From a virus: a stretch of DNA of 47,564 nucleotides. Positions 1 through 47,564 of the stretch are shown here, piece by piece (positions within the stretch are counted from its first letter, which is position 1; the number at the start of each line of letters is the position of its first letter). The stretch spans positions 1 to 47,564 of the IMG/VR virus record IMGVR_UViG_3300047409_000304. One strand, written 5' to 3'. The notes below the pieces were generated by a model. That model was not told the origin of the DNA and made no database searches. It worked only from the letters and a program-made list of their open reading frames with translations. The position numbers were made by a program, and so were the translations under genes.

Positions 1-26
1 TCGATCGACTCTGACTTTCCTGCCAT
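1..26 (-). CDS. 5' fragment of the first virion-operon gene (duplicate by end overlap)
   Basis: The ATG at 24-26 and eight codons duplicate the start of the gene at 47224-47463. It is partial only because the contig is opened here. The ribosome-binding site GGGAGGTGAG lies just upstream on the minus strand. Confidence 0.85.
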
Positions 27-127
27 GGTGCTCACCTCCCTGGTGCGTTGAAGTTGAAGTCCCGCTGGGCGTGGCCGCTAACGACCTACCTCTGAGCTGC
101 GGGACAGGTGACGCGAGGGACTCGAAC
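1..127. repeat. Terminal direct repeat (assembly overlap of a circular genome)
   Basis: Bases 1-127 are identical to 47438-47564. An exact repeat of 127 bases at both contig ends is the usual mark of a circular or circularly permuted genome assembled with a k-mer of that size. A genuine short terminal repeat cannot be excluded from the sequence alone. The repeat cuts through the 5' end of the first virion-operon gene and the 3' half of tRNA-His. Confidence 0.9.
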
Positions 128-180
128 CCTCTTCTGCTGGGATCACAACCCAGGGCCTCGACCACTTCGGCTTGCGTCAC
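108..180 (-). tRNA. tRNA-His (anticodon GTG)
   Basis: Cloverleaf on the minus strand. The acceptor stem GTGACGC pairs with GCGTCAC (174-180 with 108-114). The T-arm is GAGGG-TTCGAGT-CCCTC. The anticodon stem CTGGG/CCCAG encloses the loop TTGTGAT, giving anticodon GTG. The D-stem is GCC/GGC with a GG in the loop. CCA is not encoded. Two oddities: position 8 is A rather than U, and the base before the acceptor stem is C rather than the encoded G-1 common in bacterial tRNA-His. Confidence 0.85.
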
Positions 181-330
181 GAAAGGCCGGGGGCACCCGC
201 CAGCTCTGCAGAGCTTCGGGCCGCCCCCTTCCCGAGAGGGGCGCGCACTTGCCTGGTACCGGGATTACGCGCGTCTTCGGGCTAACTGGTGTTCCCTCGC
301 GCGTCGAAAGGCGCGGTCGTTGGGAACAAT
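181..330. other. Inter-tRNA spacer without a recognisable gene
   Basis: This 150-base GC-rich spacer lies between the two tRNAs. I searched it by eye on both strands for a T-arm with TTCRA and found none. It holds a short hairpin around CCCCTTCCCGAGAGGGG (226-242 region) and no convincing reading frame. Confidence 0.5.
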
Positions 331-402
331 TCCGGGGGCTGGACTCGAACCAGCGTCTTCCGCGTTCAGAGCGCGGGTGCAGAACCGTCACCGCGCCCCG
401 GA
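331..402 (-). tRNA. tRNA-Gln (anticodon CTG)
   Basis: Cloverleaf on the minus strand. The acceptor TCCGGGG pairs with CCCCGGA (396-402 with 331-337). The T-arm is GCTGG-TTCGAGT-CCAGC. The anticodon stem CCGCG/CGCGG has loop CTCTGAA, giving CTG (Gln). The D-arm is weak (CGG/CTG with one G-U pair). CCA is not encoded. With tRNA-His it may support decoding of late, highly expressed genes. Confidence 0.82.
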
Positions 403-403
403 T

Positions 404-470
404 GTCCTACGCAGGAATCGAACCTGCACCCCCGACTGCGCTTCTCTGAGATCGCCTATCGAGGTATGAC
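404..470 (-). pseudogene. tRNA-like relic (T-arm intact, anticodon arm missing)
   Basis: On the minus strand there is a perfect T-arm, GCAGG-TTCGATT-CCTGC (411-427). It is preceded within a few bases by AGCGCAGTCGGGG, which resembles a D-arm and D-loop rather than an anticodon arm. Possible acceptor partners exist at 464-470 (six of seven pairs) but no acceptable anticodon stem can be folded between them. I read this as a decayed tRNA or one with an internal deletion. A tRNA with unusual structure is the alternative. Confidence 0.35.
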
Positions 471-520
471 CGACTCGGACGTGACCCCGCTTCTGTTCAT
501 CGGGCGCGGGTGACCCGGTG

Positions 521-913
521 TTACTCTCGGCCGTCTGCTCGACGGCCGGTGTTCGGGATGACCTGCACTGCGCGGTCGTCCCAAAGCTCGATCATGCCGA
601 AGTCCTTCGCGTTCGTGATCTCGAGCACCTGTCCGAGGTGTCGGAGGCACCAGGCTTCGATCGCGGCGATGACCTCGTCGTACTCGGCAAGTGTCTGCCG
701 GTTGGGCGTCGCTCGAGCGGTCATGATCTTCACGCGCTTGCCTTCGGCCAACCACTCGCGAACACGCCGCGCCATCCGCCGCACGGGTGGCCCGATGTGC
801 TGCGGCCCCTTCCACCCGTCGTAGTGGGCGAGCGTTCCGTCGAGGTCGACGCCGATCCACTGGAATGGAGTCTCCCGCGTGTCGAGCGCTCCGGGGATCG
901 CTCGGACGGTCAT
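521..913 (-). CDS. HAD-superfamily phosphatase-like protein
   Basis: A 130-residue protein with the HAD motif I DLDGT at residues 23-27 (Asp nucleophile and Asp acid/base). Motif II is the T of MTAR at 64-67. A late Lys103 and the Asp pair at 112-113 (ELWDD) complete the active site. The short cap-less form is typical of phage HAD hydrolases, which may act on polynucleotide 3'-phosphates, nucleotides or small phosphomonoesters; the substrate cannot be told from sequence. The ATG start overlaps the stop of the preceding gene (ATGA), so it is the last gene of a translationally coupled string. Confidence 0.85.
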   Translation of the reverse strand: MTVRAIPGALDTRETPFQWIGVDLDGTLAHYDGWKGPQHIGPPVRRMARRVREWLAEGKRVKIMTARATPNRQTLAEYDEVIAAIEAWCLRHLGQVLEITNAKDFGMIELWDDRAVQVIPNTGRRADGRE

Positions 914-1062
914 CGGCGCACCAAGAGCTTCCCGGTGAAGCGGTTGCTACCGATGATCTTCACCGACTCGTAGTTTCGCCTCAGGTAGGTTCCCGGCCGG
1001 AGCCAAGGCCACACGAACGAATCGGGCGGCTCGGCAGCGATGATCACCTCGAATCGCCTCAC
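910..1062 (-). CDS. Small hypothetical protein (50 aa)
   Basis: Starts at a GTG that overlaps the stop of the upstream gene (GTGA) and ends in ATGA at the HAD gene, so it is held in place by coupling on both sides. The protein is basic at its end (GKLLVRR) and has a strand-rich look (RRFEVIIAAEPPDSF). I do not recognise a family. Confidence 0.65.
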   Translation of the reverse strand: MRRFEVIIAAEPPDSFVWPWLRPGTYLRRNYESVKIIGSNRFTGKLLVRR

Positions 1063-1424
1063 AGCCCGAACTCCGTTTTGTGTTCCCACGTCGGAGGGGG
1101 AGGCGGCGGCGTAGGAGGCGGCGTGGCCTCGAGGTTGGCAAGGTCGCGCTCGAGCGTTGCCTTGAAGTGCTCGACGTCGGCCATCTGCATGCAGTGCTGC
1201 CATCCGCCGATCGCGAGCGCCTTCATCTCTTCGCCGTTAACGTCCGGTGGCTCGAGGCCTCGCAGGGCCGCTAGCTGGAAGGCGACGTGGGCGATCAGCT
1301 CGCCCAACCTCTCGAGCGAGAGGATGACGCGGATGGCGTCGAGGTTGTCGGGGTCGAGGATAACGCTAGTCGGGATCTCGGGCACACCAGGAACCTCGGG
1401 GATGTCGGGCTGCTCGTCAGGCAC
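1059..1424 (-). CDS. Hypothetical protein with proline-rich tail
   Basis: From a GTG at 1424 (SD-like GGAAG seven bases upstream) the product is 121 residues. A helical middle contains LERLGELIAHVAFQLAALRG and GGWQHCMQMADVEHFKATLER, followed by a TPPPTPPPPPPTW linker near the C-terminus. A GTG at 1472 also has a good SD (AAGGA) and would add 16 residues while overlapping the upstream gene by 56 bases, so the start is uncertain. Function unknown. Confidence 0.65.
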   Translation of the reverse strand: MPDEQPDIPEVPGVPEIPTSVILDPDNLDAIRVILSLERLGELIAHVAFQLAALRGLEPPDVNGEEMKALAIGGWQHCMQMADVEHFKATLERDLANLEATPPPTPPPPPPTWEHKTEFGL

Positions 1425-1743
1425 CGAACGGCTTCCACTTGGACTCTGCAGACGCGGCGGCGACTTCCTCACCTGCGTCCTTCGGATACTCGGGCTGCGG
1501 GTGGTGAACGACGTCGGTGATGTTGTGTATCACCGAGTGCGGGCCGCCGACGCTGAGTAGCGTCTGGAACTGCGACTCATCGACGTCGAGCAAATGGATC
1601 GGGTTGGCCTCCCGCTCGGCGGCCTGACGCAGGAAATCGGAGAGGCCGTCGTACTGGGGGCTGGCGTCGGCAGCCGCTTGCCAACGAGCCTTGACCGATG
1701 GCTCGACGCGGAACTTGATCTCGTCGCTCTTGCGCTCGCTCAT
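1417..1743 (-). CDS. Ribbon-helix-helix (Arc/CopG-like) protein
   Basis: A 108-residue protein whose first 45 residues read as a ribbon-helix-helix fold: a strand (DEIKFRVEPS), a helix (VKARWQAAADAS), then a second helix (LSDFLRQAAEREA). Such domains dimerise and place the strand in the DNA major groove. The remaining ~60 residues are acidic and probably a partner or ligand region. The ATG start overlaps the upstream stop (ATGA). It may regulate phage promoters or be an antitoxin-like factor, but no toxin partner is evident. Confidence 0.7.
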   Translation of the reverse strand: MSERKSDEIKFRVEPSVKARWQAAADASPQYDGLSDFLRQAAEREANPIHLLDVDESQFQTLLSVGGPHSVIHNITDVVHHPQPEYPKDAGEEVAAASAESKWKPFGA

Positions 1744-1952
1744 AGCTTGGTCACCCACTCCATTTCGATGCCGTCGATGCCGTCCGAGTGGTCGATCAGC
1801 TCGGCCGTCACCTTCTGCGGCACGGGCCGGTGTGCTGCGACCTTCTCCATGTGCAGCTCGAGCTGCTTGGCCTTCTCGGAAGCCAGGATGTCGCCGCTGT
1901 ACCAGGCGGACGAGAGCACGACAGCGGAGATGCCGAAGGGGGTGCGGATCAT
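1740..1952 (-). CDS. Hypothetical protein (70 aa)
   Basis: ATG start overlapping the stop of the Acb2/Tad1-like gene by four bases. The N-terminus is hydrophobic (MIRTPFGISAVVLSSAWY) but too mixed for a confident membrane segment. The middle is helical and charged (SEKAKQLELHMEKVAAH). No family recognised. Tight coupling to the candidate anti-defence gene suggests related expression. Confidence 0.65.
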   Translation of the reverse strand: MIRTPFGISAVVLSSAWYSGDILASEKAKQLELHMEKVAAHRPVPQKVTAELIDHSDGIDGIEMEWVTKL

Positions 1953-2284
1953 GGCGTGTGCGTCCCCTCGACGCCGCGGGCCTCGCGCTCAGAGGTTCGG
2001 TGCTGCAACCAGTGCAGCGCCTCCTCGAGCTTCGTGATCGCGAGAGCGTTCTCGCGGCAGGCGAACTTGCCCGACTGGTAGAAGCGAAGGCGGTCGGCCG
2101 CTGCCTCGATGACACCTTCGACGAAGGCGCCGTTCAGCTCGAGGCGTCCGCCCGCGATGTCGCCCTGCACCCAAGCGAGCGGGCCGTCCTGCCAGTGGAT
2201 CTCAAACCCCACGCCTTCCGTCAGGCCGCCCGCCGGGTTGCCGCTCGCATCCTCGAAGTGCTTCGACTCGATCTGCTGCTGCAT
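1949..2284 (-). CDS. Acb2/Tad1-hairpin-like protein, candidate cyclic-nucleotide sponge
   Basis: A 111-residue protein. The C-terminal segment at residues 76-96 (CRENALAITKLEEALHWLQHR) fits the R-E-x-x-L-x-x-T-x-L-E-E-A-x-x-W helical hairpin shared by Acb2 (anti-CBASS) and Tad1 (anti-Thoeris) proteins, which oligomerise and sequester cyclic di/trinucleotides or gcADPR. The N-terminal half (TEGVGFEIHWQDGP, GAFVEGVIEAAADRL) is strand-rich and would form the rest of the fold. I chose the ATG with AAGGAG eleven bases upstream; the frame stays open further upstream. The match rests on motif recall, not a search. Ligand and activity are unknown. Confidence 0.6.
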   Translation of the reverse strand: MQQQIESKHFEDASGNPAGGLTEGVGFEIHWQDGPLAWVQGDIAGGRLELNGAFVEGVIEAAADRLRFYQSGKFACRENALAITKLEEALHWLQHRTSEREARGVEGTHTP

Positions 2285-2340
2285 GTGCGCGATCACTCCT
2301 TGTGGGAACAGGTTGTCGTTCAGGACTTCATCTCCCGTGG

Positions 2341-2550
2341 CTAGTACCAGCCATGGGACTCCGACGCGGGAGGGCCATCGGGGACGGGAGGGGCGGCGGT
2401 CGTGGTGGGGCAAGGGGGCTGGGGCTGGAGGGCCTCGACGGCCTGTGCCTGAGGCTTGATGCCTCCTCGACCGCATGGTTGAGCCATCGGGCCAGCACAC
2501 TGGGACACCAGTGGGCATCGAGGGCAGTAGTTCACCCCTCGCACGCGCAC
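2341..2550 (-). CDS. Small cysteine-containing hypothetical protein
   Basis: A 69-residue frame from GTG at 2550 (other in-frame GTGs at 2544 and 2535). The N-terminal half carries C-x2-C and further cysteines (NYCPRCPLVSQC, QPCGRGG), which could bind zinc. The C-terminal half is proline/alanine-rich low complexity. No strong ribosome-binding site is visible, and 218 bases without a gene precede it, so it is only moderately supported. Confidence 0.45.
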   Translation of the reverse strand: MRVRGVNYCPRCPLVSQCAGPMAQPCGRGGIKPQAQAVEALQPQPPCPTTTAAPPVPDGPPASESHGWY

Positions 2551-2768
2551 GCCTGAGCGCAGGAGCCAGGGGCTGGGCAGAGCCAGATGGTGAACCAGCG
2601 GCCCCCGGCGACCGGTAGTGCTGTCGTCGGTCTATGCCACCGGCTACGGACTGCCAACCTGAGGCTGTAGGTGCCATGGGCCTGAACCATGGGCTGTCGC
2701 CTTCGGCTGCCGAGTCGGTGGTCGGTAACTCTAAGCCTTAGGTCAAAAACCCTTAGGTCTTTGCCCCC
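2551..2768. other. Gene-free stretch with a short direct repeat
   Basis: No convincing frame. It contains a 9-base direct repeat CCTTAGGTC at 2736-2744 and 2751-2759, and the small palindrome CTAAGCCTTAG (2731-2741). It lies just downstream of the minus-strand gene at 2769-3029, so a processing or termination role is possible but unproven. Confidence 0.4.
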
Positions 2769-3029
2769 CTACCCCCCAAGCTCGTCCAAGAAGTCGGGGC
2801 ACGGCTCAAACGCGATGTCTAGGTCGCCATCGGGGTCAGGGGTGAAGATCACAAGCTCGCGCGACGGCGTCCCCGGCGGGTGGCGAATCGCCAGAAGCTC
2901 CTCTTGCAGGCGGCGCCAAGCAAGCTCCTCGGTCGTGGCGTACTGGGACGGCGTGGCGCCAGCGACCCAGGCTCTGTACTCGCTCCAGGCTCGAGCCTCG
3001 CGCTCGTCGGCTGTCAGTCTTGCGGCCAC
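2769..3029 (-). CDS. Hypothetical protein (86 aa), helical
   Basis: Begins at GTG 3029 with AGGG eight bases upstream and overlaps the preceding gene by 16 bases. The N-terminal two thirds are predicted helical and charged (LTADEREARAWSEYRAWVAG, EELAWRRLQEELLAI). The C-terminus is acidic (DPDGDLDIAFEPCPDFLDELGG). No recognised family. The codon pattern and coupling make it a likely real gene. Confidence 0.65.
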   Translation of the reverse strand: MAARLTADEREARAWSEYRAWVAGATPSQYATTEELAWRRLQEELLAIRHPPGTPSRELVIFTPDPDGDLDIAFEPCPDFLDELGG

Positions 3030-3214
3030 GGCGCGAACCCTACGGGGCGCTTGCGGGCGATCTTACGCCGCAGGTCTTTCGCCTCGCGCTTCGTGAGCGT
3101 GGGATCGAGTGAGGAGCTTGCGCCCCCAGACATCAGCAAGTGGGCCACGTCCATACCCGCGTACTCCTCGTCGGAGCGTTGACGATTGACTCTCGGTTGT
3201 GTCCACCGACTCAC
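3014..3214 (-). CDS. Small basic hypothetical protein, first gene of the minus-strand block
   Basis: A 66-residue protein from GTG 3214 with a strong GGAGG seven to eight bases upstream. The C-terminal half is basic (TLTKREAKDLRRKIARKRP), compatible with nucleic-acid binding. It is the first gene of a transcript that probably runs leftwards through the tRNAs and, across the circle junction, towards the virion genes. Function unknown. Confidence 0.65.
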   Translation of the reverse strand: MSRWTQPRVNRQRSDEEYAGMDVAHLLMSGGASSSLDPTLTKREAKDLRRKIARKRPVGFAPWPQD

Positions 3215-3737
3215 TCCAGGCCCTCCTCAGGACTCAAACTTCCCGCAAATAGCGAACTTTTCGTGAGGGCACACTTGACGTACCCTAGACCTGCGCCTAT
3301 CTTGTCCCTTGCCACCCCGACCACCCGGCGCGAGACGCCGGACACACTCAACCCCAGGCCATGCACAGGGAGCCGCCAAGGGGAGTAGGGGAAGTCGGAA
3401 CGATTGAGGCGCTGCGGCGTGGACTCTCGGAGCTGACTTGGGTGACCTACCTCGGTCACAGGCCCCCTTCGACCGACGGAGAGAGGCGGGGGGACAACAC
3501 CACCGTTTCCTCCTCCCAAGGGCAGGAGCGTCGAGGGCTTTAGGCCTTCGGCGTTCCGCCGACTCCTGGGGGTCACGACGTGAGCCAGAGGCGCTTGAGA
3601 CACAGCGTCAGCAGCCGTCAAAGCCCTACTCGTCCGCAGCGTCCGCCACTGGCCGACCGACTGCCACGCAGCTACGGCGACTCTCAGGGGTCAGCGGAGC
3701 GCTTGCTCCGAACCATCACCCGTCCAGGGAGGACACC
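3215..3737. other. Divergent intergenic region with long leader
   Basis: About 520 bases between divergent operons with no convincing gene. It holds a sigma70-like promoter for the rightward operon (3275-3303), the inverted repeat GTGACC-6-GGTCAC (3442-3459), and a hairpin CGGAGC-GCTT-GCTCCG (3695-3710) just before the first start codon. The leader from the predicted start (~3310) to 3738 is about 430 nt, long enough to hold a structured or trans-acting RNA. An origin is also possible, though I see no iteron series. Confidence 0.5.
3275..3303 (+). promoter_or_regulatory. Sigma70-like promoter of the rightward early operon
   Basis: TTGACG (3275-3280), a 17-base spacer, then TATCTT (3298-3303). 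This is the best promoter match I see in the window, and it points into the plus-strand gene block at 3.7-6.8 kb. Confidence 0.65.
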
Positions 3738-3740
3738 GTG
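3695..3740 (+). promoter_or_regulatory. Hairpin plus GGGAGG start-associated element, gene 1
   Basis: Stem CGGAGC/GCTCCG with GCTT loop (3695-3710), then CCAGGGAGG and the GTG start at 3738. It is the first of a series of hairpin-plus-SD leaders in this operon, although it lacks the GGTGC/GCACC pair seen in the others. Confidence 0.55.
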
Positions 3741-3965
3741 ATCATCTCGAGCGAGAACACGACAACCGAGAACGGAACAACGGTTCACAGTTCCGTCACG
3801 CTTGACATCGACGCAATCGGCGTTTCGCCTCCGTTCACTCTGACGGCGTATGCCTCCGGCGAGCGCATCGTCTCTCACCACTCGACAGGTGCAGAAGCGC
3901 GCAAGGAACGAGTGAGGGTTCATTCCTCACTAGTCCTGGCGCACGCTCCATCGCTGAGCCGCTGA
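3738..3965 (+). CDS. Hypothetical protein (75 aa)
   Basis: Chosen from GTG 3738 because GGGAGG sits five bases upstream; the open frame extends upstream without such a site. The protein is Thr/Ser-rich with alternating polar and hydrophobic residues (TVHSSVTLDIDAIGV, PPFTLTAYASGERIV), suggesting beta structure, and ends basic. First gene of the operon driven by the promoter at 3275. No family recognised. Confidence 0.6.
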   Translation: MIISSENTTTENGTTVHSSVTLDIDAIGVSPPFTLTAYASGERIVSHHSTGAEARKERVRVHSSLVLAHAPSLSR

Positions 3966-3978
3966 ACCTCAGCCGGTA

Positions 3979-4039
3979 GCGCTCGCAAGAGCGCCGCCGG
4001 GTGCTGTTTGGCACCGCACCCGCACCAGGGAGGAACGAC
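3979..4039 (+). promoter_or_regulatory. Structured leader: GCAA-tetraloop hairpin, GGTGC/GCACC stem, SD
   Basis: Perfect 6-bp stem GCGCTC-GCAA-GAGCGC (3979-3994), a GNRA tetraloop. It is followed by GGTGC-6-GCACC (4000-4015), then GCACCAGGGAGG and the ATG at 4040. The same two-part design recurs before four further genes. Confidence 0.7.
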
Positions 4040-4219
4040 ATGTCTGTGAACATCGAGGCGATCATCGCCTACGAGTCAGGCGAGCTGGATGACGAGGCCA
4101 CCATCGACCTCTTCCAGAACCTGATCGACACGGGCGCTGCGTGGAGGCTGCAAGGCTCCTACGGGCGCGCCGCCGCTGCATTGATCGAGGCGGGGCACTG
4201 CACCCCGGCGTCGGCATGA
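4040..4219 (+). CDS. Small conserved phage protein (DUF7417-like)
   Basis: A 59-residue acidic protein, MSVNIEAIIAYESGELDDEA followed by TIDLFQNLIDTGAAWRLQG and YGRAAAALIEAG. This sequence pattern is familiar from small actinophage and proteobacterial phage proteins of unknown role, which I believe are classed as DUF7417. The ATG follows AGGGAGG with normal spacing. Its stop overlaps the next start (ATGA), so the two are coupled. Confidence 0.75.
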   Translation: MSVNIEAIIAYESGELDDEATIDLFQNLIDTGAAWRLQGSYGRAAAALIEAGHCTPASA

Positions 4220-4452
4220 TCCACACCGACGGCACACCAACGATCAGCAACGCGGTCGAGCTGACCTACAGCGGCGAAGAGATCAACACCTCGCTGCTGG
4301 AACGTGACGGCGCGGGCATCAACGTCCGCGTTCACTACTCCGACGACACGCTCTGGCTGCTCGTAGCCGACAGCGATGGCCCGCACGTCGCGGTCATCCC
4401 GCCAGACAAGGTGCTCGACGCGTTCGACCACCCGTACTGCTACCTGCCGTAG
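4216..4452 (+). CDS. Hypothetical protein (78 aa)
   Basis: Coupled to the preceding gene by ATGA. The protein alternates strands and turns (VELTYSGEEINTSLLERDG, NVRVHYSDDTLWLLVADSDG, HVAVIPPDKVLDAFDHP), suggesting a small beta or alpha-beta fold. No cysteines suited to metal binding and no membrane segment. Function unknown. Confidence 0.65.
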   Translation: MIHTDGTPTISNAVELTYSGEEINTSLLERDGAGINVRVHYSDDTLWLLVADSDGPHVAVIPPDKVLDAFDHPYCYLP

Positions 4453-4488
4453 CGAGTGCTCGCAAGCTCGCAGGCTGGGGCTGACAGC

Positions 4489-4558
4489 GGCAGGGGTCAG
4501 CGATGACCCCTTGCCGGTGCAGCAACCGCTGCGCTACCCCGCACCAAGGGAGGAAACC
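4489..4558 (+). promoter_or_regulatory. Structured leader of the DUF932 gene
   Basis: Long hairpin of 11 pairs with a one-base bulge and a GCGA (GNRA) tetraloop at 4489-4515. GGTGC (4516-4520) and GCACC (4541-4545) follow, then AAGGGAGG (4546-4553) and the ATG at 4559. Confidence 0.7.
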
Positions 4559-5536
4559 ATGTCTGCACTCTTCGAGAAGGGCTTCTTCGTACGCGAGGCA
4601 GCCTGGCACGGCGAGGGCGTAGTCCTTGCGGACTACCCCGGCCGTGAAGAGGCAATGCGGCTGGCCGGTCATGACTTCACGGTCATCGAGCGGCCGGTCG
4701 AGATCGTCGGCCTGCAGTCGAACCGCAAGGCCGAAGGCTGGAAGGGCCTCGTCAAGTCGGGAACGGGTGAGCTTCTCAACGTCACCCGCGACACGTACGA
4801 GGTCATCCAGAACAGCGCGGCGTACGACATCGCCGAACTGCTCTTCGATCAGGGCTTCGAGTACGAGACGGGAATCCTGCTGGACGAGGGCCGCATCTGC
4901 GCGCTCACGCTCAAGCTCGACACCCCGATCGTGCTACCTGGCGACGACAGCTCCACGCTGCCGTTCGGGTGCCTGAGCTGGACGCATGACGGCAGCGGGT
5001 CGCTCCGGGTACGCTCGGGCGCCATCCGCCAGGTATGCGCCAACACCGTCAGCGCCAGCGAGGCCGAAGGCAAGAGGCTCGGCACCGACTTCACGTTCCG
5101 CCACACCAAGAACGTGAAGGATCGCATCTCCGACGCGCGTGAAGTCGTGAAGGGCGCCCGCAAGGCATTCGACCGCTACACCGAGGCGATGATCGAGCTG
5201 GGCGAGATCAGCGTTACCCCGTCGCAGCGCGACCTCTTCGTCTCCGAGATCATCGGCGACAAGGGCGGGCTGCTGTCGGCCAACGCGGCAACGTCTCCGC
5301 GTGTCAAGACCAACATCGAGAACGAGCGGACGAAAATCCTCTCGCTCTTCATGGGGCCGACCATCCCCGAAGCTCACAAGCTCACCGGGTACGGCCTGTT
5401 CCTCGCGGGTGGCGAGTACTTCGACCACCTGCGCGCGTACCGCTCCAAGGACTCGTACGTGAAGCGCACACTCTTGACGGACAATCCCGCCAAGGCTTCG
5501 CTGAACCGCACGATCCGCGAGCTGGCCGCGGTGTAG
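4559..5536 (+). CDS. DUF932 family phage/plasmid-like protein
   Basis: A 325-residue protein of the DUF932 (TIGR03299) type, often found on phages and plasmids near replication genes. Typical features are the N-terminal AAWHGEGVVL, a mid WKGLVKSGTGELLNVTRDTYEVIQN, the central CANTVSASEAEG followed by HTKNVKDRISDAREVV, and a C-terminal GLFLAGGEYFDHLRAYRSKD. The molecular role of the family is not established. It is the largest gene of this operon. The start is fixed by AAGGGAGG five bases upstream; longer in-frame extension upstream overlaps the previous gene and is unlikely. Confidence 0.88.
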   Translation: MSALFEKGFFVREAAWHGEGVVLADYPGREEAMRLAGHDFTVIERPVEIVGLQSNRKAEGWKGLVKSGTGELLNVTRDTYEVIQNSAAYDIAELLFDQGFEYETGILLDEGRICALTLKLDTPIVLPGDDSSTLPFGCLSWTHDGSGSLRVRSGAIRQVCANTVSASEAEGKRLGTDFTFRHTKNVKDRISDAREVVKGARKAFDRYTEAMIELGEISVTPSQRDLFVSEIIGDKGGLLSANAATSPRVKTNIENERTKILSLFMGPTIPEAHKLTGYGLFLAGGEYFDHLRAYRSKDSYVKRTLLTDNPAKASLNRTIRELAAV

Positions 5537-5542
5537 CGGCTA

Positions 5543-5601
5543 GGGCATCCTTCACGGGATGCCCCTGCCGGTGCAACCGCACCAACACCAAGGGAGGAAC
5601 G
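5543..5601 (+). promoter_or_regulatory. Structured leader with GGTGC-AACC-GCACC stem
   Basis: GGGCATCC-6-GGATGCCC hairpin (5543-5564), then GGTGC-AACC-GCACC (5570-5583), AAGGGAGG (5590-5597) and ATG 5602. The GCACC arm here lies seven bases before the SD. Confidence 0.7.
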
Positions 5602-5799
5602 ATGGACACCAACGATGACCGCGAGCAGTTTGTCGCTCAGATCGTCGAAGACTCGACGGGCAACGTCGTGCGTCAGTCTGCTCCGACGTACAAGCGGCGG
5701 GCCGAGAGCATCGAGGACGGCATGCTCATCAACCTCAATCACGACAACTACTCGACTCGCGTCGTGCCTGCATCCGAGGCTGTCGCTGAGATCGCGTGA
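5602..5799 (+). CDS. Hypothetical protein (65 aa)
   Basis: A 65-residue acidic protein (MDTNDDREQFVAQIVEDSTG) with an amphipathic second half. Strong SD and structured leader upstream. No recognised domain; small proteins of this kind after DUF932 are usually accessory. Confidence 0.7.
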   Translation: MDTNDDREQFVAQIVEDSTGNVVRQSAPTYKRRAESIEDGMLINLNHDNYSTRVVPASEAVAEIA

Positions 5800-5804
5800 T
5801 CCAG

Positions 5805-5861
5805 CGAGCAGGGCCTGAGGGCCTTGCTCGGTGCATCCCGCACCGACCGAAGGGAGGAACG
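5805..5861 (+). promoter_or_regulatory. Structured leader with UGAG-loop hairpin
   Basis: Eleven-pair hairpin (one G-U) with TGAG loop at 5805-5830. It is followed at once by GGTGC (5830-5834) and GCACC (5840-5844), which can form a second stem with a five-base loop, then AAGGGAGG and ATG 5862. Confidence 0.7.
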
Positions 5862-6128
5862 ATGGCAAGAACCATCAAGTTCACGGACGAGGAGCTACAG
5901 CTCGTCGTGGACATCCTCGGCGCAGAGGCAGAGAACGACGCCTACGACGAAGAGGAAAATCGCGCGGCCTTCGACAAGCTCGACGCTCTGCGCGAGAAGC
6001 TCGCCGCTGCGCAAGCTGTTCCCGCGCTGGACGCGTGGCAGCGCAAGCGTGATCTATCGCTGCGGCCTCGCCCCGGCGAGTCTGCGGAGGACGTCGTCAA
6101 GCGCGTGACGCGAGCCGCAAAGAGCTGA
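5862..6128 (+). CDS. Hypothetical helical protein (88 aa)
   Basis: An 88-residue, largely helical acidic protein (TIKFTDEELQLVVDILGAEA, EEENRAAFDKLDALREKLAAA). A basic tail follows (RVTRAAKS). The first helices could form a coiled coil. No family recognised. Strong start signal with AGGGAGG. Confidence 0.7.
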   Translation: MARTIKFTDEELQLVVDILGAEAENDAYDEEENRAAFDKLDALREKLAAAQAVPALDAWQRKRDLSLRPRPGESAEDVVKRVTRAAKS

Positions 6129-6141
6129 CACGACTGCGACT

Positions 6142-6217
6142 GAGCTGCAGCAGCTCCGGCCAGCAGTGGCCGGTGCTGGTACCGCTCGGTACCGACACCC
6201 GCACCAGGGAGGAACAG
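6142..6217 (+). promoter_or_regulatory. Structured leader with three adjacent hairpins
   Basis: GAGCTG-CAG-CAGCTC (6142-6156), CCGGCCA-GCAG-TGGCCGG (6156-6173) and GGTACC-GCTC-GGTACC (6178-6193) are stacked end to end. The GGTG before and CACC after the last hairpin can extend it, then CGCACCAGGGAGG and ATG 6218. Confidence 0.7.
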
Positions 6218-6454
6218 ATGCAAGCTCTATGCGATTGCTCGAACGGCGGGGGCACCTGTGATTGCCCGCACCGTCGAGCCATAAGCGAAGCAGCCTTCGA
6301 GCTGATCGTGGACACTGCGGTTCAGGGTCGCCTGCTGGGTGACCGCCGGTACCGCAACGCCGAGAACGCCGAGGCGCAAGCCGAAGCGGAGGAGGCAATC
6401 ACGGCCGAAGTGTTGGCCGAAAAGCACGCCCTGTATCGGATCGAGGCGTCATGA
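6218..6454 (+). CDS. Hypothetical protein with Cys-rich N-terminus (78 aa)
   Basis: The N-terminus CDCSNGGGTCDCPHR holds four cysteines and a histidine, a plausible zinc-binding loop. The rest is helical and rich in Ala/Glu (NAEAQAEAEEAITAEVLAEK). Last gene of the series with a structured leader; its stop overlaps the next start (ATGA). Function unknown. Confidence 0.68.
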   Translation: MQALCDCSNGGGTCDCPHRRAISEAAFELIVDTAVQGRLLGDRRYRNAENAEAQAEAEEAITAEVLAEKHALYRIEAS

Positions 6455-6558
6455 GGAAGCTCATCGCGCTAGGCCTTTGGGCCTGCGCCGACGCGCTCGA
6501 AGTCGTACGCGGCGGGCTGCTGGCCGGTGCCGTCGCGCTGATCGGGCGGGAGTCGTGA
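6451..6558 (+). CDS. Tiny membrane protein (35 aa)
   Basis: ATG overlapping the upstream stop. The product is MRKLIALGLWACADALEV followed by VRGGLLAGAVALIGRES, two short hydrophobic runs. It could be a single-pass or amphipathic membrane peptide. Its stop overlaps the next GTG (GTGA). Too short for family assignment. Confidence 0.5.
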   Translation: MRKLIALGLWACADALEVVRGGLLAGAVALIGRES

Positions 6559-6803
6559 CGTTCGACCCAGCCGCGGCGTTCCTGCTCGACCTGTCGTGGG
6601 ATCAGCTCTTCGAGCCTGCGTCAGCCGCCGTGACGAACACCGACTACCGCTGCAAGGGCTGCCGTGAGATCGTGAAGCTCGGCCGTCGAGAGAGGCACCA
6701 CCACCAGCACGTACGGGAGCGTCAAGCTCAGATCAAGAACGAGCGCGCCAAGCTCAAGCGCGAACGCCTCAAGCGTCTCGCGGAGGCCAGAGCCGCACGC
6801 TAG
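6555..6803 (+). CDS. Small zinc-finger-like basic protein (82 aa)
   Basis: GTG start coupled to the previous stop. A C-x2-C followed by histidines (YRCKGCREIVKLGRRERHHH, then QHVRERQ) fits a CCHH-type zinc knuckle around residues 32-52. The C-terminal third is a strongly basic helix (NERAKLKRERLKRLAEARAAR minus ends), so nucleic-acid binding is likely. Its TAG stop shares the tetranucleotide CTAG (6800-6803) with the convergent gene on the other strand. Confidence 0.68.
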   Translation: MTFDPAAAFLLDLSWDQLFEPASAAVTNTDYRCKGCREIVKLGRRERHHHQHVRERQAQIKNERAKLKRERLKRLAEARAAR

Positions 6804-7048
6804 TCGCCCGTGGGAGGAGAAGAGGGTGGTGCTGTCCCCCACATCTCGACGTGCTGTCCCCGATCCTCGTCCAGCGCGTAAGGCCGCGGCAGGTACTCCA
6901 TCAGGAACGCCTGCTCGGGCAGAAGCTCGTCTCTCTCGGTGACCTCCACCCTCAGCTCCAGATATCCCGCCGCGCGCTCCAACTTGGCTGCGTGTTCCGC
7001 TGCCCATGCGGCTCGCGTGGGGTGAACGAGAAGGAACCTAGTCTTCAT
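6800..7048 (-). CDS. Hypothetical protein (82 aa)
   Basis: ATG overlapping the stop of the upstream gene (ATGA). It begins KTRFLLVHPTRAAWAAEHAA, with a strand then helix, and ends in an acidic and proline-rich tail. No recognised domain. Last gene of the minus-strand small-gene block; it ends tail-to-tail with the gene at 6555-6803, sharing four bases. Confidence 0.65.
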   Translation of the reverse strand: MKTRFLLVHPTRAAWAAEHAAKLERAAGYLELRVEVTERDELLPEQAFLMEYLPRPYALDEDRGQHVEMWGTAPPSSPPTGD

Positions 7049-7260
7049 GCGTCGGACTGCAGCTTCCGCGCCAGCAGCTCCTCGCGCTCCTTCTCGTTGA
7101 GCAGCCCGTCCTTCATGACGAGGACGCACAGCTCGAGGAGCGACAGCTTCGCGCCCCTGCCATGAACGATCGCGCACGCTCGAGCCATGTCGGCGCGCAC
7201 CGTGTCCTTGCTCAGGCCGTGCGTGCCTGCGGGTTCAGGCTCGGTCGTCACGAGCTGCAT
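7045..7260 (-). CDS. Hypothetical helical protein (71 aa)
   Basis: A compact all-helical sequence (LSKDTVRADMARACAIVHGR, KLSLLELCVLVMKDGLLNEK, EREELLARKLQSDA). The start overlaps the C-terminal codons of the next upstream gene by 26 bases. No domain recognised. The LSLLELCVLVMKDG segment resembles a dimerisation helix but is unassigned. Confidence 0.62.
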   Translation of the reverse strand: MQLVTTEPEPAGTHGLSKDTVRADMARACAIVHGRGAKLSLLELCVLVMKDGLLNEKEREELLARKLQSDA

Positions 7261-7468
7261 CCTCTAGCGCGCGCAATCGCTTTTCGACACGAACGAATCG
7301 GTCGATGACCTCATTGCTTCTGGCAATGCGTTTGGGGTGCCGAAAACAACGAGAACACGAGCAGCCGCGGCGTGGGCCTGTCAGGCGGTGCCTGATTCGC
7401 CAGAGACGCAGTCGAGGGTCGCGTGAGTGACACGGGTTCGGGAGTCCGAGTGCCCACCAATCTCTCAT
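7235..7468 (-). CDS. Basic Cys/His-containing hypothetical protein (77 aa)
   Basis: Highly basic, with CSCSRCFRHPKR in the middle (three Cys and one His, possible zinc site). A C-terminal helix follows (SNEVIDRFVRVEKRLRALED). ATG 7468 overlaps the upstream stop (ATGA), which supports the frame despite its unusual composition. The 26-base overlap with the next gene is longer than its neighbours'. Confidence 0.5.
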   Translation of the reverse strand: MRDWWALGLPNPCHSRDPRLRLWRIRHRLTGPRRGCSCSRCFRHPKRIARSNEVIDRFVRVEKRLRALEDAARDDRA

Positions 7469-7809
7469 GCGGTCAGCTCTGCCTTGAGCTTCGCGATGTA
7501 CTCCGCAAGCTCGGCGTCCGTCAGCTCGCTGCGGTCGCTCAGAATCTTGGTGGCGGCGCCTGACGTTTCGTCATCGTCGCCCTTGAGCCGACCGCTCGCG
7601 GCCGACAGCGCCGACAGCGCTTTGACGTACAGGTCGTAGTCGGCGACCTTGAACGTCACCGTGTCCTTCTCGCCACACTTGAGGCACTGATGGCGGACGA
7701 CTTTCTCGCCACCGTTCTTGACCATGTCCTCCAGCTCGGCGAGGATCTTCGGCAGGAGGCGGTCGACGGCGTCCTTGGTGGTTCCGAGGTCGGGCGCTTC
7801 GTCGGTCAT
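7465..7809 (-). CDS. Hypothetical protein with C-x2-C site (114 aa)
   Basis: The ATG at 7809 overlaps the stop of the small membrane protein upstream (ATGA), so I prefer it to the GTG at 7824. The layout is a helix (KDAVDRLLPKILAELEDMVK), a zinc-like turn (RHQCLKCGEKDTVTFKV) and a helical C-terminus (ELTDAELAEYIAKLKAEL). This helix-zinc loop-helix layout is seen in small DNA-binding and small-terminase-like phage proteins, but I cannot assign it firmly. It is far from the large terminase gene. Confidence 0.65.
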   Translation of the reverse strand: MTDEAPDLGTTKDAVDRLLPKILAELEDMVKNGGEKVVRHQCLKCGEKDTVTFKVADYDLYVKALSALSAASGRLKGDDDETSGAATKILSDRSELTDAELAEYIAKLKAELTA

Positions 7810-7985
7810 GCCGCTGCCGACCACGTCGCGATGCTAAGCAGCACCACCGCGAGCAGGCGCAGCGGGAGCCAGAGCGCAAGCCAGAGCGCCCAGTACGGGG
7901 TGCCGAGCGCTGCGATGCGCCTCTGCGCTACCCGGTGCTGGGCGTGGCAGAACGGGAGGGCGAGGTAGTACGTCACGCGCCACAT
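7806..7985 (-). CDS. Small membrane protein (59 aa)
   Basis: ATG 7985 overlaps the preceding stop (TGATG) and its own stop overlaps the next start (ATGA). After a short polar segment, residues 31-55 (YWALWLALWL then PLRLLAVVLLSIA) form one long or two short membrane helices. No lysis genes are nearby, so a holin role is unlikely; superinfection or inner-membrane functions are possible but unproven. Confidence 0.65.
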   Translation of the reverse strand: MWRVTYYLALPFCHAQHRVAQRRIAALGTPYWALWLALWLPLRLLAVVLLSIATWSAAA

Positions 7986-8209
7986 CAGGCGTTAGCCTCT
8001 CCAGGGCAGTCCTCGGCGAAGTGCCCCTGACGCATCGTCTTCGTTGCGCTGAGCGCATGCTGCGGGCACGAGGGGTCGACGTTCGATCGGTCTACGAGTC
8101 CGCAGGGAGCTTTGGGGCAGGGGCAGCCGTCTTCGAGCGATGTGCCAATCCAAGATCTCCCGACGTGTAGGTCTTCGTCACGCGGCGGGTCGGGGCGTTC
8201 CCAGGACAT
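7985..8209 (-). CDS. Conserved small Cys-rich phage protein (74 aa)
   Basis: Carries the run CPCPKAPCGLVD and then DPSCPQHALSATKTMRQGH and CPG, five or six cysteines and three histidines in a pattern common in small actinophage proteins of unknown role. It likely binds one or two metal ions. ATG 8209 overlaps the upstream stop by one base (TGATG). Function unknown. Confidence 0.72.
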   Translation of the reverse strand: MSWERPDPPRDEDLHVGRSWIGTSLEDGCPCPKAPCGLVDRSNVDPSCPQHALSATKTMRQGHFAEDCPGEANA

Positions 8210-8364
8210 CAGGCGAGCCACCCAATGAGCTGCTTGACGTTGGCATGCAGCAGCGGCAGCTCCGACGCGAGGGCGGTGGAGAACCACGGCTTGTCGACCT
8301 CGGTCATCAGCCCGTCGATGTCGCTGCGGAGCTGCCGCGCGAGTAGAAGCTGCGCCAGCAGCAT
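8209..8364 (-). CDS. Hypothetical helical protein (51 aa)
   Basis: Linked by TGATG overlaps on both sides. The protein (MLLAQLLLARQLRSDIDGLM, then TEVDKPWFST, ELPLLHANVKQLIGWLA) is amphipathic helix throughout and leucine-rich. No domain recognised. The two one-base overlaps make the frame credible despite its small size. Confidence 0.6.
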   Translation of the reverse strand: MLLAQLLLARQLRSDIDGLMTEVDKPWFSTALASELPLLHANVKQLIGWLA

Positions 8365-8834
8365 CAGCGCACACCCGAACGCCGGAACTTGGCGAGCATG
8401 CGCGTCGTGCGGCGCTCCTCGCGCGCGGCGACTCGCGGCTCTATGCCGAAGCGGGACTTGAGATGAAGCTCCAACCGGCGCTCGAGACGCTGCTGCCGCT
8501 TGCGCGCGCGACAGTCCTCGCAGTACACGCGGCGCTTGCTGTTGCCGAGCTTCACGATTCGCTTGCCACCACAGAGGACGGGCACAGACCGCTTCCGCTT
8601 CAGGCGTCCGCTTCTGACCTTCGTCTCACCCACGGGGCGAGTGCAGCGCTCTTGCAGTACGAGCTGGTGCTGCGTCGACAGGCGCGCGAACGTCGGCGGG
8701 TACTTGAACCTACGCGCGGGCCACGGGACATCGCTCAGGGCGCGCATCTGGTTCACGGCTTTGCGGTAGACCTTCGACTTCTTCATGGCATAGGTAGCGA
8801 TGTCACGCGCCAGCCTTGCGGGCGTAGGGGTCAA
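8364..8834 (-). CDS. Basic zinc-binding hypothetical protein (up to 156 aa)
   Basis: Very basic (many Arg/Lys), with a mid segment VLCGGKRIVKLGNSKRRVYC followed by EDCRARKRQQR, giving C-x17-C-x2-C that may bind zinc. A basic helical C-terminus follows. It suggests DNA or RNA binding. The start is uncertain: TTG 8834 gives 156 residues but overlaps the upstream gene by 32 bases; ATG 8786 gives 140 residues; neither has a clear SD. Confidence 0.6.
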   Translation of the reverse strand: MTPTPARLARDIATYAMKKSKVYRKAVNQMRALSDVPWPARRFKYPPTFARLSTQHQLVLQERCTRPVGETKVRSGRLKRKRSVPVLCGGKRIVKLGNSKRRVYCEDCRARKRQQRLERRLELHLKSRFGIEPRVAAREERRTTRMLAKFRRSGVR

Positions 8835-9030
8835 CCGACTCAGGGTCGAGTGGGCCGATGGTGATGTAGCCAGTCCCTTCGCACGTCTCGCAGCCGTAGC
8901 TAGCCTTCGTCAAGCCGACGTAGGAGCTGGCGCCTCGAAGCTGCCCACCTCCGACGATGCGAGATCGACCGTCGGTGGTGAGGTTCCCCTCGTATTCGCA
9001 GTCGGGACAGCGCTTGTGTGTGATCCGCAC
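8803..9030 (-). CDS. DnaJ-like zinc-ribbon small protein (75 aa)
   Basis: Two C-x2-C pairs, HKRCPDCEYEG at the N-terminus and YGCETCEGTGYI near the C-terminus. The spacing resembles a DnaJ-type zinc ribbon or a treble-clef. First gene of the leftward block. The promoter/operator region at 9176-9257 and a hairpin at 9110-9129 lie upstream. Possibly a regulatory or nucleic-acid-binding protein; not assigned. Confidence 0.7.
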   Translation of the reverse strand: MRITHKRCPDCEYEGNLTTDGRSRIVGGGQLRGASSYVGLTKASYGCETCEGTGYITIGPLDPESVDPYARKAGA

Positions 9031-9109
9031 GAAGCCCCTGCGGTGCTGCGGTTCCTGCCTGCTGCCTTTTGCCAGTGTCTGTCCTTGGGTAGGCGGGGGC
9101 TGTCCCTGA

Positions 9110-9129
9110 CATCACCCAAAAGGGTGATG
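9110..9129. terminator. Perfect 8-bp hairpin in leftward leader
   Basis: CATCACCC (9110-9117), AAAA loop, GGGTGATG (9122-9129). No U-run follows on either strand, so it may be an attenuator, operator or RNA-processing site rather than a true intrinsic terminator. Confidence 0.45.
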
Positions 9130-9175
9130 AGATTACGGTGCGAGGAATGAGCACCCCTAGAGCCTTCGGTTAACC

Positions 9176-9257
9176 ACTTGCATATATAGCAATGTCACAC
9201 CAGTCTCCCGGCCGTGAAAGTCGCGCGCGAGGTGTGACATAGCTACCTATGCCAAGT
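9176..9257. promoter_or_regulatory. Outward-facing pair of conserved promoter/operator motifs
   Basis: Read outward, the two arms are nearly the same: GGTGTGACATTGCTATATAT then GCAAGT on the minus strand (9201 down to 9176), and GGTGTGACATAGCTACCTAT then GCCAAGT on the plus strand (9231-9257). The TATATAT/TACCTAT part could be a -10 element, with GTGACAT acting as activator or repressor site. The arms are 29 bases apart. A related pair occurs at 23189-23245. Confidence 0.65.
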
Positions 9258-9363
9258 CAAACAACACCGGATCGACTGAGAGGGCCGACTCCGTCCGACC
9301 TCGCATGGTACACTTCGGAGTCCAACCAGTGATTCAGTCCCCCGCACCAGGAGGAACAACCCC

Positions 9364-9813
9364 ATGTCAGCACTCGCGGAAGCCCCGCTGCGGCGGCGCA
9401 CGCTCGAAAGGACGGGCATGACGCCGGAGCAAGAGCTGGAGCTGGAGCTGCTCATCTCAGAGCAGGAGGCCGACGACACCTACTTCGTCCGAAAGCCCGT
9501 AGGCGAGGTGAGCCTCGATCGCCCCGCACTCAGCTCGGGCTTCATTGAGCGCTACTCCGGCGACCCCACCTTCTTCGACTTCGTCGGCATCGAGTACGAC
9601 TTCGACAGTTTCGGCCCCCACGCGCAGGGCCAGTTCGTCGACTTCCTGCCGCGCGAGAGGGAGTCGCTCTTCGCGGTCGGCGTCAAGCACGGGGTCAGGA
9701 GCACCTACACCAACCTCAAGTGTCGCTGCACCCCGTGCCGAGCCGCCAACAGCGCGTTCATTCGCGAGCGGCGGGCCGACGCGAAGGCGAAGGCCAAGAG
9801 GGCCGAGGCATGA
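9364..9813 (+). CDS. Hypothetical protein with C-terminal CxCxxC motif (149 aa)
   Basis: First gene of the replication operon, starting at an ATG after GCACCAGGAGG. Residues 15-35 are a very acidic helix. The C-terminal part has KHGVRSTYTNLKCRCTPCRA, a C-x-C-x2-C metal-binding turn that is a familiar module in actinophage proteins, followed by a basic helix. This suggests a small zinc-containing nucleic-acid-binding tail. Function unknown. Confidence 0.72.
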   Translation: MSALAEAPLRRRTLERTGMTPEQELELELLISEQEADDTYFVRKPVGEVSLDRPALSSGFIERYSGDPTFFDFVGIEYDFDSFGPHAQGQFVDFLPRERESLFAVGVKHGVRSTYTNLKCRCTPCRAANSAFIRERRADAKAKAKRAEA

Positions 9814-10406
9814 TCGAGATCAAGAGCATCAGCGGCACTACGCTGTACGTCGCAAAAGACGCAAAGACGGCGCGGGCAGCCCTCGAAGCGGCCGTCGCCG
9901 ACGGGGCGTACCTGACCAGGGCGAACCTGGTTGGGGCGAACCTGGCCGGGGCGAACCTGGTTGGGGCGAACCTGGCCGGGGCGAACCTGGTTGGGGCGAA
10001 CCTGGCCGGGGCGAACCTGGATGGGGCGAACCTGGCCGGGGCGAACCTGGTTGGGGCGAACCTGGCCGGGGCGAACCTGGATGGGGCGATTTGGGTAGGG
10101 GTAGCGAACATCCTCCGAACCGCCATCGTGTCCATGAACGATTCCGGTCGTCACTGGATTCAGGGCACGGAGCGGGAGCTGCTGGAGGACGGCAGCACGG
10201 CCTACTGCTCGATCGGTTCGGTAAACGCTCAGGCGACTGCGCCAGCCACAGCCCGAACCATCGCCATCTGGCTGCTCAACTCCGTTGCCGCCGGTTCGAT
10301 CGTCGACTTCAACGACGCCAGCAGCACGACCTGGGAAGACGTGCAGGCGGTTTTCGCCGTCGCCATCAAGCACGCCGATCGGTTCGCTGCGAGGGCCGAG
10401 GCGTGA
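9810..10406 (+). CDS. Pentapeptide-repeat protein
   Basis: A 198-residue protein. After an N-terminal strand-rich cap (residues 1-33) it has about twelve A-N/D-L-x-G pentapeptides (residues ~37-93), which fold as a right-handed quadrilateral beta-helix. A C-terminal domain of about 100 residues (SMNDSGRHWIQGTERELLED onward) is unassigned. Pentapeptide-repeat proteins can mimic DNA and protect or inhibit gyrase, but many have unknown roles. The start overlaps the upstream stop (ATGA) and its own stop overlaps the next GTG. The repeat DNA is almost perfectly homogeneous. Confidence 0.88.
   Translation: MIEIKSISGTTLYVAKDAKTARAALEAAVADGAYLTRANLVGANLAGANLVGANLAGANLVGANLAGANLDGANLAGANLVGANLAGANLDGAIWVGVANILRTAIVSMNDSGRHWIQGTERELLEDGSTAYCSIGSVNAQATAPATARTIAIWLLNSVAAGSIVDFNDASSTTWEDVQAVFAVAIKHADRFAARAEA
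9918..10088 (+). repeat. 15-bp tandem repeat encoding pentapeptides
   Basis: Eleven units of GCGAACCTGGNNGGG, differing only at the codon giving V, A or D (order V-A-V-A-V-A-D-A-V-A-D). A 30-base and 60-base higher-order period is visible. Near-identity at synonymous sites points to recent expansion or ongoing homogenisation; copy number may also be affected by assembly. Confidence 0.9.
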
Positions 10407-10537
10407 TCGCCTTCGCGAACCTGCACATCCTCACCGTCAAGCACGGCGAGGTCTACGTGCATCACTTCTGGCTGCTGTTCTTGATCGCCTACCTCGTCTT
10501 CTCGTCCGCCAGGGCCTACGTGGGAGGCAGGTCATGA
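10403..10537 (+). CDS. Small membrane protein (44 aa)
   Basis: GTG start in GTGA overlap with the pentapeptide gene; its stop overlaps the next ATG. Residues 20-38 (VHHFWLLFLIAYLVFSSARA) form a single membrane helix with a short N-terminal strand. It sits between the pentapeptide protein and an exported zincin-like protein, so it may act at the membrane. No family recognised. Confidence 0.62.
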   Translation: MIAFANLHILTVKHGEVYVHHFWLLFLIAYLVFSSARAYVGGRS

Positions 10538-11304
10538 GGGGCGCCATCCGGCTCTGGCCCTTAGTCGTCGCGGCGATCTTCGTCACCGCTGGCTACGACC
10601 TCAGGATCTCGACGGAGCCGTCCCCAGCGGCCTCGAACGTACAGACGATCTACGTCCGCAACGTCTCGTCCTTCGTCGCCGACTCGGCGGTGAAGAACGC
10701 GCTCCCGGCGATCAACGCCGCCACGCACGCGGACTTCGCGCCGAGTTGGCACATCGACGCCAACGTCGTCTTCATCGGCAAGGCCTCGGCACCTGTTGGC
10801 GCGAGCACGATCACGCTCGTCGACAAGGGGCCGGTGAAGGGCGCCCTTGCCTACCACGATCTAGTAAACGGCGTCCCCGTCTCGATCGTCTACGCGGGCA
10901 CGTCGAGGTACTACGGCTACTCGTGGACGGTCGCGCTCACACACGAGCTGTGGGAGCAGTTGGCGGACATCCCAGCGGGCGAGGGGGCGGTGTCGACGAT
11001 GCAGGCCCCCGACGGCACGATCTGGGCGCAGGAGGTGGCCGACCCAGTCGAGTCGGACGAAGACGCCTACACGCGTCCAGGCGCCGACGGCAAGCCGGTG
11101 CTCATCTCCGACTTCATCACTGAGAAGTGGTTCGGTGCCCTCACGTCCGGCCCGTACGACTTCGCCAACCACATCCAGAAGCCGCTGGTCGTCGACAAGG
11201 GCGGGTATGCGCAGTGGTGGGACGGGTTCGGCTGGAACGTCATCGAGAACTTCCGTGGCGCGCGTGACCGCGGCTACCTGCTCGGCGACGGGAGGCTCTC
11301 GTGA
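10534..11304 (+). CDS. Exported or membrane-anchored zincin-like protein (256 aa)
   Basis: The N-terminus MRGAIRLWPLVVAAIFVTAG is a signal peptide or anchor. Residues 135-145 (ALTHELWEQLAD) carry His137-Glu138 with Glu141 and Asp145. About 25 residues on comes AQEVADPVESDE with Glu167. This H-E-...-D plus downstream E-V-x-D-P-V pattern, with the later SDFITEKWF and GGYAQWWDG, matches a family of bacterial and phage proteins I know as putative zinc metallopeptidases of the SHEVLE-type. Catalysis is unproven. ATG overlaps the upstream stop. Confidence 0.68.
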   Translation: MRGAIRLWPLVVAAIFVTAGYDLRISTEPSPAASNVQTIYVRNVSSFVADSAVKNALPAINAATHADFAPSWHIDANVVFIGKASAPVGASTITLVDKGPVKGALAYHDLVNGVPVSIVYAGTSRYYGYSWTVALTHELWEQLADIPAGEGAVSTMQAPDGTIWAQEVADPVESDEDAYTRPGADGKPVLISDFITEKWFGALTSGPYDFANHIQKPLVVDKGGYAQWWDGFGWNVIENFRGARDRGYLLGDGRLS

Positions 11305-11465
11305 TCCGCGTCGAGGTCGTCCTCAAGAACAGGTGGGGCAGCTACCAGAACGACACGGCTTCAGAGCGCGCGCTCAAGCGCGAGATCGTCGAGATCGTCA
11401 CGGAGCGCGCCGAAGCCGATGACCTCGAGATCGTACGCATTCAGTTCTTGGGGCCGAAGAAGTGA
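11301..11465 (+). CDS. Small hypothetical protein (54 aa)
   Basis: GTG in GTGA overlap with the preceding stop, ending in GTGA with the next gene. The sequence alternates strand-helix-strand (IRVEVVLKNRWGSY, LKREIVEIVTERAEADDLEI, VRIQFLGPKK), a compact alpha-beta fold. No domain assignment. The double coupling supports it as real. Confidence 0.62.
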   Translation: MIRVEVVLKNRWGSYQNDTASERALKREIVEIVTERAEADDLEIVRIQFLGPKK

Positions 11466-11617
11466 TCGTCCCCGCTGAGGACATCGCGCAGGACGAGCTG
11501 GAGGAGCTGACCGCCGCCCTCCCGCCGGTCGACGGCGAGGGCCACTCCCCCGCCGACCTCGAGTACCGGGCCAAGTCCGGCCTCGACACGTACCACCCGA
11601 CCTACCCCGACGCTTGA
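11462..11617 (+). CDS. Small acidic hypothetical protein (51 aa)
   Basis: GTG start coupled to the previous stop. Acidic N-terminal helix (AEDIAQDELEELTAALPPVD) followed by a polar tail (ADLEYRAKSGLDTYHPTYPD). No recognised family. It ends 88 bases before the nuclease gene, leaving room for a hairpin. Confidence 0.58.
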   Translation: MIVPAEDIAQDELEELTAALPPVDGEGHSPADLEYRAKSGLDTYHPTYPDA

Positions 11618-11636
11618 CCCCACCTGTGTGGCTACG

Positions 11637-11665
11637 CGCAACCCGGCTGCCTGAGCGGGATTGCG
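11637..11665 (+). promoter_or_regulatory. Hairpin before the RecB-like nuclease gene
   Basis: CGCAACCCG (11637-11645) pairs with CGGG-A-TTGCG (11656-11665) with one bulged A and a ten-base loop. It lies in the only sizeable gap of this operon. It could be an RNA-processing site, partial terminator or regulatory leader. Confidence 0.4.
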
Positions 11666-11705
11666 TGATGTCCCGCGCGATGTCCCCACGACACGAAGGA
11701 TAGAT

Positions 11706-12539
11706 GTGACCACACCAAAGCAAGCGCGGAAGGGCAGCGAGGATGGGCCTCGGACGTATGCGTGGCCCCCGCAGGCTCCGCACGAGTTCGAGGTGATCTC
11801 GGTCACGTCGGCCCTGAAGGCACTCCCGAAGCCTTTCCTTATCGGCTGGGCGGCCAGGATGGCAGCCGAGTACGCCGTCGACAACCTCTCGATCTTGGCC
11901 GAGATGGTGGAGAAGGGCGACGAGCGCGCGGCCATCGACCTCGTCAAGAACGCGCGGTTCCGCGACATGAACAAGAAGGCCGACCGCGGCACGATCGTCC
12001 ACGCGGCCGTCGAGGCGTACATCGCGGGCACTCAGGTCGACAAGGCCGAGGTCGAGGCGCAGCTCGCGGAGAAGCGCGTCCCCAAGGCCATGTGGAAGTC
12101 GGCCCACCTGATGATCTCCGGCGTCTGCCAGTACCTGCAGGACACCGAGCCGGAGATCTACAGGAGCGAGTCGACTGTCTACTCCCGCACTCACGGGTAC
12201 GCCGGTACGACCGACCTCTTCGCCCGCACGCACGTCGGCTCGAGCCGGGTGCCTGTTGTGATCGACGTCAAGACGTCGAAGGACATCTACGACGAGGTCG
12301 CGCTCCAGCTCATCGGCTACGCGCGCGCCGACTTCGTGGGGTTGGACGACGGGACGGAGGAGCCGCTCATCCCCACGGGCGAGCCGATCGAGTACGGCAT
12401 CGTCGTCCGGCCGACGCCGTCGGGCAAGTACGAGACGGCGACCTTCGCTTTCACCGACGCGCTCTACGACCGCTTCCTTGCGGTGCTCGCCGTCGCCAAC
12501 TCCGAGGGCCTCGAGGCGCAGGCCCGGAGGCCGTCGTGA
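11706..12539 (+). CDS. RecB/Cas4-like PD-(D/E)XK exonuclease
   Basis: A 277-residue nuclease of the PD-(D/E)XK type. His99 (GTIVHAAVEAY) and Glu155 precede the core: GYAGTTDLF with Asp170, VVIDVKTSK with Asp187 and Lys189, and QLIGYARADF with Gln201 and Tyr205. These residues form the metal-dependent active site in RecB and Cas4 families. It probably processes DNA ends during phage recombination or replication. GTG 11706 has AAGGAT upstream; a GTG at 11661 would add 15 residues without better support. Confidence 0.87.
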   Translation: MTTPKQARKGSEDGPRTYAWPPQAPHEFEVISVTSALKALPKPFLIGWAARMAAEYAVDNLSILAEMVEKGDERAAIDLVKNARFRDMNKKADRGTIVHAAVEAYIAGTQVDKAEVEAQLAEKRVPKAMWKSAHLMISGVCQYLQDTEPEIYRSESTVYSRTHGYAGTTDLFARTHVGSSRVPVVIDVKTSKDIYDEVALQLIGYARADFVGLDDGTEEPLIPTGEPIEYGIVVRPTPSGKYETATFAFTDALYDRFLAVLAVANSEGLEAQARRPS

Positions 12540-12703
12540 CGCAGATGCGCGACACGGAGCGGCTGCAGGACGAGCGTCTCGCGCGGCTGATCGCCGCCCT
12601 CACCGAGAGCGCGGACGCCGACTACCGCGGCAACCGATCGCCCGAAGCAGAGATCACCCACAAGGCGTTGGTCGCTGAGGGCCTTAGAGAGGAATCCAAG
12701 TGA
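12536..12703 (+). CDS. Small helical hypothetical protein (55 aa)
   Basis: GTG start coupled to the nuclease stop. Helical, charged (DTERLQDERLARLIAALTES then SPEAEITHKALVAEGLREES). It could bind the adjacent nuclease or DNA, but nothing identifies it. Its end (AAGTGA) contains the next gene's start. Confidence 0.6.
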   Translation: MTQMRDTERLQDERLARLIAALTESADADYRGNRSPEAEITHKALVAEGLREESK

Positions 12704-13224
12704 GCGACCACACGCGGATCGACATCAGCTTCGACCCGACCGAGCGCCGCATGCGCGGAGTCGCGCGCCACGGCAACACGCCCTTCGACGTCCCCTTCAT
12801 CTCGGAGATCGCCCCCAACCTCTGGCAGGGAGGCTGTGAGCAGGGCCTCGAGCTACCGATCTTCATCGAGCATGTCATCTCCCTCTATCCGTGGGAGAGC
12901 TACGGCGTCCACCTCGACCTCCGCAGCGCCCTCACCGTCGTGATGTACGACAGCGAGGACCAGGGGTACGAGCAGGTCGACGCCATCGCCGCGTGGGTGA
13001 ACGTCTGCCGCGCCGACGGCCCGACGCTCGTCCACTGCCAGGCAGGGCTGAATCGCTCGAGCCTCGTGGCAGCGCGTGCGCTGATGCTCGACGGGCTGGC
13101 GGCGAAGGACGCCATCGCACTGCTGCGCGAGAAGCGCTCACCCGCCTGCCTCTGCAACCCGGCCTTCGAGCGGCACCTTCTATCGCTCGATTCCATCAAC
13201 ACAACCGAAGGGAGAAGCCAGTGA
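12700..13224 (+). CDS. Dual-specificity protein phosphatase-like protein
   Basis: A 174-residue protein with the cysteine-phosphatase loop VHCQAGLNRSS at 111-121. Cys113 is the nucleophile, Arg119 binds phosphate and Ser120 completes HCxxGxxRS. An Asp in YDSED (84-88) is a likely general acid. The fold start (FISEIAPNLWQGG) matches dual-specificity/tyrosine phosphatases. Substrates may be protein phosphates, nucleotides or RNA 5' ends. It is unusual in phages and sits between a nuclease and replication genes. Confidence 0.85.
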   Translation: MSDHTRIDISFDPTERRMRGVARHGNTPFDVPFISEIAPNLWQGGCEQGLELPIFIEHVISLYPWESYGVHLDLRSALTVVMYDSEDQGYEQVDAIAAWVNVCRADGPTLVHCQAGLNRSSLVAARALMLDGLAAKDAIALLREKRSPACLCNPAFERHLLSLDSINTTEGRSQ

Positions 13225-13613
13225 GCTTCTGGGACACGCACTCTGCAGGAGACGGGGGTAGCGGCTACCTCAGCCCCGACGAGAAGGACGAGCTGATCGC
13301 GAACGAGACGCCATTCGACGTCACCGCCGTCCGGTATGAGCCGGAGAACAAGTTCGGCCCGCGCTTCGTCGTCACACTCGTCCTTCCGGATCCGGCCACG
13401 GGCGACAACGAGACGCGCATGGTCGGCTTCCCGAAGGGCAGCGGCGTCACGTCTCGAGACGACCTGTTGCAGGCCATGATCGACGACCACTTCGGGGCAG
13501 GCGAGGAGGGTGCCATCCCGTGCATCCTCACCAAGGGCGGGAACAGCTTCCTGCTCAAGCCCGCACCCGAGGCAGCGGCTCCGGCTGGAGCGAAGGGCAA
13601 GGCGAAGGCGTAG
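13221..13613 (+). CDS. Conserved phage protein near replication genes (possible ssDNA-binding)
   Basis: A 130-residue protein with strand-rich core (FDVTAVRYEPENKFGPRFVV, TLVLPDPATGDNETRMVGFP) and a low-complexity Ala/Lys tail (APAGAKGKAKA). The tail, size and position before the primase fit an OB-fold single-strand-binding protein, but I see no diagnostic motif; this is inference from context. The ribosome-binding site GGGAGAAG precedes the GTG. Confidence 0.62.
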   Translation: MSFWDTHSAGDGGSGYLSPDEKDELIANETPFDVTAVRYEPENKFGPRFVVTLVLPDPATGDNETRMVGFPKGSGVTSRDDLLQAMIDDHFGAGEEGAIPCILTKGGNSFLLKPAPEAAAPAGAKGKAKA

Positions 13614-13792
13614 TGGCGACCGCCGTCGCAAAGACAGAGGTCGTGGCCGTCAGCGTCGAGTTGACGCTGACGGCCGCCGAGGCGAAGACGCTCGTCGAGT
13701 ACCTCAACTGCATGGGCAAGGCCCCGACGTTTCGGGTCGCCAATCCGAAGTTGTACCACGTCCAGAACGTGCTCGAGGACGCGCTGCGGTGA
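13613..13792 (+). CDS. Small hypothetical protein (59 aa)
   Basis: GTG overlapping the preceding TAG by one base. The layout is strand-helix (VVAVSVELTLTAAEAKTLVE) then YLNCMGKAPTFRVANPK and a short final helix. It may be a small dimeric accessory factor. No family. Its stop overlaps the primase start. Confidence 0.6.
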   Translation: MATAVAKTEVVAVSVELTLTAAEAKTLVEYLNCMGKAPTFRVANPKLYHVQNVLEDALR

Positions 13793-14580
13793 CGACGCTG
13801 GCCGAAGCCGCCGTCCTTCTCGCTCAGCGAGGAAATCGCGTGTTCCCGACCGGAGCCGACAAGGCTCCGCGGATCGCGGGTGGTTTCCACGCAGGCACGG
13901 ACATCCCCGAACGGGTGCTGTCGTGGGAGGCCCAGGGCCTCTGGGAAGGCGGCGGTATCGGTCTGGTCATCCCCGACCGCGTGTTCGTGGTCGACGTCGA
14001 CCCGCGCAACGGTGGGTTCGAGACGTACGGAGTTTTGCCCGCACCGCTGCCGCCGACCCGAACGGTCGTCACGCGCAACCTCGGGTTTCACTACTACTAC
14101 TCCCTGCCCGACGACCGCGACATCCGCGGCAGCCTCGGGCCGGGGATCGACATCAAGAAGCCGGGGCGCGGGTACGTGCTTGTGCCGCCGTCGCCAGGGT
14201 ACACCTACCTGCGCGGCGGCAAGCCCGCCCCGGCCCCCGAGTGGCTGCTCGACGAGCTGACGCTCAACCGACGGTCGATGGGCGAGGCCAGTGCCCCGAA
14301 GTACTTCGCGCTCATGGGCGGCACCGGCTACGGCCTCGCAACTTTGCGTAACGCACTGGAGCGTATTCGCAATCAAGGCGAGGGCGGCAGGCGTGCGCTC
14401 TTGAACGCCGAGGCGTACACGCTCGGCGGCCTCGTGGCTGGAGGCGAGCTGGACGAGGACAAGGCGCTCGAAGGACTTCTGGAGGCAGCGCTCGAGTCCG
14501 GCCTCTCAGAGAGGGACGCGCTCTCCCGCATCCACAGCGGCTGGTGCGCTGGGCTGCTGAACCCGAAGAGCGCCGAGTGA
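13789..14580 (+). CDS. Bifunctional DNA primase/polymerase (prim-pol) domain protein
   Basis: A 263-residue protein with an N-terminal prim-pol (archaeo-eukaryotic primase) domain. The metal-binding DxD is VVDVDPRNGG with Asp69 and Asp71. LGFHYYY holds His101, and GIDIKKPGRGYVLVPPS holds Asp121. The remaining ~90 residues (GEASAPKYFALMGG onward) are helical and could be a primase C-terminal accessory region. It should start DNA synthesis, and some relatives can also copy DNA. No helicase domain is attached and I find none elsewhere in the window. GTG start in GTGA overlap. Confidence 0.87.
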   Translation: MTTLAEAAVLLAQRGNRVFPTGADKAPRIAGGFHAGTDIPERVLSWEAQGLWEGGGIGLVIPDRVFVVDVDPRNGGFETYGVLPAPLPPTRTVVTRNLGFHYYYSLPDDRDIRGSLGPGIDIKKPGRGYVLVPPSPGYTYLRGGKPAPAPEWLLDELTLNRRSMGEASAPKYFALMGGTGYGLATLRNALERIRNQGEGGRRALLNAEAYTLGGLVAGGELDEDKALEGLLEAALESGLSERDALSRIHSGWCAGLLNPKSAE

Positions 14581-14801
14581 GCGGCTGGGAAGCGATGCAG
14601 CAAGGCGCACCGGATCCGTTCTTTCCGGAGCAGAGGCGCAAGGTCGTCTACTGCGGCGCCTTCACCAAAGTCTCGCTCGTCTCGGACGGAGATCAGGGCG
14701 AGTGTACCGCGCTCTTCTCCGTCCAGATGGATGACCCAGAGTGCCCGACGAGGTGGTGGCCGTGTCCTGTGTGCGGCACCGAGTGTGAGGTGGAGTGGTG
14801 A
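14577..14801 (+). CDS. Small zinc-ribbon-like protein (74 aa)
   Basis: Ends with CPVCGTECEVEW, preceded by Cys residues at ECPTRWWP and EC, a plausible zinc ribbon at the C-terminus. The N-terminal half (VVYCGAFTKVSLVSDGDQG) is strand-like. GTG coupled to the primase stop. No function assigned. Confidence 0.65.
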   Translation: MSGWEAMQQGAPDPFFPEQRRKVVYCGAFTKVSLVSDGDQGECTALFSVQMDDPECPTRWWPCPVCGTECEVEW

Positions 14802-15196
14802 CGCCCGCCGAGCGCATGGCTGAGGCCCGTCGGCGCGACGAGCTGACGCCGATGACCACTGCCGAGCGCACGGCCGAAGCGCGTCTGCAGAAGCTCTACG
14901 GCATCACGCTCGAGCAGTACGCGACAATCCTCGCGTTCCAAGGCGGCTGCTGCGCCATCTGCAAGCGCCCCGCCGAGTCGATGCCGACGCGCTTGAACGT
15001 CGACCACGACCACAAGACTCGCCAGGTTCGCGGATTGCTTTGCGTCTGGTGCAACCACAAGCGGCTACCGGCAATGCACGACAGCCTCGAGTACGCCGCT
15101 AACACGGCTGCGTACCTCGCGCGCCCGCCAGCCGAGCGCGCGATCGGCGTCGTCATCTCGCCTGAGCAGCCGCCGAAGAAACGGAGGAAGCGATGA
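14798..15196 (+). CDS. Recombination endonuclease VII-like (HNH/His-Me) protein
   Basis: A 132-residue protein of the endonuclease VII family. Zinc ligands are Cys52-x2-Cys55 and Cys82-x2-Cys85. The active-site stretch LNVDHDHKT (residues 67-74) contains the His-Me core with Asp69, His70, Asp71 and His72, followed by VRGLLC. Such enzymes cut branched DNA, resolving junctions before packaging. GTG 14798 gives the GTGA overlap; GTG 14795 is an equal alternative. Confidence 0.88.
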   Translation: MTPAERMAEARRRDELTPMTTAERTAEARLQKLYGITLEQYATILAFQGGCCAICKRPAESMPTRLNVDHDHKTRQVRGLLCVWCNHKRLPAMHDSLEYAANTAAYLARPPAERAIGVVISPEQPPKKRRKR

Positions 15197-15423
15197 ACGC
15201 GCGAGAGACGGAGATTCTGGCAACTGCGCGGGCGGCCAGCGATGTGAACGCTCGGCGCGCGAAGGAAGCGACGGACGCGCTCTACAACCTGATGCTGTTC
15301 CTTGACCTCCTGCCGGACGAGGAGACGCCCGCCGAGCTTCACGACTGCCCTGAGTGGAAGGCTGGCGCTCGCGTTCTCGGCTGGGACGTCGACTGGGCCG
15401 CAGTCGCTGAAGGTCGCGCGTGA
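15193..15423 (+). CDS. Hypothetical helical protein (76 aa)
   Basis: ATG overlapping the endonuclease stop. A long N-terminal helix (ARETEILATARAASDVNARR, AKEATDALYNLMLFLDLL) is followed by an acidic loop and a short C-terminal WDVDWAAVAEG. No recognised domain. Confidence 0.62.
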   Translation: MNARETEILATARAASDVNARRAKEATDALYNLMLFLDLLPDEETPAELHDCPEWKAGARVLGWDVDWAAVAEGRA

Positions 15424-15545
15424 ACCCGGCGACCCGCATCGGCCGCACCGTCGTCTTCCCCGGCGGCGCCGTTCGGCGGCTGTCCCTGCTCGAGTGGGCG
15501 CTCTGCGTCTGTGGCGTGAAGCGGACGGTGAAGACGCCTTGCTGA
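15420..15545 (+). CDS. Very small hypothetical protein (41 aa)
   Basis: GTG coupled to the previous stop. The product (MNPATRIGRTVVFPGGAVRR, then LSLLEWALCVCGVKRTVKT) is basic with a short hydrophobic middle and three cysteines near the end. It bridges two coupled genes but is weakly supported by composition. Confidence 0.42.
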   Translation: MNPATRIGRTVVFPGGAVRRLSLLEWALCVCGVKRTVKTPC

Positions 15546-15781
15546 CCGACAACACCGACCGCCTCTACGGGGACTTCCGGTACGACTCGCACTTGCTGCC
15601 TGCCGCCCGGCCGTGGCTCTACCGGATCGGCGACCTCGTGCGCGTCGGCAACGAGGTAGTCCAGATCCTTGACGGTTTCCTGCACGTCCGGCGCGAAGTC
15701 GGAAGCATGCAGCGCAGCCACGCTCCCGCTGGCTCGTCGGTACTGATCATCCGCGCGTGCAGCGAAGGGTCGAGCTTGTGA
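15539..15781 (+). CDS. Hypothetical protein (80 aa), TTG start
   Basis: Frame after the small gene above, starting at TTG 15539, which overlaps its stop. The product is RLYGDFRYDSHLLPAARPW then LYRIGDLVRVGNEVVQILDG and FLHVRREVGSMQ, probably a beta-rich fold. The coupling at both ends supports it; the exact start is uncertain and a longer in-frame extension is open upstream. Confidence 0.52.
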   Translation: MLTDNTDRLYGDFRYDSHLLPAARPWLYRIGDLVRVGNEVVQILDGFLHVRREVGSMQRSHAPAGSSVLIIRACSEGSSL

Positions 15782-16053
15782 CCGAGCTGTGGGACAGCGG
15801 TAACCGGGGATACAACACCTTCCCGCTCCTGTGGTGCGAGGACTGCGGCAAGGCCGAGGAGCCGCCGCGGCGCCCGCGCCTTCCCGACTTCGTAGCCGAC
15901 CCGTTTCTCGAGTGTTCGAACTGCGGGCGCAAGCTGGCGCTGCTGCGCTGCATCGTCGCGGGGACGCACTACCAGGAGCGCCTGGGAGCGATGCACCAGC
16001 ACGTCGCCACGCTCGGGTCGCTCCCCGACCGCGAGGGTCGGTGGCCGCGTTGA
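15778..16053 (+). CDS. Zinc-ribbon-like hypothetical protein (91 aa)
   Basis: Two C-x2-C knuckles (LLWCEDCGKAEEP and LECSNCGRKLALLRC) about 26 residues apart form a likely zinc ribbon. The C-terminal part (GTHYQERLGAMHQHVATLG) is helical. GTG coupled to the previous stop. It lies immediately before the DNA polymerase, so a replication accessory role is possible but unproven. Confidence 0.66.
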   Translation: MTELWDSGNRGYNTFPLLWCEDCGKAEEPPRRPRLPDFVADPFLECSNCGRKLALLRCIVAGTHYQERLGAMHQHVATLGSLPDREGRWPR

Positions 16054-18005
16054 GCGCCTACACCGTCGTCGACATCGAGACGACCGGCAAGAACCCGCTC
16101 AAGGACGAGCTGCTGTGCGTCGGCATCGGCGACCGCGTCTACCCCGCCGACGAGGGCCGTGCGATGGCCCGCCGCCTGATGGTGCGCCCAGGAACCGTCC
16201 TTGTGGCGCACACGAACTTCGACCTTCGCTGGCTGATGCTCGAGGGCGCCAAGCTCGGGAAGAACGTCCACTACCACGACACGAAGGTCATGGCGTGGCT
16301 GCTCGACGGCACGCAGCAGCTCGACCTCGATAGCCTGACCGAGCGCTACTGCGGATACACGCCGGACAAGCGCCTGCGCCAGGTAGCGAAGCGCGTGATG
16401 TTCAGGCGCGACTGCTCCTGGTGTGACAGCGAGGGATGCTCTGTCTGCACCGACCCTAGGTCGCTTGTGCCGATCGAGGACGCGGCTTGGGACGAGCTGT
16501 CGGCCTACAACCGCTCCGACCTCAAGGCCGAGGGCGACCTCTATGAAGCGCTACGCGCCGAGCTGCAGAAGCGCGGCATGTGGTCGCACTTCCTCAAGGA
16601 AGAGGCGCCCTTCTCGCGCCTGTTGGTCGAGATGGAGACGGCTGGCATGCCGTTCGACAGAGACGCCGCCGTCGAGATGCTCGCCGAGAAGGAAGCGGAG
16701 ATGGAGACGCGCGCCAAGTGGCTGACGGACTTCACGAGCGCACCGGACTTCAACCTCCGCTCTGGCGATCAGGTGGCGCACTTCCTCTACACCGAAGTGT
16801 GGGAACAAGATGTGCGCTTCCCGATTCCCAGGATTCTGGGAATGTCGAAGGAGGACAAGCGCGCCGCCGTCGAGCGCATCGCGCCGCCGCGTGTGCGCGT
16901 GACGAAGGTTGGCCGCGACTACGCGTACGGCAGAGTGCTGCTCGACGGCATGGGGCTGGCACCGCCGAAGCGCGACAGGAAGCAGAAGACCTCGCGCCCG
17001 TCCGTCAGCGGCAAGAAGCTCGCTGTGCTTTACGGCGAGAACCCGTGGGTCATCGAGTACGTCGCCTGGAAGAAGCTCGACAAGCTGGCGGGCTACCTGC
17101 GCGACTGGATTGAGCGCGCGCATGAGGGCAAGCTCTACGCGCGCTTCGACCAGTCGGGGACGGCCACCGGTAGGCTCGCCGGGCGCGAGCCGAACCTCCA
17201 GCAGGTCGCGAAAGAGAGCGGCGTCCGCGACCTCTTTCGCGGCGACCTCGTCATCGGAGACTACGCGGGCCTCGAGGTACGCATCAGCGCTCACTTCAGC
17301 CACGACCCCGTGATGATGGAGATTTTCGCGTCCGGCGGCGACCTCTACGGGACGCTGGCTGCTGAGGCGTGGGGTGGCGAGCCGACGAAAGAGAACCCGA
17401 ACCGCCCGCTGATGAAGGTCGTGATGCTCGGCTCGCAGTACGGAGCAGCCGGGGAGACGCTGGCGTTCGTCATGTCGTTGGCAGGCATCCCGACGACGCC
17501 CGCCAAGGCCGACGGCTTTCTGCGCGACCTCAAGAAGACGCTGCCGCGCATGTTCGAGTGGCGACAGGAGGTCATGGCGCAGGCCGAGAAGGACGGCTAC
17601 GTCGAGACGTTGGCTGGCCGCCGCCGTCAGCTCACGGGCATCAAGAGCGCCGACTGGCAGAAGAAGGGGACGGCCGAGCGGCAGGCCGTTAGCACCAAGG
17701 TGCAGGGCAGCGCCGCCGACATCGTGCGCCGCGCGATGCTTGCGGCCCGCGGTGCTGTGACGCCTGACGTCGCACGTATCTGTCTTCAGGTTCACGACGA
17801 GATCCTCTGGGTGCGCGGCCCCGAGTGGGACGCAGCGGCCTTCCCGAAGCTCGTCGAGATTTGCCAGTTCGGCCACGGCTTCGAGCTGGACGTCCCCCTC
17901 ATCTTCGAGGCCAAGATCGCCCAGTCGTGGGGCGAGAAGGGCGACTCGCCAGGCCAGATCCATTCCGGTGCGTACGAGCACCTCAACGCAGGAGGAATCC
18001 AGTGA
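16041..18005 (+). CDS. Family A DNA polymerase with 3'-5' exonuclease domain
   Basis: A 654-residue PolA-type replicase. The exonuclease domain has motif I VVDIETTG (Asp11, Glu13), motif II AHTNFDLRW (Asp61) and motif III YNRSDLKAE (Tyr156, Asp160). An unusual four-cysteine knuckle, CSWCDSEGCSVC (125-136), lies between II and III. Polymerase motif A is IGDYAGLEVR (~residue 407), motif B LMKVVMLGSQYG (~457) and motif C QVHDEI (~584). No 5'-3' exonuclease domain. GTG 16041 is chosen; TTG 16050, which overlaps the upstream stop, is nearly as likely and would drop three residues. Confidence 0.95.
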   Translation: MAALSAYTVVDIETTGKNPLKDELLCVGIGDRVYPADEGRAMARRLMVRPGTVLVAHTNFDLRWLMLEGAKLGKNVHYHDTKVMAWLLDGTQQLDLDSLTERYCGYTPDKRLRQVAKRVMFRRDCSWCDSEGCSVCTDPRSLVPIEDAAWDELSAYNRSDLKAEGDLYEALRAELQKRGMWSHFLKEEAPFSRLLVEMETAGMPFDRDAAVEMLAEKEAEMETRAKWLTDFTSAPDFNLRSGDQVAHFLYTEVWEQDVRFPIPRILGMSKEDKRAAVERIAPPRVRVTKVGRDYAYGRVLLDGMGLAPPKRDRKQKTSRPSVSGKKLAVLYGENPWVIEYVAWKKLDKLAGYLRDWIERAHEGKLYARFDQSGTATGRLAGREPNLQQVAKESGVRDLFRGDLVIGDYAGLEVRISAHFSHDPVMMEIFASGGDLYGTLAAEAWGGEPTKENPNRPLMKVVMLGSQYGAAGETLAFVMSLAGIPTTPAKADGFLRDLKKTLPRMFEWRQEVMAQAEKDGYVETLAGRRRQLTGIKSADWQKKGTAERQAVSTKVQGSAADIVRRAMLAARGAVTPDVARICLQVHDEILWVRGPEWDAAAFPKLVEICQFGHGFELDVPLIFEAKIAQSWGEKGDSPGQIHSGAYEHLNAGGIQ

Positions 18006-18598
18006 CGACCCTGATGAGAGACGCGGAGGGGCTGTACGTCGATGTTCCCGACGCGATCACCCTCTACTCGGGCGGCAGGATTCGGCCGCTCGACCCTGAC
18101 CCGAACGACATCCACATTGAGGACATCGCTCACGCCCTCGCGTGTCAGAACCGCTTCACCGGACACCTGAGATACCCAGTAAGCGTGGCCGAGCACAGCC
18201 TCCGTGTGGCAGCGCTTGTACCGGAGGGCCTGAAGCTCGAAGCACTCCTGCACGATGCGAGTGAGGCGTACTTGTCAGACATCGCTCGCCCGCTCAAGCA
18301 GGCCCCTGTCTTCGGGGCCACATATAAGCGCTATGAGTCCGTCCTCGAGCGGGCCATAGCGGTTCGCTTCAACTTGCCGATTCGCCCGTTCGGCGAGATG
18401 CACCCCGAGATCAAGAAGGCCGATCAGCTTGCGCTCAATGCTGAGGTGAAGACGTTCGCACACGAGACGTTCGCGCGCGAGATGGGCGTACTCCACATCG
18501 TCTTCCCGCCGGAGGCGATTCCCTCGACTGGTAGTTGGGAGATCGTCGAGTCGATGTTTCTGTCCGCCTACCGCCGCTACACCGAGGAGGGCCTGTGA
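18002..18598 (+). CDS. HD-domain nucleotidase/dNTPase (YfbR/DatZ-like)
   Basis: A 198-residue HD phosphohydrolase. The metal site is VAEHSLRVA (His65), LLHDASEAYLSDI (His84, Asp85, Glu88, Asp93) and KKADQLAL (Asp141). The YfbR family removes phosphate from deoxynucleoside monophosphates. The phage enzyme DatZ of this family removes triphosphate from dATP to favour 2-aminoadenine DNA. Which activity this protein has cannot be read from the motif. It follows PolA and precedes a dATP/dGTP diphosphohydrolase-like gene, forming a nucleotide-pool block. GTG in GTGA overlap. Confidence 0.85.
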   Translation: MTTLMRDAEGLYVDVPDAITLYSGGRIRPLDPDPNDIHIEDIAHALACQNRFTGHLRYPVSVAEHSLRVAALVPEGLKLEALLHDASEAYLSDIARPLKQAPVFGATYKRYESVLERAIAVRFNLPIRPFGEMHPEIKKADQLALNAEVKTFAHETFAREMGVLHIVFPPEAIPSTGSWEIVESMFLSAYRRYTEEGL

Positions 18599-19203
18599 TT
18601 ACAGACAACGTCGAGGTGCAGAAGGGGACTGCCGGGTATGTATCCACGGGCGAGTACCGCGTCCCTCGAGCGGGAGAGTTGTATCTGCTCCAGACATCTC
18701 CGGAGACGTTGGTCGTGCGGGCAGGCAACGGCGTCTGCGTCCCGTTCTATCTGCTACGCCCCACATCGACTGCCGAGACGAAGGCCACCAACCCGAAGGA
18801 CGCCATCGGCTCCGACAAGCTGCCACTACACCTCTGGCCCGAGACGGCCACGGTCATGGGCACCCTCGGGCTGCTCGACGGCATGCTCAAGTACGGGCGG
18901 CTCAACTGGCGTGAAGCCGGTGTGCGCGCGACGATCTACATCGACGCCGTCAAGCGGCACATCAACGCGTACGCCGAGGGCGAAGACCTCGACCCGGATT
19001 CTGGCGCTCCGCACTTGGCACACGCGCTCGCATGCCTCGCGATCCTCGTCGACGCGCAGGCGGCGGGGAAGCTCACCGACGATCGCGCCTACAACGGCGC
19101 CGGATACCGCAAGCTCGTCGAGGAGCTGACGCCGCACGTCCCTCGCCTCAAGGCGAAGCACGCCGACAAGAACCCGAAGCACTACACGATCGCGGACGCC
19201 TGA
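18595..19203 (+). CDS. dATP/dGTP diphosphohydrolase-like (DUF5664) protein
   Basis: A 202-residue protein. An N-terminal ~60-residue strand-rich part (YRVPRAGELYLLQTSPETLV) precedes the DUF5664 core: NPKDAIGSDKLPLHLWPE (66-83), YGRLNWREAGV (100-110) and GEDLDPDSGAPHLAHALACL. This all-alpha fold belongs to the MazG-like NTP pyrophosphatases and resembles phage MazZ/dATP-dGTP diphosphohydrolases. It would hydrolyse purine dNTPs to dNMP. GTG overlaps the HD gene stop. Assignment to dATP/dGTP is inferred from the family, not tested. Confidence 0.8.
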   Translation: MITDNVEVQKGTAGYVSTGEYRVPRAGELYLLQTSPETLVVRAGNGVCVPFYLLRPTSTAETKATNPKDAIGSDKLPLHLWPETATVMGTLGLLDGMLKYGRLNWREAGVRATIYIDAVKRHINAYAEGEDLDPDSGAPHLAHALACLAILVDAQAAGKLTDDRAYNGAGYRKLVEELTPHVPRLKAKHADKNPKHYTIADA

Positions 19204-19388
19204 TGCCGTACCCCAACTACGACGATTTCGAGGCCAGAGGCATCGTCGAGAACGAGGGCCTCGAGTACGCCGTCAGGCACTACACGAACGCCGAGTCGTT
19301 CAAGAACCCGGAGACAGCCAAGCTTTGGGGGGCGGCTGCTAAGGCACTTGACGCACTGGTCGCCCACCTGCACCTGGAAGATGGTTAG
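19203..19388 (+). CDS. Hypothetical helical protein (61 aa)
   Basis: ATG overlapping the preceding stop by one base (TGATG). Helical (FEARGIVENEGLEYAVRHYT, PETAKLWGAAAKALDALVAH). No recognised domain. Its TAG overlaps the next GTG. Confidence 0.62.
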   Translation: MPYPNYDDFEARGIVENEGLEYAVRHYTNAESFKNPETAKLWGAAAKALDALVAHLHLEDG

Positions 19389-19567
19389 TGCCTGTCGCCC
19401 CCTACGGCTCCCCGACGTACCGAGCGTGGAACAACGCGCGCATGCGAAAGCGCCGAAGTGAGAACGCTGCGCGTCGGCGTCGGGAGCTGGATCTAGAAAG
19501 CATCCGCTGCGTGAACAAGACGATCGCCAAGTACGAAGAACTTCTCAACCCCGCACCAGGGAGGTAG
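19388..19567 (+). CDS. Small basic hypothetical protein (59 aa)
   Basis: GTG in TAGTG overlap. Strongly basic N-terminal half (MRKRRSENAARRRRELDLES) followed by a helix with one Cys. The basic patch suggests nucleic-acid binding. The last codons (NPAPGR) and the stop are written in the GCACCAGGGAGG start element of the following gene, an economical overlap. Confidence 0.55.
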   Translation: MPVAPYGSPTYRAWNNARMRKRRSENAARRRRELDLESIRCVNKTIAKYEELLNPAPGR

Positions 19568-19570
19568 CAC

Positions 19571-19786
19571 ATGAACAAGACCAACGACGACAAGCCCAAG
19601 CTCGACAACGCAGCGCTCCGCGAGGTTCGCAGGGCCAAGCTCAAGCGGGCCGCGTCGCTCCGCGCTCAGCTCATGTTCGACCAGAACCTGGCGCGTATCG
19701 ACCATCGCCTCGACGTCATCGAACCTGCCGTGCAGGAGATTGAGGCGCGCGCCGAGCAGGGCGAGATCCCGCAGGAGGCGAGCTGA
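19571..19786 (+). CDS. Coiled-coil-like hypothetical protein (71 aa)
   Basis: ATG after GGGAGG. Highly charged helical sequence (NAALREVRRAKLKRAASLRA, RIDHRLDVIEPAVQEIEARA) that could form a coiled coil. No domain. Precedes the DnaQ-like exonuclease with a one-base overlap, suggesting joint translation. Confidence 0.65.
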   Translation: MNKTNDDKPKLDNAALREVRRAKLKRAASLRAQLMFDQNLARIDHRLDVIEPAVQEIEARAEQGEIPQEAS

Positions 19787-20382
19787 TGTTCGACTACGAG
19801 ATCGCTTGGGCGCCAGCACCGCCAGCGCCGCCTCAGCGCATCCTCGGCATCGACATCGAGAACAAGCCGCTCTGGTACGGGGGCGGCGATTTCGTCTTCG
19901 ACCGTGACGTCTGCTACTCGTGGAAGTGGCTGAGCGAGGACGCAGAGGTCGCGCGAAGAGCCTACAACGAGGTAGAGACGGTGTGGCTCGACTGGAGGCA
20001 GGACGACGAGACGCTCGTCCAGCTCCTGCAGCCGTTGCGCGAGGCCATCGAGCAGGCTGACCAGCTCCTCGGCCACAACTTCCAGCACGACTGGAGGGGC
20101 CTGCGCGCGACGTTCAACCACCTGAAGCAGCCGTACCTCCCCGCCCGCCCGTTCATCGACACCATGCGCTGCATTCCCGGCGGCATGCCGCGGAGCCTCG
20201 AGTGGCTGTCGGCGCACTTCGGGCTGCAGGAGAAGCCGCACGTCGGCCCGCACACCTGGGTCGACGCCATTGACCGCAACCTGCCCGAGGCCATCGCGTT
20301 GATCAAGGCGCGCAACCGGAGTGACGTCCTCATCACCGAGGAGCTGTACTGGCACGAGAAGGAGCTGGGGTGGCTGCGATGA
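19786..20382 (+). CDS. DnaQ-like 3'-5' exonuclease (RNase H fold)
   Basis: A 198-residue DEDD-type exonuclease. Motif I is GIDIENKPLW (Asp23, Glu25), motif II is LLGHNFQHDWRGL (Asp102), and motif III is NRSDVLITEELYW (Asp180). It is a stand-alone exonuclease besides the one fused to PolA. Possible roles are proofreading for the prim-pol, degrading host DNA or trimming recombination intermediates; sequence alone does not decide. Confidence 0.82.
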   Translation: MFDYEIAWAPAPPAPPQRILGIDIENKPLWYGGGDFVFDRDVCYSWKWLSEDAEVARRAYNEVETVWLDWRQDDETLVQLLQPLREAIEQADQLLGHNFQHDWRGLRATFNHLKQPYLPARPFIDTMRCIPGGMPRSLEWLSAHFGLQEKPHVGPHTWVDAIDRNLPEAIALIKARNRSDVLITEELYWHEKELGWLR

Positions 20383-20678
20383 CCGTCGACCTTGACCGCC
20401 TGAGCGAACTGGCGGAAGCAGCCACACCGGATTACCACCCGAACGTCTGCTACCTCGAAGGTCGCGTCGCGAACCGCGATTTCAATCTCGCGGTCGATCC
20501 CGTGACCGTTCTCGCGCTCGTCCGCGTGGCGAAAGCAGCGGAGAGGGCGTCTGCCGTTCACAGCCAGTGCCTCATCCCGGACGCTTGCAGCGACACAGCT
20601 CCGGGCGAGGAACTGTGCGCCAACCGCTATCTCCGAGCCGCTCTCTCCTCCCTGAGAGGCGAGGCAACCGATGAGTGA
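20379..20678 (+). CDS. Hypothetical protein (99 aa)
   Basis: ATG in ATGA overlap with the exonuclease stop. Mixed alpha/beta protein with four scattered cysteines (NVCYLEG, SQCLIPDACSD, ELCANRYLRAAL). Helical first and last parts. No domain recognised; phage proteins of this shape often occur in runs of accessory genes. Confidence 0.62.
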   Translation: MTVDLDRLSELAEAATPDYHPNVCYLEGRVANRDFNLAVDPVTVLALVRVAKAAERASAVHSQCLIPDACSDTAPGEELCANRYLRAALSSLRGEATDE

Positions 20679-21093
20679 CGCAGCGGCCGACCTCCGCGAT
20701 TCTCTGACGCGCTACGTCCCTGACGGATTCCGCGACGAGGCTGGCGTGTGGCATGACGGCCCGCACCGTGTCGCCGCGCTTGCTGCTCTCGACCGGCTCG
20801 AAGCCCGAGCGAACGACGAGTCCGACTTGGAGCATCAGTCCGAGCGGCGCGCGTACTGGAGGGAGCGCGCGGAGGCTGTTGAGGAGCGGGCGCGGGTTCA
20901 AGGCGAAGCCCTGAGACGACTACTTAGCGCGGTCGCCACGGAGAATTTCAATCGTCCTAGAACGATGCCGAGCACAAATCTCCGCGCCGCGATCAAACAG
21001 GCAGAGTCCGCTCTTGCCGAGCCTGTGGCCTCCGAGCCTGCCTGCGAGTGCGGCGCGGTGGGGCTGGACGACCACGAGATCATCGAGCGCTAA
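20671..21093 (+). CDS. Hypothetical helical protein (140 aa)
   Basis: Overlaps the previous gene by eight bases. A long charged helix (ANDESDLEHQSERRAYWRER, AEAVEERARVQGEALRRLLS) suggests a coiled coil. The C-terminus has a short CECGAVGLDDHE turn. No family recognised. Confidence 0.63.
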   Translation: MSDAAADLRDSLTRYVPDGFRDEAGVWHDGPHRVAALAALDRLEARANDESDLEHQSERRAYWRERAEAVEERARVQGEALRRLLSAVATENFNRPRTMPSTNLRAAIKQAESALAEPVASEPACECGAVGLDDHEIIER

Positions 21094-21102
21094 GGTGAAG
21101 GC

Positions 21103-21573
21103 GTGTTCGCAACGCTGATGTCCGCCCTCGCGCTCGCAGGCGCCCCCGCCTCGACGCACGTCTACTGCGAGCCGGGGATCCCGGCCGTCGAGCTTGGTGC
21201 TGCGTACCCCTCCAGCATCCAGGTCATCGACGGTCGGATCGTCCCCGGTCGCCTCGACAACGTCGAGCTGGGGGCGCTCGCCTGCGGCGCCCTCCTATAC
21301 ACGTCAGCCAGTCCGACGGAGCGAGCAGCGATCCGAAGGCTCAATCCCTCCGTCGACATCGACCATCTCGTCGGCGTCGGGCTGCAGGTCACCCTGCACG
21401 AGGCGAACCACGTTGCGCTCAACTCGAGCGACGAGTGCCTGGTCGAGAAGACGACACGGGCCGAGATCAACGGCCTACTCGCTCAAACCGCCGACCCTGC
21501 GCGTGTGGTGGCCGCCGAGCGCGCCGCTTCTGCGTCTGACGCGTCGCTGCCTGCCTCGTACCACGGCTGCTAG
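21103..21573 (+). CDS. Secreted HExxH metallopeptidase-like protein (156 aa)
   Basis: GTG start with AAGGTGAAG upstream. The N-terminus (MFATLMSALALAGAPAS) is a signal peptide, and paired cysteines suit an exported fold. Residues 98-113 contain LHEANHVAL with His99, Glu100, His103 (HExxH) and then SDECLVEK, where Asp110/Glu111 could be the third ligand. Similar HEAxH...DE proteins are common in actinobacteria and their phages as presumed zinc peptidases. Substrate unknown. Shares CTAG at its stop with the convergent HTH gene. Confidence 0.68.
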   Translation: MFATLMSALALAGAPASTHVYCEPGIPAVELGAAYPSSIQVIDGRIVPGRLDNVELGALACGALLYTSASPTERAAIRRLNPSVDIDHLVGVGLQVTLHEANHVALNSSDECLVEKTTRAEINGLLAQTADPARVVAAERAASASDASLPASYHGC

Positions 21574-21770
21574 TCCTTGTCGTCCAGGGCAGACGCGAGC
21601 GCCTTGAGGATCTGGGCGATGCGCTGGCGGGTGAGGCCAGCGGCGGCTGCTATGTCCTCGTGCGTCTCGCCTGCCGCCTTGGCATCAGCAATCGCCTGCA
21701 CGAACGCCTCTCGGGAGGCCGCCGAGCGTTTGGAGGCCTGCGCCACGCGCTGAAGCGCTCGACTTGCCAC
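21570..21770 (-). CDS. Helix-turn-helix protein
   Basis: The product contains EAFVQAIADAKAAGETHEDI then AAAAGLTRQRIAQILKALAS, which is a classic helix-turn-helix: a positioning helix, a tight turn and a recognition helix TRQRIAQIL. GTG 21770 gives 66 residues; TTG 21824 gives 84. A hairpin lies between the two possible starts and the divergent gene. It is the only clear HTH regulator near the integrase, hence a candidate lysis-lysogeny or integrase regulator. Confidence 0.68.
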   Translation of the reverse strand: MASRALQRVAQASKRSAASREAFVQAIADAKAAGETHEDIAAAAGLTRQRIAQILKALASALDDKD

Positions 21771-21803
21771 CCCGTCGGGTACTGCCCCTTCCGGGGGATT
21801 CCT

Positions 21804-21821
21804 CCGCAAGCATCCTTGCGG
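21804..21821. promoter_or_regulatory. Perfect inverted repeat in the HTH gene upstream region
   Basis: CCGCAAG-CATC-CTTGCGG, a 7-bp stem with four-base loop, just upstream of the HTH gene and before the divergent gene at 21878. It may be the operator of the HTH protein or an RNA hairpin; a GGAGG follows it on the minus strand. Confidence 0.45.
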
Positions 21822-21877
21822 CAAGCTCCCATCCTGGGGATAGCAGGACGAAGACGAAAGGCAGGGGAGAGCAGGAG

Positions 21878-22081
21878 ATGCAGCAGCATGACTTCGACGA
21901 GGGCGAGCTGCGCGCCCGGATAGAACGTCAGCGAATCGTGATCTCGGAGCAAGCCGAGATTCTCGAGTCGCTTGGGTTCGACACGAACGACGTCGCCGAC
22001 TGCCTAGAACGAGTGCAGGCGCCCCCGAAAGGACGCCTGCGTTCGCTGCTGGTGGGGGCGATCGTCAACTCACTGAAGTGA
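21878..22081 (+). CDS. Small hypothetical protein (67 aa)
   Basis: ATG eight bases after GGGGAG. Helical, acidic N-terminal half (QQHDFDEGELRARIERQRIV) that suggests a short coiled coil, then CLERVQAPPKGRLRSLLVGA. It is divergent from the HTH gene and convergent with the integrase, whose end it overlaps by 17 bases. Such a convergent overlap could give antisense control of integrase, which is inference. Confidence 0.6.
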   Translation: MQQHDFDEGELRARIERQRIVISEQAEILESLGFDTNDVADCLERVQAPPKGRLRSLLVGAIVNSLK

Positions 22082-22892
22082 GAGGCTCGTCCGCGTAGAG
22101 CTTGAGGATCGCCTCTTGCATGCGGCTGTCGGCACGGCGGATGTAGTACCGCCTGCCGACAGTCCGCGGTGCCCACCCCATGATGCGGTCGATGATGCCC
22201 TCGGGGACGTCGTTCTCGGCCAGCGACGTCGCGACCGTCCTCCGGAAGTCGTGGAAGGAGCAGAGCACGTTGCCGCGCACCTTCTCGAGGATGGCGACGA
22301 GGGCTGACTGAGAGATCGGGCCGCTCTTGCCGTACGACGCAGGGAAGACGTACGGAGACGTGGGCTGCGAGTGCGTGACGATCGCCTCGCCGAGCGCCGG
22401 GTGCAGCGGGACGTGCCGGAGCTTGTCTCCCTTGCCGATCACCCGGATCGAGTCCGGCGAGATGTCCTCCCACTTGAGGTGCTGCACCTCCATGCGCCGC
22501 ATGCCCGTGTAGATGAGCGTCAGGGCCAGCAGCTCCTGCTGCTCGGTCATCGTGTTGCCGAGGACGTGGCGCAGCTCGTGGGCCTCGAGGATGCGAGGCT
22601 CACGGTCAGGCTCGCGCGGCAGCCGTACGGTTTCGGTCGGTGCCTGTTGCAGTAGCCGCCGATGCACGGCATAGTTGTAGGCGGCTGCAAGGTTCTCGAG
22701 ATGTAACCTCCTGGTGCGGGGTGAAAGCGGAAGGCCTTGCAGCCACTCCTCGATCTGCCAGTCCTCTGCGGTCATGGGGTCGAGGCCTCCCTCGTCGAAG
22801 AGCGCCGAGGTGCGGCGGAAGTTGCGGAGCGTGTTCGGCTTCGCCTCGCGGCGGGTGAGGCGCTCGTCGTACTGCTGGAACATGAGGTGCAT
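22065..22892 (-). CDS. int: Tyrosine recombinase (phage integrase)
   Basis: A 275-residue recombinase with an N-terminal SAM-like core-binding domain (residues ~1-95) and a C-terminal catalytic domain. Catalytic residues are Arg132 (YTGMRRMEV), Lys154 or Lys157 in GKGDK, His214-x2-Arg217 (FHDFRRTVA), Trp240 in place of the usual second His (MGWAPRTVGRRYY), and Tyr249 or Tyr250 as nucleophile. ATG 22892 overlaps the upstream stop (TGATG), so it is co-translated with the 89-residue gene. It should integrate the phage or resolve dimers; no att site is obvious. Confidence 0.93.
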   Translation of the reverse strand: MHLMFQQYDERLTRREAKPNTLRNFRRTSALFDEGGLDPMTAEDWQIEEWLQGLPLSPRTRRLHLENLAAAYNYAVHRRLLQQAPTETVRLPREPDREPRILEAHELRHVLGNTMTEQQELLALTLIYTGMRRMEVQHLKWEDISPDSIRVIGKGDKLRHVPLHPALGEAIVTHSQPTSPYVFPASYGKSGPISQSALVAILEKVRGNVLCSFHDFRRTVATSLAENDVPEGIIDRIMGWAPRTVGRRYYIRRADSRMQEAILKLYADEPLTSVS

Positions 22893-23161
22893 CACTGCAC
22901 CCAATGCGCCGGAGTGTCTTCGTGGGGGCCTGCGTGACCTCGGGACAGCGTGCAGTGCAGCCCACCAGACGGACTCGGAGCGCCGCACCCACCGTCCGGT
23001 TGGACTAGGCGCGCTACCTGACCCTCGTCTGGGTCACTCGAGAGCGTCCGTGCGTGTGCTCTTGCCTCCTCCAGCGTGAAGGGGCCGTAGCAGACGAATC
23101 CACCCGAGGGTGTGAAGTCGCCCCACGGGAAGAACGTCACGTACTGGTCTTCGCCTCTCAT
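22892..23161 (-). CDS. Hypothetical protein upstream of integrase (89 aa)
   Basis: ATG after GGAGG with eleven-base spacing. The N-terminus is strand-rich (YVTFFPWGDFTPSGGFVCYG), and the C-terminal part is CGAPSPSGGLHCTLSRGHAG followed by PHEDT, a C-x-H motif seen in small actinophage proteins that may bind zinc. It is the first gene of the integrase operon and is preceded by the conserved control motif at 23189. Its role may be directional control of recombination, but it is not a recognisable excisionase. Confidence 0.65.
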   Translation of the reverse strand: MRGEDQYVTFFPWGDFTPSGGFVCYGPFTLEEARAHARTLSSDPDEGQVARLVQPDGGCGAPSPSGGLHCTLSRGHAGPHEDTPAHWVQ

Positions 23162-23188
23162 CTGTGCATCATCCTCCTTGGTGCGGGT

Positions 23189-23245
23189 GGCATAGATAGC
23201 AATGTTACGAGTCGTACCCCGATGGGGTTACATTGTCGCGACTGG
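23189..23245. promoter_or_regulatory. Second outward-facing promoter/operator motif pair
   Basis: Minus-strand arm GTAACATTGCTATCTATGCC (23208 down to 23189) matches the arms at 9.2 kb almost base for base. The plus-strand arm GGTTACATTGTCGCGACTGG (23226-23245) keeps only the GTTACATTG core. The arms face outward, as at 9.2 kb, but the spacing is 17 bases shorter. Leftward transcription would cover the integrase operon. Confidence 0.6.
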
Positions 23246-23314
23246 CGCCCCAGCCTCTTTGACGCCCCGCATGGTATCAGGGGTTGCTCCACAGCACCAG
23301 TGTTCTGCGAGGAG

Positions 23315-23343
23315 TTGACGTCACCACCGCTGAGGGCTAAGCT
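23315..23343 (+). promoter_or_regulatory. Promoter of the monocistronic gene
   Basis: TTGACG (23315-23320), 17-base spacer, TAAGCT (23338-23343). The -35 is good and the -10 is weak (three of six). It points at the single plus-strand gene at 23405. Confidence 0.45.
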
Positions 23344-23404
23344 GCCGTCCGTAGGGGAGTAACCCAACCGACTCCCGCGGGCGGTAAGATCAGAAGGAGT
23401 CGAG

Positions 23405-23650
23405 ATGCCTACCATCACACAGGAACAGAGTGACCGGGCCAAGGCAGGGATCAAGGCCCGCAGGGACGCGATCAACACCCTCATCGAAAGGCACCAGGAC
23501 GAGTTCGACGAGCTGCACATGAAGAACCGGGTCGCTGCTGGGTTGCCTCCCCGCTCGTCCGGGCCTAGCAAGACCGAGCTGGAGGAGCGGATCCGCAAGC
23601 AGAAGGAGAAGCTCGAGAAGTGGGAGGCTGAGCTGAGGCTGTCGTCGTGA
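23405..23650 (+). CDS. Coiled-coil hypothetical protein, monocistronic (81 aa)
   Basis: ATG with AAGGAG upstream. It is highly charged and helical: AKAGIKARRDAINTLIERHQ at the start, LPPRSSGPSKTELEERI in the middle, then RKQKEKLEKWEAELRL. This layout is common in actinophage and prophage small proteins of unknown function. It has its own promoter and a terminator directly after it, and is flanked by convergent late genes, so it may be expressed independently, perhaps in the lysogen. Function unknown. Confidence 0.72.
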   Translation: MPTITQEQSDRAKAGIKARRDAINTLIERHQDEFDELHMKNRVAAGLPPRSSGPSKTELEERIRKQKEKLEKWEAELRLSS

Positions 23651-23671
23651 GGTCGGCGGCCCCCAGAACGA

Positions 23672-23699
23672 CGAAAGCCCCCATCTCTGGGGGCTTTCG
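23672..23699. terminator. Bidirectional hairpin terminator
   Basis: Eleven-base-pair stem CGAAAGCCCCC (23672-23682), six-base loop, GGGGGCTTTCG (23689-23699). It sits between the end of the monocistronic gene and the end of the convergent late operon, so it probably serves both. The A-rich/T-rich stem base partly substitutes for a U-tract. Confidence 0.8.
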
Positions 23700-23782
23700 C
23701 AGTAGGTGTGCCGTCGGCAGAGGCGCCGGGATGGGGACTGTGCGAGGGCGAGGGTCAGCGAAGGTGCGTGACGCAAACGGCT

Positions 23783-24007
23783 TTACCCTTCCTTAGGCGG
23801 CCCGGTGAAGACCCGCTTGAGCGCAGGCCACAGGCCCTGGGTCGCGATGACGTGACCAAGACCGACGCCCATGGCGAGGCCCAGGGAGCCGATGAGGGCG
23901 TAGGTGCTGTCAGGCAGCGTCCCCAGGCCCCAGGAGGTCAGGAGGGGAGACAGGATGGCTGCGAGGACGGCGCCTAGGGCGCCACCAGATACGTGTGCTC
24001 CGTTCAT
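23783..24007 (-). CDS. Putative holin (74 aa, two membrane segments)
   Basis: Two hydrophobic segments (residues ~8-30, GGALGAVLAAILSPLLTSWG; and ~36-57, YALIGSLGLAMGVGLGHVIA) with a short turn and a charged C-terminus (KRVFTGPPKEG). Size and topology fit a class II holin. It is the last gene of the late operon, next to the P60 protein cluster. Exact role is inferred; another small membrane protein lies directly upstream. Confidence 0.7.
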   Translation of the reverse strand: MNGAHVSGGALGAVLAAILSPLLTSWGLGTLPDSTYALIGSLGLAMGVGLGHVIATQGLWPALKRVFTGPPKEG

Positions 24008-24016
24008 GCGTTCTCC

Positions 24017-24358
24017 TCAGTGAAGGTAGGTCTGAACGGCCAGAACCACGGCGGTCACCAAGGAGAGCGCTGCGGCGCTGGGGATCGCGTAGCGGAACCG
24101 CTCCAAGCCGCGTAGGCGCTTCTCCACGTCGTCGGTTGTCTCCTTGAAGGACGGGACGAGCAGGGCCGTGGCCTGCAGGGTTCCCTCGACCGTGTGGATG
24201 CGGGCGTGGAGCTGGGCGACGTACGCCTGATCGGCCTTCGCGTCCAGGGCGCCCGTGATGCGGTCTACGAGGCTCAGCTCTAGGCGAGCGAGCTTGGCGT
24301 CCAGTTTGTCCTCGGAGACGTTGATACGACTGCCTCCGCTGCCTTCCGTTGTGCTCAC
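24017..24358 (-). CDS. Membrane protein with coiled coil, lysis-related (113 aa)
   Basis: A long charged helix (SEDKLDAKLARLELSLVDRI to HARIHTVEGTLQA) is followed by a C-terminal membrane helix (residues ~92-112, IPSAAALSLVTAVVLAVQTY). Such tail-anchored coiled-coil proteins next to holins may be spanin-like or accessory holins. In a gram-positive host a spanin would not be needed, so the role is open. Confidence 0.6.
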   Translation of the reverse strand: MSTTEGSGGSRINVSEDKLDAKLARLELSLVDRITGALDAKADQAYVAQLHARIHTVEGTLQATALLVPSFKETTDDVEKRLRGLERFRYAIPSAAALSLVTAVVLAVQTYLH

Positions 24359-24378
24359 CTATTCGTCCTCCCGTGTGC

Positions 24379-27300
24379 TCAAGGGCCGTAGATGGACGAC
24401 GAGCCGCCGCCCCCGTAGATGTTGCTGCTGTCGCCACCGCCGCCGTAGATCGAGCCGCTGCCTCCGGCCGGAGGCTTTTCCTTGTAGGACTGAACGCCGA
24501 AGCCGATGGCGCTGAGGAAGGCCGCCACCATCAGGCGCTTGGGTGTTGCCCCCACCTTCTTCGCGTCATAGACGTCCTGCGCCAGGAACGGGGTGTTCTG
24601 GCCCAGCTCTCCCTGTGCGGTCACCGGCTGGCCGATGAAGTTCTTGCCGCTGAAGACGTCCCAGATCGTGCCGGGGATGGGGGCCGACTTGGAGCGGAAG
24701 ACCTTGGTCATGTTCTCCAGGTCGGTCGTCGTTCCAGGGGCGCCTGCCTTCTCGACGAACGGGGTCGTGATGTGCTCGTGGGTGCCAGCGCTGGTGATCA
24801 CCTCGCGCGACATCTCCTGCGCGATGGTGCGGACGTACTGATTGAAGCCGCCCGTGATGTCGACGCGCGTGTCCCCGACCTTAATCTTGCCGAAGTTCGA
24901 GCTGCGGGGGTCGAAGCCCACCTCAGCGCCGCCCATCTTCGCGATGACCATGACCGTGCCGAGGGCGGCCACCAAGTTGCGTGCGGCAGCCACCGCCTCT
25001 CCGCGTGCGAAGGGGTCGAGCTTCTTGTAGTAGACCGGCGACATCATGTTCAGCCGCGAGGCCATGAGGCGCGGGGAGAAGAGCAGGACGTTGAGGCTCA
25101 GGAGGTGATCCTCGAGCACCTTAGGCACGACACCGCGGCCGGTCGCCGTGCCAATGAACCGGGTGATGCTCTCACCGACGTTCGGCTTCGAGAGGTCGTG
25201 GCCCATAAGGGCCGCCTTCTCGACGAGGTTGCGGGCAAGCTCCATGCGGGTGTTGTTGAGCACGCCTGTGAACGCTCGGTCGGAGGCTCGGACGACGTCG
25301 CCAGGGCCTGACGCGAACCGCTTGCCCTTCCAGGGGCCGGGAAGCTCGCGCAGGTTGAGGCGCTCCGCGACGTTGGCGCCGACCATCGCCTCTTCGCGCT
25401 TCACTACAGAGGCGCCCTCCTTGGCCGTGTCGCCGATCTCGGAGAACAGCTTGCCGTTACTCCACTTCTGCAGCAGGGGGTAGAGCGGGTCGCTGTGGAT
25501 CGCGTCGACCGACGCCTGGTAGTACGCCTCGCTGCCGAACTGCTTGAGCATCTTGGCGAAGTTGCGCGAGAAGATGACCGGGTGGGTGACGGCCGTTATG
25601 AGGTTCTGCCGGAAGGGCGCCGAGATGTCGGCCGACGACCGGAGAGCGCGGGGGACGTTGAGTCCCTGCACGAGCTTGTCGCCGAGGCTGCGGCCCTCGG
25701 TTGCCCCCTCGCCGTCTGCCACCACCCCGAAGACGCGCTCGAGCAGCGTCTGCTCGCCCGCGGTCGGCGCCACCCCATCCTCGACGGCGTTGAGCAGCGC
25801 GTCCTTGGCGGTCGTCTTCTCGAAGAACTGGAGCGGCGCCTCGTCGATGAGCTGGTTGAGCGTGTGGACGTCGTCCGGCGTCAGGTGCTTCAGGTGCTGG
25901 AACGCCTCGCGCCCGAACGAACCCTTCAGTTCTGCCTTGGCGGCGAAGTGGCCGGGAGTACCGCCGCCTGCACGCTCGGAGGCCTGCTCGGCCGCGCGTA
26001 CACGCTCTGCACGCTCGGCGGACATGTTGCCCTTCTGGACGTCGCGGATGGCGGGCGCGTGCGGGAGGGCCTCGCGCACCGACTTACCCAGCAGGCCGCC
26101 AGTCTCAGGCGTGGAGACGCCCTCTTCGACGATCGGCGGATGATCCTTGCTGCCAACGTGGTTGCCCCAGCCTTCGGCCTTGGCCTGCTCCATGAGCGGG
26201 GCGAGGTGGGCCGCGGCCTCCTCCGGGGTGCGGTGCTCGAGGCCGCCGCCGAGCCAGCCGGGGCGGTCGACGGCGCGAGGGATCGCCCCCGCGAGCATGC
26301 TCATGTCGCCCGCCATGTGGGGGGCGTGGAGCGCGTGTGCTGCGAGGGCACCAGCCGCGGAGTGCGCGACAGGCCCTGCCACCGAGGCTGCCCGACTCCA
26401 CGGCATCCGCGGCAGCCTGAAGAGAGGCTCCTTGAGCGCTACGTCGCGCAGCCACCCTGGGATCTTCTCGACCGTCTCCGCGTAGGGGACGCCAGCGGCG
26501 GCGTCTCGGCGCACGATCTCGGCCGCATGCCTCGCCTCTCCCACGTCGAGTGCGGTCGCCTTAGTGTGGGCGTCCTTGAAGACGATGCTCTTGCCGTAGG
26601 GGTTCGCCTCCAGCTCGTTGGCGAACGCGTCAAGCGCAGCCGCAGCCGTTTCGTGGGGGCCGGAGGCAGGCTCAGCCTGAGCGGCGACTGTGGGGCCAAA
26701 GACGTCCTCCGGCTCGGGAGTCTCGCTAGACTTCACCTCGTGGGCGTCGGCGTAGAGCTTCTTGAACTGCTGCGCGATCGGCTCGTTCGGGCGAGCATCG
26801 GCCCACGCGTGAATCGCCTCCTCGGCGTACTTGCGGTCGAGCGGGGTGATCGCCCCGGTGGGCCGAAAGTGCTGCCGCGCGTACTTGATGAGGATCCCGT
26901 CGTAGGTGGCCGGAGCCTGGGCCTTGTGTCGAGCGGCGGTCTTGATGGCATCGGCCTCCTGCTCGCTGAGGCCGGACTTGGGGAACGCGTTCTCCCAGTC
27001 CTCGCGGTGGAGCGCCGCCCTGTCCAGGATGGAGAGCTGTCCATGCTCGCGCGCGAACGCCATCGCTTCCTCGCGGGTTGGAAGTACGCGCGAGATATCG
27101 AGGTAGACCTGCCCATCGTCGGGGTTGTGCCACCCGCCGACGCGGAGGTGCGGGTTGCGGAGTAGGGCCTTGTGCCGCCCGATCATCGCCTGCGCTCGAG
27201 CAGGCCCCTTCAGGATCGCCTCCTCGAGCGACTCCGGGTTGCGGCCGTAGAACTTTTGGATCGCGTGCCACCCCAGCGCCTGCACCTGAGCGGGCGTCCA

Positions 27301-28839
27301 GTCGGAGCGTCCGTCGAAGTTGGTCGCGTTTAGGTGGTCGGTGATCTCGTGGTACTTCTCTGCGAGCCGCTCGTAGCGCGCGCCCGCTGCCCCGGCCGGG
27401 GTCAATGTGGCCTTGCGAATGTCGACTCCGTGTTCCTTCAGCACGCGCTCCGGCAGCCCCTTGCTCAGCAGCTTGCTGTCGACGTGCCCGAGATCGCGCT
27501 GGCCCCAGATGTCGATCGGGGCGGGGGCGCCGCCGCGGACGTCGTGGCCCATCCAGGTGCGCGTAGAGCTGCCGCGGAGGGCGTCGATGAAGTCGGAGAG
27601 CTTGGCCGCGACGTGGCTGTCAATGTGCTCGCCCTTGAGCGCCTTCTCGATGTTGTCGGCCACGACGGAGCCGATGCTCCCCACGTCTTCTCCCGCCTGG
27701 AGGCGCTCGTGCGCCACGAGGGTGGACGCCAACCCGCCGACCGGCGAGGCGTTAGCCTGCGACACGGAGAAGGCGCGCATGATCTTGTCGGCGACGTCGG
27801 GGCCGAAGTGCTTAACGAAGAGCGGCTCGAAGGACTCGTACCAGCGGGCCGAGGCATCTCGAGACTCGAGGTCGGGGAGCGTCTTCACCACGCGCTGCAC
27901 CCACTGCTCCGGGGTGATGTGGCCGTAGGCGTGAATGCCTTCCGGCGTGAGCACGGTGGCGTCAGGCGGAAGGCCGCTGGTCTGCGTCCGCAGGTTCAGC
28001 TTGGCCTTGAGGTTCTTGCCCACCCGCTCGAGCGAGTAGCCGTGGTAGGCGCCGGGAACCTCCGGCTGCTCCGTCGGCGGCGTGAGCGCTTCGGGCACGC
28101 GACTGTGCGCGTGGACGACGATCGCCTCGTGAGCACGGTCGATGGTGGTCACCCTCTTGAGGCCCCACTTCGAGACGGTGCCATCCGGCTTCAGGAATCG
28201 CATGTCCTCCCTGGCCGAAGCCAGAGCCGACGAGCGCGCGATGTTGGCAGCGTGGACGGCGTGAACGGCCTCGGCGGAAGTGTTGGCGTTGCGCGCCATT
28301 TCTGCCGCCGCGGCGAAGGCATCAGCGTCCTTGCCGAGAGCGCCGACGAGGGCACCGACCCGCCCGATCGGCAGCACCGCGGCCATCGCCAGCGAGCCGC
28401 CGCCGATTGAGAGCAGGCCCGCCCCCGTGTGTCCGGCCGCCACCTGACCCACGCCGGTCTTGACGGCCTTCGCCCCCTGGACGGCGCCCACGACCCACTG
28501 GGTCGGGTCGGTGAGCTGGCCCCAGTTGGCGGCCACGCGCGGGTTGGCCTTGGCGGCCTCGCGGATGGCGTGCAAGTCGTGTGCCGCCATGCCTGGGACG
28601 ATCCCCTGCGTGCCGCCGCTCTCGCGGTTGTACGCGGCGACGGTCGGGGCCGCTGCCTTTGCGGCCTCAGCGGCGCCCTGCTCGAGGCCACCCTCCGGCA
28701 GGACGTGGCGCTGCGGCGCTGCGGGGGCGGGAGGTGCCGCCGTCGGCATTGCGGACAGGACAGGGTTGGGCGGCAGCTCTCCCGCAGCCTTGCCCCCACC
28801 GAAGAGGGGGTTGTTCGGAAGCACGGTGCTCGCCGTCAA
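24379..28839 (-). CDS. Giant internal virion (DNA ejection) protein
   Basis: A 1486-residue protein from TTG 28839, which has AGGAGGT seven bases upstream and overlaps the P60 gene stop. It is largely helical and Ala-rich (HAIREAAKANPRVAANWGQL), with a C-terminal conserved domain (QYVRTIAQEMSREVITSAGT, IPGTIWDVFSGKNF) typical of large polyvalent or ejected phage proteins. It ends in SIYGGGGDSSNIYGGGG-like repeats. Short-tailed phages use such proteins, packaged inside the capsid, to build a channel for DNA entry. No enzymatic motif is seen. Confidence 0.78.
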   Translation of the reverse strand: MTASTVLPNNPLFGGGKAAGELPPNPVLSAMPTAAPPAPAAPQRHVLPEGGLEQGAAEAAKAAAPTVAAYNRESGGTQGIVPGMAAHDLHAIREAAKANPRVAANWGQLTDPTQWVVGAVQGAKAVKTGVGQVAAGHTGAGLLSIGGGSLAMAAVLPIGRVGALVGALGKDADAFAAAAEMARNANTSAEAVHAVHAANIARSSALASAREDMRFLKPDGTVSKWGLKRVTTIDRAHEAIVVHAHSRVPEALTPPTEQPEVPGAYHGYSLERVGKNLKAKLNLRTQTSGLPPDATVLTPEGIHAYGHITPEQWVQRVVKTLPDLESRDASARWYESFEPLFVKHFGPDVADKIMRAFSVSQANASPVGGLASTLVAHERLQAGEDVGSIGSVVADNIEKALKGEHIDSHVAAKLSDFIDALRGSSTRTWMGHDVRGGAPAPIDIWGQRDLGHVDSKLLSKGLPERVLKEHGVDIRKATLTPAGAAGARYERLAEKYHEITDHLNATNFDGRSDWTPAQVQALGWHAIQKFYGRNPESLEEAILKGPARAQAMIGRHKALLRNPHLRVGGWHNPDDGQVYLDISRVLPTREEAMAFAREHGQLSILDRAALHREDWENAFPKSGLSEQEADAIKTAARHKAQAPATYDGILIKYARQHFRPTGAITPLDRKYAEEAIHAWADARPNEPIAQQFKKLYADAHEVKSSETPEPEDVFGPTVAAQAEPASGPHETAAAALDAFANELEANPYGKSIVFKDAHTKATALDVGEARHAAEIVRRDAAAGVPYAETVEKIPGWLRDVALKEPLFRLPRMPWSRAASVAGPVAHSAAGALAAHALHAPHMAGDMSMLAGAIPRAVDRPGWLGGGLEHRTPEEAAAHLAPLMEQAKAEGWGNHVGSKDHPPIVEEGVSTPETGGLLGKSVREALPHAPAIRDVQKGNMSAERAERVRAAEQASERAGGGTPGHFAAKAELKGSFGREAFQHLKHLTPDDVHTLNQLIDEAPLQFFEKTTAKDALLNAVEDGVAPTAGEQTLLERVFGVVADGEGATEGRSLGDKLVQGLNVPRALRSSADISAPFRQNLITAVTHPVIFSRNFAKMLKQFGSEAYYQASVDAIHSDPLYPLLQKWSNGKLFSEIGDTAKEGASVVKREEAMVGANVAERLNLRELPGPWKGKRFASGPGDVVRASDRAFTGVLNNTRMELARNLVEKAALMGHDLSKPNVGESITRFIGTATGRGVVPKVLEDHLLSLNVLLFSPRLMASRLNMMSPVYYKKLDPFARGEAVAAARNLVAALGTVMVIAKMGGAEVGFDPRSSNFGKIKVGDTRVDITGGFNQYVRTIAQEMSREVITSAGTHEHITTPFVEKAGAPGTTTDLENMTKVFRSKSAPIPGTIWDVFSGKNFIGQPVTAQGELGQNTPFLAQDVYDAKKVGATPKRLMVAAFLSAIGFGVQSYKEKPPAGGSGSIYGGGGDSSNIYGGGGSSSIYGP

Positions 28840-30542
28840 TGGACATACCTCCTGGCCCCCATGTAGCCGGGGTAGCCTGAGAGCTTGGACACCTTGACGA
28901 CGTCACCCGTATGCGGGGCCTCTACGAACATGCCGCCGCCGACGAAGATGCCGACGTGGCCGGGAAGCCCGTCCTTTGAACCGCCGCCCTTGAAGAAGAC
29001 GAGGTCGCCCGCCTGGAGCTTTCCCGACGGAACGCTGAGTCCGCTCTCGAACTGCGTGTAGGTCGTCCGCGGGATCTTGATCCCGACCTTCGCGTACAGG
29101 TACTGCGCAAGGCCAGAGCAGTCGAAGCCCGTCGGCGACTCGCCGCCCCACGCGTACGGGGTGCCGAGGTACTCCGAGGCGAGGTTGAGGACTTGGCTGA
29201 CCTTCGCCTTCGCCGTGGGCGGCAGGTTCTTCGGGGCCTGCCAAGTGACGCTTACCCCACCCGGCGAGGTGCCGAGCGTGGTGCCGGTCATCTGGCTGTA
29301 GTCGCTCTGCGCCTGCTTCCAGTTTGTCGCGGCTGCAGCGGCGGCCTGAGTCATACCGAGCGCTCCCGCGAGAGCCTCCGGGGGCGGGCGTTCAGTCTCG
29401 GGGAAGATCGTGTTCGCCCGCTCGAGCGCGAGCGACAGCGGTACGTTCTGCTCGATGGCCCTCTTGATGAAGGCGACGTAGCCGCCCTGGGGGTCTGTAG
29501 CCGTCGCCTTACCGGCCTGCAGCTCGGCCTTGGTCTTCGGGAAGGCGTAGGTCGTCTGCCCAGTGTCCGGGTCGACCTTCGCCTGCATGGAGTCCGCGAT
29601 GCGCTGGAGGCTGCCGTTGGCGCGTGCGAGCGCGGGAGCACTGAGTCCGCCGCTCTGGAGCTTGAACTCCTGCGCAGCCGCGCGGAGCTGCAGGCTCCTG
29701 CTGGCGATGCCGAGGCGGGCCATGGAGATCGCATACATGCGGTTCTGCTGGAACGTCTGCTTCGAGAACTTGCGCTCGGCGAGGTTCTGCCGGACGTTGA
29801 ACTCCTGCACCGACGTCTGGTACTTGGCGACCTGGAGCTTCTGCTCCGCGATCTTCAGCCCCCGATTGAACTTGTCGTTCGCAACCGTCTCGCGGAACTT
29901 GGCGTCCTGCAGCGCCATCGTCTGCAGCTTCTGGTAGTTCGTCTCGATGTTGCCGGGGAGCTTGCCCGCCAGCTCAGCGATCTTGGCCTGGAAGCCTTGG
30001 TCGGCGACGATCGCCTTCGCCTTCAGGCCTGCGACGTCCTGCTGTCCCTTGAGGAGCGCGTCTCCGGACTGGAGGTCGGCGGCAGCGCCGAAGGCCGCGC
30101 CTTCCTTAGAGAAGGCGACGCCTGGGTTGTAGCCACCGAGCGCGTACGCGACGTCGCCAGCCTCGGCCGCGTGCGAGTCGAGCGTGGCCGGTGAGCCGAA
30201 CGACTTCAGCACCGCGTTGAGGTTGTCGGTGTTGCCCTGCAGCGCATCCTGCATGCCGTGAGAGAAGCCGTTCGCCGCCAGCTCCTGGTTCTGCGCTGCC
30301 GTCTGGTACTCGCCGTTGACGGCAGGCCCGATCGGCGCGAGGAGCTTCGACACTGCGGCAGCACGGTCGGCGCTGTCCGTCTCCTGCTGCCTGAAGTTCG
30401 CGTCGCTTGCGGCCTGCTCGTTCTGGATCGGATCCGTCTCGCCCTTGAGCGCCAGCTTGGCCTGCGCGGCAGCCGCCGCGTACAGCGGGTCGACGCTCGT
30501 GGTCGTCTTCGGGGTGACGGGGGGCGCGACTGCCGAGGCCAC
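28836..30542 (-). CDS. Ejection protein with C-terminal NlpC/P60 peptidase domain
   Basis: A 568-residue protein. The first ~440 residues are mostly helix (NFRQQETDSADRAAAVSKLL). The last ~120 form an NlpC/P60 domain: FDCSGLAQYLY with Cys475, PGHVGIFV with His529 and VEAPHTG with His544 as the catalytic triad. These cysteine peptidases cut peptide bonds in peptidoglycan. In the virion it could open the wall during entry; it may also serve in release, since no separate endolysin is visible. GTG start overlaps the upstream stop. Confidence 0.9.
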   Translation of the reverse strand: MASAVAPPVTPKTTTSVDPLYAAAAAQAKLALKGETDPIQNEQAASDANFRQQETDSADRAAAVSKLLAPIGPAVNGEYQTAAQNQELAANGFSHGMQDALQGNTDNLNAVLKSFGSPATLDSHAAEAGDVAYALGGYNPGVAFSKEGAAFGAAADLQSGDALLKGQQDVAGLKAKAIVADQGFQAKIAELAGKLPGNIETNYQKLQTMALQDAKFRETVANDKFNRGLKIAEQKLQVAKYQTSVQEFNVRQNLAERKFSKQTFQQNRMYAISMARLGIASRSLQLRAAAQEFKLQSGGLSAPALARANGSLQRIADSMQAKVDPDTGQTTYAFPKTKAELQAGKATATDPQGGYVAFIKRAIEQNVPLSLALERANTIFPETERPPPEALAGALGMTQAAAAAATNWKQAQSDYSQMTGTTLGTSPGGVSVTWQAPKNLPPTAKAKVSQVLNLASEYLGTPYAWGGESPTGFDCSGLAQYLYAKVGIKIPRTTYTQFESGLSVPSGKLQAGDLVFFKGGGSKDGLPGHVGIFVGGGMFVEAPHTGDVVKVSKLSGYPGYMGARRYVH

Positions 30543-30543
30543 C

Positions 30544-31473
30544 TCAGACCGCCTGATTCACGCCGCCACGCACGTAGCGGGCGAGCGCGTCCGTTGGAGT
30601 CACCGGAGGCGCTGTCGGAGTTGGCGCCGTGTATGGAGACTTGTCGGCGTTGTAGAAGTTGCCGTCCGTGCCCTTGAACACCCAGTTGCCTGCGGCGTCC
30701 TGGTGGTCGGGGTACGCCGTGACGCCAGCGGTGCCGTGGTACTCCGTCCCCACGCGATCGGCCGCGCTGCCGATGGATCCCGCCAAAGTCTGCGCGCGCT
30801 GGTTCTGCGCCGCCAGATAGCCCTGCTGGTACTGCTGCAGGTACCCGAGGAACTTGTCGTACGCGTCAGACGATGCCTGCCTGTAGCCCTGGTTCTGCTG
30901 ATCCAGCTCGTACCCGGCCTCACCGGAGTTGAGGATGCCCTTCCTGTTCAGGTTGGCGATGATCGCTCGAGTCGCCTTGCTGTTCGCGGCATCAAGGCGG
31001 GCCGTCGTCGACACACCCGAGTTGGTGTTCTCCTGCGCGAGCTTCTGCACGTCCGGGCCGAGCGCACCCTGAAGGTCGGCCGCCGACATGCCTAGCCTCT
31101 GTGCAAGTGCCGTGAGGTCGATCGGCTTGCCGAAGCTCTCGTAGGCGTTCGCGATCTCCGCGTTGAGCGCAGCCTGATCCTGCGCGCCACCACTCGCCAG
31201 CGCAGCCTGAGCGTCCTTCAGCCCCGCGTCGCTCTGGATGAGCGCCGACCAGTCCGGCGTGTAGGCGCCCACGCCTGCGATTGCTCCAGGCGCTGCCGCC
31301 GCCCCACCCGGCGCCCCCAGCTTCGGAGCGTTGGGGTTCGCGAAGTTGCCGCCGTTGCCGCCGCTGCCGTTCGCGCCGTAGGCGCCAGCGTTGTTGTCGG
31401 TGATCAGCCCAGAGATCGGGCTGTACTTGGCTGCAGTCGCGAGCGTCGATGCGGTGATGTCAACTGACTCCAG
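30544..31473 (-). CDS. Virion/ejection protein (242 aa from GTG; frame open to 31473)
   Basis: From GTG 31272 (GGAG eleven bases upstream) the protein has 242 residues. It is helical with Gln/Ala-rich stretches (FLGYLQQYQQGYLAAQNQRA) and ends in a proline linker (APTPTAPPVTPTDAL), like an ejected virion protein. The same frame is open a further 67 codons to 31473, with coding-like composition (VDITASTLATAAKYSPISG then Gly/Asn-rich). Just beyond lies the TAA of the previous gene, in the same frame. A CTG start at 31473 or stop readthrough is possible; I list the longer span for this reason. Confidence 0.65.
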   Translation of the reverse strand: MESVDITASTLATAAKYSPISGLITDNNAGAYGANGSGGNGGNFANPNAPKLGAPGGAAAAPGAIAGVGAYTPDWSALIQSDAGLKDAQAALASGGAQDQAALNAEIANAYESFGKPIDLTALAQRLGMSAADLQGALGPDVQKLAQENTNSGVSTTARLDAANSKATRAIIANLNRKGILNSGEAGYELDQQNQGYRQASSDAYDKFLGYLQQYQQGYLAAQNQRAQTLAGSIGSAADRVGTEYHGTAGVTAYPDHQDAAGNWVFKGTDGNFYNADKSPYTAPTPTAPPVTPTDALARYVRGGVNQAV

Positions 31474-31476
31474 TGA

Positions 31477-32082
31477 TTAGAGGTTTCCGTACTTGAGGGC
31501 GAACAAGCACCGGTTCGTGAATGACGAGGTTCCTCCGCTGGTTTTGTACTTCGACTGGAGCGAGTTGCCCCCGCCTGCGTTGAGAACGACCGTCGAGAAC
31601 ATGACCAGGCCGGAGATCGAGGGAGCAGTCGATGAGCGTGAACCTCGAGCGTCCGTTGCAGTGTCTCCGTTGGCGCTGTACGACATCCAGCAGTCCACGC
31701 CAGCGGCGCTTGCCACAGCCGCGGCGGCGACAACAACGACATACCTGCCGTTCGCAAGACCGTCAATCGTCGGCCCCACTGTTGCCAAGTCCGTGTAGGA
31801 GGTGCTGGGCGTCCCCTCTAGCGTCGCCACGGTGGCAACGTTCGCGGTGAAGCCCGAGAATCCGAACACTCGACCGATCGAGATGTTGAGGTTGCTTGCC
31901 TGGATGTAGTCGACGATGTACGACATCAGCTCGTCAGGGATTGCGTTCGGCGTGTGCGCCGCCGCACCGAGCACGCGCTGCATCAGCGCTATGTCCTCCA
32001 GCGTCGTCTCGGCGCTGGGGGGCGTGATCGAAGAGACGCCGTCCTGCGGCTGCCCCGACTCATCGGGGAGGAACATCGACAT
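31477..32082 (-). CDS. Virion structural protein (201 aa)
   Basis: Its ATG overlaps the preceding stop by one base (TGATG). The N-terminus is acidic (PDESGQPQDGVSSITPPSAE), and the rest is strand-rich and Ser/Thr-rich (ISIGRVFGFSGFTANVATVA, SSFTNRCLFALKYGNL), typical of tail or fibre components. It lies in the tail region. The gene ends in TAA, and the frame continues open into the following gene. Confidence 0.65.
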   Translation of the reverse strand: MSMFLPDESGQPQDGVSSITPPSAETTLEDIALMQRVLGAAAHTPNAIPDELMSYIVDYIQASNLNISIGRVFGFSGFTANVATVATLEGTPSTSYTDLATVGPTIDGLANGRYVVVVAAAAVASAAGVDCWMSYSANGDTATDARGSRSSTAPSISGLVMFSTVVLNAGGGNSLQSKYKTSGGTSSFTNRCLFALKYGNL

Positions 32083-33554
32083 CAGTTGAGTCTCGAACCT
32101 TCGCGCGAATACACGGTGGCGCCTAGGGAGTAGAGGCGCGCTACCGAGGAAGCGTTCTGCCGCGTTACCTTGAAGCCCATACCACGGCTCGGCATGTGGA
32201 TCGGGATGCGCGTCGTCGTCTTTCCGGTCGTCTCTGCGATGACTGGCGACATCGTTGTGTACGCGGCTCCCGCTTCCGGGCTGGTGCAGAACGAGAGCGT
32301 CATCGTCGGGTTGTCAGATGCGGCGTCGCGCAGGTCGTACTGCGGGTAGAGGTCGCGCCAGCGCTGACTACCAATCCGCTGCTCGTCGTAGAAGGGGGAC
32401 TCGTAGACGCCGAGGACGGGCGTACCGTCACCGTCGTTCTTGTATGCCGACCCAGGAGTCCACATCGTCGAGAGCTGCATGATTCTCGGCGTGACGCGCG
32501 ACCCTGCGTACAACTCCTGCCCTGCCGCTCCTGCGGCAGCGAACGCCATCGTCTTCAGGTTCGAGAGGCGGATGCCGCTGCGCTTTGACGTGTCGAACGC
32601 GAACGTGTCGAGCAGCGTCGAGCCGTTCATCACGCAGATGACGTAGATGCTCCCGAACCAGCCGCCCGCTAGCGTCCAGCTCGAGGTGCGCCCGGTGCAG
32701 AGATCGCGCCAATACTTCGAGAGGCCGACCGACTTCGTCAGGTCTTCGGGGAAGGCGGTGCCGTTCGTCAGGAAGACGCCGATGTCGTTCGCGAAGCAAG
32801 CCACCGACCCGTTCACCGCAATGCTGCGCGCATCGCTGACGCCGTAGTTGAAAACCGGATCGTCCTTCTGCATGTCCGTCTCCGGCGGCGGGGTGGTACC
32901 GCGGATGCGGGCAGTGCGTTCGTCTCCGAACCAGAGCATCACGTTCGGCAGGGCTGCCATGCCTCGGATCGGAAACGAGACGTCGAGGTAGCTCGAGTTG
33001 ACGCCAGTCTGTACGTAGGTGGTCGGGTCGCCTACGGCTGACGCGAAGCCGCGGTAGGGGTTGGCCGAGCTGCCGCCGAGCCAGGTGTAGTTGACGAAGA
33101 CACAGCCGTACATCCCGGCAGGCGCCGTCCCACCAAGGGCGGCGAGGTTCGTGGCGTCGTACTTCTGGGGCGCTGTCGTGCCGTCAGGGGACGGGATCAC
33201 GACGAGCTGCTGGTGCGAGAACGGGTTCTGCACCGGCATGTTGCAAGTGCCTGCGATCGCAGTGTTCGTTCCGGCGACCTCCTTGATCAGCTTCGCGTTG
33301 TCGTCGATGACAAGGAGCTGCGTGCCTGAGTTGAACGGTGCGTTCAACATCGCCTTGATGTACGTGGCCGATGCGTCGACTGCCGTCAGCGCTGCGCTTG
33401 CGAAAGCCCAACCGCCGCGCTCCGTTGCCGGGGCGCCGAGGGAGTTGGGGATATAGTCGATGATGTTCCAGCACTTCCCCTTGGGGAGGTTGTTGCGGGG
33501 GAAGTCCTGCACCATCCCGTCGAAGGCGGGAGGCAGAAGGATCGGCTGCGCCAC
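32082..33554 (-). CDS. Tail nozzle/hub-like beta-propeller protein
   Basis: A 490-residue protein with repeating strand-turn blocks (YIPNSLGAPATERGGWAFAS, QLLVIDDNAKLIKEVAG, VVIPSPDGTTAPQKYDATNL, AVNGSVACFANDIGVFLTNG). This is the style of propeller-fold tail nozzle or hub proteins in short-tailed phages. GTG start; followed by coupled virion genes. I assign the role from fold impression and position directly after the head-tail adaptor, not from a diagnostic motif. Confidence 0.68.
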   Translation of the reverse strand: MAQPILLPPAFDGMVQDFPRNNLPKGKCWNIIDYIPNSLGAPATERGGWAFASAALTAVDASATYIKAMLNAPFNSGTQLLVIDDNAKLIKEVAGTNTAIAGTCNMPVQNPFSHQQLVVIPSPDGTTAPQKYDATNLAALGGTAPAGMYGCVFVNYTWLGGSSANPYRGFASAVGDPTTYVQTGVNSSYLDVSFPIRGMAALPNVMLWFGDERTARIRGTTPPPETDMQKDDPVFNYGVSDARSIAVNGSVACFANDIGVFLTNGTAFPEDLTKSVGLSKYWRDLCTGRTSSWTLAGGWFGSIYVICVMNGSTLLDTFAFDTSKRSGIRLSNLKTMAFAAAGAAGQELYAGSRVTPRIMQLSTMWTPGSAYKNDGDGTPVLGVYESPFYDEQRIGSQRWRDLYPQYDLRDAASDNPTMTLSFCTSPEAGAAYTTMSPVIAETTGKTTTRIPIHMPSRGMGFKVTRQNASSVARLYSLGATVYSREGSRLN

Positions 33555-33557
33555 GGC

Positions 33558-34256
33558 TTAGTACCGGGGGTAGACGCTGTTGTCGTGGTAGCGCCCGAGG
33601 CGACGCTTGTCGTTCACGACTGCGCGAGCGTTCCTAGCGCCTCCGCGCTTGCGGATGATGCCCCTGTACCGCTCCATCTCTTTGTCGTACCAGTCGCTGT
33701 ACCGCTGGCCCTGCGCCGACGACTGATCGTCGTCGTAGCTAGCCACCCTGCGGCATGCGTGGTAGAAGATCGCCTCGTGCAGGATTTGGGGGACGCCGCC
33801 GTGGGTCGTGTCGGCCGGGTCGTCGGTGGGGGAGCTGAGCGCGGTCGGGATGGGGACGTAGTAGACGTTCAACGTCGCGCCCACGGGAGGCGTTGGGTAG
33901 AACATGAGCAGGTTCGCTCCCCCCACCGCGTAGTACAGCGGTGTGCTGGAGGAAGAGGAGTAGAGCCTGCGCCTCACGAGATCCGCAACAGACAGGTGCT
34001 CGAGGGGGTAGGACGTACCTCCTGAGGTGAACCACAACTCCACAACCTCGAGAATTGAGGCGTCGATCGAGAAGTCTGCGGACGTTCCGTCGAAACCCGT
34101 CAGCGCCGCAGAGATGACGTAGCAGTGCGTGTCCTCGAGCACGCGCTGCACACCGACGTTGATCGCGTCGTCTACCGTCTGCTTCTCTGCGGAGATGTTG
34201 AGGCTGAGGCCCGTCTCGTTGGAGACGGACGTCTCGAACTGCAGTAGTGTCGTCAA
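33558..34256 (-). CDS. Head-tail adaptor protein
   Basis: TTG start at 34256 with GGAG five bases upstream, overlapping the previous stop (TTGA); ORFs that begin earlier overlap other genes. The 232-residue protein has the pattern of short-tail adaptors: VDDAINVGVQRVLEDTHCY, then PLEHLSVADLVRRRLYSS, and a helix QILHEAIFYHACRRVASYDD followed by SDWYDKEMERYR. Such proteins form a ring between portal and tail. Confidence 0.78.
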   Translation of the reverse strand: MTTLLQFETSVSNETGLSLNISAEKQTVDDAINVGVQRVLEDTHCYVISAALTGFDGTSADFSIDASILEVVELWFTSGGTSYPLEHLSVADLVRRRLYSSSSSTPLYYAVGGANLLMFYPTPPVGATLNVYYVPIPTALSSPTDDPADTTHGGVPQILHEAIFYHACRRVASYDDDQSSAQGQRYSDWYDKEMERYRGIIRKRGGARNARAVVNDKRRLGRYHDNSVYPRY

Positions 34257-34426
34257 GGCTTCTCCAGTGCGGCGACGTTCTTCTCGAACGTCGACACCCA
34301 CTTCTTGAGAGCCTTCATGCCGAAGACCTCGACAGGATTCGTCGCACGCTCACCAACTGCTTCTCCGTCGGCATCGACGTCCTGCAGCACTGCGGAGATC
34401 TGAAACTTGTACGGACGAAGCGTCAT
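34253..34426 (-). CDS. Small hypothetical protein in tail cluster (57 aa)
   Basis: The ATG at 34426 overlaps the fibre gene stop (ATGA) and the gene ends overlapping the adaptor start (TTGA). The product (TLRPYKFQISAVLQDVDADG, FGMKALKKWVSTFEKNVAAL) is basic and helical at its end. A small virion or chaperone role is possible. Confidence 0.62.
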   Translation of the reverse strand: MTLRPYKFQISAVLQDVDADGEAVGERATNPVEVFGMKALKKWVSTFEKNVAALEKP

Positions 34427-35439
34427 GCGACTGCTACTCCCTTCCATGTGCCGCCGAGGCGGATCCAGAATTTCGAACCACTCGAGTCACCGACGATCGT
34501 TCCGTCCGGCGGCGTGGTGGTGAAGTCCCCGTCGACCGGCGTGCCAGCCTTCGTCTTCGTGGCGACGCCGTCCAAAAACTTCCAGTTGCCAGCGCCCTGC
34601 ATCTGCGCTACGGCGGTGCGGGAGAGGGTCACATCGGTTGCCGCGGTTCCGTTGCCCCACTCCATCGCCCCGGACTGGCGCTGCACGAAGCGTGACTGCG
34701 GATCTCCGTTGAGACGGAGATCCATGAACGCGTGGCTTGAGGACGATGCGCTGTTGGCAAGTAGTTGTGGCACCGACGACAAAAACCTGATTGTCCCGCC
34801 CGGAATCCACACGTCGCCGTTCTGCTTGAGGATCAGCGCGTCAACCGATACCGACGTGCCATTCGGAGTGGTTGCGAAGTACAGTTCGCCGCCCTGGTGA
34901 TACGCCGACCCGGTGTAGACGTTGTCCTCGGAGGCGCGGGCGTAGATTTGCGCGCTGTCTCCCTGAAACGAGCCGCCAAGCGTGACACCCGGAGTACCAC
35001 CGGCAGGGGTGTATGTGCCCTGGAACCTGATCGAGCCTAAGGAGTCGCTCATTAGGACTCCCGCGACGCCCAGACCGCCGTTGTCGGGGTAGGTGTTGTT
35101 CGGCCCTGCGCGACTGATCACAAGGTCGGGGGGGTCGCCAAGTTCGGCGAGGACGAGCGATCGTGTGAAGATCCGGCGCGTCTGCTGTTGGTACAGGAAG
35201 TCGGCAACCATCCCGGCTCCGTGGATATTCGCCTCGGTGTCCGTGACGAGGTTGTTGGGGCCGAGCAGAACGTTTCCGCGTGCGTCGATCCTCGCCACAG
35301 TCGACCCTATGGCGATGTCTGCCGAGTCGTGGCCCGCCTGATGCACGAGCACCGAGTTGAGCCACGACAATCCTGCCGCAGGCATGCTGGCGGCGATCGA
35401 CAAACCCCCCGGCGTCAGGGGCGTGAGCGTGAGCGTCAT
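34423..35439 (-). CDS. Tail fibre/spike-like protein
   Basis: A 338-residue, strand-rich protein with few charged helices. It shows repeated short blocks with Gly and Asn (DIAIGSTVARIDARGNVLLG, SIRFQGTYTPAGGTPGVTLG, VDALILKQNGDVWIPGG) like trimeric beta-fibre shafts, and ends SGSKFWIRLGGTWKGVAVA, a common fibre C-terminal motif for binding. It likely contacts the host surface. ATG start. Confidence 0.7.
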   Translation of the reverse strand: MTLTLTPLTPGGLSIAASMPAAGLSWLNSVLVHQAGHDSADIAIGSTVARIDARGNVLLGPNNLVTDTEANIHGAGMVADFLYQQQTRRIFTRSLVLAELGDPPDLVISRAGPNNTYPDNGGLGVAGVLMSDSLGSIRFQGTYTPAGGTPGVTLGGSFQGDSAQIYARASEDNVYTGSAYHQGGELYFATTPNGTSVSVDALILKQNGDVWIPGGTIRFLSSVPQLLANSASSSSHAFMDLRLNGDPQSRFVQRQSGAMEWGNGTAATDVTLSRTAVAQMQGAGNWKFLDGVATKTKAGTPVDGDFTTTPPDGTIVGDSSGSKFWIRLGGTWKGVAVA

Positions 35440-35442
35440 GGC

Positions 35443-36192
35443 TTAATAGAAGCCCATGTAGTAGCCGACTGAGATGCCGGAGGCGAGCGTCAGCGACGCG
35501 TTGACGGCCGGAAGGTCGGTCTGCCCCGACCACTCGAACGACGGAGTGACGGCGCCCGAAAGCGCGCCTTGTGAGCTGCCTGATGCGATTCCTCTGACAG
35601 GCGTGGGCTGCGTAGTTCCCCAAGCGCCGTTCACCACGAAGCAGGCGAAGTACCCACCGTCTGCAAGCACCGTGTAGGGGGCCGTGAGTGGGAACTGACA
35701 TGGGCCTGCAGGCCACGATGCGAGCGCGTTGAGGTTGCCGGAGAGCGCGAGGATCTTTCCCGTGGAGTCAGCGATCCCGAAGCGGGCAGTGGTCGGAAGC
35801 GATCCCGCAGCAGCCGTTGTGTTGCGGAGCACGATCCCAGTGACAGGATCTCCGGCGTGAAGCCCGAGGAGGACGCCGAAAACATGCTGCGTCGTCGGCG
35901 CGGTTGCACCTGTGTAGTTGATGTGCGGGCCGTTGTCGGAGAGCACGCCCTGCGAGGCAAGCCCGATGCGCTCCCGCGATTTCGTTGCACACGCCCAGGT
36001 GCCCGGAGTCCCCGCGGTGACGCAGATGTAGACCTGACCGCTCTGGTCGATGATGAAGTCGCCGACCACGAACGTCCCCGAAACGGGAGCGCCGGAAGCC
36101 GTCGCTCCCGCGAAACGCACTGCTGCTGTTGCCCCCGCGAAGCCGCCGGGGCTGGCGCGGCCACCGATGGTCGGAGCGATTCCTGTCGGCAT
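35443..36192 (-). CDS. Virion/tail fibre-like protein (249 aa)
   Basis: Strand-rich with a Gly/Ala-rich N-terminal segment (GRASPGGFAGATAAVRFAGA) and GDFIIDQSGQVYICVTAGTP, a phage-fibre-like block. The C-terminal half reads like a beta-sandwich (YFACFVVNGAWGTTQPTPVR, SGISVGYYMGFY). The ATG at 36192 abuts the small basic gene. Probably a receptor-binding or fibre partner of the gene at 34423-35439. Confidence 0.66.
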   Translation of the reverse strand: MPTGIAPTIGGRASPGGFAGATAAVRFAGATASGAPVSGTFVVGDFIIDQSGQVYICVTAGTPGTWACATKSRERIGLASQGVLSDNGPHINYTGATAPTTQHVFGVLLGLHAGDPVTGIVLRNTTAAAGSLPTTARFGIADSTGKILALSGNLNALASWPAGPCQFPLTAPYTVLADGGYFACFVVNGAWGTTQPTPVRGIASGSSQGALSGAVTPSFEWSGQTDLPAVNASLTLASGISVGYYMGFY

Positions 36193-36339
36193 CTACACAG
36201 ACTCCTTGTTGGCGCGCTCGAGGTACGCCTGCTTGTCTTTGCGGGATTGGACTTTCTGGCCGCGCGTCTTGCGCGCCCTACGCGTGCGCTCTTTGAGCGA
36301 CCCGTTGTGGTAGTGGCTGGTACCGACGTGGTGTGGCAC
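36193..36339 (-). CDS. Small basic protein (48 aa)
   Basis: GTG start directly after the stop of the upstream gene; TAG at 36193-36195 directly before the next ATG. The product is PHHVGTSHYHNGSLKERTRR followed by ARKTRGQKVQSRKDKQAYLE. It is strongly basic, with several His at the N-terminus and Arg/Lys throughout. Perfect packing between neighbours supports it. Possibly DNA- or capsid-binding. Confidence 0.58.
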   Translation of the reverse strand: MPHHVGTSHYHNGSLKERTRRARKTRGQKVQSRKDKQAYLERANKESV

Positions 36340-36909
36340 TCAGAACACGTTCGACGACTCGGCGACCATCTGCTGCACCGTGATGGCGTCGGACGCCCCA
36401 GTGGTGATGCACAGGCCGATGAAGGTCGGCAGCGTGACGTCGAACGCAGAAGAGACGGCGTTGACGACCACGCAAGGAATCACGGCGTGACCCGTCGCGG
36501 CGAGGTTGTGGATGAGCGTGAACTCACCCGTGGCGACGCCGGACGCGCTGATCGGGCCGACGATCAGAACCTCGACCTCGCAGAACGCCTCGTCTGCCAC
36601 CGCGGTGCCTGCGGGCTTGGTGAACGAGAGCCGTGCCGTGTCGGCGGTCGTACCGGCGGTTCCGAACGCCACGTCGATCGTGCTCGTTGCCGTACCGGCG
36701 GCAGTCTTCGTCATGTTGAACTTCCAGCGGAACCTCGTACCGACCTCGAGCTGGCCCGCGGCGATGTTGATCGCCGAACCCGCGAGGTACGTGCGGACGG
36801 TGGCTGCGGGGGTCTGTGCAACCCCGGAGGCGTTGGCGACGTTCTGAACTGAGCGGAGGTCTGCAGCTCCGACGGAGCCGTCCTTCTTGGGGTTGTACAC
36901 GACGGGCAT
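36340..36909 (-). CDS. Virion structural protein (189 aa)
   Basis: ATG start with a moderate GAAAGAGAG upstream. Strand-rich and Thr/Ala-rich (YLAGSAINIAAGQLEVGTRF, STIDVAFGTAGTTADTARLS) with a short charged N-terminus. It looks like a beta-sandwich virion component such as a decoration, fibre or tail protein. Not assigned to a family by motif. Confidence 0.65.
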   Translation of the reverse strand: MPVVYNPKKDGSVGAADLRSVQNVANASGVAQTPAATVRTYLAGSAINIAAGQLEVGTRFRWKFNMTKTAAGTATSTIDVAFGTAGTTADTARLSFTKPAGTAVADEAFCEVEVLIVGPISASGVATGEFTLIHNLAATGHAVIPCVVVNAVSSAFDVTLPTFIGLCITTGASDAITVQQMVAESSNVF

Positions 36910-36954
36910 GTCTGCTCTCTTTCTTTCGGTAGTGAGTTGAGTTGGTGGGTGGTG

Positions 36955-37416
36955 CTAGCGCTGGGGCCTGACGCCTTTCATGCGCTTGAGCGCCTCGCCG
37001 ACGCTCTTGCCTGCGAGGGAGATGCCGCTCTCCTTCGCGCGCGCGGCGTACGCTCGGCGGTCGGCCTTTTCCTGCAGCCGATCGGCCTCAGCCTCCCAGT
37101 CCGCGCTTGTGCGGAGGGTGGAGTCGTAGCCTGCGTACGCTCGAGCGAACTGCTCAGCCTGGTGCTTCCCGACCTCGAAGCCGCAGAGGAAGCACCTCTC
37201 GGGGAACGCCGTTCCCGTGCAGACTCCGCAGGGGCCTTCGGCTCCCTCCCTGTCGAGGTTCTCCAGGCAGTTGATGCACTTATATCCGAGCCGTGTTGCC
37301 TCGACATCGTCGTCGCTCATGGCGACGTTCAGCCCAGGCATCATGCGCCCGTTCTGGTGAATCTCGACGACGCCGTGATCCTCTTCGACGAGGACGCGGT
37401 TCCAGGCCCTCGCCAT
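36955..37416 (-). CDS. Zinc-ribbon protein in structural cluster (153 aa)
   Basis: Three C-x2-C pairs: YKCINCLENL, GPCGVCTG and ERCFLCGFEV, within residues ~45-85, giving room for one or two zinc sites. A basic helical C-terminus follows (EADRLQEKADRRAYAARAKE). ATG overlaps the preceding TAA by one base. A zinc-containing protein in the virion operon could regulate expression or bind DNA; role unknown. Confidence 0.68.
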   Translation of the reverse strand: MARAWNRVLVEEDHGVVEIHQNGRMMPGLNVAMSDDDVEATRLGYKCINCLENLDREGAEGPCGVCTGTAFPERCFLCGFEVGKHQAEQFARAYAGYDSTLRTSADWEAEADRLQEKADRRAYAARAKESGISLAGKSVGEALKRMKGVRPQR

Positions 37417-37622
37417 TAGGTCTTCAGCACCCCCATCGTCTTCAGTGCGGCGATGACGTCGCCGACCGTGTAGGCAGTTGATCCGATGCCGCCGGTCGAC
37501 GTCGAGTCGACCTTCACCGCGGCGCCAGCACCGGCCGCAGTCTGCTGCGTCACACCGGTCGGGGTGAAGTTGATGAAGATGTCGCCGTCATTGTGCGTGT
37601 TGTCCTTGTTCGCCTTGCTCAT
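37416..37622 (-). CDS. Small head-fibre-like protein (68 aa)
   Basis: ATG overlapping the glycosyltransferase stop (ATGA), with GAGGTGAAG upstream. The sequence ends YTVGDVIAALKTMGVLKT, a motif I associate with small head-fibre or decoration proteins, in which a helix at the end follows a Ser/Thr/Gly spacer (VDSTSTGGIGSTA). The N-terminal part is polar (NKDNTHNDGDIFINFTPTG). Likely a capsid decoration protein. Confidence 0.6.
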   Translation of the reverse strand: MSKANKDNTHNDGDIFINFTPTGVTQQTAAGAGAAVKVDSTSTGGIGSTAYTVGDVIAALKTMGVLKT

Positions 37623-38650
37623 GCTTCACCTCCTGAGATGGCTTGCCGCCACCGGTCGATTTCTGTCGCGAACGTGCGGTGCTTCAGCACGTACGCGCGC
37701 GCCTCTCGTGCTCGAGCGCGCACCTCGTCACGGTTGGCGACGGCCCACTTGAGCTGCGCCATCCAGTCGCTCTCCGACCGGACGATGCGGGCGAACTCCT
37801 TGTCCTCCCAGTCCCAGTACGGCTCCGACGCTTGCAGGAACGGCATAGCGCCACCCATCGCGTACTCGAGAGCCTTCAGGTCTGAGCGGTACTTCGCGAG
37901 CGGCGATGAGACTAGTGGCGAAACGCCAACGTCGAGGCGGCCCAGCTCGCCCCTCAGCCCGAGGAAGTGCTCAGTCCACGGAGACTGTCGACGCGCGAAC
38001 GACCAGCCAGGGTCGAGTCCGATGTTGACGATCTCGACGTTCGGCTGACGCGATGCCCACGAGAGAGCCTTCGCCACCATCGGCGCATCTCTGTCGTGCG
38101 AGTTGCTTGCGTACCAACCGATGCGGAACGTCTCGTCTCGACCAGCGGGCTTCGGCCAGTCGCTAGGGTCGATGCTGTTCCGGCAGACGTGGACGTTGTC
38201 GTTGAGCTTGCGGTACTCCTGCTCGAGCGCGCGCGTCGTGACGATGACGCCATACGCGTGCTCGACGATCCAGCGATGCCCTTGCACGGACGTCGCGTTC
38301 TCGCCGCGGATGTGCTCTCCCCACGACGCACGCTTCATCCACAGCTCGTCGCCGTAGTCGATGTAGTTGTCATCGACCTCGACGAAGAACCGCTTGCCCT
38401 TGGCCTCCATCGCCATCGCGAAGAGCGCACTCCCGTCGTCTCCTGGGAACTGCTCGATCGCGACGTCGCCGCGGAGCTGCGGGAACGACAGCTTCTGCGT
38501 CCTGGTGTCGTGCTTCACCAGGACGTCAGACGCTGCGAGCACCTTCCCCGGCAGGTACTTCGCCGGGAGCGTGACGCGCCAGTAGCGCGTTGCCGCGGTG
38601 CCCTGGTGGTAGAACGTGCAGAGGTCGCGCCTAAGGCGCCTCACCACCAC
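37619..38650 (-). CDS. Glycosyltransferase (GT-B/GT4-like)
   Basis: A 343-residue protein from GTG 38650 (two further GTGs follow directly; the exact start is uncertain). Features of GT-B enzymes: FVEVDDNYID (89-98), VHVCRNSID (153-161, the usual N-x-hydrophobic-D), RIGWYASNSHDRDAP (176-190) opening the nucleotide-sugar domain, and KALEYAMGGAMPFLQ near 265 with the glutamate that holds the donor ribose. It should transfer a sugar to a virion protein, host envelope or DNA. It sits inside the head gene cluster. Confidence 0.8.
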   Translation of the reverse strand: MVVRRLRRDLCTFYHQGTAATRYWRVTLPAKYLPGKVLAASDVLVKHDTRTQKLSFPQLRGDVAIEQFPGDDGSALFAMAMEAKGKRFFVEVDDNYIDYGDELWMKRASWGEHIRGENATSVQGHRWIVEHAYGVIVTTRALEQEYRKLNDNVHVCRNSIDPSDWPKPAGRDETFRIGWYASNSHDRDAPMVAKALSWASRQPNVEIVNIGLDPGWSFARRQSPWTEHFLGLRGELGRLDVGVSPLVSSPLAKYRSDLKALEYAMGGAMPFLQASEPYWDWEDKEFARIVRSESDWMAQLKWAVANRDEVRARAREARAYVLKHRTFATEIDRWRQAISGGEA

Positions 38651-39030
38651 TTCTCGATGTGGTTACGCCTGCACACCTCACGCTCGAGCACACGCCGCTT
38701 GTGCCAGCGCCAGCGGGGGACGCGTACCGATGTCTTGCCTCGCCCAAAGCCCGAGTACCCATCGAGCGAGCGAACTACGGCCTCTCGCTCCGCGAGCAGA
38801 GTGGCCGTACGTGAGTCGAGACGTTCGTGTGGCGTCGCCTCGACAGTCAAAGGCTCGAGGTCAGTCCTCCACCAAGCGCGGTGCCTGAACATCCTCTGCG
38901 GAGATCCAGGCCCAAGAGCACGTTCGGCGTGAGCGCGTGCCTTCGCGCGCAGCTTCTCCCTGTTCGGCTCGACTCGAACTGATAGGGAGAAGCTGCCGAG
39001 CACGCGCAGCCTTCCGGTTGCGAACGTCAT
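38641..39030 (-). CDS. Basic hypothetical protein (129 aa)
   Basis: ATG start with one-base overlap with the preceding stop (TGATG). Arg-rich throughout (EPNREKLRAKARAHAERALG, VPRWRWHKRRVLEREVCRRN). It probably binds nucleic acid or an acidic partner such as the scaffold. Located between the downstream capsid genes and the glycosyltransferase. No family recognised. Confidence 0.6.
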   Translation of the reverse strand: MTFATGRLRVLGSFSLSVRVEPNREKLRAKARAHAERALGPGSPQRMFRHRAWWRTDLEPLTVEATPHERLDSRTATLLAEREAVVRSLDGYSGFGRGKTSVRVPRWRWHKRRVLEREVCRRNHIEKWW

Positions 39031-39584
39031 CAGGCCGAGATCACTCCCACGACGTCCTCTTCGTCCTTCTCGATCAGACCCTCGAGAGCGGCCTTGACGT
39101 CGTCGCGGTCGAGGTTCTCCTGCTCGTACTGCAGCACGGCCTTCGGCGACGCGCCGATCAGGTCGACGGTGTAGAGGATCTTCTCGACAGCGTCGTCGCC
39201 GACGAACTCGTCGTACTTGTCCCACGGCTTGGCCGTCTTCGGCGGACTGCAGATGACGTACTCGGTGCCATTGGACGAAGCGTTGATGAGCGCCTGCTCG
39301 ACGAACTCCTTCGTCTCTTCGTCCCAGTTCTGGTTCTTGGCCTCCTCGTCGGTGTCGAGCATGCCGACGCGGGTGAACGGATCCTCCTCGAGGCCGATGC
39401 CCGTGCCCCAGCCTGCGAGACGCTGGACGGCTTCTCTGGCCCAGTCGGGGGCGCCGCCTGCGGGGTGGAACTGCACAGAGACGGCGGGCTTGACCTTGAT
39501 GACGGCCCCTGTCTGCTTGTGGTACTCGGTTTCCGTGTCGCGGAGGGGCATGGTCAGCCCCGGTGAGCGGGAGATCAAGTACAA
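39030..39584 (-). CDS. Head-associated hypothetical protein (184 aa), TTG start
   Basis: I choose TTG 39584 because AAGGAG lies seven bases upstream and the resulting N-terminus (M-YLISRSPGLTMPL) resembles that of phage head-proximal proteins; ATG 39551 has a weak signal. The protein is acidic and helical towards the end (LDRDDVKAALEGLIEKDEED), with a VEQALINASSNGTEYVICSPP stretch in the middle. Follows the major capsid gene, so a minor head or completion role is plausible. Confidence 0.65.
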   Translation of the reverse strand: MYLISRSPGLTMPLRDTETEYHKQTGAVIKVKPAVSVQFHPAGGAPDWAREAVQRLAGWGTGIGLEEDPFTRVGMLDTDEEAKNQNWDEETKEFVEQALINASSNGTEYVICSPPKTAKPWDKYDEFVGDDAVEKILYTVDLIGASPKAVLQYEQENLDRDDVKAALEGLIEKDEEDVVGVISA

Positions 39585-39631
39585 GGGGTTTCTCCTTGTC
39601 GAGGGATTGACGAGTCGCGGCGCGTCAGGAA

Positions 39632-39650
39632 GGGGGACATTTCGTCCCCC
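39632..39650 (-). terminator. Hairpin between capsid gene and downstream genes
   Basis: GGGGGAC-5-GTCCCCC, a 7-bp GC-rich stem just after the capsid gene on the minus strand. It lacks a clear U-tract and may attenuate transcription, so that capsid protein is made in excess over downstream products. Confidence 0.5.
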
Positions 39651-39670
39651 AACCTCACGAGCCAGACGAC

Positions 39671-40888
39671 TCACGTACCGCCGCTGGTGACGTTCTTGAG
39701 CAGCGCGTGATGCGACTCCTGGGGGACGACGAGCGTCTCCTCCGAGAGGTACTCCTCCTCGATGCCGTCCAGGTCGTTGGCCTGGCGGTTCGAGAGGCGC
39801 ACGGGCGACTGCATCGTCGCCAGCCGTACCGACTGGAGATCGACGAGGAAGCCCAGGGAGCCGTACTGACCGGCGGTGCCGGTGCCGTATGCACCCCACT
39901 GCTGCTTGACGATCACCGGGATCGAGGCACCGAAGGCGCCCGAGATCACAGCGTCGACCTTCGCACCGTAGACGCGCTCGTCCGGCTGGGCGCGAACCCA
40001 GTTGCTCGAGAGCAGGTGCGAGATTGCCTGACCGACCTTCGGCGAGACGAAGAACACCTTGTCCTGCGACCCGAACTGCAGAGCCGAGGTGATGAAGTTC
40101 TCCAGCGCGGTGGTCGAGAGAACGCCCGAGGCACCACTGATGTCCGTGATGTTCGTGGCGATGTACTCGATGAGTCCACCGGCCGTGCCGAGCGGGTGCC
40201 CGGACGCGTCGCCGTTGGCCGTGTACGAGCGGGCTCCGAAGAACACCGTGTTCTCGCGGTCGGTCTTGAACTCGGAGAGCTTCTTGTCGCGCTCGGAGTC
40301 GAGGACGTTCTGCGAGTACCACGAGGACTGGCGGGCCGTGCGGTCGAAGCCCCACGACTTGCGCTGGATCTGCCCGTAGTTGTAGTTCTGCGTCTGCTGC
40401 GTGATCAGCATCGTCGGCAGGGACGAACCCTGCGGCGTTGCGTGACCGATGATCACCAGTGCGCCGACGACGGTGCTGGCCGCAGCGGAAACCGCTGCAA
40501 CTCCACCGACGCCACGCGCCACGGCGATCGTGGTGCTCGTGCCGTCCGCAGTTGCGCGGACGCACTCACCCGTCGAGGTGATCCGGATGAGATCACCCTT
40601 CTTGACGTACAGCCCGAACCCGGCAGTCGTGACCGTGAGGGTCGTGACCGCGCCGTCGGTGAGTCCGGCGGCGAGATCCATCGTGCGAGGCATGAGGCGA
40701 TCCTCGAGCCACTGCTTGATGTACGAGGAGAGCGTGTCTCCGCGCAGATCCGGGTGGTCGAGGATGGTGCTGAACTGGCTGAGGTTCGTGTCGAGCATCT
40801 GGATCGGCTCGAGCATGTCGACGATCAGCCGGTTCGAAAGAACGGACGCGGTGTCCTGCAGCCCGCTCTTGATGGTCGTTGCTGCCAT
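39671..40888 (-). CDS. Major capsid protein (DUF5309/SU10-like)
   Basis: A 405-residue protein. ATG 40888 follows GGGAG. Landmarks of the SU10/DUF5309 capsid type: early VDMLEPIQMLDTNLSQFSTI, LEDRLMPRT, GLYVKKGDLIRI, then NYNYGQIQRKSWGFDRTARQ and a C-terminal domain with VFFVSPKVGQAISHLLSS and VRLATMQSPVRLSNRQ. The protein adopts the HK97-type fold in this group. Placed between the scaffold (upstream) and other head genes, as expected. High confidence from family pattern and context. Confidence 0.92.
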   Translation of the reverse strand: MAATTIKSGLQDTASVLSNRLIVDMLEPIQMLDTNLSQFSTILDHPDLRGDTLSSYIKQWLEDRLMPRTMDLAAGLTDGAVTTLTVTTAGFGLYVKKGDLIRITSTGECVRATADGTSTTIAVARGVGGVAAVSAAASTVVGALVIIGHATPQGSSLPTMLITQQTQNYNYGQIQRKSWGFDRTARQSSWYSQNVLDSERDKKLSEFKTDRENTVFFGARSYTANGDASGHPLGTAGGLIEYIATNITDISGASGVLSTTALENFITSALQFGSQDKVFFVSPKVGQAISHLLSSNWVRAQPDERVYGAKVDAVISGAFGASIPVIVKQQWGAYGTGTAGQYGSLGFLVDLQSVRLATMQSPVRLSNRQANDLDGIEEEYLSEETLVVPQESHHALLKNVTSGGT

Positions 40889-41036
40889 TCTTGACTGACT
40901 CCCTTAGGGGGTCGATGGGTTTACGTGTCCCACCGCCTCCGGGTGTCCGCGTTCGCGGGCCGAGGTCAGGTGTTGCCGAGCCGGTCAGAGATCGACGAAG
41001 TCGGGTGTCTCTCCGGGTGAGGCCGTGCTGTGCTGG

Positions 41037-42161
41037 TCAGCCGCGACCAGTCCATCCCTTCGACAGCGAAGGCTTGCTTCGCATGCGACTGATGACTGCG
41101 TCCGACTCCAGCTCTGCCTCCGTCTTCAGCTCACCGCCCTGTCCTGCATTGGGCTGGCCGTTGACGGCACTTGCACCAGCGCGGGCTGCTGCGGCTTCTG
41201 CCGCCGCTTCCTGCGCGTCCTTCTCGAGCTGCGCCTTGAACGCCTCGGGGTTACCGACCTTTTCAAGTGCGTACAGCGCCGAGATTGCTGCTGCCTTCGC
41301 GGAAGCGTCTCCTGTCTGGAGCATCTCCTTGAAGGCCGCGTACTCGGGACGCGTTCCTGCCGCCTCGAGCAAACGTTGTGCGGGGGTAGTGCCCTCCGCG
41401 TCGGTGACGAAGACCTCGGGGTATCTCCCCTTGACGTCGTCGAGAGCTTCTCTCCACTGCTCCTGGTCTGCGGTCTGTGCCGCGGACGCTGCAACCGGGG
41501 CAGCCACCGCTGCGAGCCGCTCTTCCTGCTCTGCGATCTTCTTGTCGAACGCCTTCTGCTGCTGCTCGAGCAACTTGTCAGCGCGCCAACTCGAAGCGGA
41601 GAAAGCATCGACTTCCTTCCACTGCTCCATGACGTACTGCAGCGCGTTCGCATCACCCTGCACGTAGGCAGCCTCAGCCGCCAGCGCAGGGTTCGTGTCG
41701 ATCAACTCCTGCGTGACAGGGGTTGTCGCGGCCACGTTGGGCTGCACGACCGGCTGATTCTCTTTCGTGTCGAGACGCGCACTCAGCTCGGCGACCGTCT
41801 GCCGCAACTCTCCAACGTCTGACGACTGCTTCCCGATGAAGGAGTCCTTCTCCTCCAGGCGGGCGGTGGCAATCTCGAGCTGCTTCTGCAGCTCCTCGAC
41901 GCTCAGGGGTTCTGCAGGTTCTGCTTCCGGCTCCGGGGTATCCGCCACGGGAGTGACGGGTTCGGGCGGGAGCTGCTGATCGCTGGCCGTAACTGGCACA
42001 GCCACCACCGGCTCCGATGTCGGCGCGGGTATCTCACCGCGGACGATCGCTTCGATGCCGTTCGTCTCGTTGCCGTCTGCATCACGTTCGATGCCAGAGG
42101 CAGCTTCGGCTCGAGCCATCGCCTCGCGGTAGGCCGCGTGGTCGTCGGCAATGTCGGGCAT
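41037..42161 (-). CDS. Capsid scaffolding protein
   Basis: A 374-residue acidic, helical protein with AAAGG before ATG 42161. Low-complexity Pro/Glu region (residues ~45-90), then long coiled-coil segments (EELQKQLEIATARLEEKDSF, KLLEQQQKAFDKKIAEQEER). The C-terminus is basic (SRMRSKPSLSKGWTGRG), the usual site that binds capsid protein. It is immediately upstream of the major capsid gene, as scaffolds are. Confidence 0.8.
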   Translation of the reverse strand: MPDIADDHAAYREAMARAEAASGIERDADGNETNGIEAIVRGEIPAPTSEPVVAVPVTASDQQLPPEPVTPVADTPEPEAEPAEPLSVEELQKQLEIATARLEEKDSFIGKQSSDVGELRQTVAELSARLDTKENQPVVQPNVAATTPVTQELIDTNPALAAEAAYVQGDANALQYVMEQWKEVDAFSASSWRADKLLEQQQKAFDKKIAEQEERLAAVAAPVAASAAQTADQEQWREALDDVKGRYPEVFVTDAEGTTPAQRLLEAAGTRPEYAAFKEMLQTGDASAKAAAISALYALEKVGNPEAFKAQLEKDAQEAAAEAAAARAGASAVNGQPNAGQGGELKTEAELESDAVISRMRSKPSLSKGWTGRG

Positions 42162-42178
42162 GTGGCCTTTCGGTCGGG

Positions 42179-42595
42179 TTACGCCTGTGTGGCGAGAGAA
42201 GCCTCGACGGCCGCAACCGCGGCCTCGAGGTCGGCGTCACCGGCAGTTCGGTGCGCCTTAACGAACACGAGCAGGGCGGCGACGGCCTCGGCAAGAGGCA
42301 GCGCTTCCTTCTCGGCTTCGGGGGCCGCCTCGGGCTGCTGCGTGACGTTCTGGCTGGACGGTGTTGCCGCCAGCACGAGAACGGGCGGTGCCTGAGTCGG
42401 AGGTTCGGGCTTCGGTTCGAGCTTCGGCTTGGGCTTGGACTTCGGCTTCGCCTTCGGAGCAGGCTCTGCCTGGTTCGCGTCGGCTACCTGCTCGGCCACG
42501 TTCTCCGGGGCCTCGGCCTCCGACTGCTCGGGAGCCGCAGGATCCGCGGCGGCGTCGGCCGGAACCTCGGCCACGTCGTTCGATTCGTCGCTCAC
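42179..42595 (-). CDS. Low-complexity Ala/Pro/Lys-rich protein (138 aa)
   Basis: GTG 42595 with AAGGAG upstream, overlapping the preceding stop (GTGA). Acidic Ala-rich first part, then a PKAKPKSKPKPKLEPKPEPP lysine-proline linker, then a short helical C-terminus (EAVAALLVFVKAHRTAGDAD). Such proteins between portal and scaffold may assist head assembly. No family; composition suggests a flexible tether. Confidence 0.62.
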   Translation of the reverse strand: MSDESNDVAEVPADAAADPAAPEQSEAEAPENVAEQVADANQAEPAPKAKPKSKPKPKLEPKPEPPTQAPPVLVLAATPSSQNVTQQPEAAPEAEKEALPLAEAVAALLVFVKAHRTAGDADLEAAVAAVEASLATQA

Positions 42596-42831
42596 TGCGA
42601 CTCCTTTCGTTGCTCTTCGCGAACTTTCGAGGGGAGCGACAGCACTGCATCGACCCCGGCGTAGAACGCCTTCTTCCGTTCCCACTCGATCCGGTCGTGG
42701 TGCTCCGGTTGAGCGAACGTCTTGCGAGCGAGGCGCTGGATGTCTTCCTCGCGCTCTTCGTCGAAGTGCTTCTTCAGCTCGGCCCACTCGTGAAGGTCGG
42801 CGAGCCGTGCGACGGTCTTCAGGTCAGCCAC
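42592..42831 (-). CDS. Hypothetical helical protein downstream of portal (79 aa)
   Basis: GTG 42831 immediately after the portal stop. Charged helices (ADLKTVARLADLHEWAELKK, HFDEEREEDIQRLARKTF) and IEWERKKAFYAGVDAVLSLP. Small helical proteins after portals are common in this phage type; function unknown. Confidence 0.68.
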   Translation of the reverse strand: MADLKTVARLADLHEWAELKKHFDEEREEDIQRLARKTFAQPEHHDRIEWERKKAFYAGVDAVLSLPSKVREEQRKESQ

Positions 42832-44718
42832 TTACGTAGTGCCTCCTTGGTTGCCCATCAGGCCGCCGCGCGCCGACATAGAGCGGGCCATTGCCACGCC
42901 GCCCGCAAGCGAGTCGGTGTGCGACGGTGAGGTCACAGGAGAAATAGCTCCCGGCCCGGTGACTCCTTGGGCAGCGCCGCCGGGGCCTTCGCCCTCCGGC
43001 ACCGCAGAGTTGCCGTCGGGCGGCAACGGTGTCGGGCCTCCGGGGATCGGCTGTTTCGAGGAGTAGAACTGCTCGGGATCGTCCTCGTCGAACGCCTCGA
43101 GCACCTTGTTCATGAACGCCTTGCCGTTCAGCGGCGCGCCCATCATCGCCATCGGCCCTGCGGCCTGGATCGCGAGCGTCATCAGCGACTGCGCCTCCGC
43201 TCGCCGCTCGGCGCGAATAGCACTGTCCTGCGACGGAATCATCTCGTAGTCGAAGTCGCCCTGGAAGACGTGCGCAGGGATCGAGTACGGGACGGGGTTG
43301 CCGTCCGGGCCTTGTTTGATGAAGTGCTGAATGTCGCGGATGTACTGGTGGTTGAGGCGCATGCGCTGATAGCCGATGCGCTGCTCCGCGTACGTGATCT
43401 GATCCTTCATCTTCTGGGCGGCGCTCTGCGCGATCTGCGACAGCGTTGCGATTTCCGTCGCAGTGACGCGACCAGACATCGGAATCGAGAGCGGCTGTCC
43501 CATCGCGAGGTTCTGGATGTCGCCCTGGAGCTGCTGCAGCAACGGCTGCGCAACAGACGCGAGCTGGAACTCCGGCTTGAACATCTGCACCTGATCCGGC
43601 CGGTCGGCTGTGTTGACGGCCCCAGGCGCCCACTCCCACGCGTTCGGGTCGTCGTAGTCCGACGCCATGACGATGATGCAGTTGTTGATCAGCCGGTTGT
43701 TGTCGTATGTCTGGTTGAGCAGATCCCAATACGCGTCCTGCAGCGGCGCGAGCTTTTCGACGAGCGAGAGGCCTTGGATCGAGAACGGGAAGGGGGCCAG
43801 TGACATCGCCACGAAGGGGAACTGCTGGTGCCAGAACGGCCAATCCTGCTCAAGCAGCAGCGTCCGGCGACCGCCGATGACGTACAGCTTGCGCGTCGTT
43901 CGGTCGTAGATCTCGAGCACTTCCCACAGACCGTTCTTGCGCCCCCGCTTCTCGCGCTCCATCTCGATCTCGTGCCCGTCTGGGTACATCGACCTATTGC
44001 CCGTCTCCGACTCACCGATCAGCAAGTCGACGGCGGCCTGCGCGTAGATGCCGTCCTTAGCGCGATCCTTCAGGTCGATGTCGGTCATCCACACGGCGTG
44101 CGCGCAGTAGCGCGCGACGTCGAGCGAGACGGCCGCCTCGGGCCAGTAGAAGTCGCGCAGGTCGACAGCCTCGGTGACGGGGCCGTCGAAGAGCGTCGTC
44201 TCCTTCTCCGACTCCTTCATCTTCACGGGGCTGAGTCGCCCGAGGAACGGGAACGACTGCTTCAGCTCGAGGTACTTCACCACCCGCGTCTCGTTCTTCC
44301 AGTGCGTCTTCGCGATCGACACGCGATTGATCGCAGCCTGCATCACGAAGGGACGGAGGAACTCGTTGTAGCGGTCGCCGTTCGTGCCCATCTGCCGACG
44401 GAACAGCACCTCGTTCGCCTCGGCGCCCGCGACGGCGTCCTCCCACGTAGCGTCCTTGTACTCCTTCGGCAGCGGCTTGATCTTGAACTTGCGGTCGCTG
44501 TCGAGAAGCATGGTCATCGCTGTCTCGAGTGCGTGGTTGAGCAGCGGCGGGTGGAGCTGCGACTCCCACTCGGCAGCAGGCTTGTCGCGCTTGAGGATTC
44601 CCTCGTACGCCTCCTGCTGCGCAAGAATCCGCGTGTTCTTCTCGTCGTGGAAAGAAACGTCCCTCTCCACCATGCGAAGGGCAGCGTCGGCCGCGTCGTT
44701 CAGGAGTCCGGCGGTCAC
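42832..44718 (-). CDS. Portal protein
   Basis: A 628-residue protein from GTG 44718. It has typical portal features: N-terminal RILAQQEAYEGILKRDKP, mid-region PFPFSIQGLSLVEKLAPLQD and LLNQTYDNNRLINNCIIVMA, a long helix ATEIATLSQIAQSAAQKMKD, and QSAIRAERRAEA-like repeats followed by a Pro/Gly-rich tail. Twelve copies should form the ring through which DNA is packaged and ejected. It follows the terminase and the small gene 44721-45062, and precedes the scaffold, the canonical order. Confidence 0.9.
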   Translation of the reverse strand: MTAGLLNDAADAALRMVERDVSFHDEKNTRILAQQEAYEGILKRDKPAAEWESQLHPPLLNHALETAMTMLLDSDRKFKIKPLPKEYKDATWEDAVAGAEANEVLFRRQMGTNGDRYNEFLRPFVMQAAINRVSIAKTHWKNETRVVKYLELKQSFPFLGRLSPVKMKESEKETTLFDGPVTEAVDLRDFYWPEAAVSLDVARYCAHAVWMTDIDLKDRAKDGIYAQAAVDLLIGESETGNRSMYPDGHEIEMEREKRGRKNGLWEVLEIYDRTTRKLYVIGGRRTLLLEQDWPFWHQQFPFVAMSLAPFPFSIQGLSLVEKLAPLQDAYWDLLNQTYDNNRLINNCIIVMASDYDDPNAWEWAPGAVNTADRPDQVQMFKPEFQLASVAQPLLQQLQGDIQNLAMGQPLSIPMSGRVTATEIATLSQIAQSAAQKMKDQITYAEQRIGYQRMRLNHQYIRDIQHFIKQGPDGNPVPYSIPAHVFQGDFDYEMIPSQDSAIRAERRAEAQSLMTLAIQAAGPMAMMGAPLNGKAFMNKVLEAFDEDDPEQFYSSKQPIPGGPTPLPPDGNSAVPEGEGPGGAAQGVTGPGAISPVTSPSHTDSLAGGVAMARSMSARGGLMGNQGGTT

Positions 44719-44720
44719 GC

Positions 44721-45062
44721 TCAGTAGCCGCCGTTACGCGACATCGCCTTGTGCGCCGGGGTGACGCCTAGCGCCGACTCCGCGCCCGACTGTCGCTTGG
44801 CCGTGAGGCCGGACAAGGCAGCGATGCACTTGTCGACGATGTTCGCCTCGACGTGGTCGGGGGCATCGTTGGCTAGGGCGCGCAGGGCGTCGAGGGCATT
44901 GCGGAGATCCTCTTCCCAGTCGCCGTCGCTCTTGCCGCTGGTCGCGCCTGAGTCGCCGCCGATCTGAATCGGGGACGGAGGCGGCCCACCTCCGGCGGGG
45001 CCGCCAGGAGCGCCCGCGCCGCCTGCCTGTAGTGCCTGCATCAGTCCAGCCGGTACGCTCAT
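44721..45062 (-). CDS. Hypothetical protein between terminase and portal (113 aa)
   Basis: I choose ATG 45062 (GAAGGTGAC upstream); the longer frame runs into the terminase gene. The N-terminus is Gly/Pro/Ala-rich (LQAGGAGAPGGPAGGGPPPS), followed by an acidic helix (DWEEDLRNALDALRALANDA) and VDKCIAALSGLTAKRQSGAE. A portal or packaging accessory is possible. Confidence 0.65.
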   Translation of the reverse strand: MSVPAGLMQALQAGGAGAPGGPAGGGPPPSPIQIGGDSGATSGKSDGDWEEDLRNALDALRALANDAPDHVEANIVDKCIAALSGLTAKRQSGAESALGVTPAHKAMSRNGGY

Positions 45063-45063
45063 G

Positions 45064-46935
45064 TCACCTTCTTTCAGGGGTAATTGGAACGAGTCTTCGT
45101 GTCGATTGCGTGTGCGGAGCGTTCGGCCGGTAGCGGTTCTCGTCGAACCCCGGCGGGGTGCTCCGCTCGCGTGGCACTGCGCTCTTGTCGCGCGGCGGCT
45201 CATCTGTCTTCCGGTGGGCGCGACCGATCGTGCGGCCGAAGCGCCGGAAGAGATCAAGCACGCCAGCGCATGCCATCACGCGATCGTCATGCGATCCGTC
45301 TCGAGCGCGCGGCGATGTGCCGTGGTCGTGCTCGACGAACTCCGTCATCTCGTAGTGAAGGTCTTCGGTGACGAACGGAAGCGAACGGTCGCGCACCCAC
45401 TTCTCGATCTGGTTCACCACGAGATTGCGGTTCTTCGGATCCATCGGCATGCCGTAGAGCGCCGAGTCAGGGTGGTCACGGCTGGCCTCGTTGCGGTGCC
45501 GGTAGAGCTTCTTGTACGGCGGTCGCGCCTCGGCTCCGTCGCGAAGCGAGATCACCGTCGCCGTGCCGTTGCCGCCCTGCGTCTCGACGCCAATTAGCGC
45601 CTCCCCGTACCACATGCCGAGGTAGTAGAGGTCGCGTGCGAACACGTCCTCTCCGACCTTCGCGTGGTACTCGACACACAGCTCAGCCGTCTGCAGGTCG
45701 ATCACGTAGGCCGAACTCGAGTCGCGGCCGTGACCTGACGCAGGGTCGCCCATGATGGCGTACTTGCGCCCGATCAGCGGCTCGCGGTACATCTTCATCC
45801 TGCCGTCGCGGCGTTTGATCGCCTTCGCTTGGCGGAACTCGTCGAAGCGAAACTCGAAGCGGTACTTCGGCTGCTCGATGTGGTCGAGGTACCACGTCAG
45901 CGATTCCTCGTCGAAGAAGACGCGATCGGAGAGCGCGAACGCCTCCTGCCATTTGCGTGGGAACTGCTCCATGAGCTTCCAGAGCGGCATGGAGCTGCGC
46001 TTCGCCTCGTCCGAGTTTTCGTACCACCACTCGTCACGGTCTGGGTGCAGGTTGTATGGGAGGAAGAGGGGGTCGTACGATCCTCCGTCGCGCGCCTTCT
46101 CCCAGGTGGCGTGAAAATGGTTGCCCTCGCCCGTGTCTGGGTTCGAGCGCCCGTTGGCGGTCGAGATCATCCCGATGTCGCCAAGCTCTCCAGCCGACGG
46201 TTCCACGGCTGCGCAGATGTCCAGCAGCTCGTCGATGTGCGACGCTTCGTCGAGCATGACGTCTCGCGCGCTCGAGCCGTGACCACTGCTGCCTGCAGAA
46301 GTCATCGGCATGACGTCGCTGAAGCGGCCGTCTGCGAACTTCAGCGATACGCCATCACGGCCGGGGCGATCTCCGCGTGACGGCTTCGACACAACGACCG
46401 GGCCAGTCTTCTTCCCAGAGGGGACGCGGTCGAGGATCCACGGCGGGATGGACTCGAAGACCGTCCACCAGCGCTGCACATTCTCGATCGCCTCCTTCTC
46501 CGTCTGTCGGAAGAGGAGCGAGTCGGTTCCTGGCATGAGTATTGCCTTCGCGACGTCGACGCCGAGGTTGATCCAGGTGTCGCCGATCTGCCGTCCCTTC
46601 AGGTCGATGCGACGCTTGCACCTCAGCCGACGGTCGACTATGTACCGCTGCCAGCGCCACGTCTTCTCGCCACCGCGGCTGTTCGCTGGCCCGTCCCACC
46701 CCTTGCAGCGGAGCGTGATGCCGTCCGCGTCCAGCCACACCTCACCCTCCTCGAGCGGCTCGCGGAGGTGCTTGAACGAGATCGTGTCGCCCGTGCGGCT
46801 GTCGATGAAGACGAGGAGCGACATGAAGAACGGGATGGCGTCCTCGTGCGGGCCTCGGAAGATGCGCCGCCAGTCGCGCTCGCGCTCGTACAGCTCGAGC
46901 AGCGCCTCGGCGAGGGCGCGCTCGCGCTCGGTCAC
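45064..46935 (-). CDS. terL: Terminase large subunit
   Basis: A 623-residue packaging motor. The ATPase part has a deviant Walker A, LKGRQIGDTW (112-121), in which the usual lysine is Asp, as in many phage terminases with KARQLG-type loops. Walker B with catalytic Glu is VMLDEAS (226-232), and the coupling motif is MISTANG (256-262). The nuclease part has IMGDPASGHG (Asp397), the GVETQGG glutamate and SHDDRVMA near 550. GTG start. No distinct small terminase is evident, although the small genes upstream are candidates. Confidence 0.93.
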   Translation of the reverse strand: MTERERALAEALLELYERERDWRRIFRGPHEDAIPFFMSLLVFIDSRTGDTISFKHLREPLEEGEVWLDADGITLRCKGWDGPANSRGGEKTWRWQRYIVDRRLRCKRRIDLKGRQIGDTWINLGVDVAKAILMPGTDSLLFRQTEKEAIENVQRWWTVFESIPPWILDRVPSGKKTGPVVVSKPSRGDRPGRDGVSLKFADGRFSDVMPMTSAGSSGHGSSARDVMLDEASHIDELLDICAAVEPSAGELGDIGMISTANGRSNPDTGEGNHFHATWEKARDGGSYDPLFLPYNLHPDRDEWWYENSDEAKRSSMPLWKLMEQFPRKWQEAFALSDRVFFDEESLTWYLDHIEQPKYRFEFRFDEFRQAKAIKRRDGRMKMYREPLIGRKYAIMGDPASGHGRDSSSAYVIDLQTAELCVEYHAKVGEDVFARDLYYLGMWYGEALIGVETQGGNGTATVISLRDGAEARPPYKKLYRHRNEASRDHPDSALYGMPMDPKNRNLVVNQIEKWVRDRSLPFVTEDLHYEMTEFVEHDHGTSPRARDGSHDDRVMACAGVLDLFRRFGRTIGRAHRKTDEPPRDKSAVPRERSTPPGFDENRYRPNAPHTQSTRRLVPITPERR

Positions 46936-46939
46936 TTGA

Positions 46940-47227
46940 TCAGTCGCCGATCGACTTCATGAAGCCGTCAGTCGTCTTGGCCGACGTCTTGGGCCTCACC
47001 GGGAAGGATGTTCCACCTTGAGCGCCGGACTGAGTAGGCGCGGGATGGGGCGGGTAGCCCGGAGTTTCGACGGCACCCGGCGGCAGCGAGCCTCTGCCCG
47101 GAGCGGCCTGAGGCTCGTTCTTGGCCGCGAAGATCGGCGTGCCGAGGGATGCAGCCTTGTTGGCGAAGCCCTCGAACTCGGATCCGCTGGGATCCTGGCC
47201 GGGGATGTAGCCGGGGACACTGGTCAT
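46940..47227 (-). CDS. Small Pro/Gly-rich protein before terminase (95 aa)
   Basis: ATG overlapping the upstream stop (ATGA). Low-complexity middle (PGRGSLPPGAVETPGYPPHP) and a basic C-terminus (PVRPKTSAKTTDGFMKSIGD). It may be disordered. Located where some phages carry a small terminase or a packaging accessory, but it has no HTH, so that role is unlikely. Confidence 0.6.
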   Translation of the reverse strand: MTSVPGYIPGQDPSGSEFEGFANKAASLGTPIFAAKNEPQAAPGRGSLPPGAVETPGYPPHPAPTQSGAQGGTSFPVRPKTSAKTTDGFMKSIGD

Positions 47228-47463
47228 GAGGACTTCCCTCCGTTCTTCGTGGGGAACTTCCCCTGGCTGCGGCTCTCATCGCCGTCGACGGGTGTGCGCG
47301 ACGTCTCCGAGAACGAGTTGACGGTGCGGTCGGCGACCACAGCGTTGGTGCCTGGTGCGGAGAACTCGCCGACCTGAGAGGACGGCACACTGCGGAACGG
47401 CGTGTCCCAGTCGGGGTTGTCCCCGAGGGCGTACGCCTCGATCGACTCTGACTTTCCTGCCAT
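47224..47463 (-). CDS. First gene of the virion operon (79 aa)
   Basis: I choose ATG 47463 because CAGGGAGG lies eight bases upstream within the GCACCAGGGAGG element; an earlier ATG at 47472 lies inside that site. The product is polar and low-complexity (SVPSSQVGEFSAPGTNAVVA, GDESRSQGKFPTKNGGKSS), without recognised fold. It is the leading gene before the small protein and terminase. Confidence 0.66.
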   Translation of the reverse strand: MAGKSESIEAYALGDNPDWDTPFRSVPSSQVGEFSAPGTNAVVADRTVNSFSETSRTPVDGDESRSQGKFPTKNGGKSS

Positions 47464-47564
47464 GGTGCTCACCTCCCTGGTGCGTTGAAGTTGAAGTCCC
47501 GCTGGGCGTGGCCGCTAACGACCTACCTCTGAGCTGCGGGACAGGTGACGCGAGGGACTCGAAC
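47438..47564. repeat. Terminal direct repeat, right copy
   Basis: Second copy of the 127-base end repeat. It holds the start codon and ribosome-binding site of the gene at 47224-47463 and the 3' end of the tRNA-His whose complete copy is at 108-180. Confidence 0.9.

What the first reader, a model, noticed from the sequence alone, without database searches (positions are those of the whole stretch)
1949..2284. Candidate Acb2/Tad1-type sponge against CBASS/Thoeris signalling
The C-terminal CRENALAITKLEEALHWLQ pattern matches the helical hairpin shared by anti-CBASS Acb2 and anti-Thoeris Tad1 proteins, and the strand-rich N-terminal half fits the size of such sponges. Its location in a run of small accessory genes away from core genes fits a defence-counter island. 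The neighbouring RHH protein and unknown coupled genes may be part of the same module.
Basis: partly seen in the sequence, partly recalled or inferred. Interest (0 to 1): 0.68.

Follow-up and report, generated by a model that had tools for sequence, protein, structure and literature searches.

The report
Phage Tad1-family immune-signal sponge gene
A temperate bacterial virus carries a small gene that is a clear relative of Tad1, a known viral protein that soaks up the chemical alarm signals bacteria use against viruses; it is a good annotation of a known kind of protein, in a branch of the family that seems not yet to have been tested.

Summary
Window 1949-2284 (minus strand) encodes 111 aa with a strand-rich N-terminal half and a long C-terminal helical hairpin. 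It matches the solved Tad1 proteins by sequence (phmmer 1.3e-12 to CmTad1, 1.5e-10 to CbTad1; profile 8.7e-26) and by predicted fold: all 20 significant Foldseek hits in the PDB are Tad1 chains, several solved with gcADPR or cA3. It shares 61% identity over the 59-residue hairpin and tail with the anti-Thoeris Tad1 of phage SBSphiJ7. All five CbTad1 ligand-contact positions that I recall are kept, one as F to Y. It is a Tad1, not an Acb2: it has the N-terminal strands and the 'R..R..GVEGT' tail. Relatives occur on 44 viral contigs, 117 phage records and 103 cellular-genome stretches. It belongs to a well-supported clade (24 of 39 sequences) separate from that of SBSphiJ7 Tad1. The neighbouring genes (an RHH-like protein and small unknowns) occur beside it only in one sister phage, so the 'defence-counter module' is not supported. 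Ligand and target system are inferred, not shown. This is a new member of a known family, of modest interest.

The parts
1949..2284 (-). tad1: 111-aa Tad1-family protein
2192..2272 (-). N-terminal three-strand region (residues 5-31) of the Tad1 protein
   Evidence: DSSP on the AlphaFold2 model
1976..2122 (-). Helical hairpin (residues 55-103) with R77, N79, R96 and R100 at the positions equivalent to CbTad1 R90, N92, R109 and R113
   Evidence: CbTad1 contact residues and numbering recalled, not read from a paper here
1740..1952 (-). 70-aa unknown protein, start overlapping the tad1 stop (ATGA), probably translationally coupled; no evidence of a shared function
1417..1743 (-). 108-aa RHH-like protein (motif by eye only), overlaps the preceding gene by ATGA; no database match

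Best explanation
The gene is a phage tad1. The inferred mechanism is that of Tad1: during infection or prophage induction the protein assembles into an oligomer (a hexamer in solved Tad1), whose pockets, made between protomers by the loops, the helical hairpin and the C-terminal tail, bind the TIR-made Thoeris signal gcADPR. In at least some family members they also bind CBASS cyclic di- and trinucleotides. Bound signal cannot activate the effector, so abortive infection is blocked without the signal being degraded. Shown here: family membership, predicted fold, conservation of the pocket-position residues, purifying selection. Inferred: oligomer, ligand, which host system it blocks, timing of expression.
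For: Sequence to solved Tad1: 8kbb (CmTad1) 1.3e-12, 7uav (CbTad1) 1.5e-10, phiKZ gp184 9.8e-07; family profile 8.7e-26, covering the QxGP strand region as well as the hairpin. Fold: 20 of 20 PDB hits with E<=0.001 are Tad1, including the gcADPR complexes 8smd and 7uaw and the cA3 complex 8kbf; the next hit is at 0.71. Viral model library: the best hit is an 'Acb2/Tad1 hairpin domain-containing protein' of a Vibrio phage. 61% identity over residues 51-109 with SBSphiJ7 Tad1, the anti-Thoeris Tad1 described in PMC12043709. Pfam PF24729 Acb2_Tad1_hairpin in 35 of 36 family members. Invariant or near-invariant Q32, G34, N51, G52, Q70, F74, R77, N79, R96, R100, R103, G107. dN/dS about 0.24 against the sister phage.
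Against: The window protein alone scores 24.3 bits on PF24729, below the 27-bit curated cut-off, although other members reach 2.1e-08. It lies in a clade apart from the validated SBSphiJ7 protein (100/100 split), and residues 37-46 hold an unusual insertion with low model confidence, so ligand choice could differ. The pairwise TM-score to solved chains is moderate (0.60-0.69, rmsd 4-7) for a monomer model. The host and its defence systems are unknown.
Confidence: 0.88

Rival explanations
1. It is a Tad1-fold sponge whose preferred ligand is another immune nucleotide (for example a cyclic trinucleotide, or another TIR product) rather than gcADPR; same mechanism, different target system.
For: Distinct clade with its own signature WQxGPL...PNGAFVE against FQxGPI...NGxxNE in the SBSphiJ7 clade. 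Known Tad1s vary in the cyclic dinucleotides they bind (PMC12043709).
Against: The hairpin residues recalled as gcADPR contacts are kept.
Confidence: 0.25
2. It is an Acb2 (helices only, anti-CBASS).
For: Pfam groups the Acb2 and Tad1 hairpins in one family.
Against: N-terminal strands and a C-terminal R..R..GVEGT tail are present; no Acb2 chain is among the PDB sequence hits or the significant fold hits, only Tad1.
Confidence: 0.02
3. A structural or replication-associated phage protein that happens to share the hairpin; some homologues are annotated 'structural protein' or 'ABC transporter ATPase'.
For: Such names occur in deposited records.
Against: CbTad1 itself carries the name 'ABC transporter ATPase' in the PDB (7uav), so such names are probably old automatic labels. 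The gene recurs beside unrelated neighbours in unrelated phages, as accessory genes do.
Confidence: 0.03

Closest known systems
Tad1 (Thoeris anti-defence 1) of Bacillus phage SBSphiJ7
   Same: 61% identity over residues 51-109 (hairpin and tail); same QxGP strand motif, NG motif and R..R..GVEGT tail.
   Different: Different N-terminal region (GNPAGG strand segment, WQ instead of FQ, NGAFVE instead of NGxxNE) and a separate clade.
CbTad1 / CmTad1 (PDB 7uav, 7uaw, 8smd, 8kbb-8kbh)
   Same: Fold; sequence 1e-10 to 1e-12; all recalled pocket positions kept (F82 to Y69, R90 = R77, N92 = N79, R109 = R96, R113 = R100).
   Different: 24-30% identity over the whole structural alignment; an insertion after the QDGP motif in this protein.
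phiKZ gp184 (Tad1 homologue, PDB 8y6v)
   Same: C-terminal domain matches at 9.8e-07.
   Different: gp184 has 230 residues with a long N-terminal extension that is absent here.
Acb2 (anti-CBASS 2)
   Same: Related helical hairpin (PF24729).
   Different: [quoted passage not shown] it lacks the N-terminal strand domain.

Membership tests
Tad1 | Sequence similarity to verified Tad1 proteins | tested here: met
Tad1 | N-terminal antiparallel beta-sheet plus two long C-terminal helices | tested here: met
   Three strands and two helices in the model, pLDDT 86.9; all significant PDB fold hits are Tad1. Definition from PMC12043709.
Tad1 | Ligand-pocket residues of the hairpin and tail (CbTad1 F82, R90, N92, R109, R113) | tested here: met
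   Y69, R77, N79, R96, R100 by alignment. The list of contact residues is recalled, not read in a held paper.
Tad1 | Hexamer (trimer of dimers) | not testable with these tools
   Only monomer prediction was available
Tad1 | Binds gcADPR and blocks Thoeris | not testable with these tools
   Needs a binding assay and a phage infection test
Tad1 | PF24729 above curated cut-off | tested here: inconclusive
   24.3 bits against a cut-off of 27 for this protein; 35 of 36 family members match at E<=0.01, best 2.1e-08
Acb2 | Short N-terminal helix plus hairpin only, no beta domain | tested here: not met
   Strands 5-11, 17-24 and 27-31 in the model
Tad2 | PF11195 Tad2-like domain | tested here: not met
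   No match in the window genome

The most novel reading that the evidence does not exclude
The protein represents a large Tad1 clade, mostly from metagenomic phages and apparently uncharacterised, whose altered strand domain and NGAFVE loop give it a signal preference not seen in known Tad1s, so that it would counter a TIR- or CD-NTase-based defence with a different messenger.
Probability: 0.12. Interest if true: 0.5.

Novelty: new member of a known kind. Interest (0 to 1): 0.22.

Why it matters
It puts a functional name on a 'hypothetical protein' in an otherwise unplaced temperate phage and on its relatives in metagenomes. It also delimits a Tad1 clade with no member that I know to be tested, which would be a natural place to look for new ligand specificities. 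It does not change the understanding of the mechanism.

Tried and rejected
Module with the RHH-like protein and the 70-aa gene: rejected, since relatives of these occur with tad1 only in the sister contig IMGVR_UViG_3300047388_000154. Faster local evolution of tad1: the sister genome aligns over 60% of the window at 83% mean identity with strong mosaicism, so 73% DNA identity at tad1 is not exceptional. Acb2 and Tad2: rejected. Second sponge copy: only one PF24729 match in the genome. PADLOC and NCBIfam gave no named match for the protein. Near-identity DNA searches of known phages found no relative for window 1-12000, and only a 417-base patch of a Bordetella phage in 12001-36000. The original Tad1 papers are not held in the library, so pocket-residue numbers rest on memory. 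The RHH label has no database support.

Full report
Observation. The minus-strand ORF at 1949-2284 is real and begins at a well-placed ATG. It is followed by two small genes, each overlapping its predecessor by ATGA (1740-1952, 1417-1743). The record is a 47,564-base viral contig. A sister contig of 47,649 bases (G001, source of L001) is collinear with it across the window's two ends, so both look like circularly permuted, near-complete genomes. The phage has a tyrosine integrase (22065-22892), a family A DNA polymerase, a portal, a major head protein and a terminase, so it is probably temperate.

Identity. phmmer against the PDB gives only Tad1 proteins and the phiKZ Tad1 homologue gp184 as significant matches. 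A profile from 36 relatives strengthens this to 8.7e-26 and extends the match into the QxGP strand region. The AlphaFold2 model matches solved Tad1 chains exclusively: 20 of 20 hits at E<=0.001, next hit 0.71. Among named phages the closest in the hairpin is Tad1 of SBSphiJ7, at 61% over 59 residues. The review PMC12043709 states that SBSphiJ7 tad1 was shown to inhibit Thoeris, that Tad1 is a hexamer binding gcADPR in pockets made by loops and C-terminal tail of one protomer and the helices of another, and that it can also bind cyclic di- and trinucleotides.

Pocket. The alignment puts Y69, R77, N79, R96 and R100 opposite the CbTad1 residues that I recall as F82, R90, N92, R109 and R113. N79, R96 and R100 are invariant in 39 distinct relatives, R77 is kept in 37, and position 69 is Y or F in 38. 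The recalled list could not be checked in a held paper.

Distribution and evolution. 44 viral contigs, 117 phage records and 103 stretches of cellular genomes across many phyla encode relatives. Apart from the sister phage, none of the viral loci compared shares any other gene near tad1 with the window, as expected for a mobile accessory gene. A tree of 39 proteins splits into two groups with full support. The window protein lies in the group of 24, with signature GNPAGG...WQxGPL...PNGAFVE; SBSphiJ7 Tad1 lies in the other. Against the sister phage, tad1 shows dN 0.15 and dS 0.62, that is, purifying selection. Its DNA divergence is not exceptional in a strongly mosaic pair of genomes.

Mechanism. 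By homology the protein would sequester TIR- and/or CD-NTase-made messengers and so prevent abortive infection. Membership, fold, conserved pocket positions and constraint are shown; oligomer, ligand, target system and timing are inferred.

Verdict. A new member of a known family.

Noticed in passing
window 22065-22892 (-): Tyrosine integrase (phrog_1 7.9e-44; PF00589), so the phage is probably temperate.
   Followed up: partly
window 18595-19203 (+): dATP/dGTP diphosphohydrolase N-terminal domain (PF18909, 7.8e-24); about 417 bases are 78.5% identical to Bordetella phage vB_BbrM_PHB04, the only near-DNA match in the two window stretches compared with known phages (1-12000 and 12001-36000).
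   Followed up: partly
window 12700-13224 (+): Dual-specificity phosphatase-like protein (PF00782, 3.3e-10) encoded among replication genes.
   Followed up: no
window 24379-28839 (-): 1,486-aa protein without any PHROG or Pfam match, in the structural region, where the sister genome hardly aligns at DNA level.
   Followed up: no
window 39671-40888 (-): Major head protein is 100% identical in amino acids to that of the sister contig although the genomes align over only 60% at 83% identity, suggesting recent exchange or strong constraint of the head region.
   Followed up: partly
L046 2923-3300: Tad1-like ORF of Vibrio phage BX-1, unannotated in the record, has lost several conserved hairpin residues (CAANAKAIHHL for CRENALAITKL) while keeping R..R..GVEGT: possibly altered ligand choice.
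   Followed up: no
L030 6001-6312: Tad1-like protein with a C-terminal extension of about 60 residues (173 aa in all) and a divergent hairpin (CSENAVALSHLGHALDALDGRT).
   Followed up: no
window 107-180 and 330-402 (-): tRNA-His and tRNA-Gln genes; the sister phage has tRNA-Met and tRNA-His at the corresponding place.
   Followed up: no
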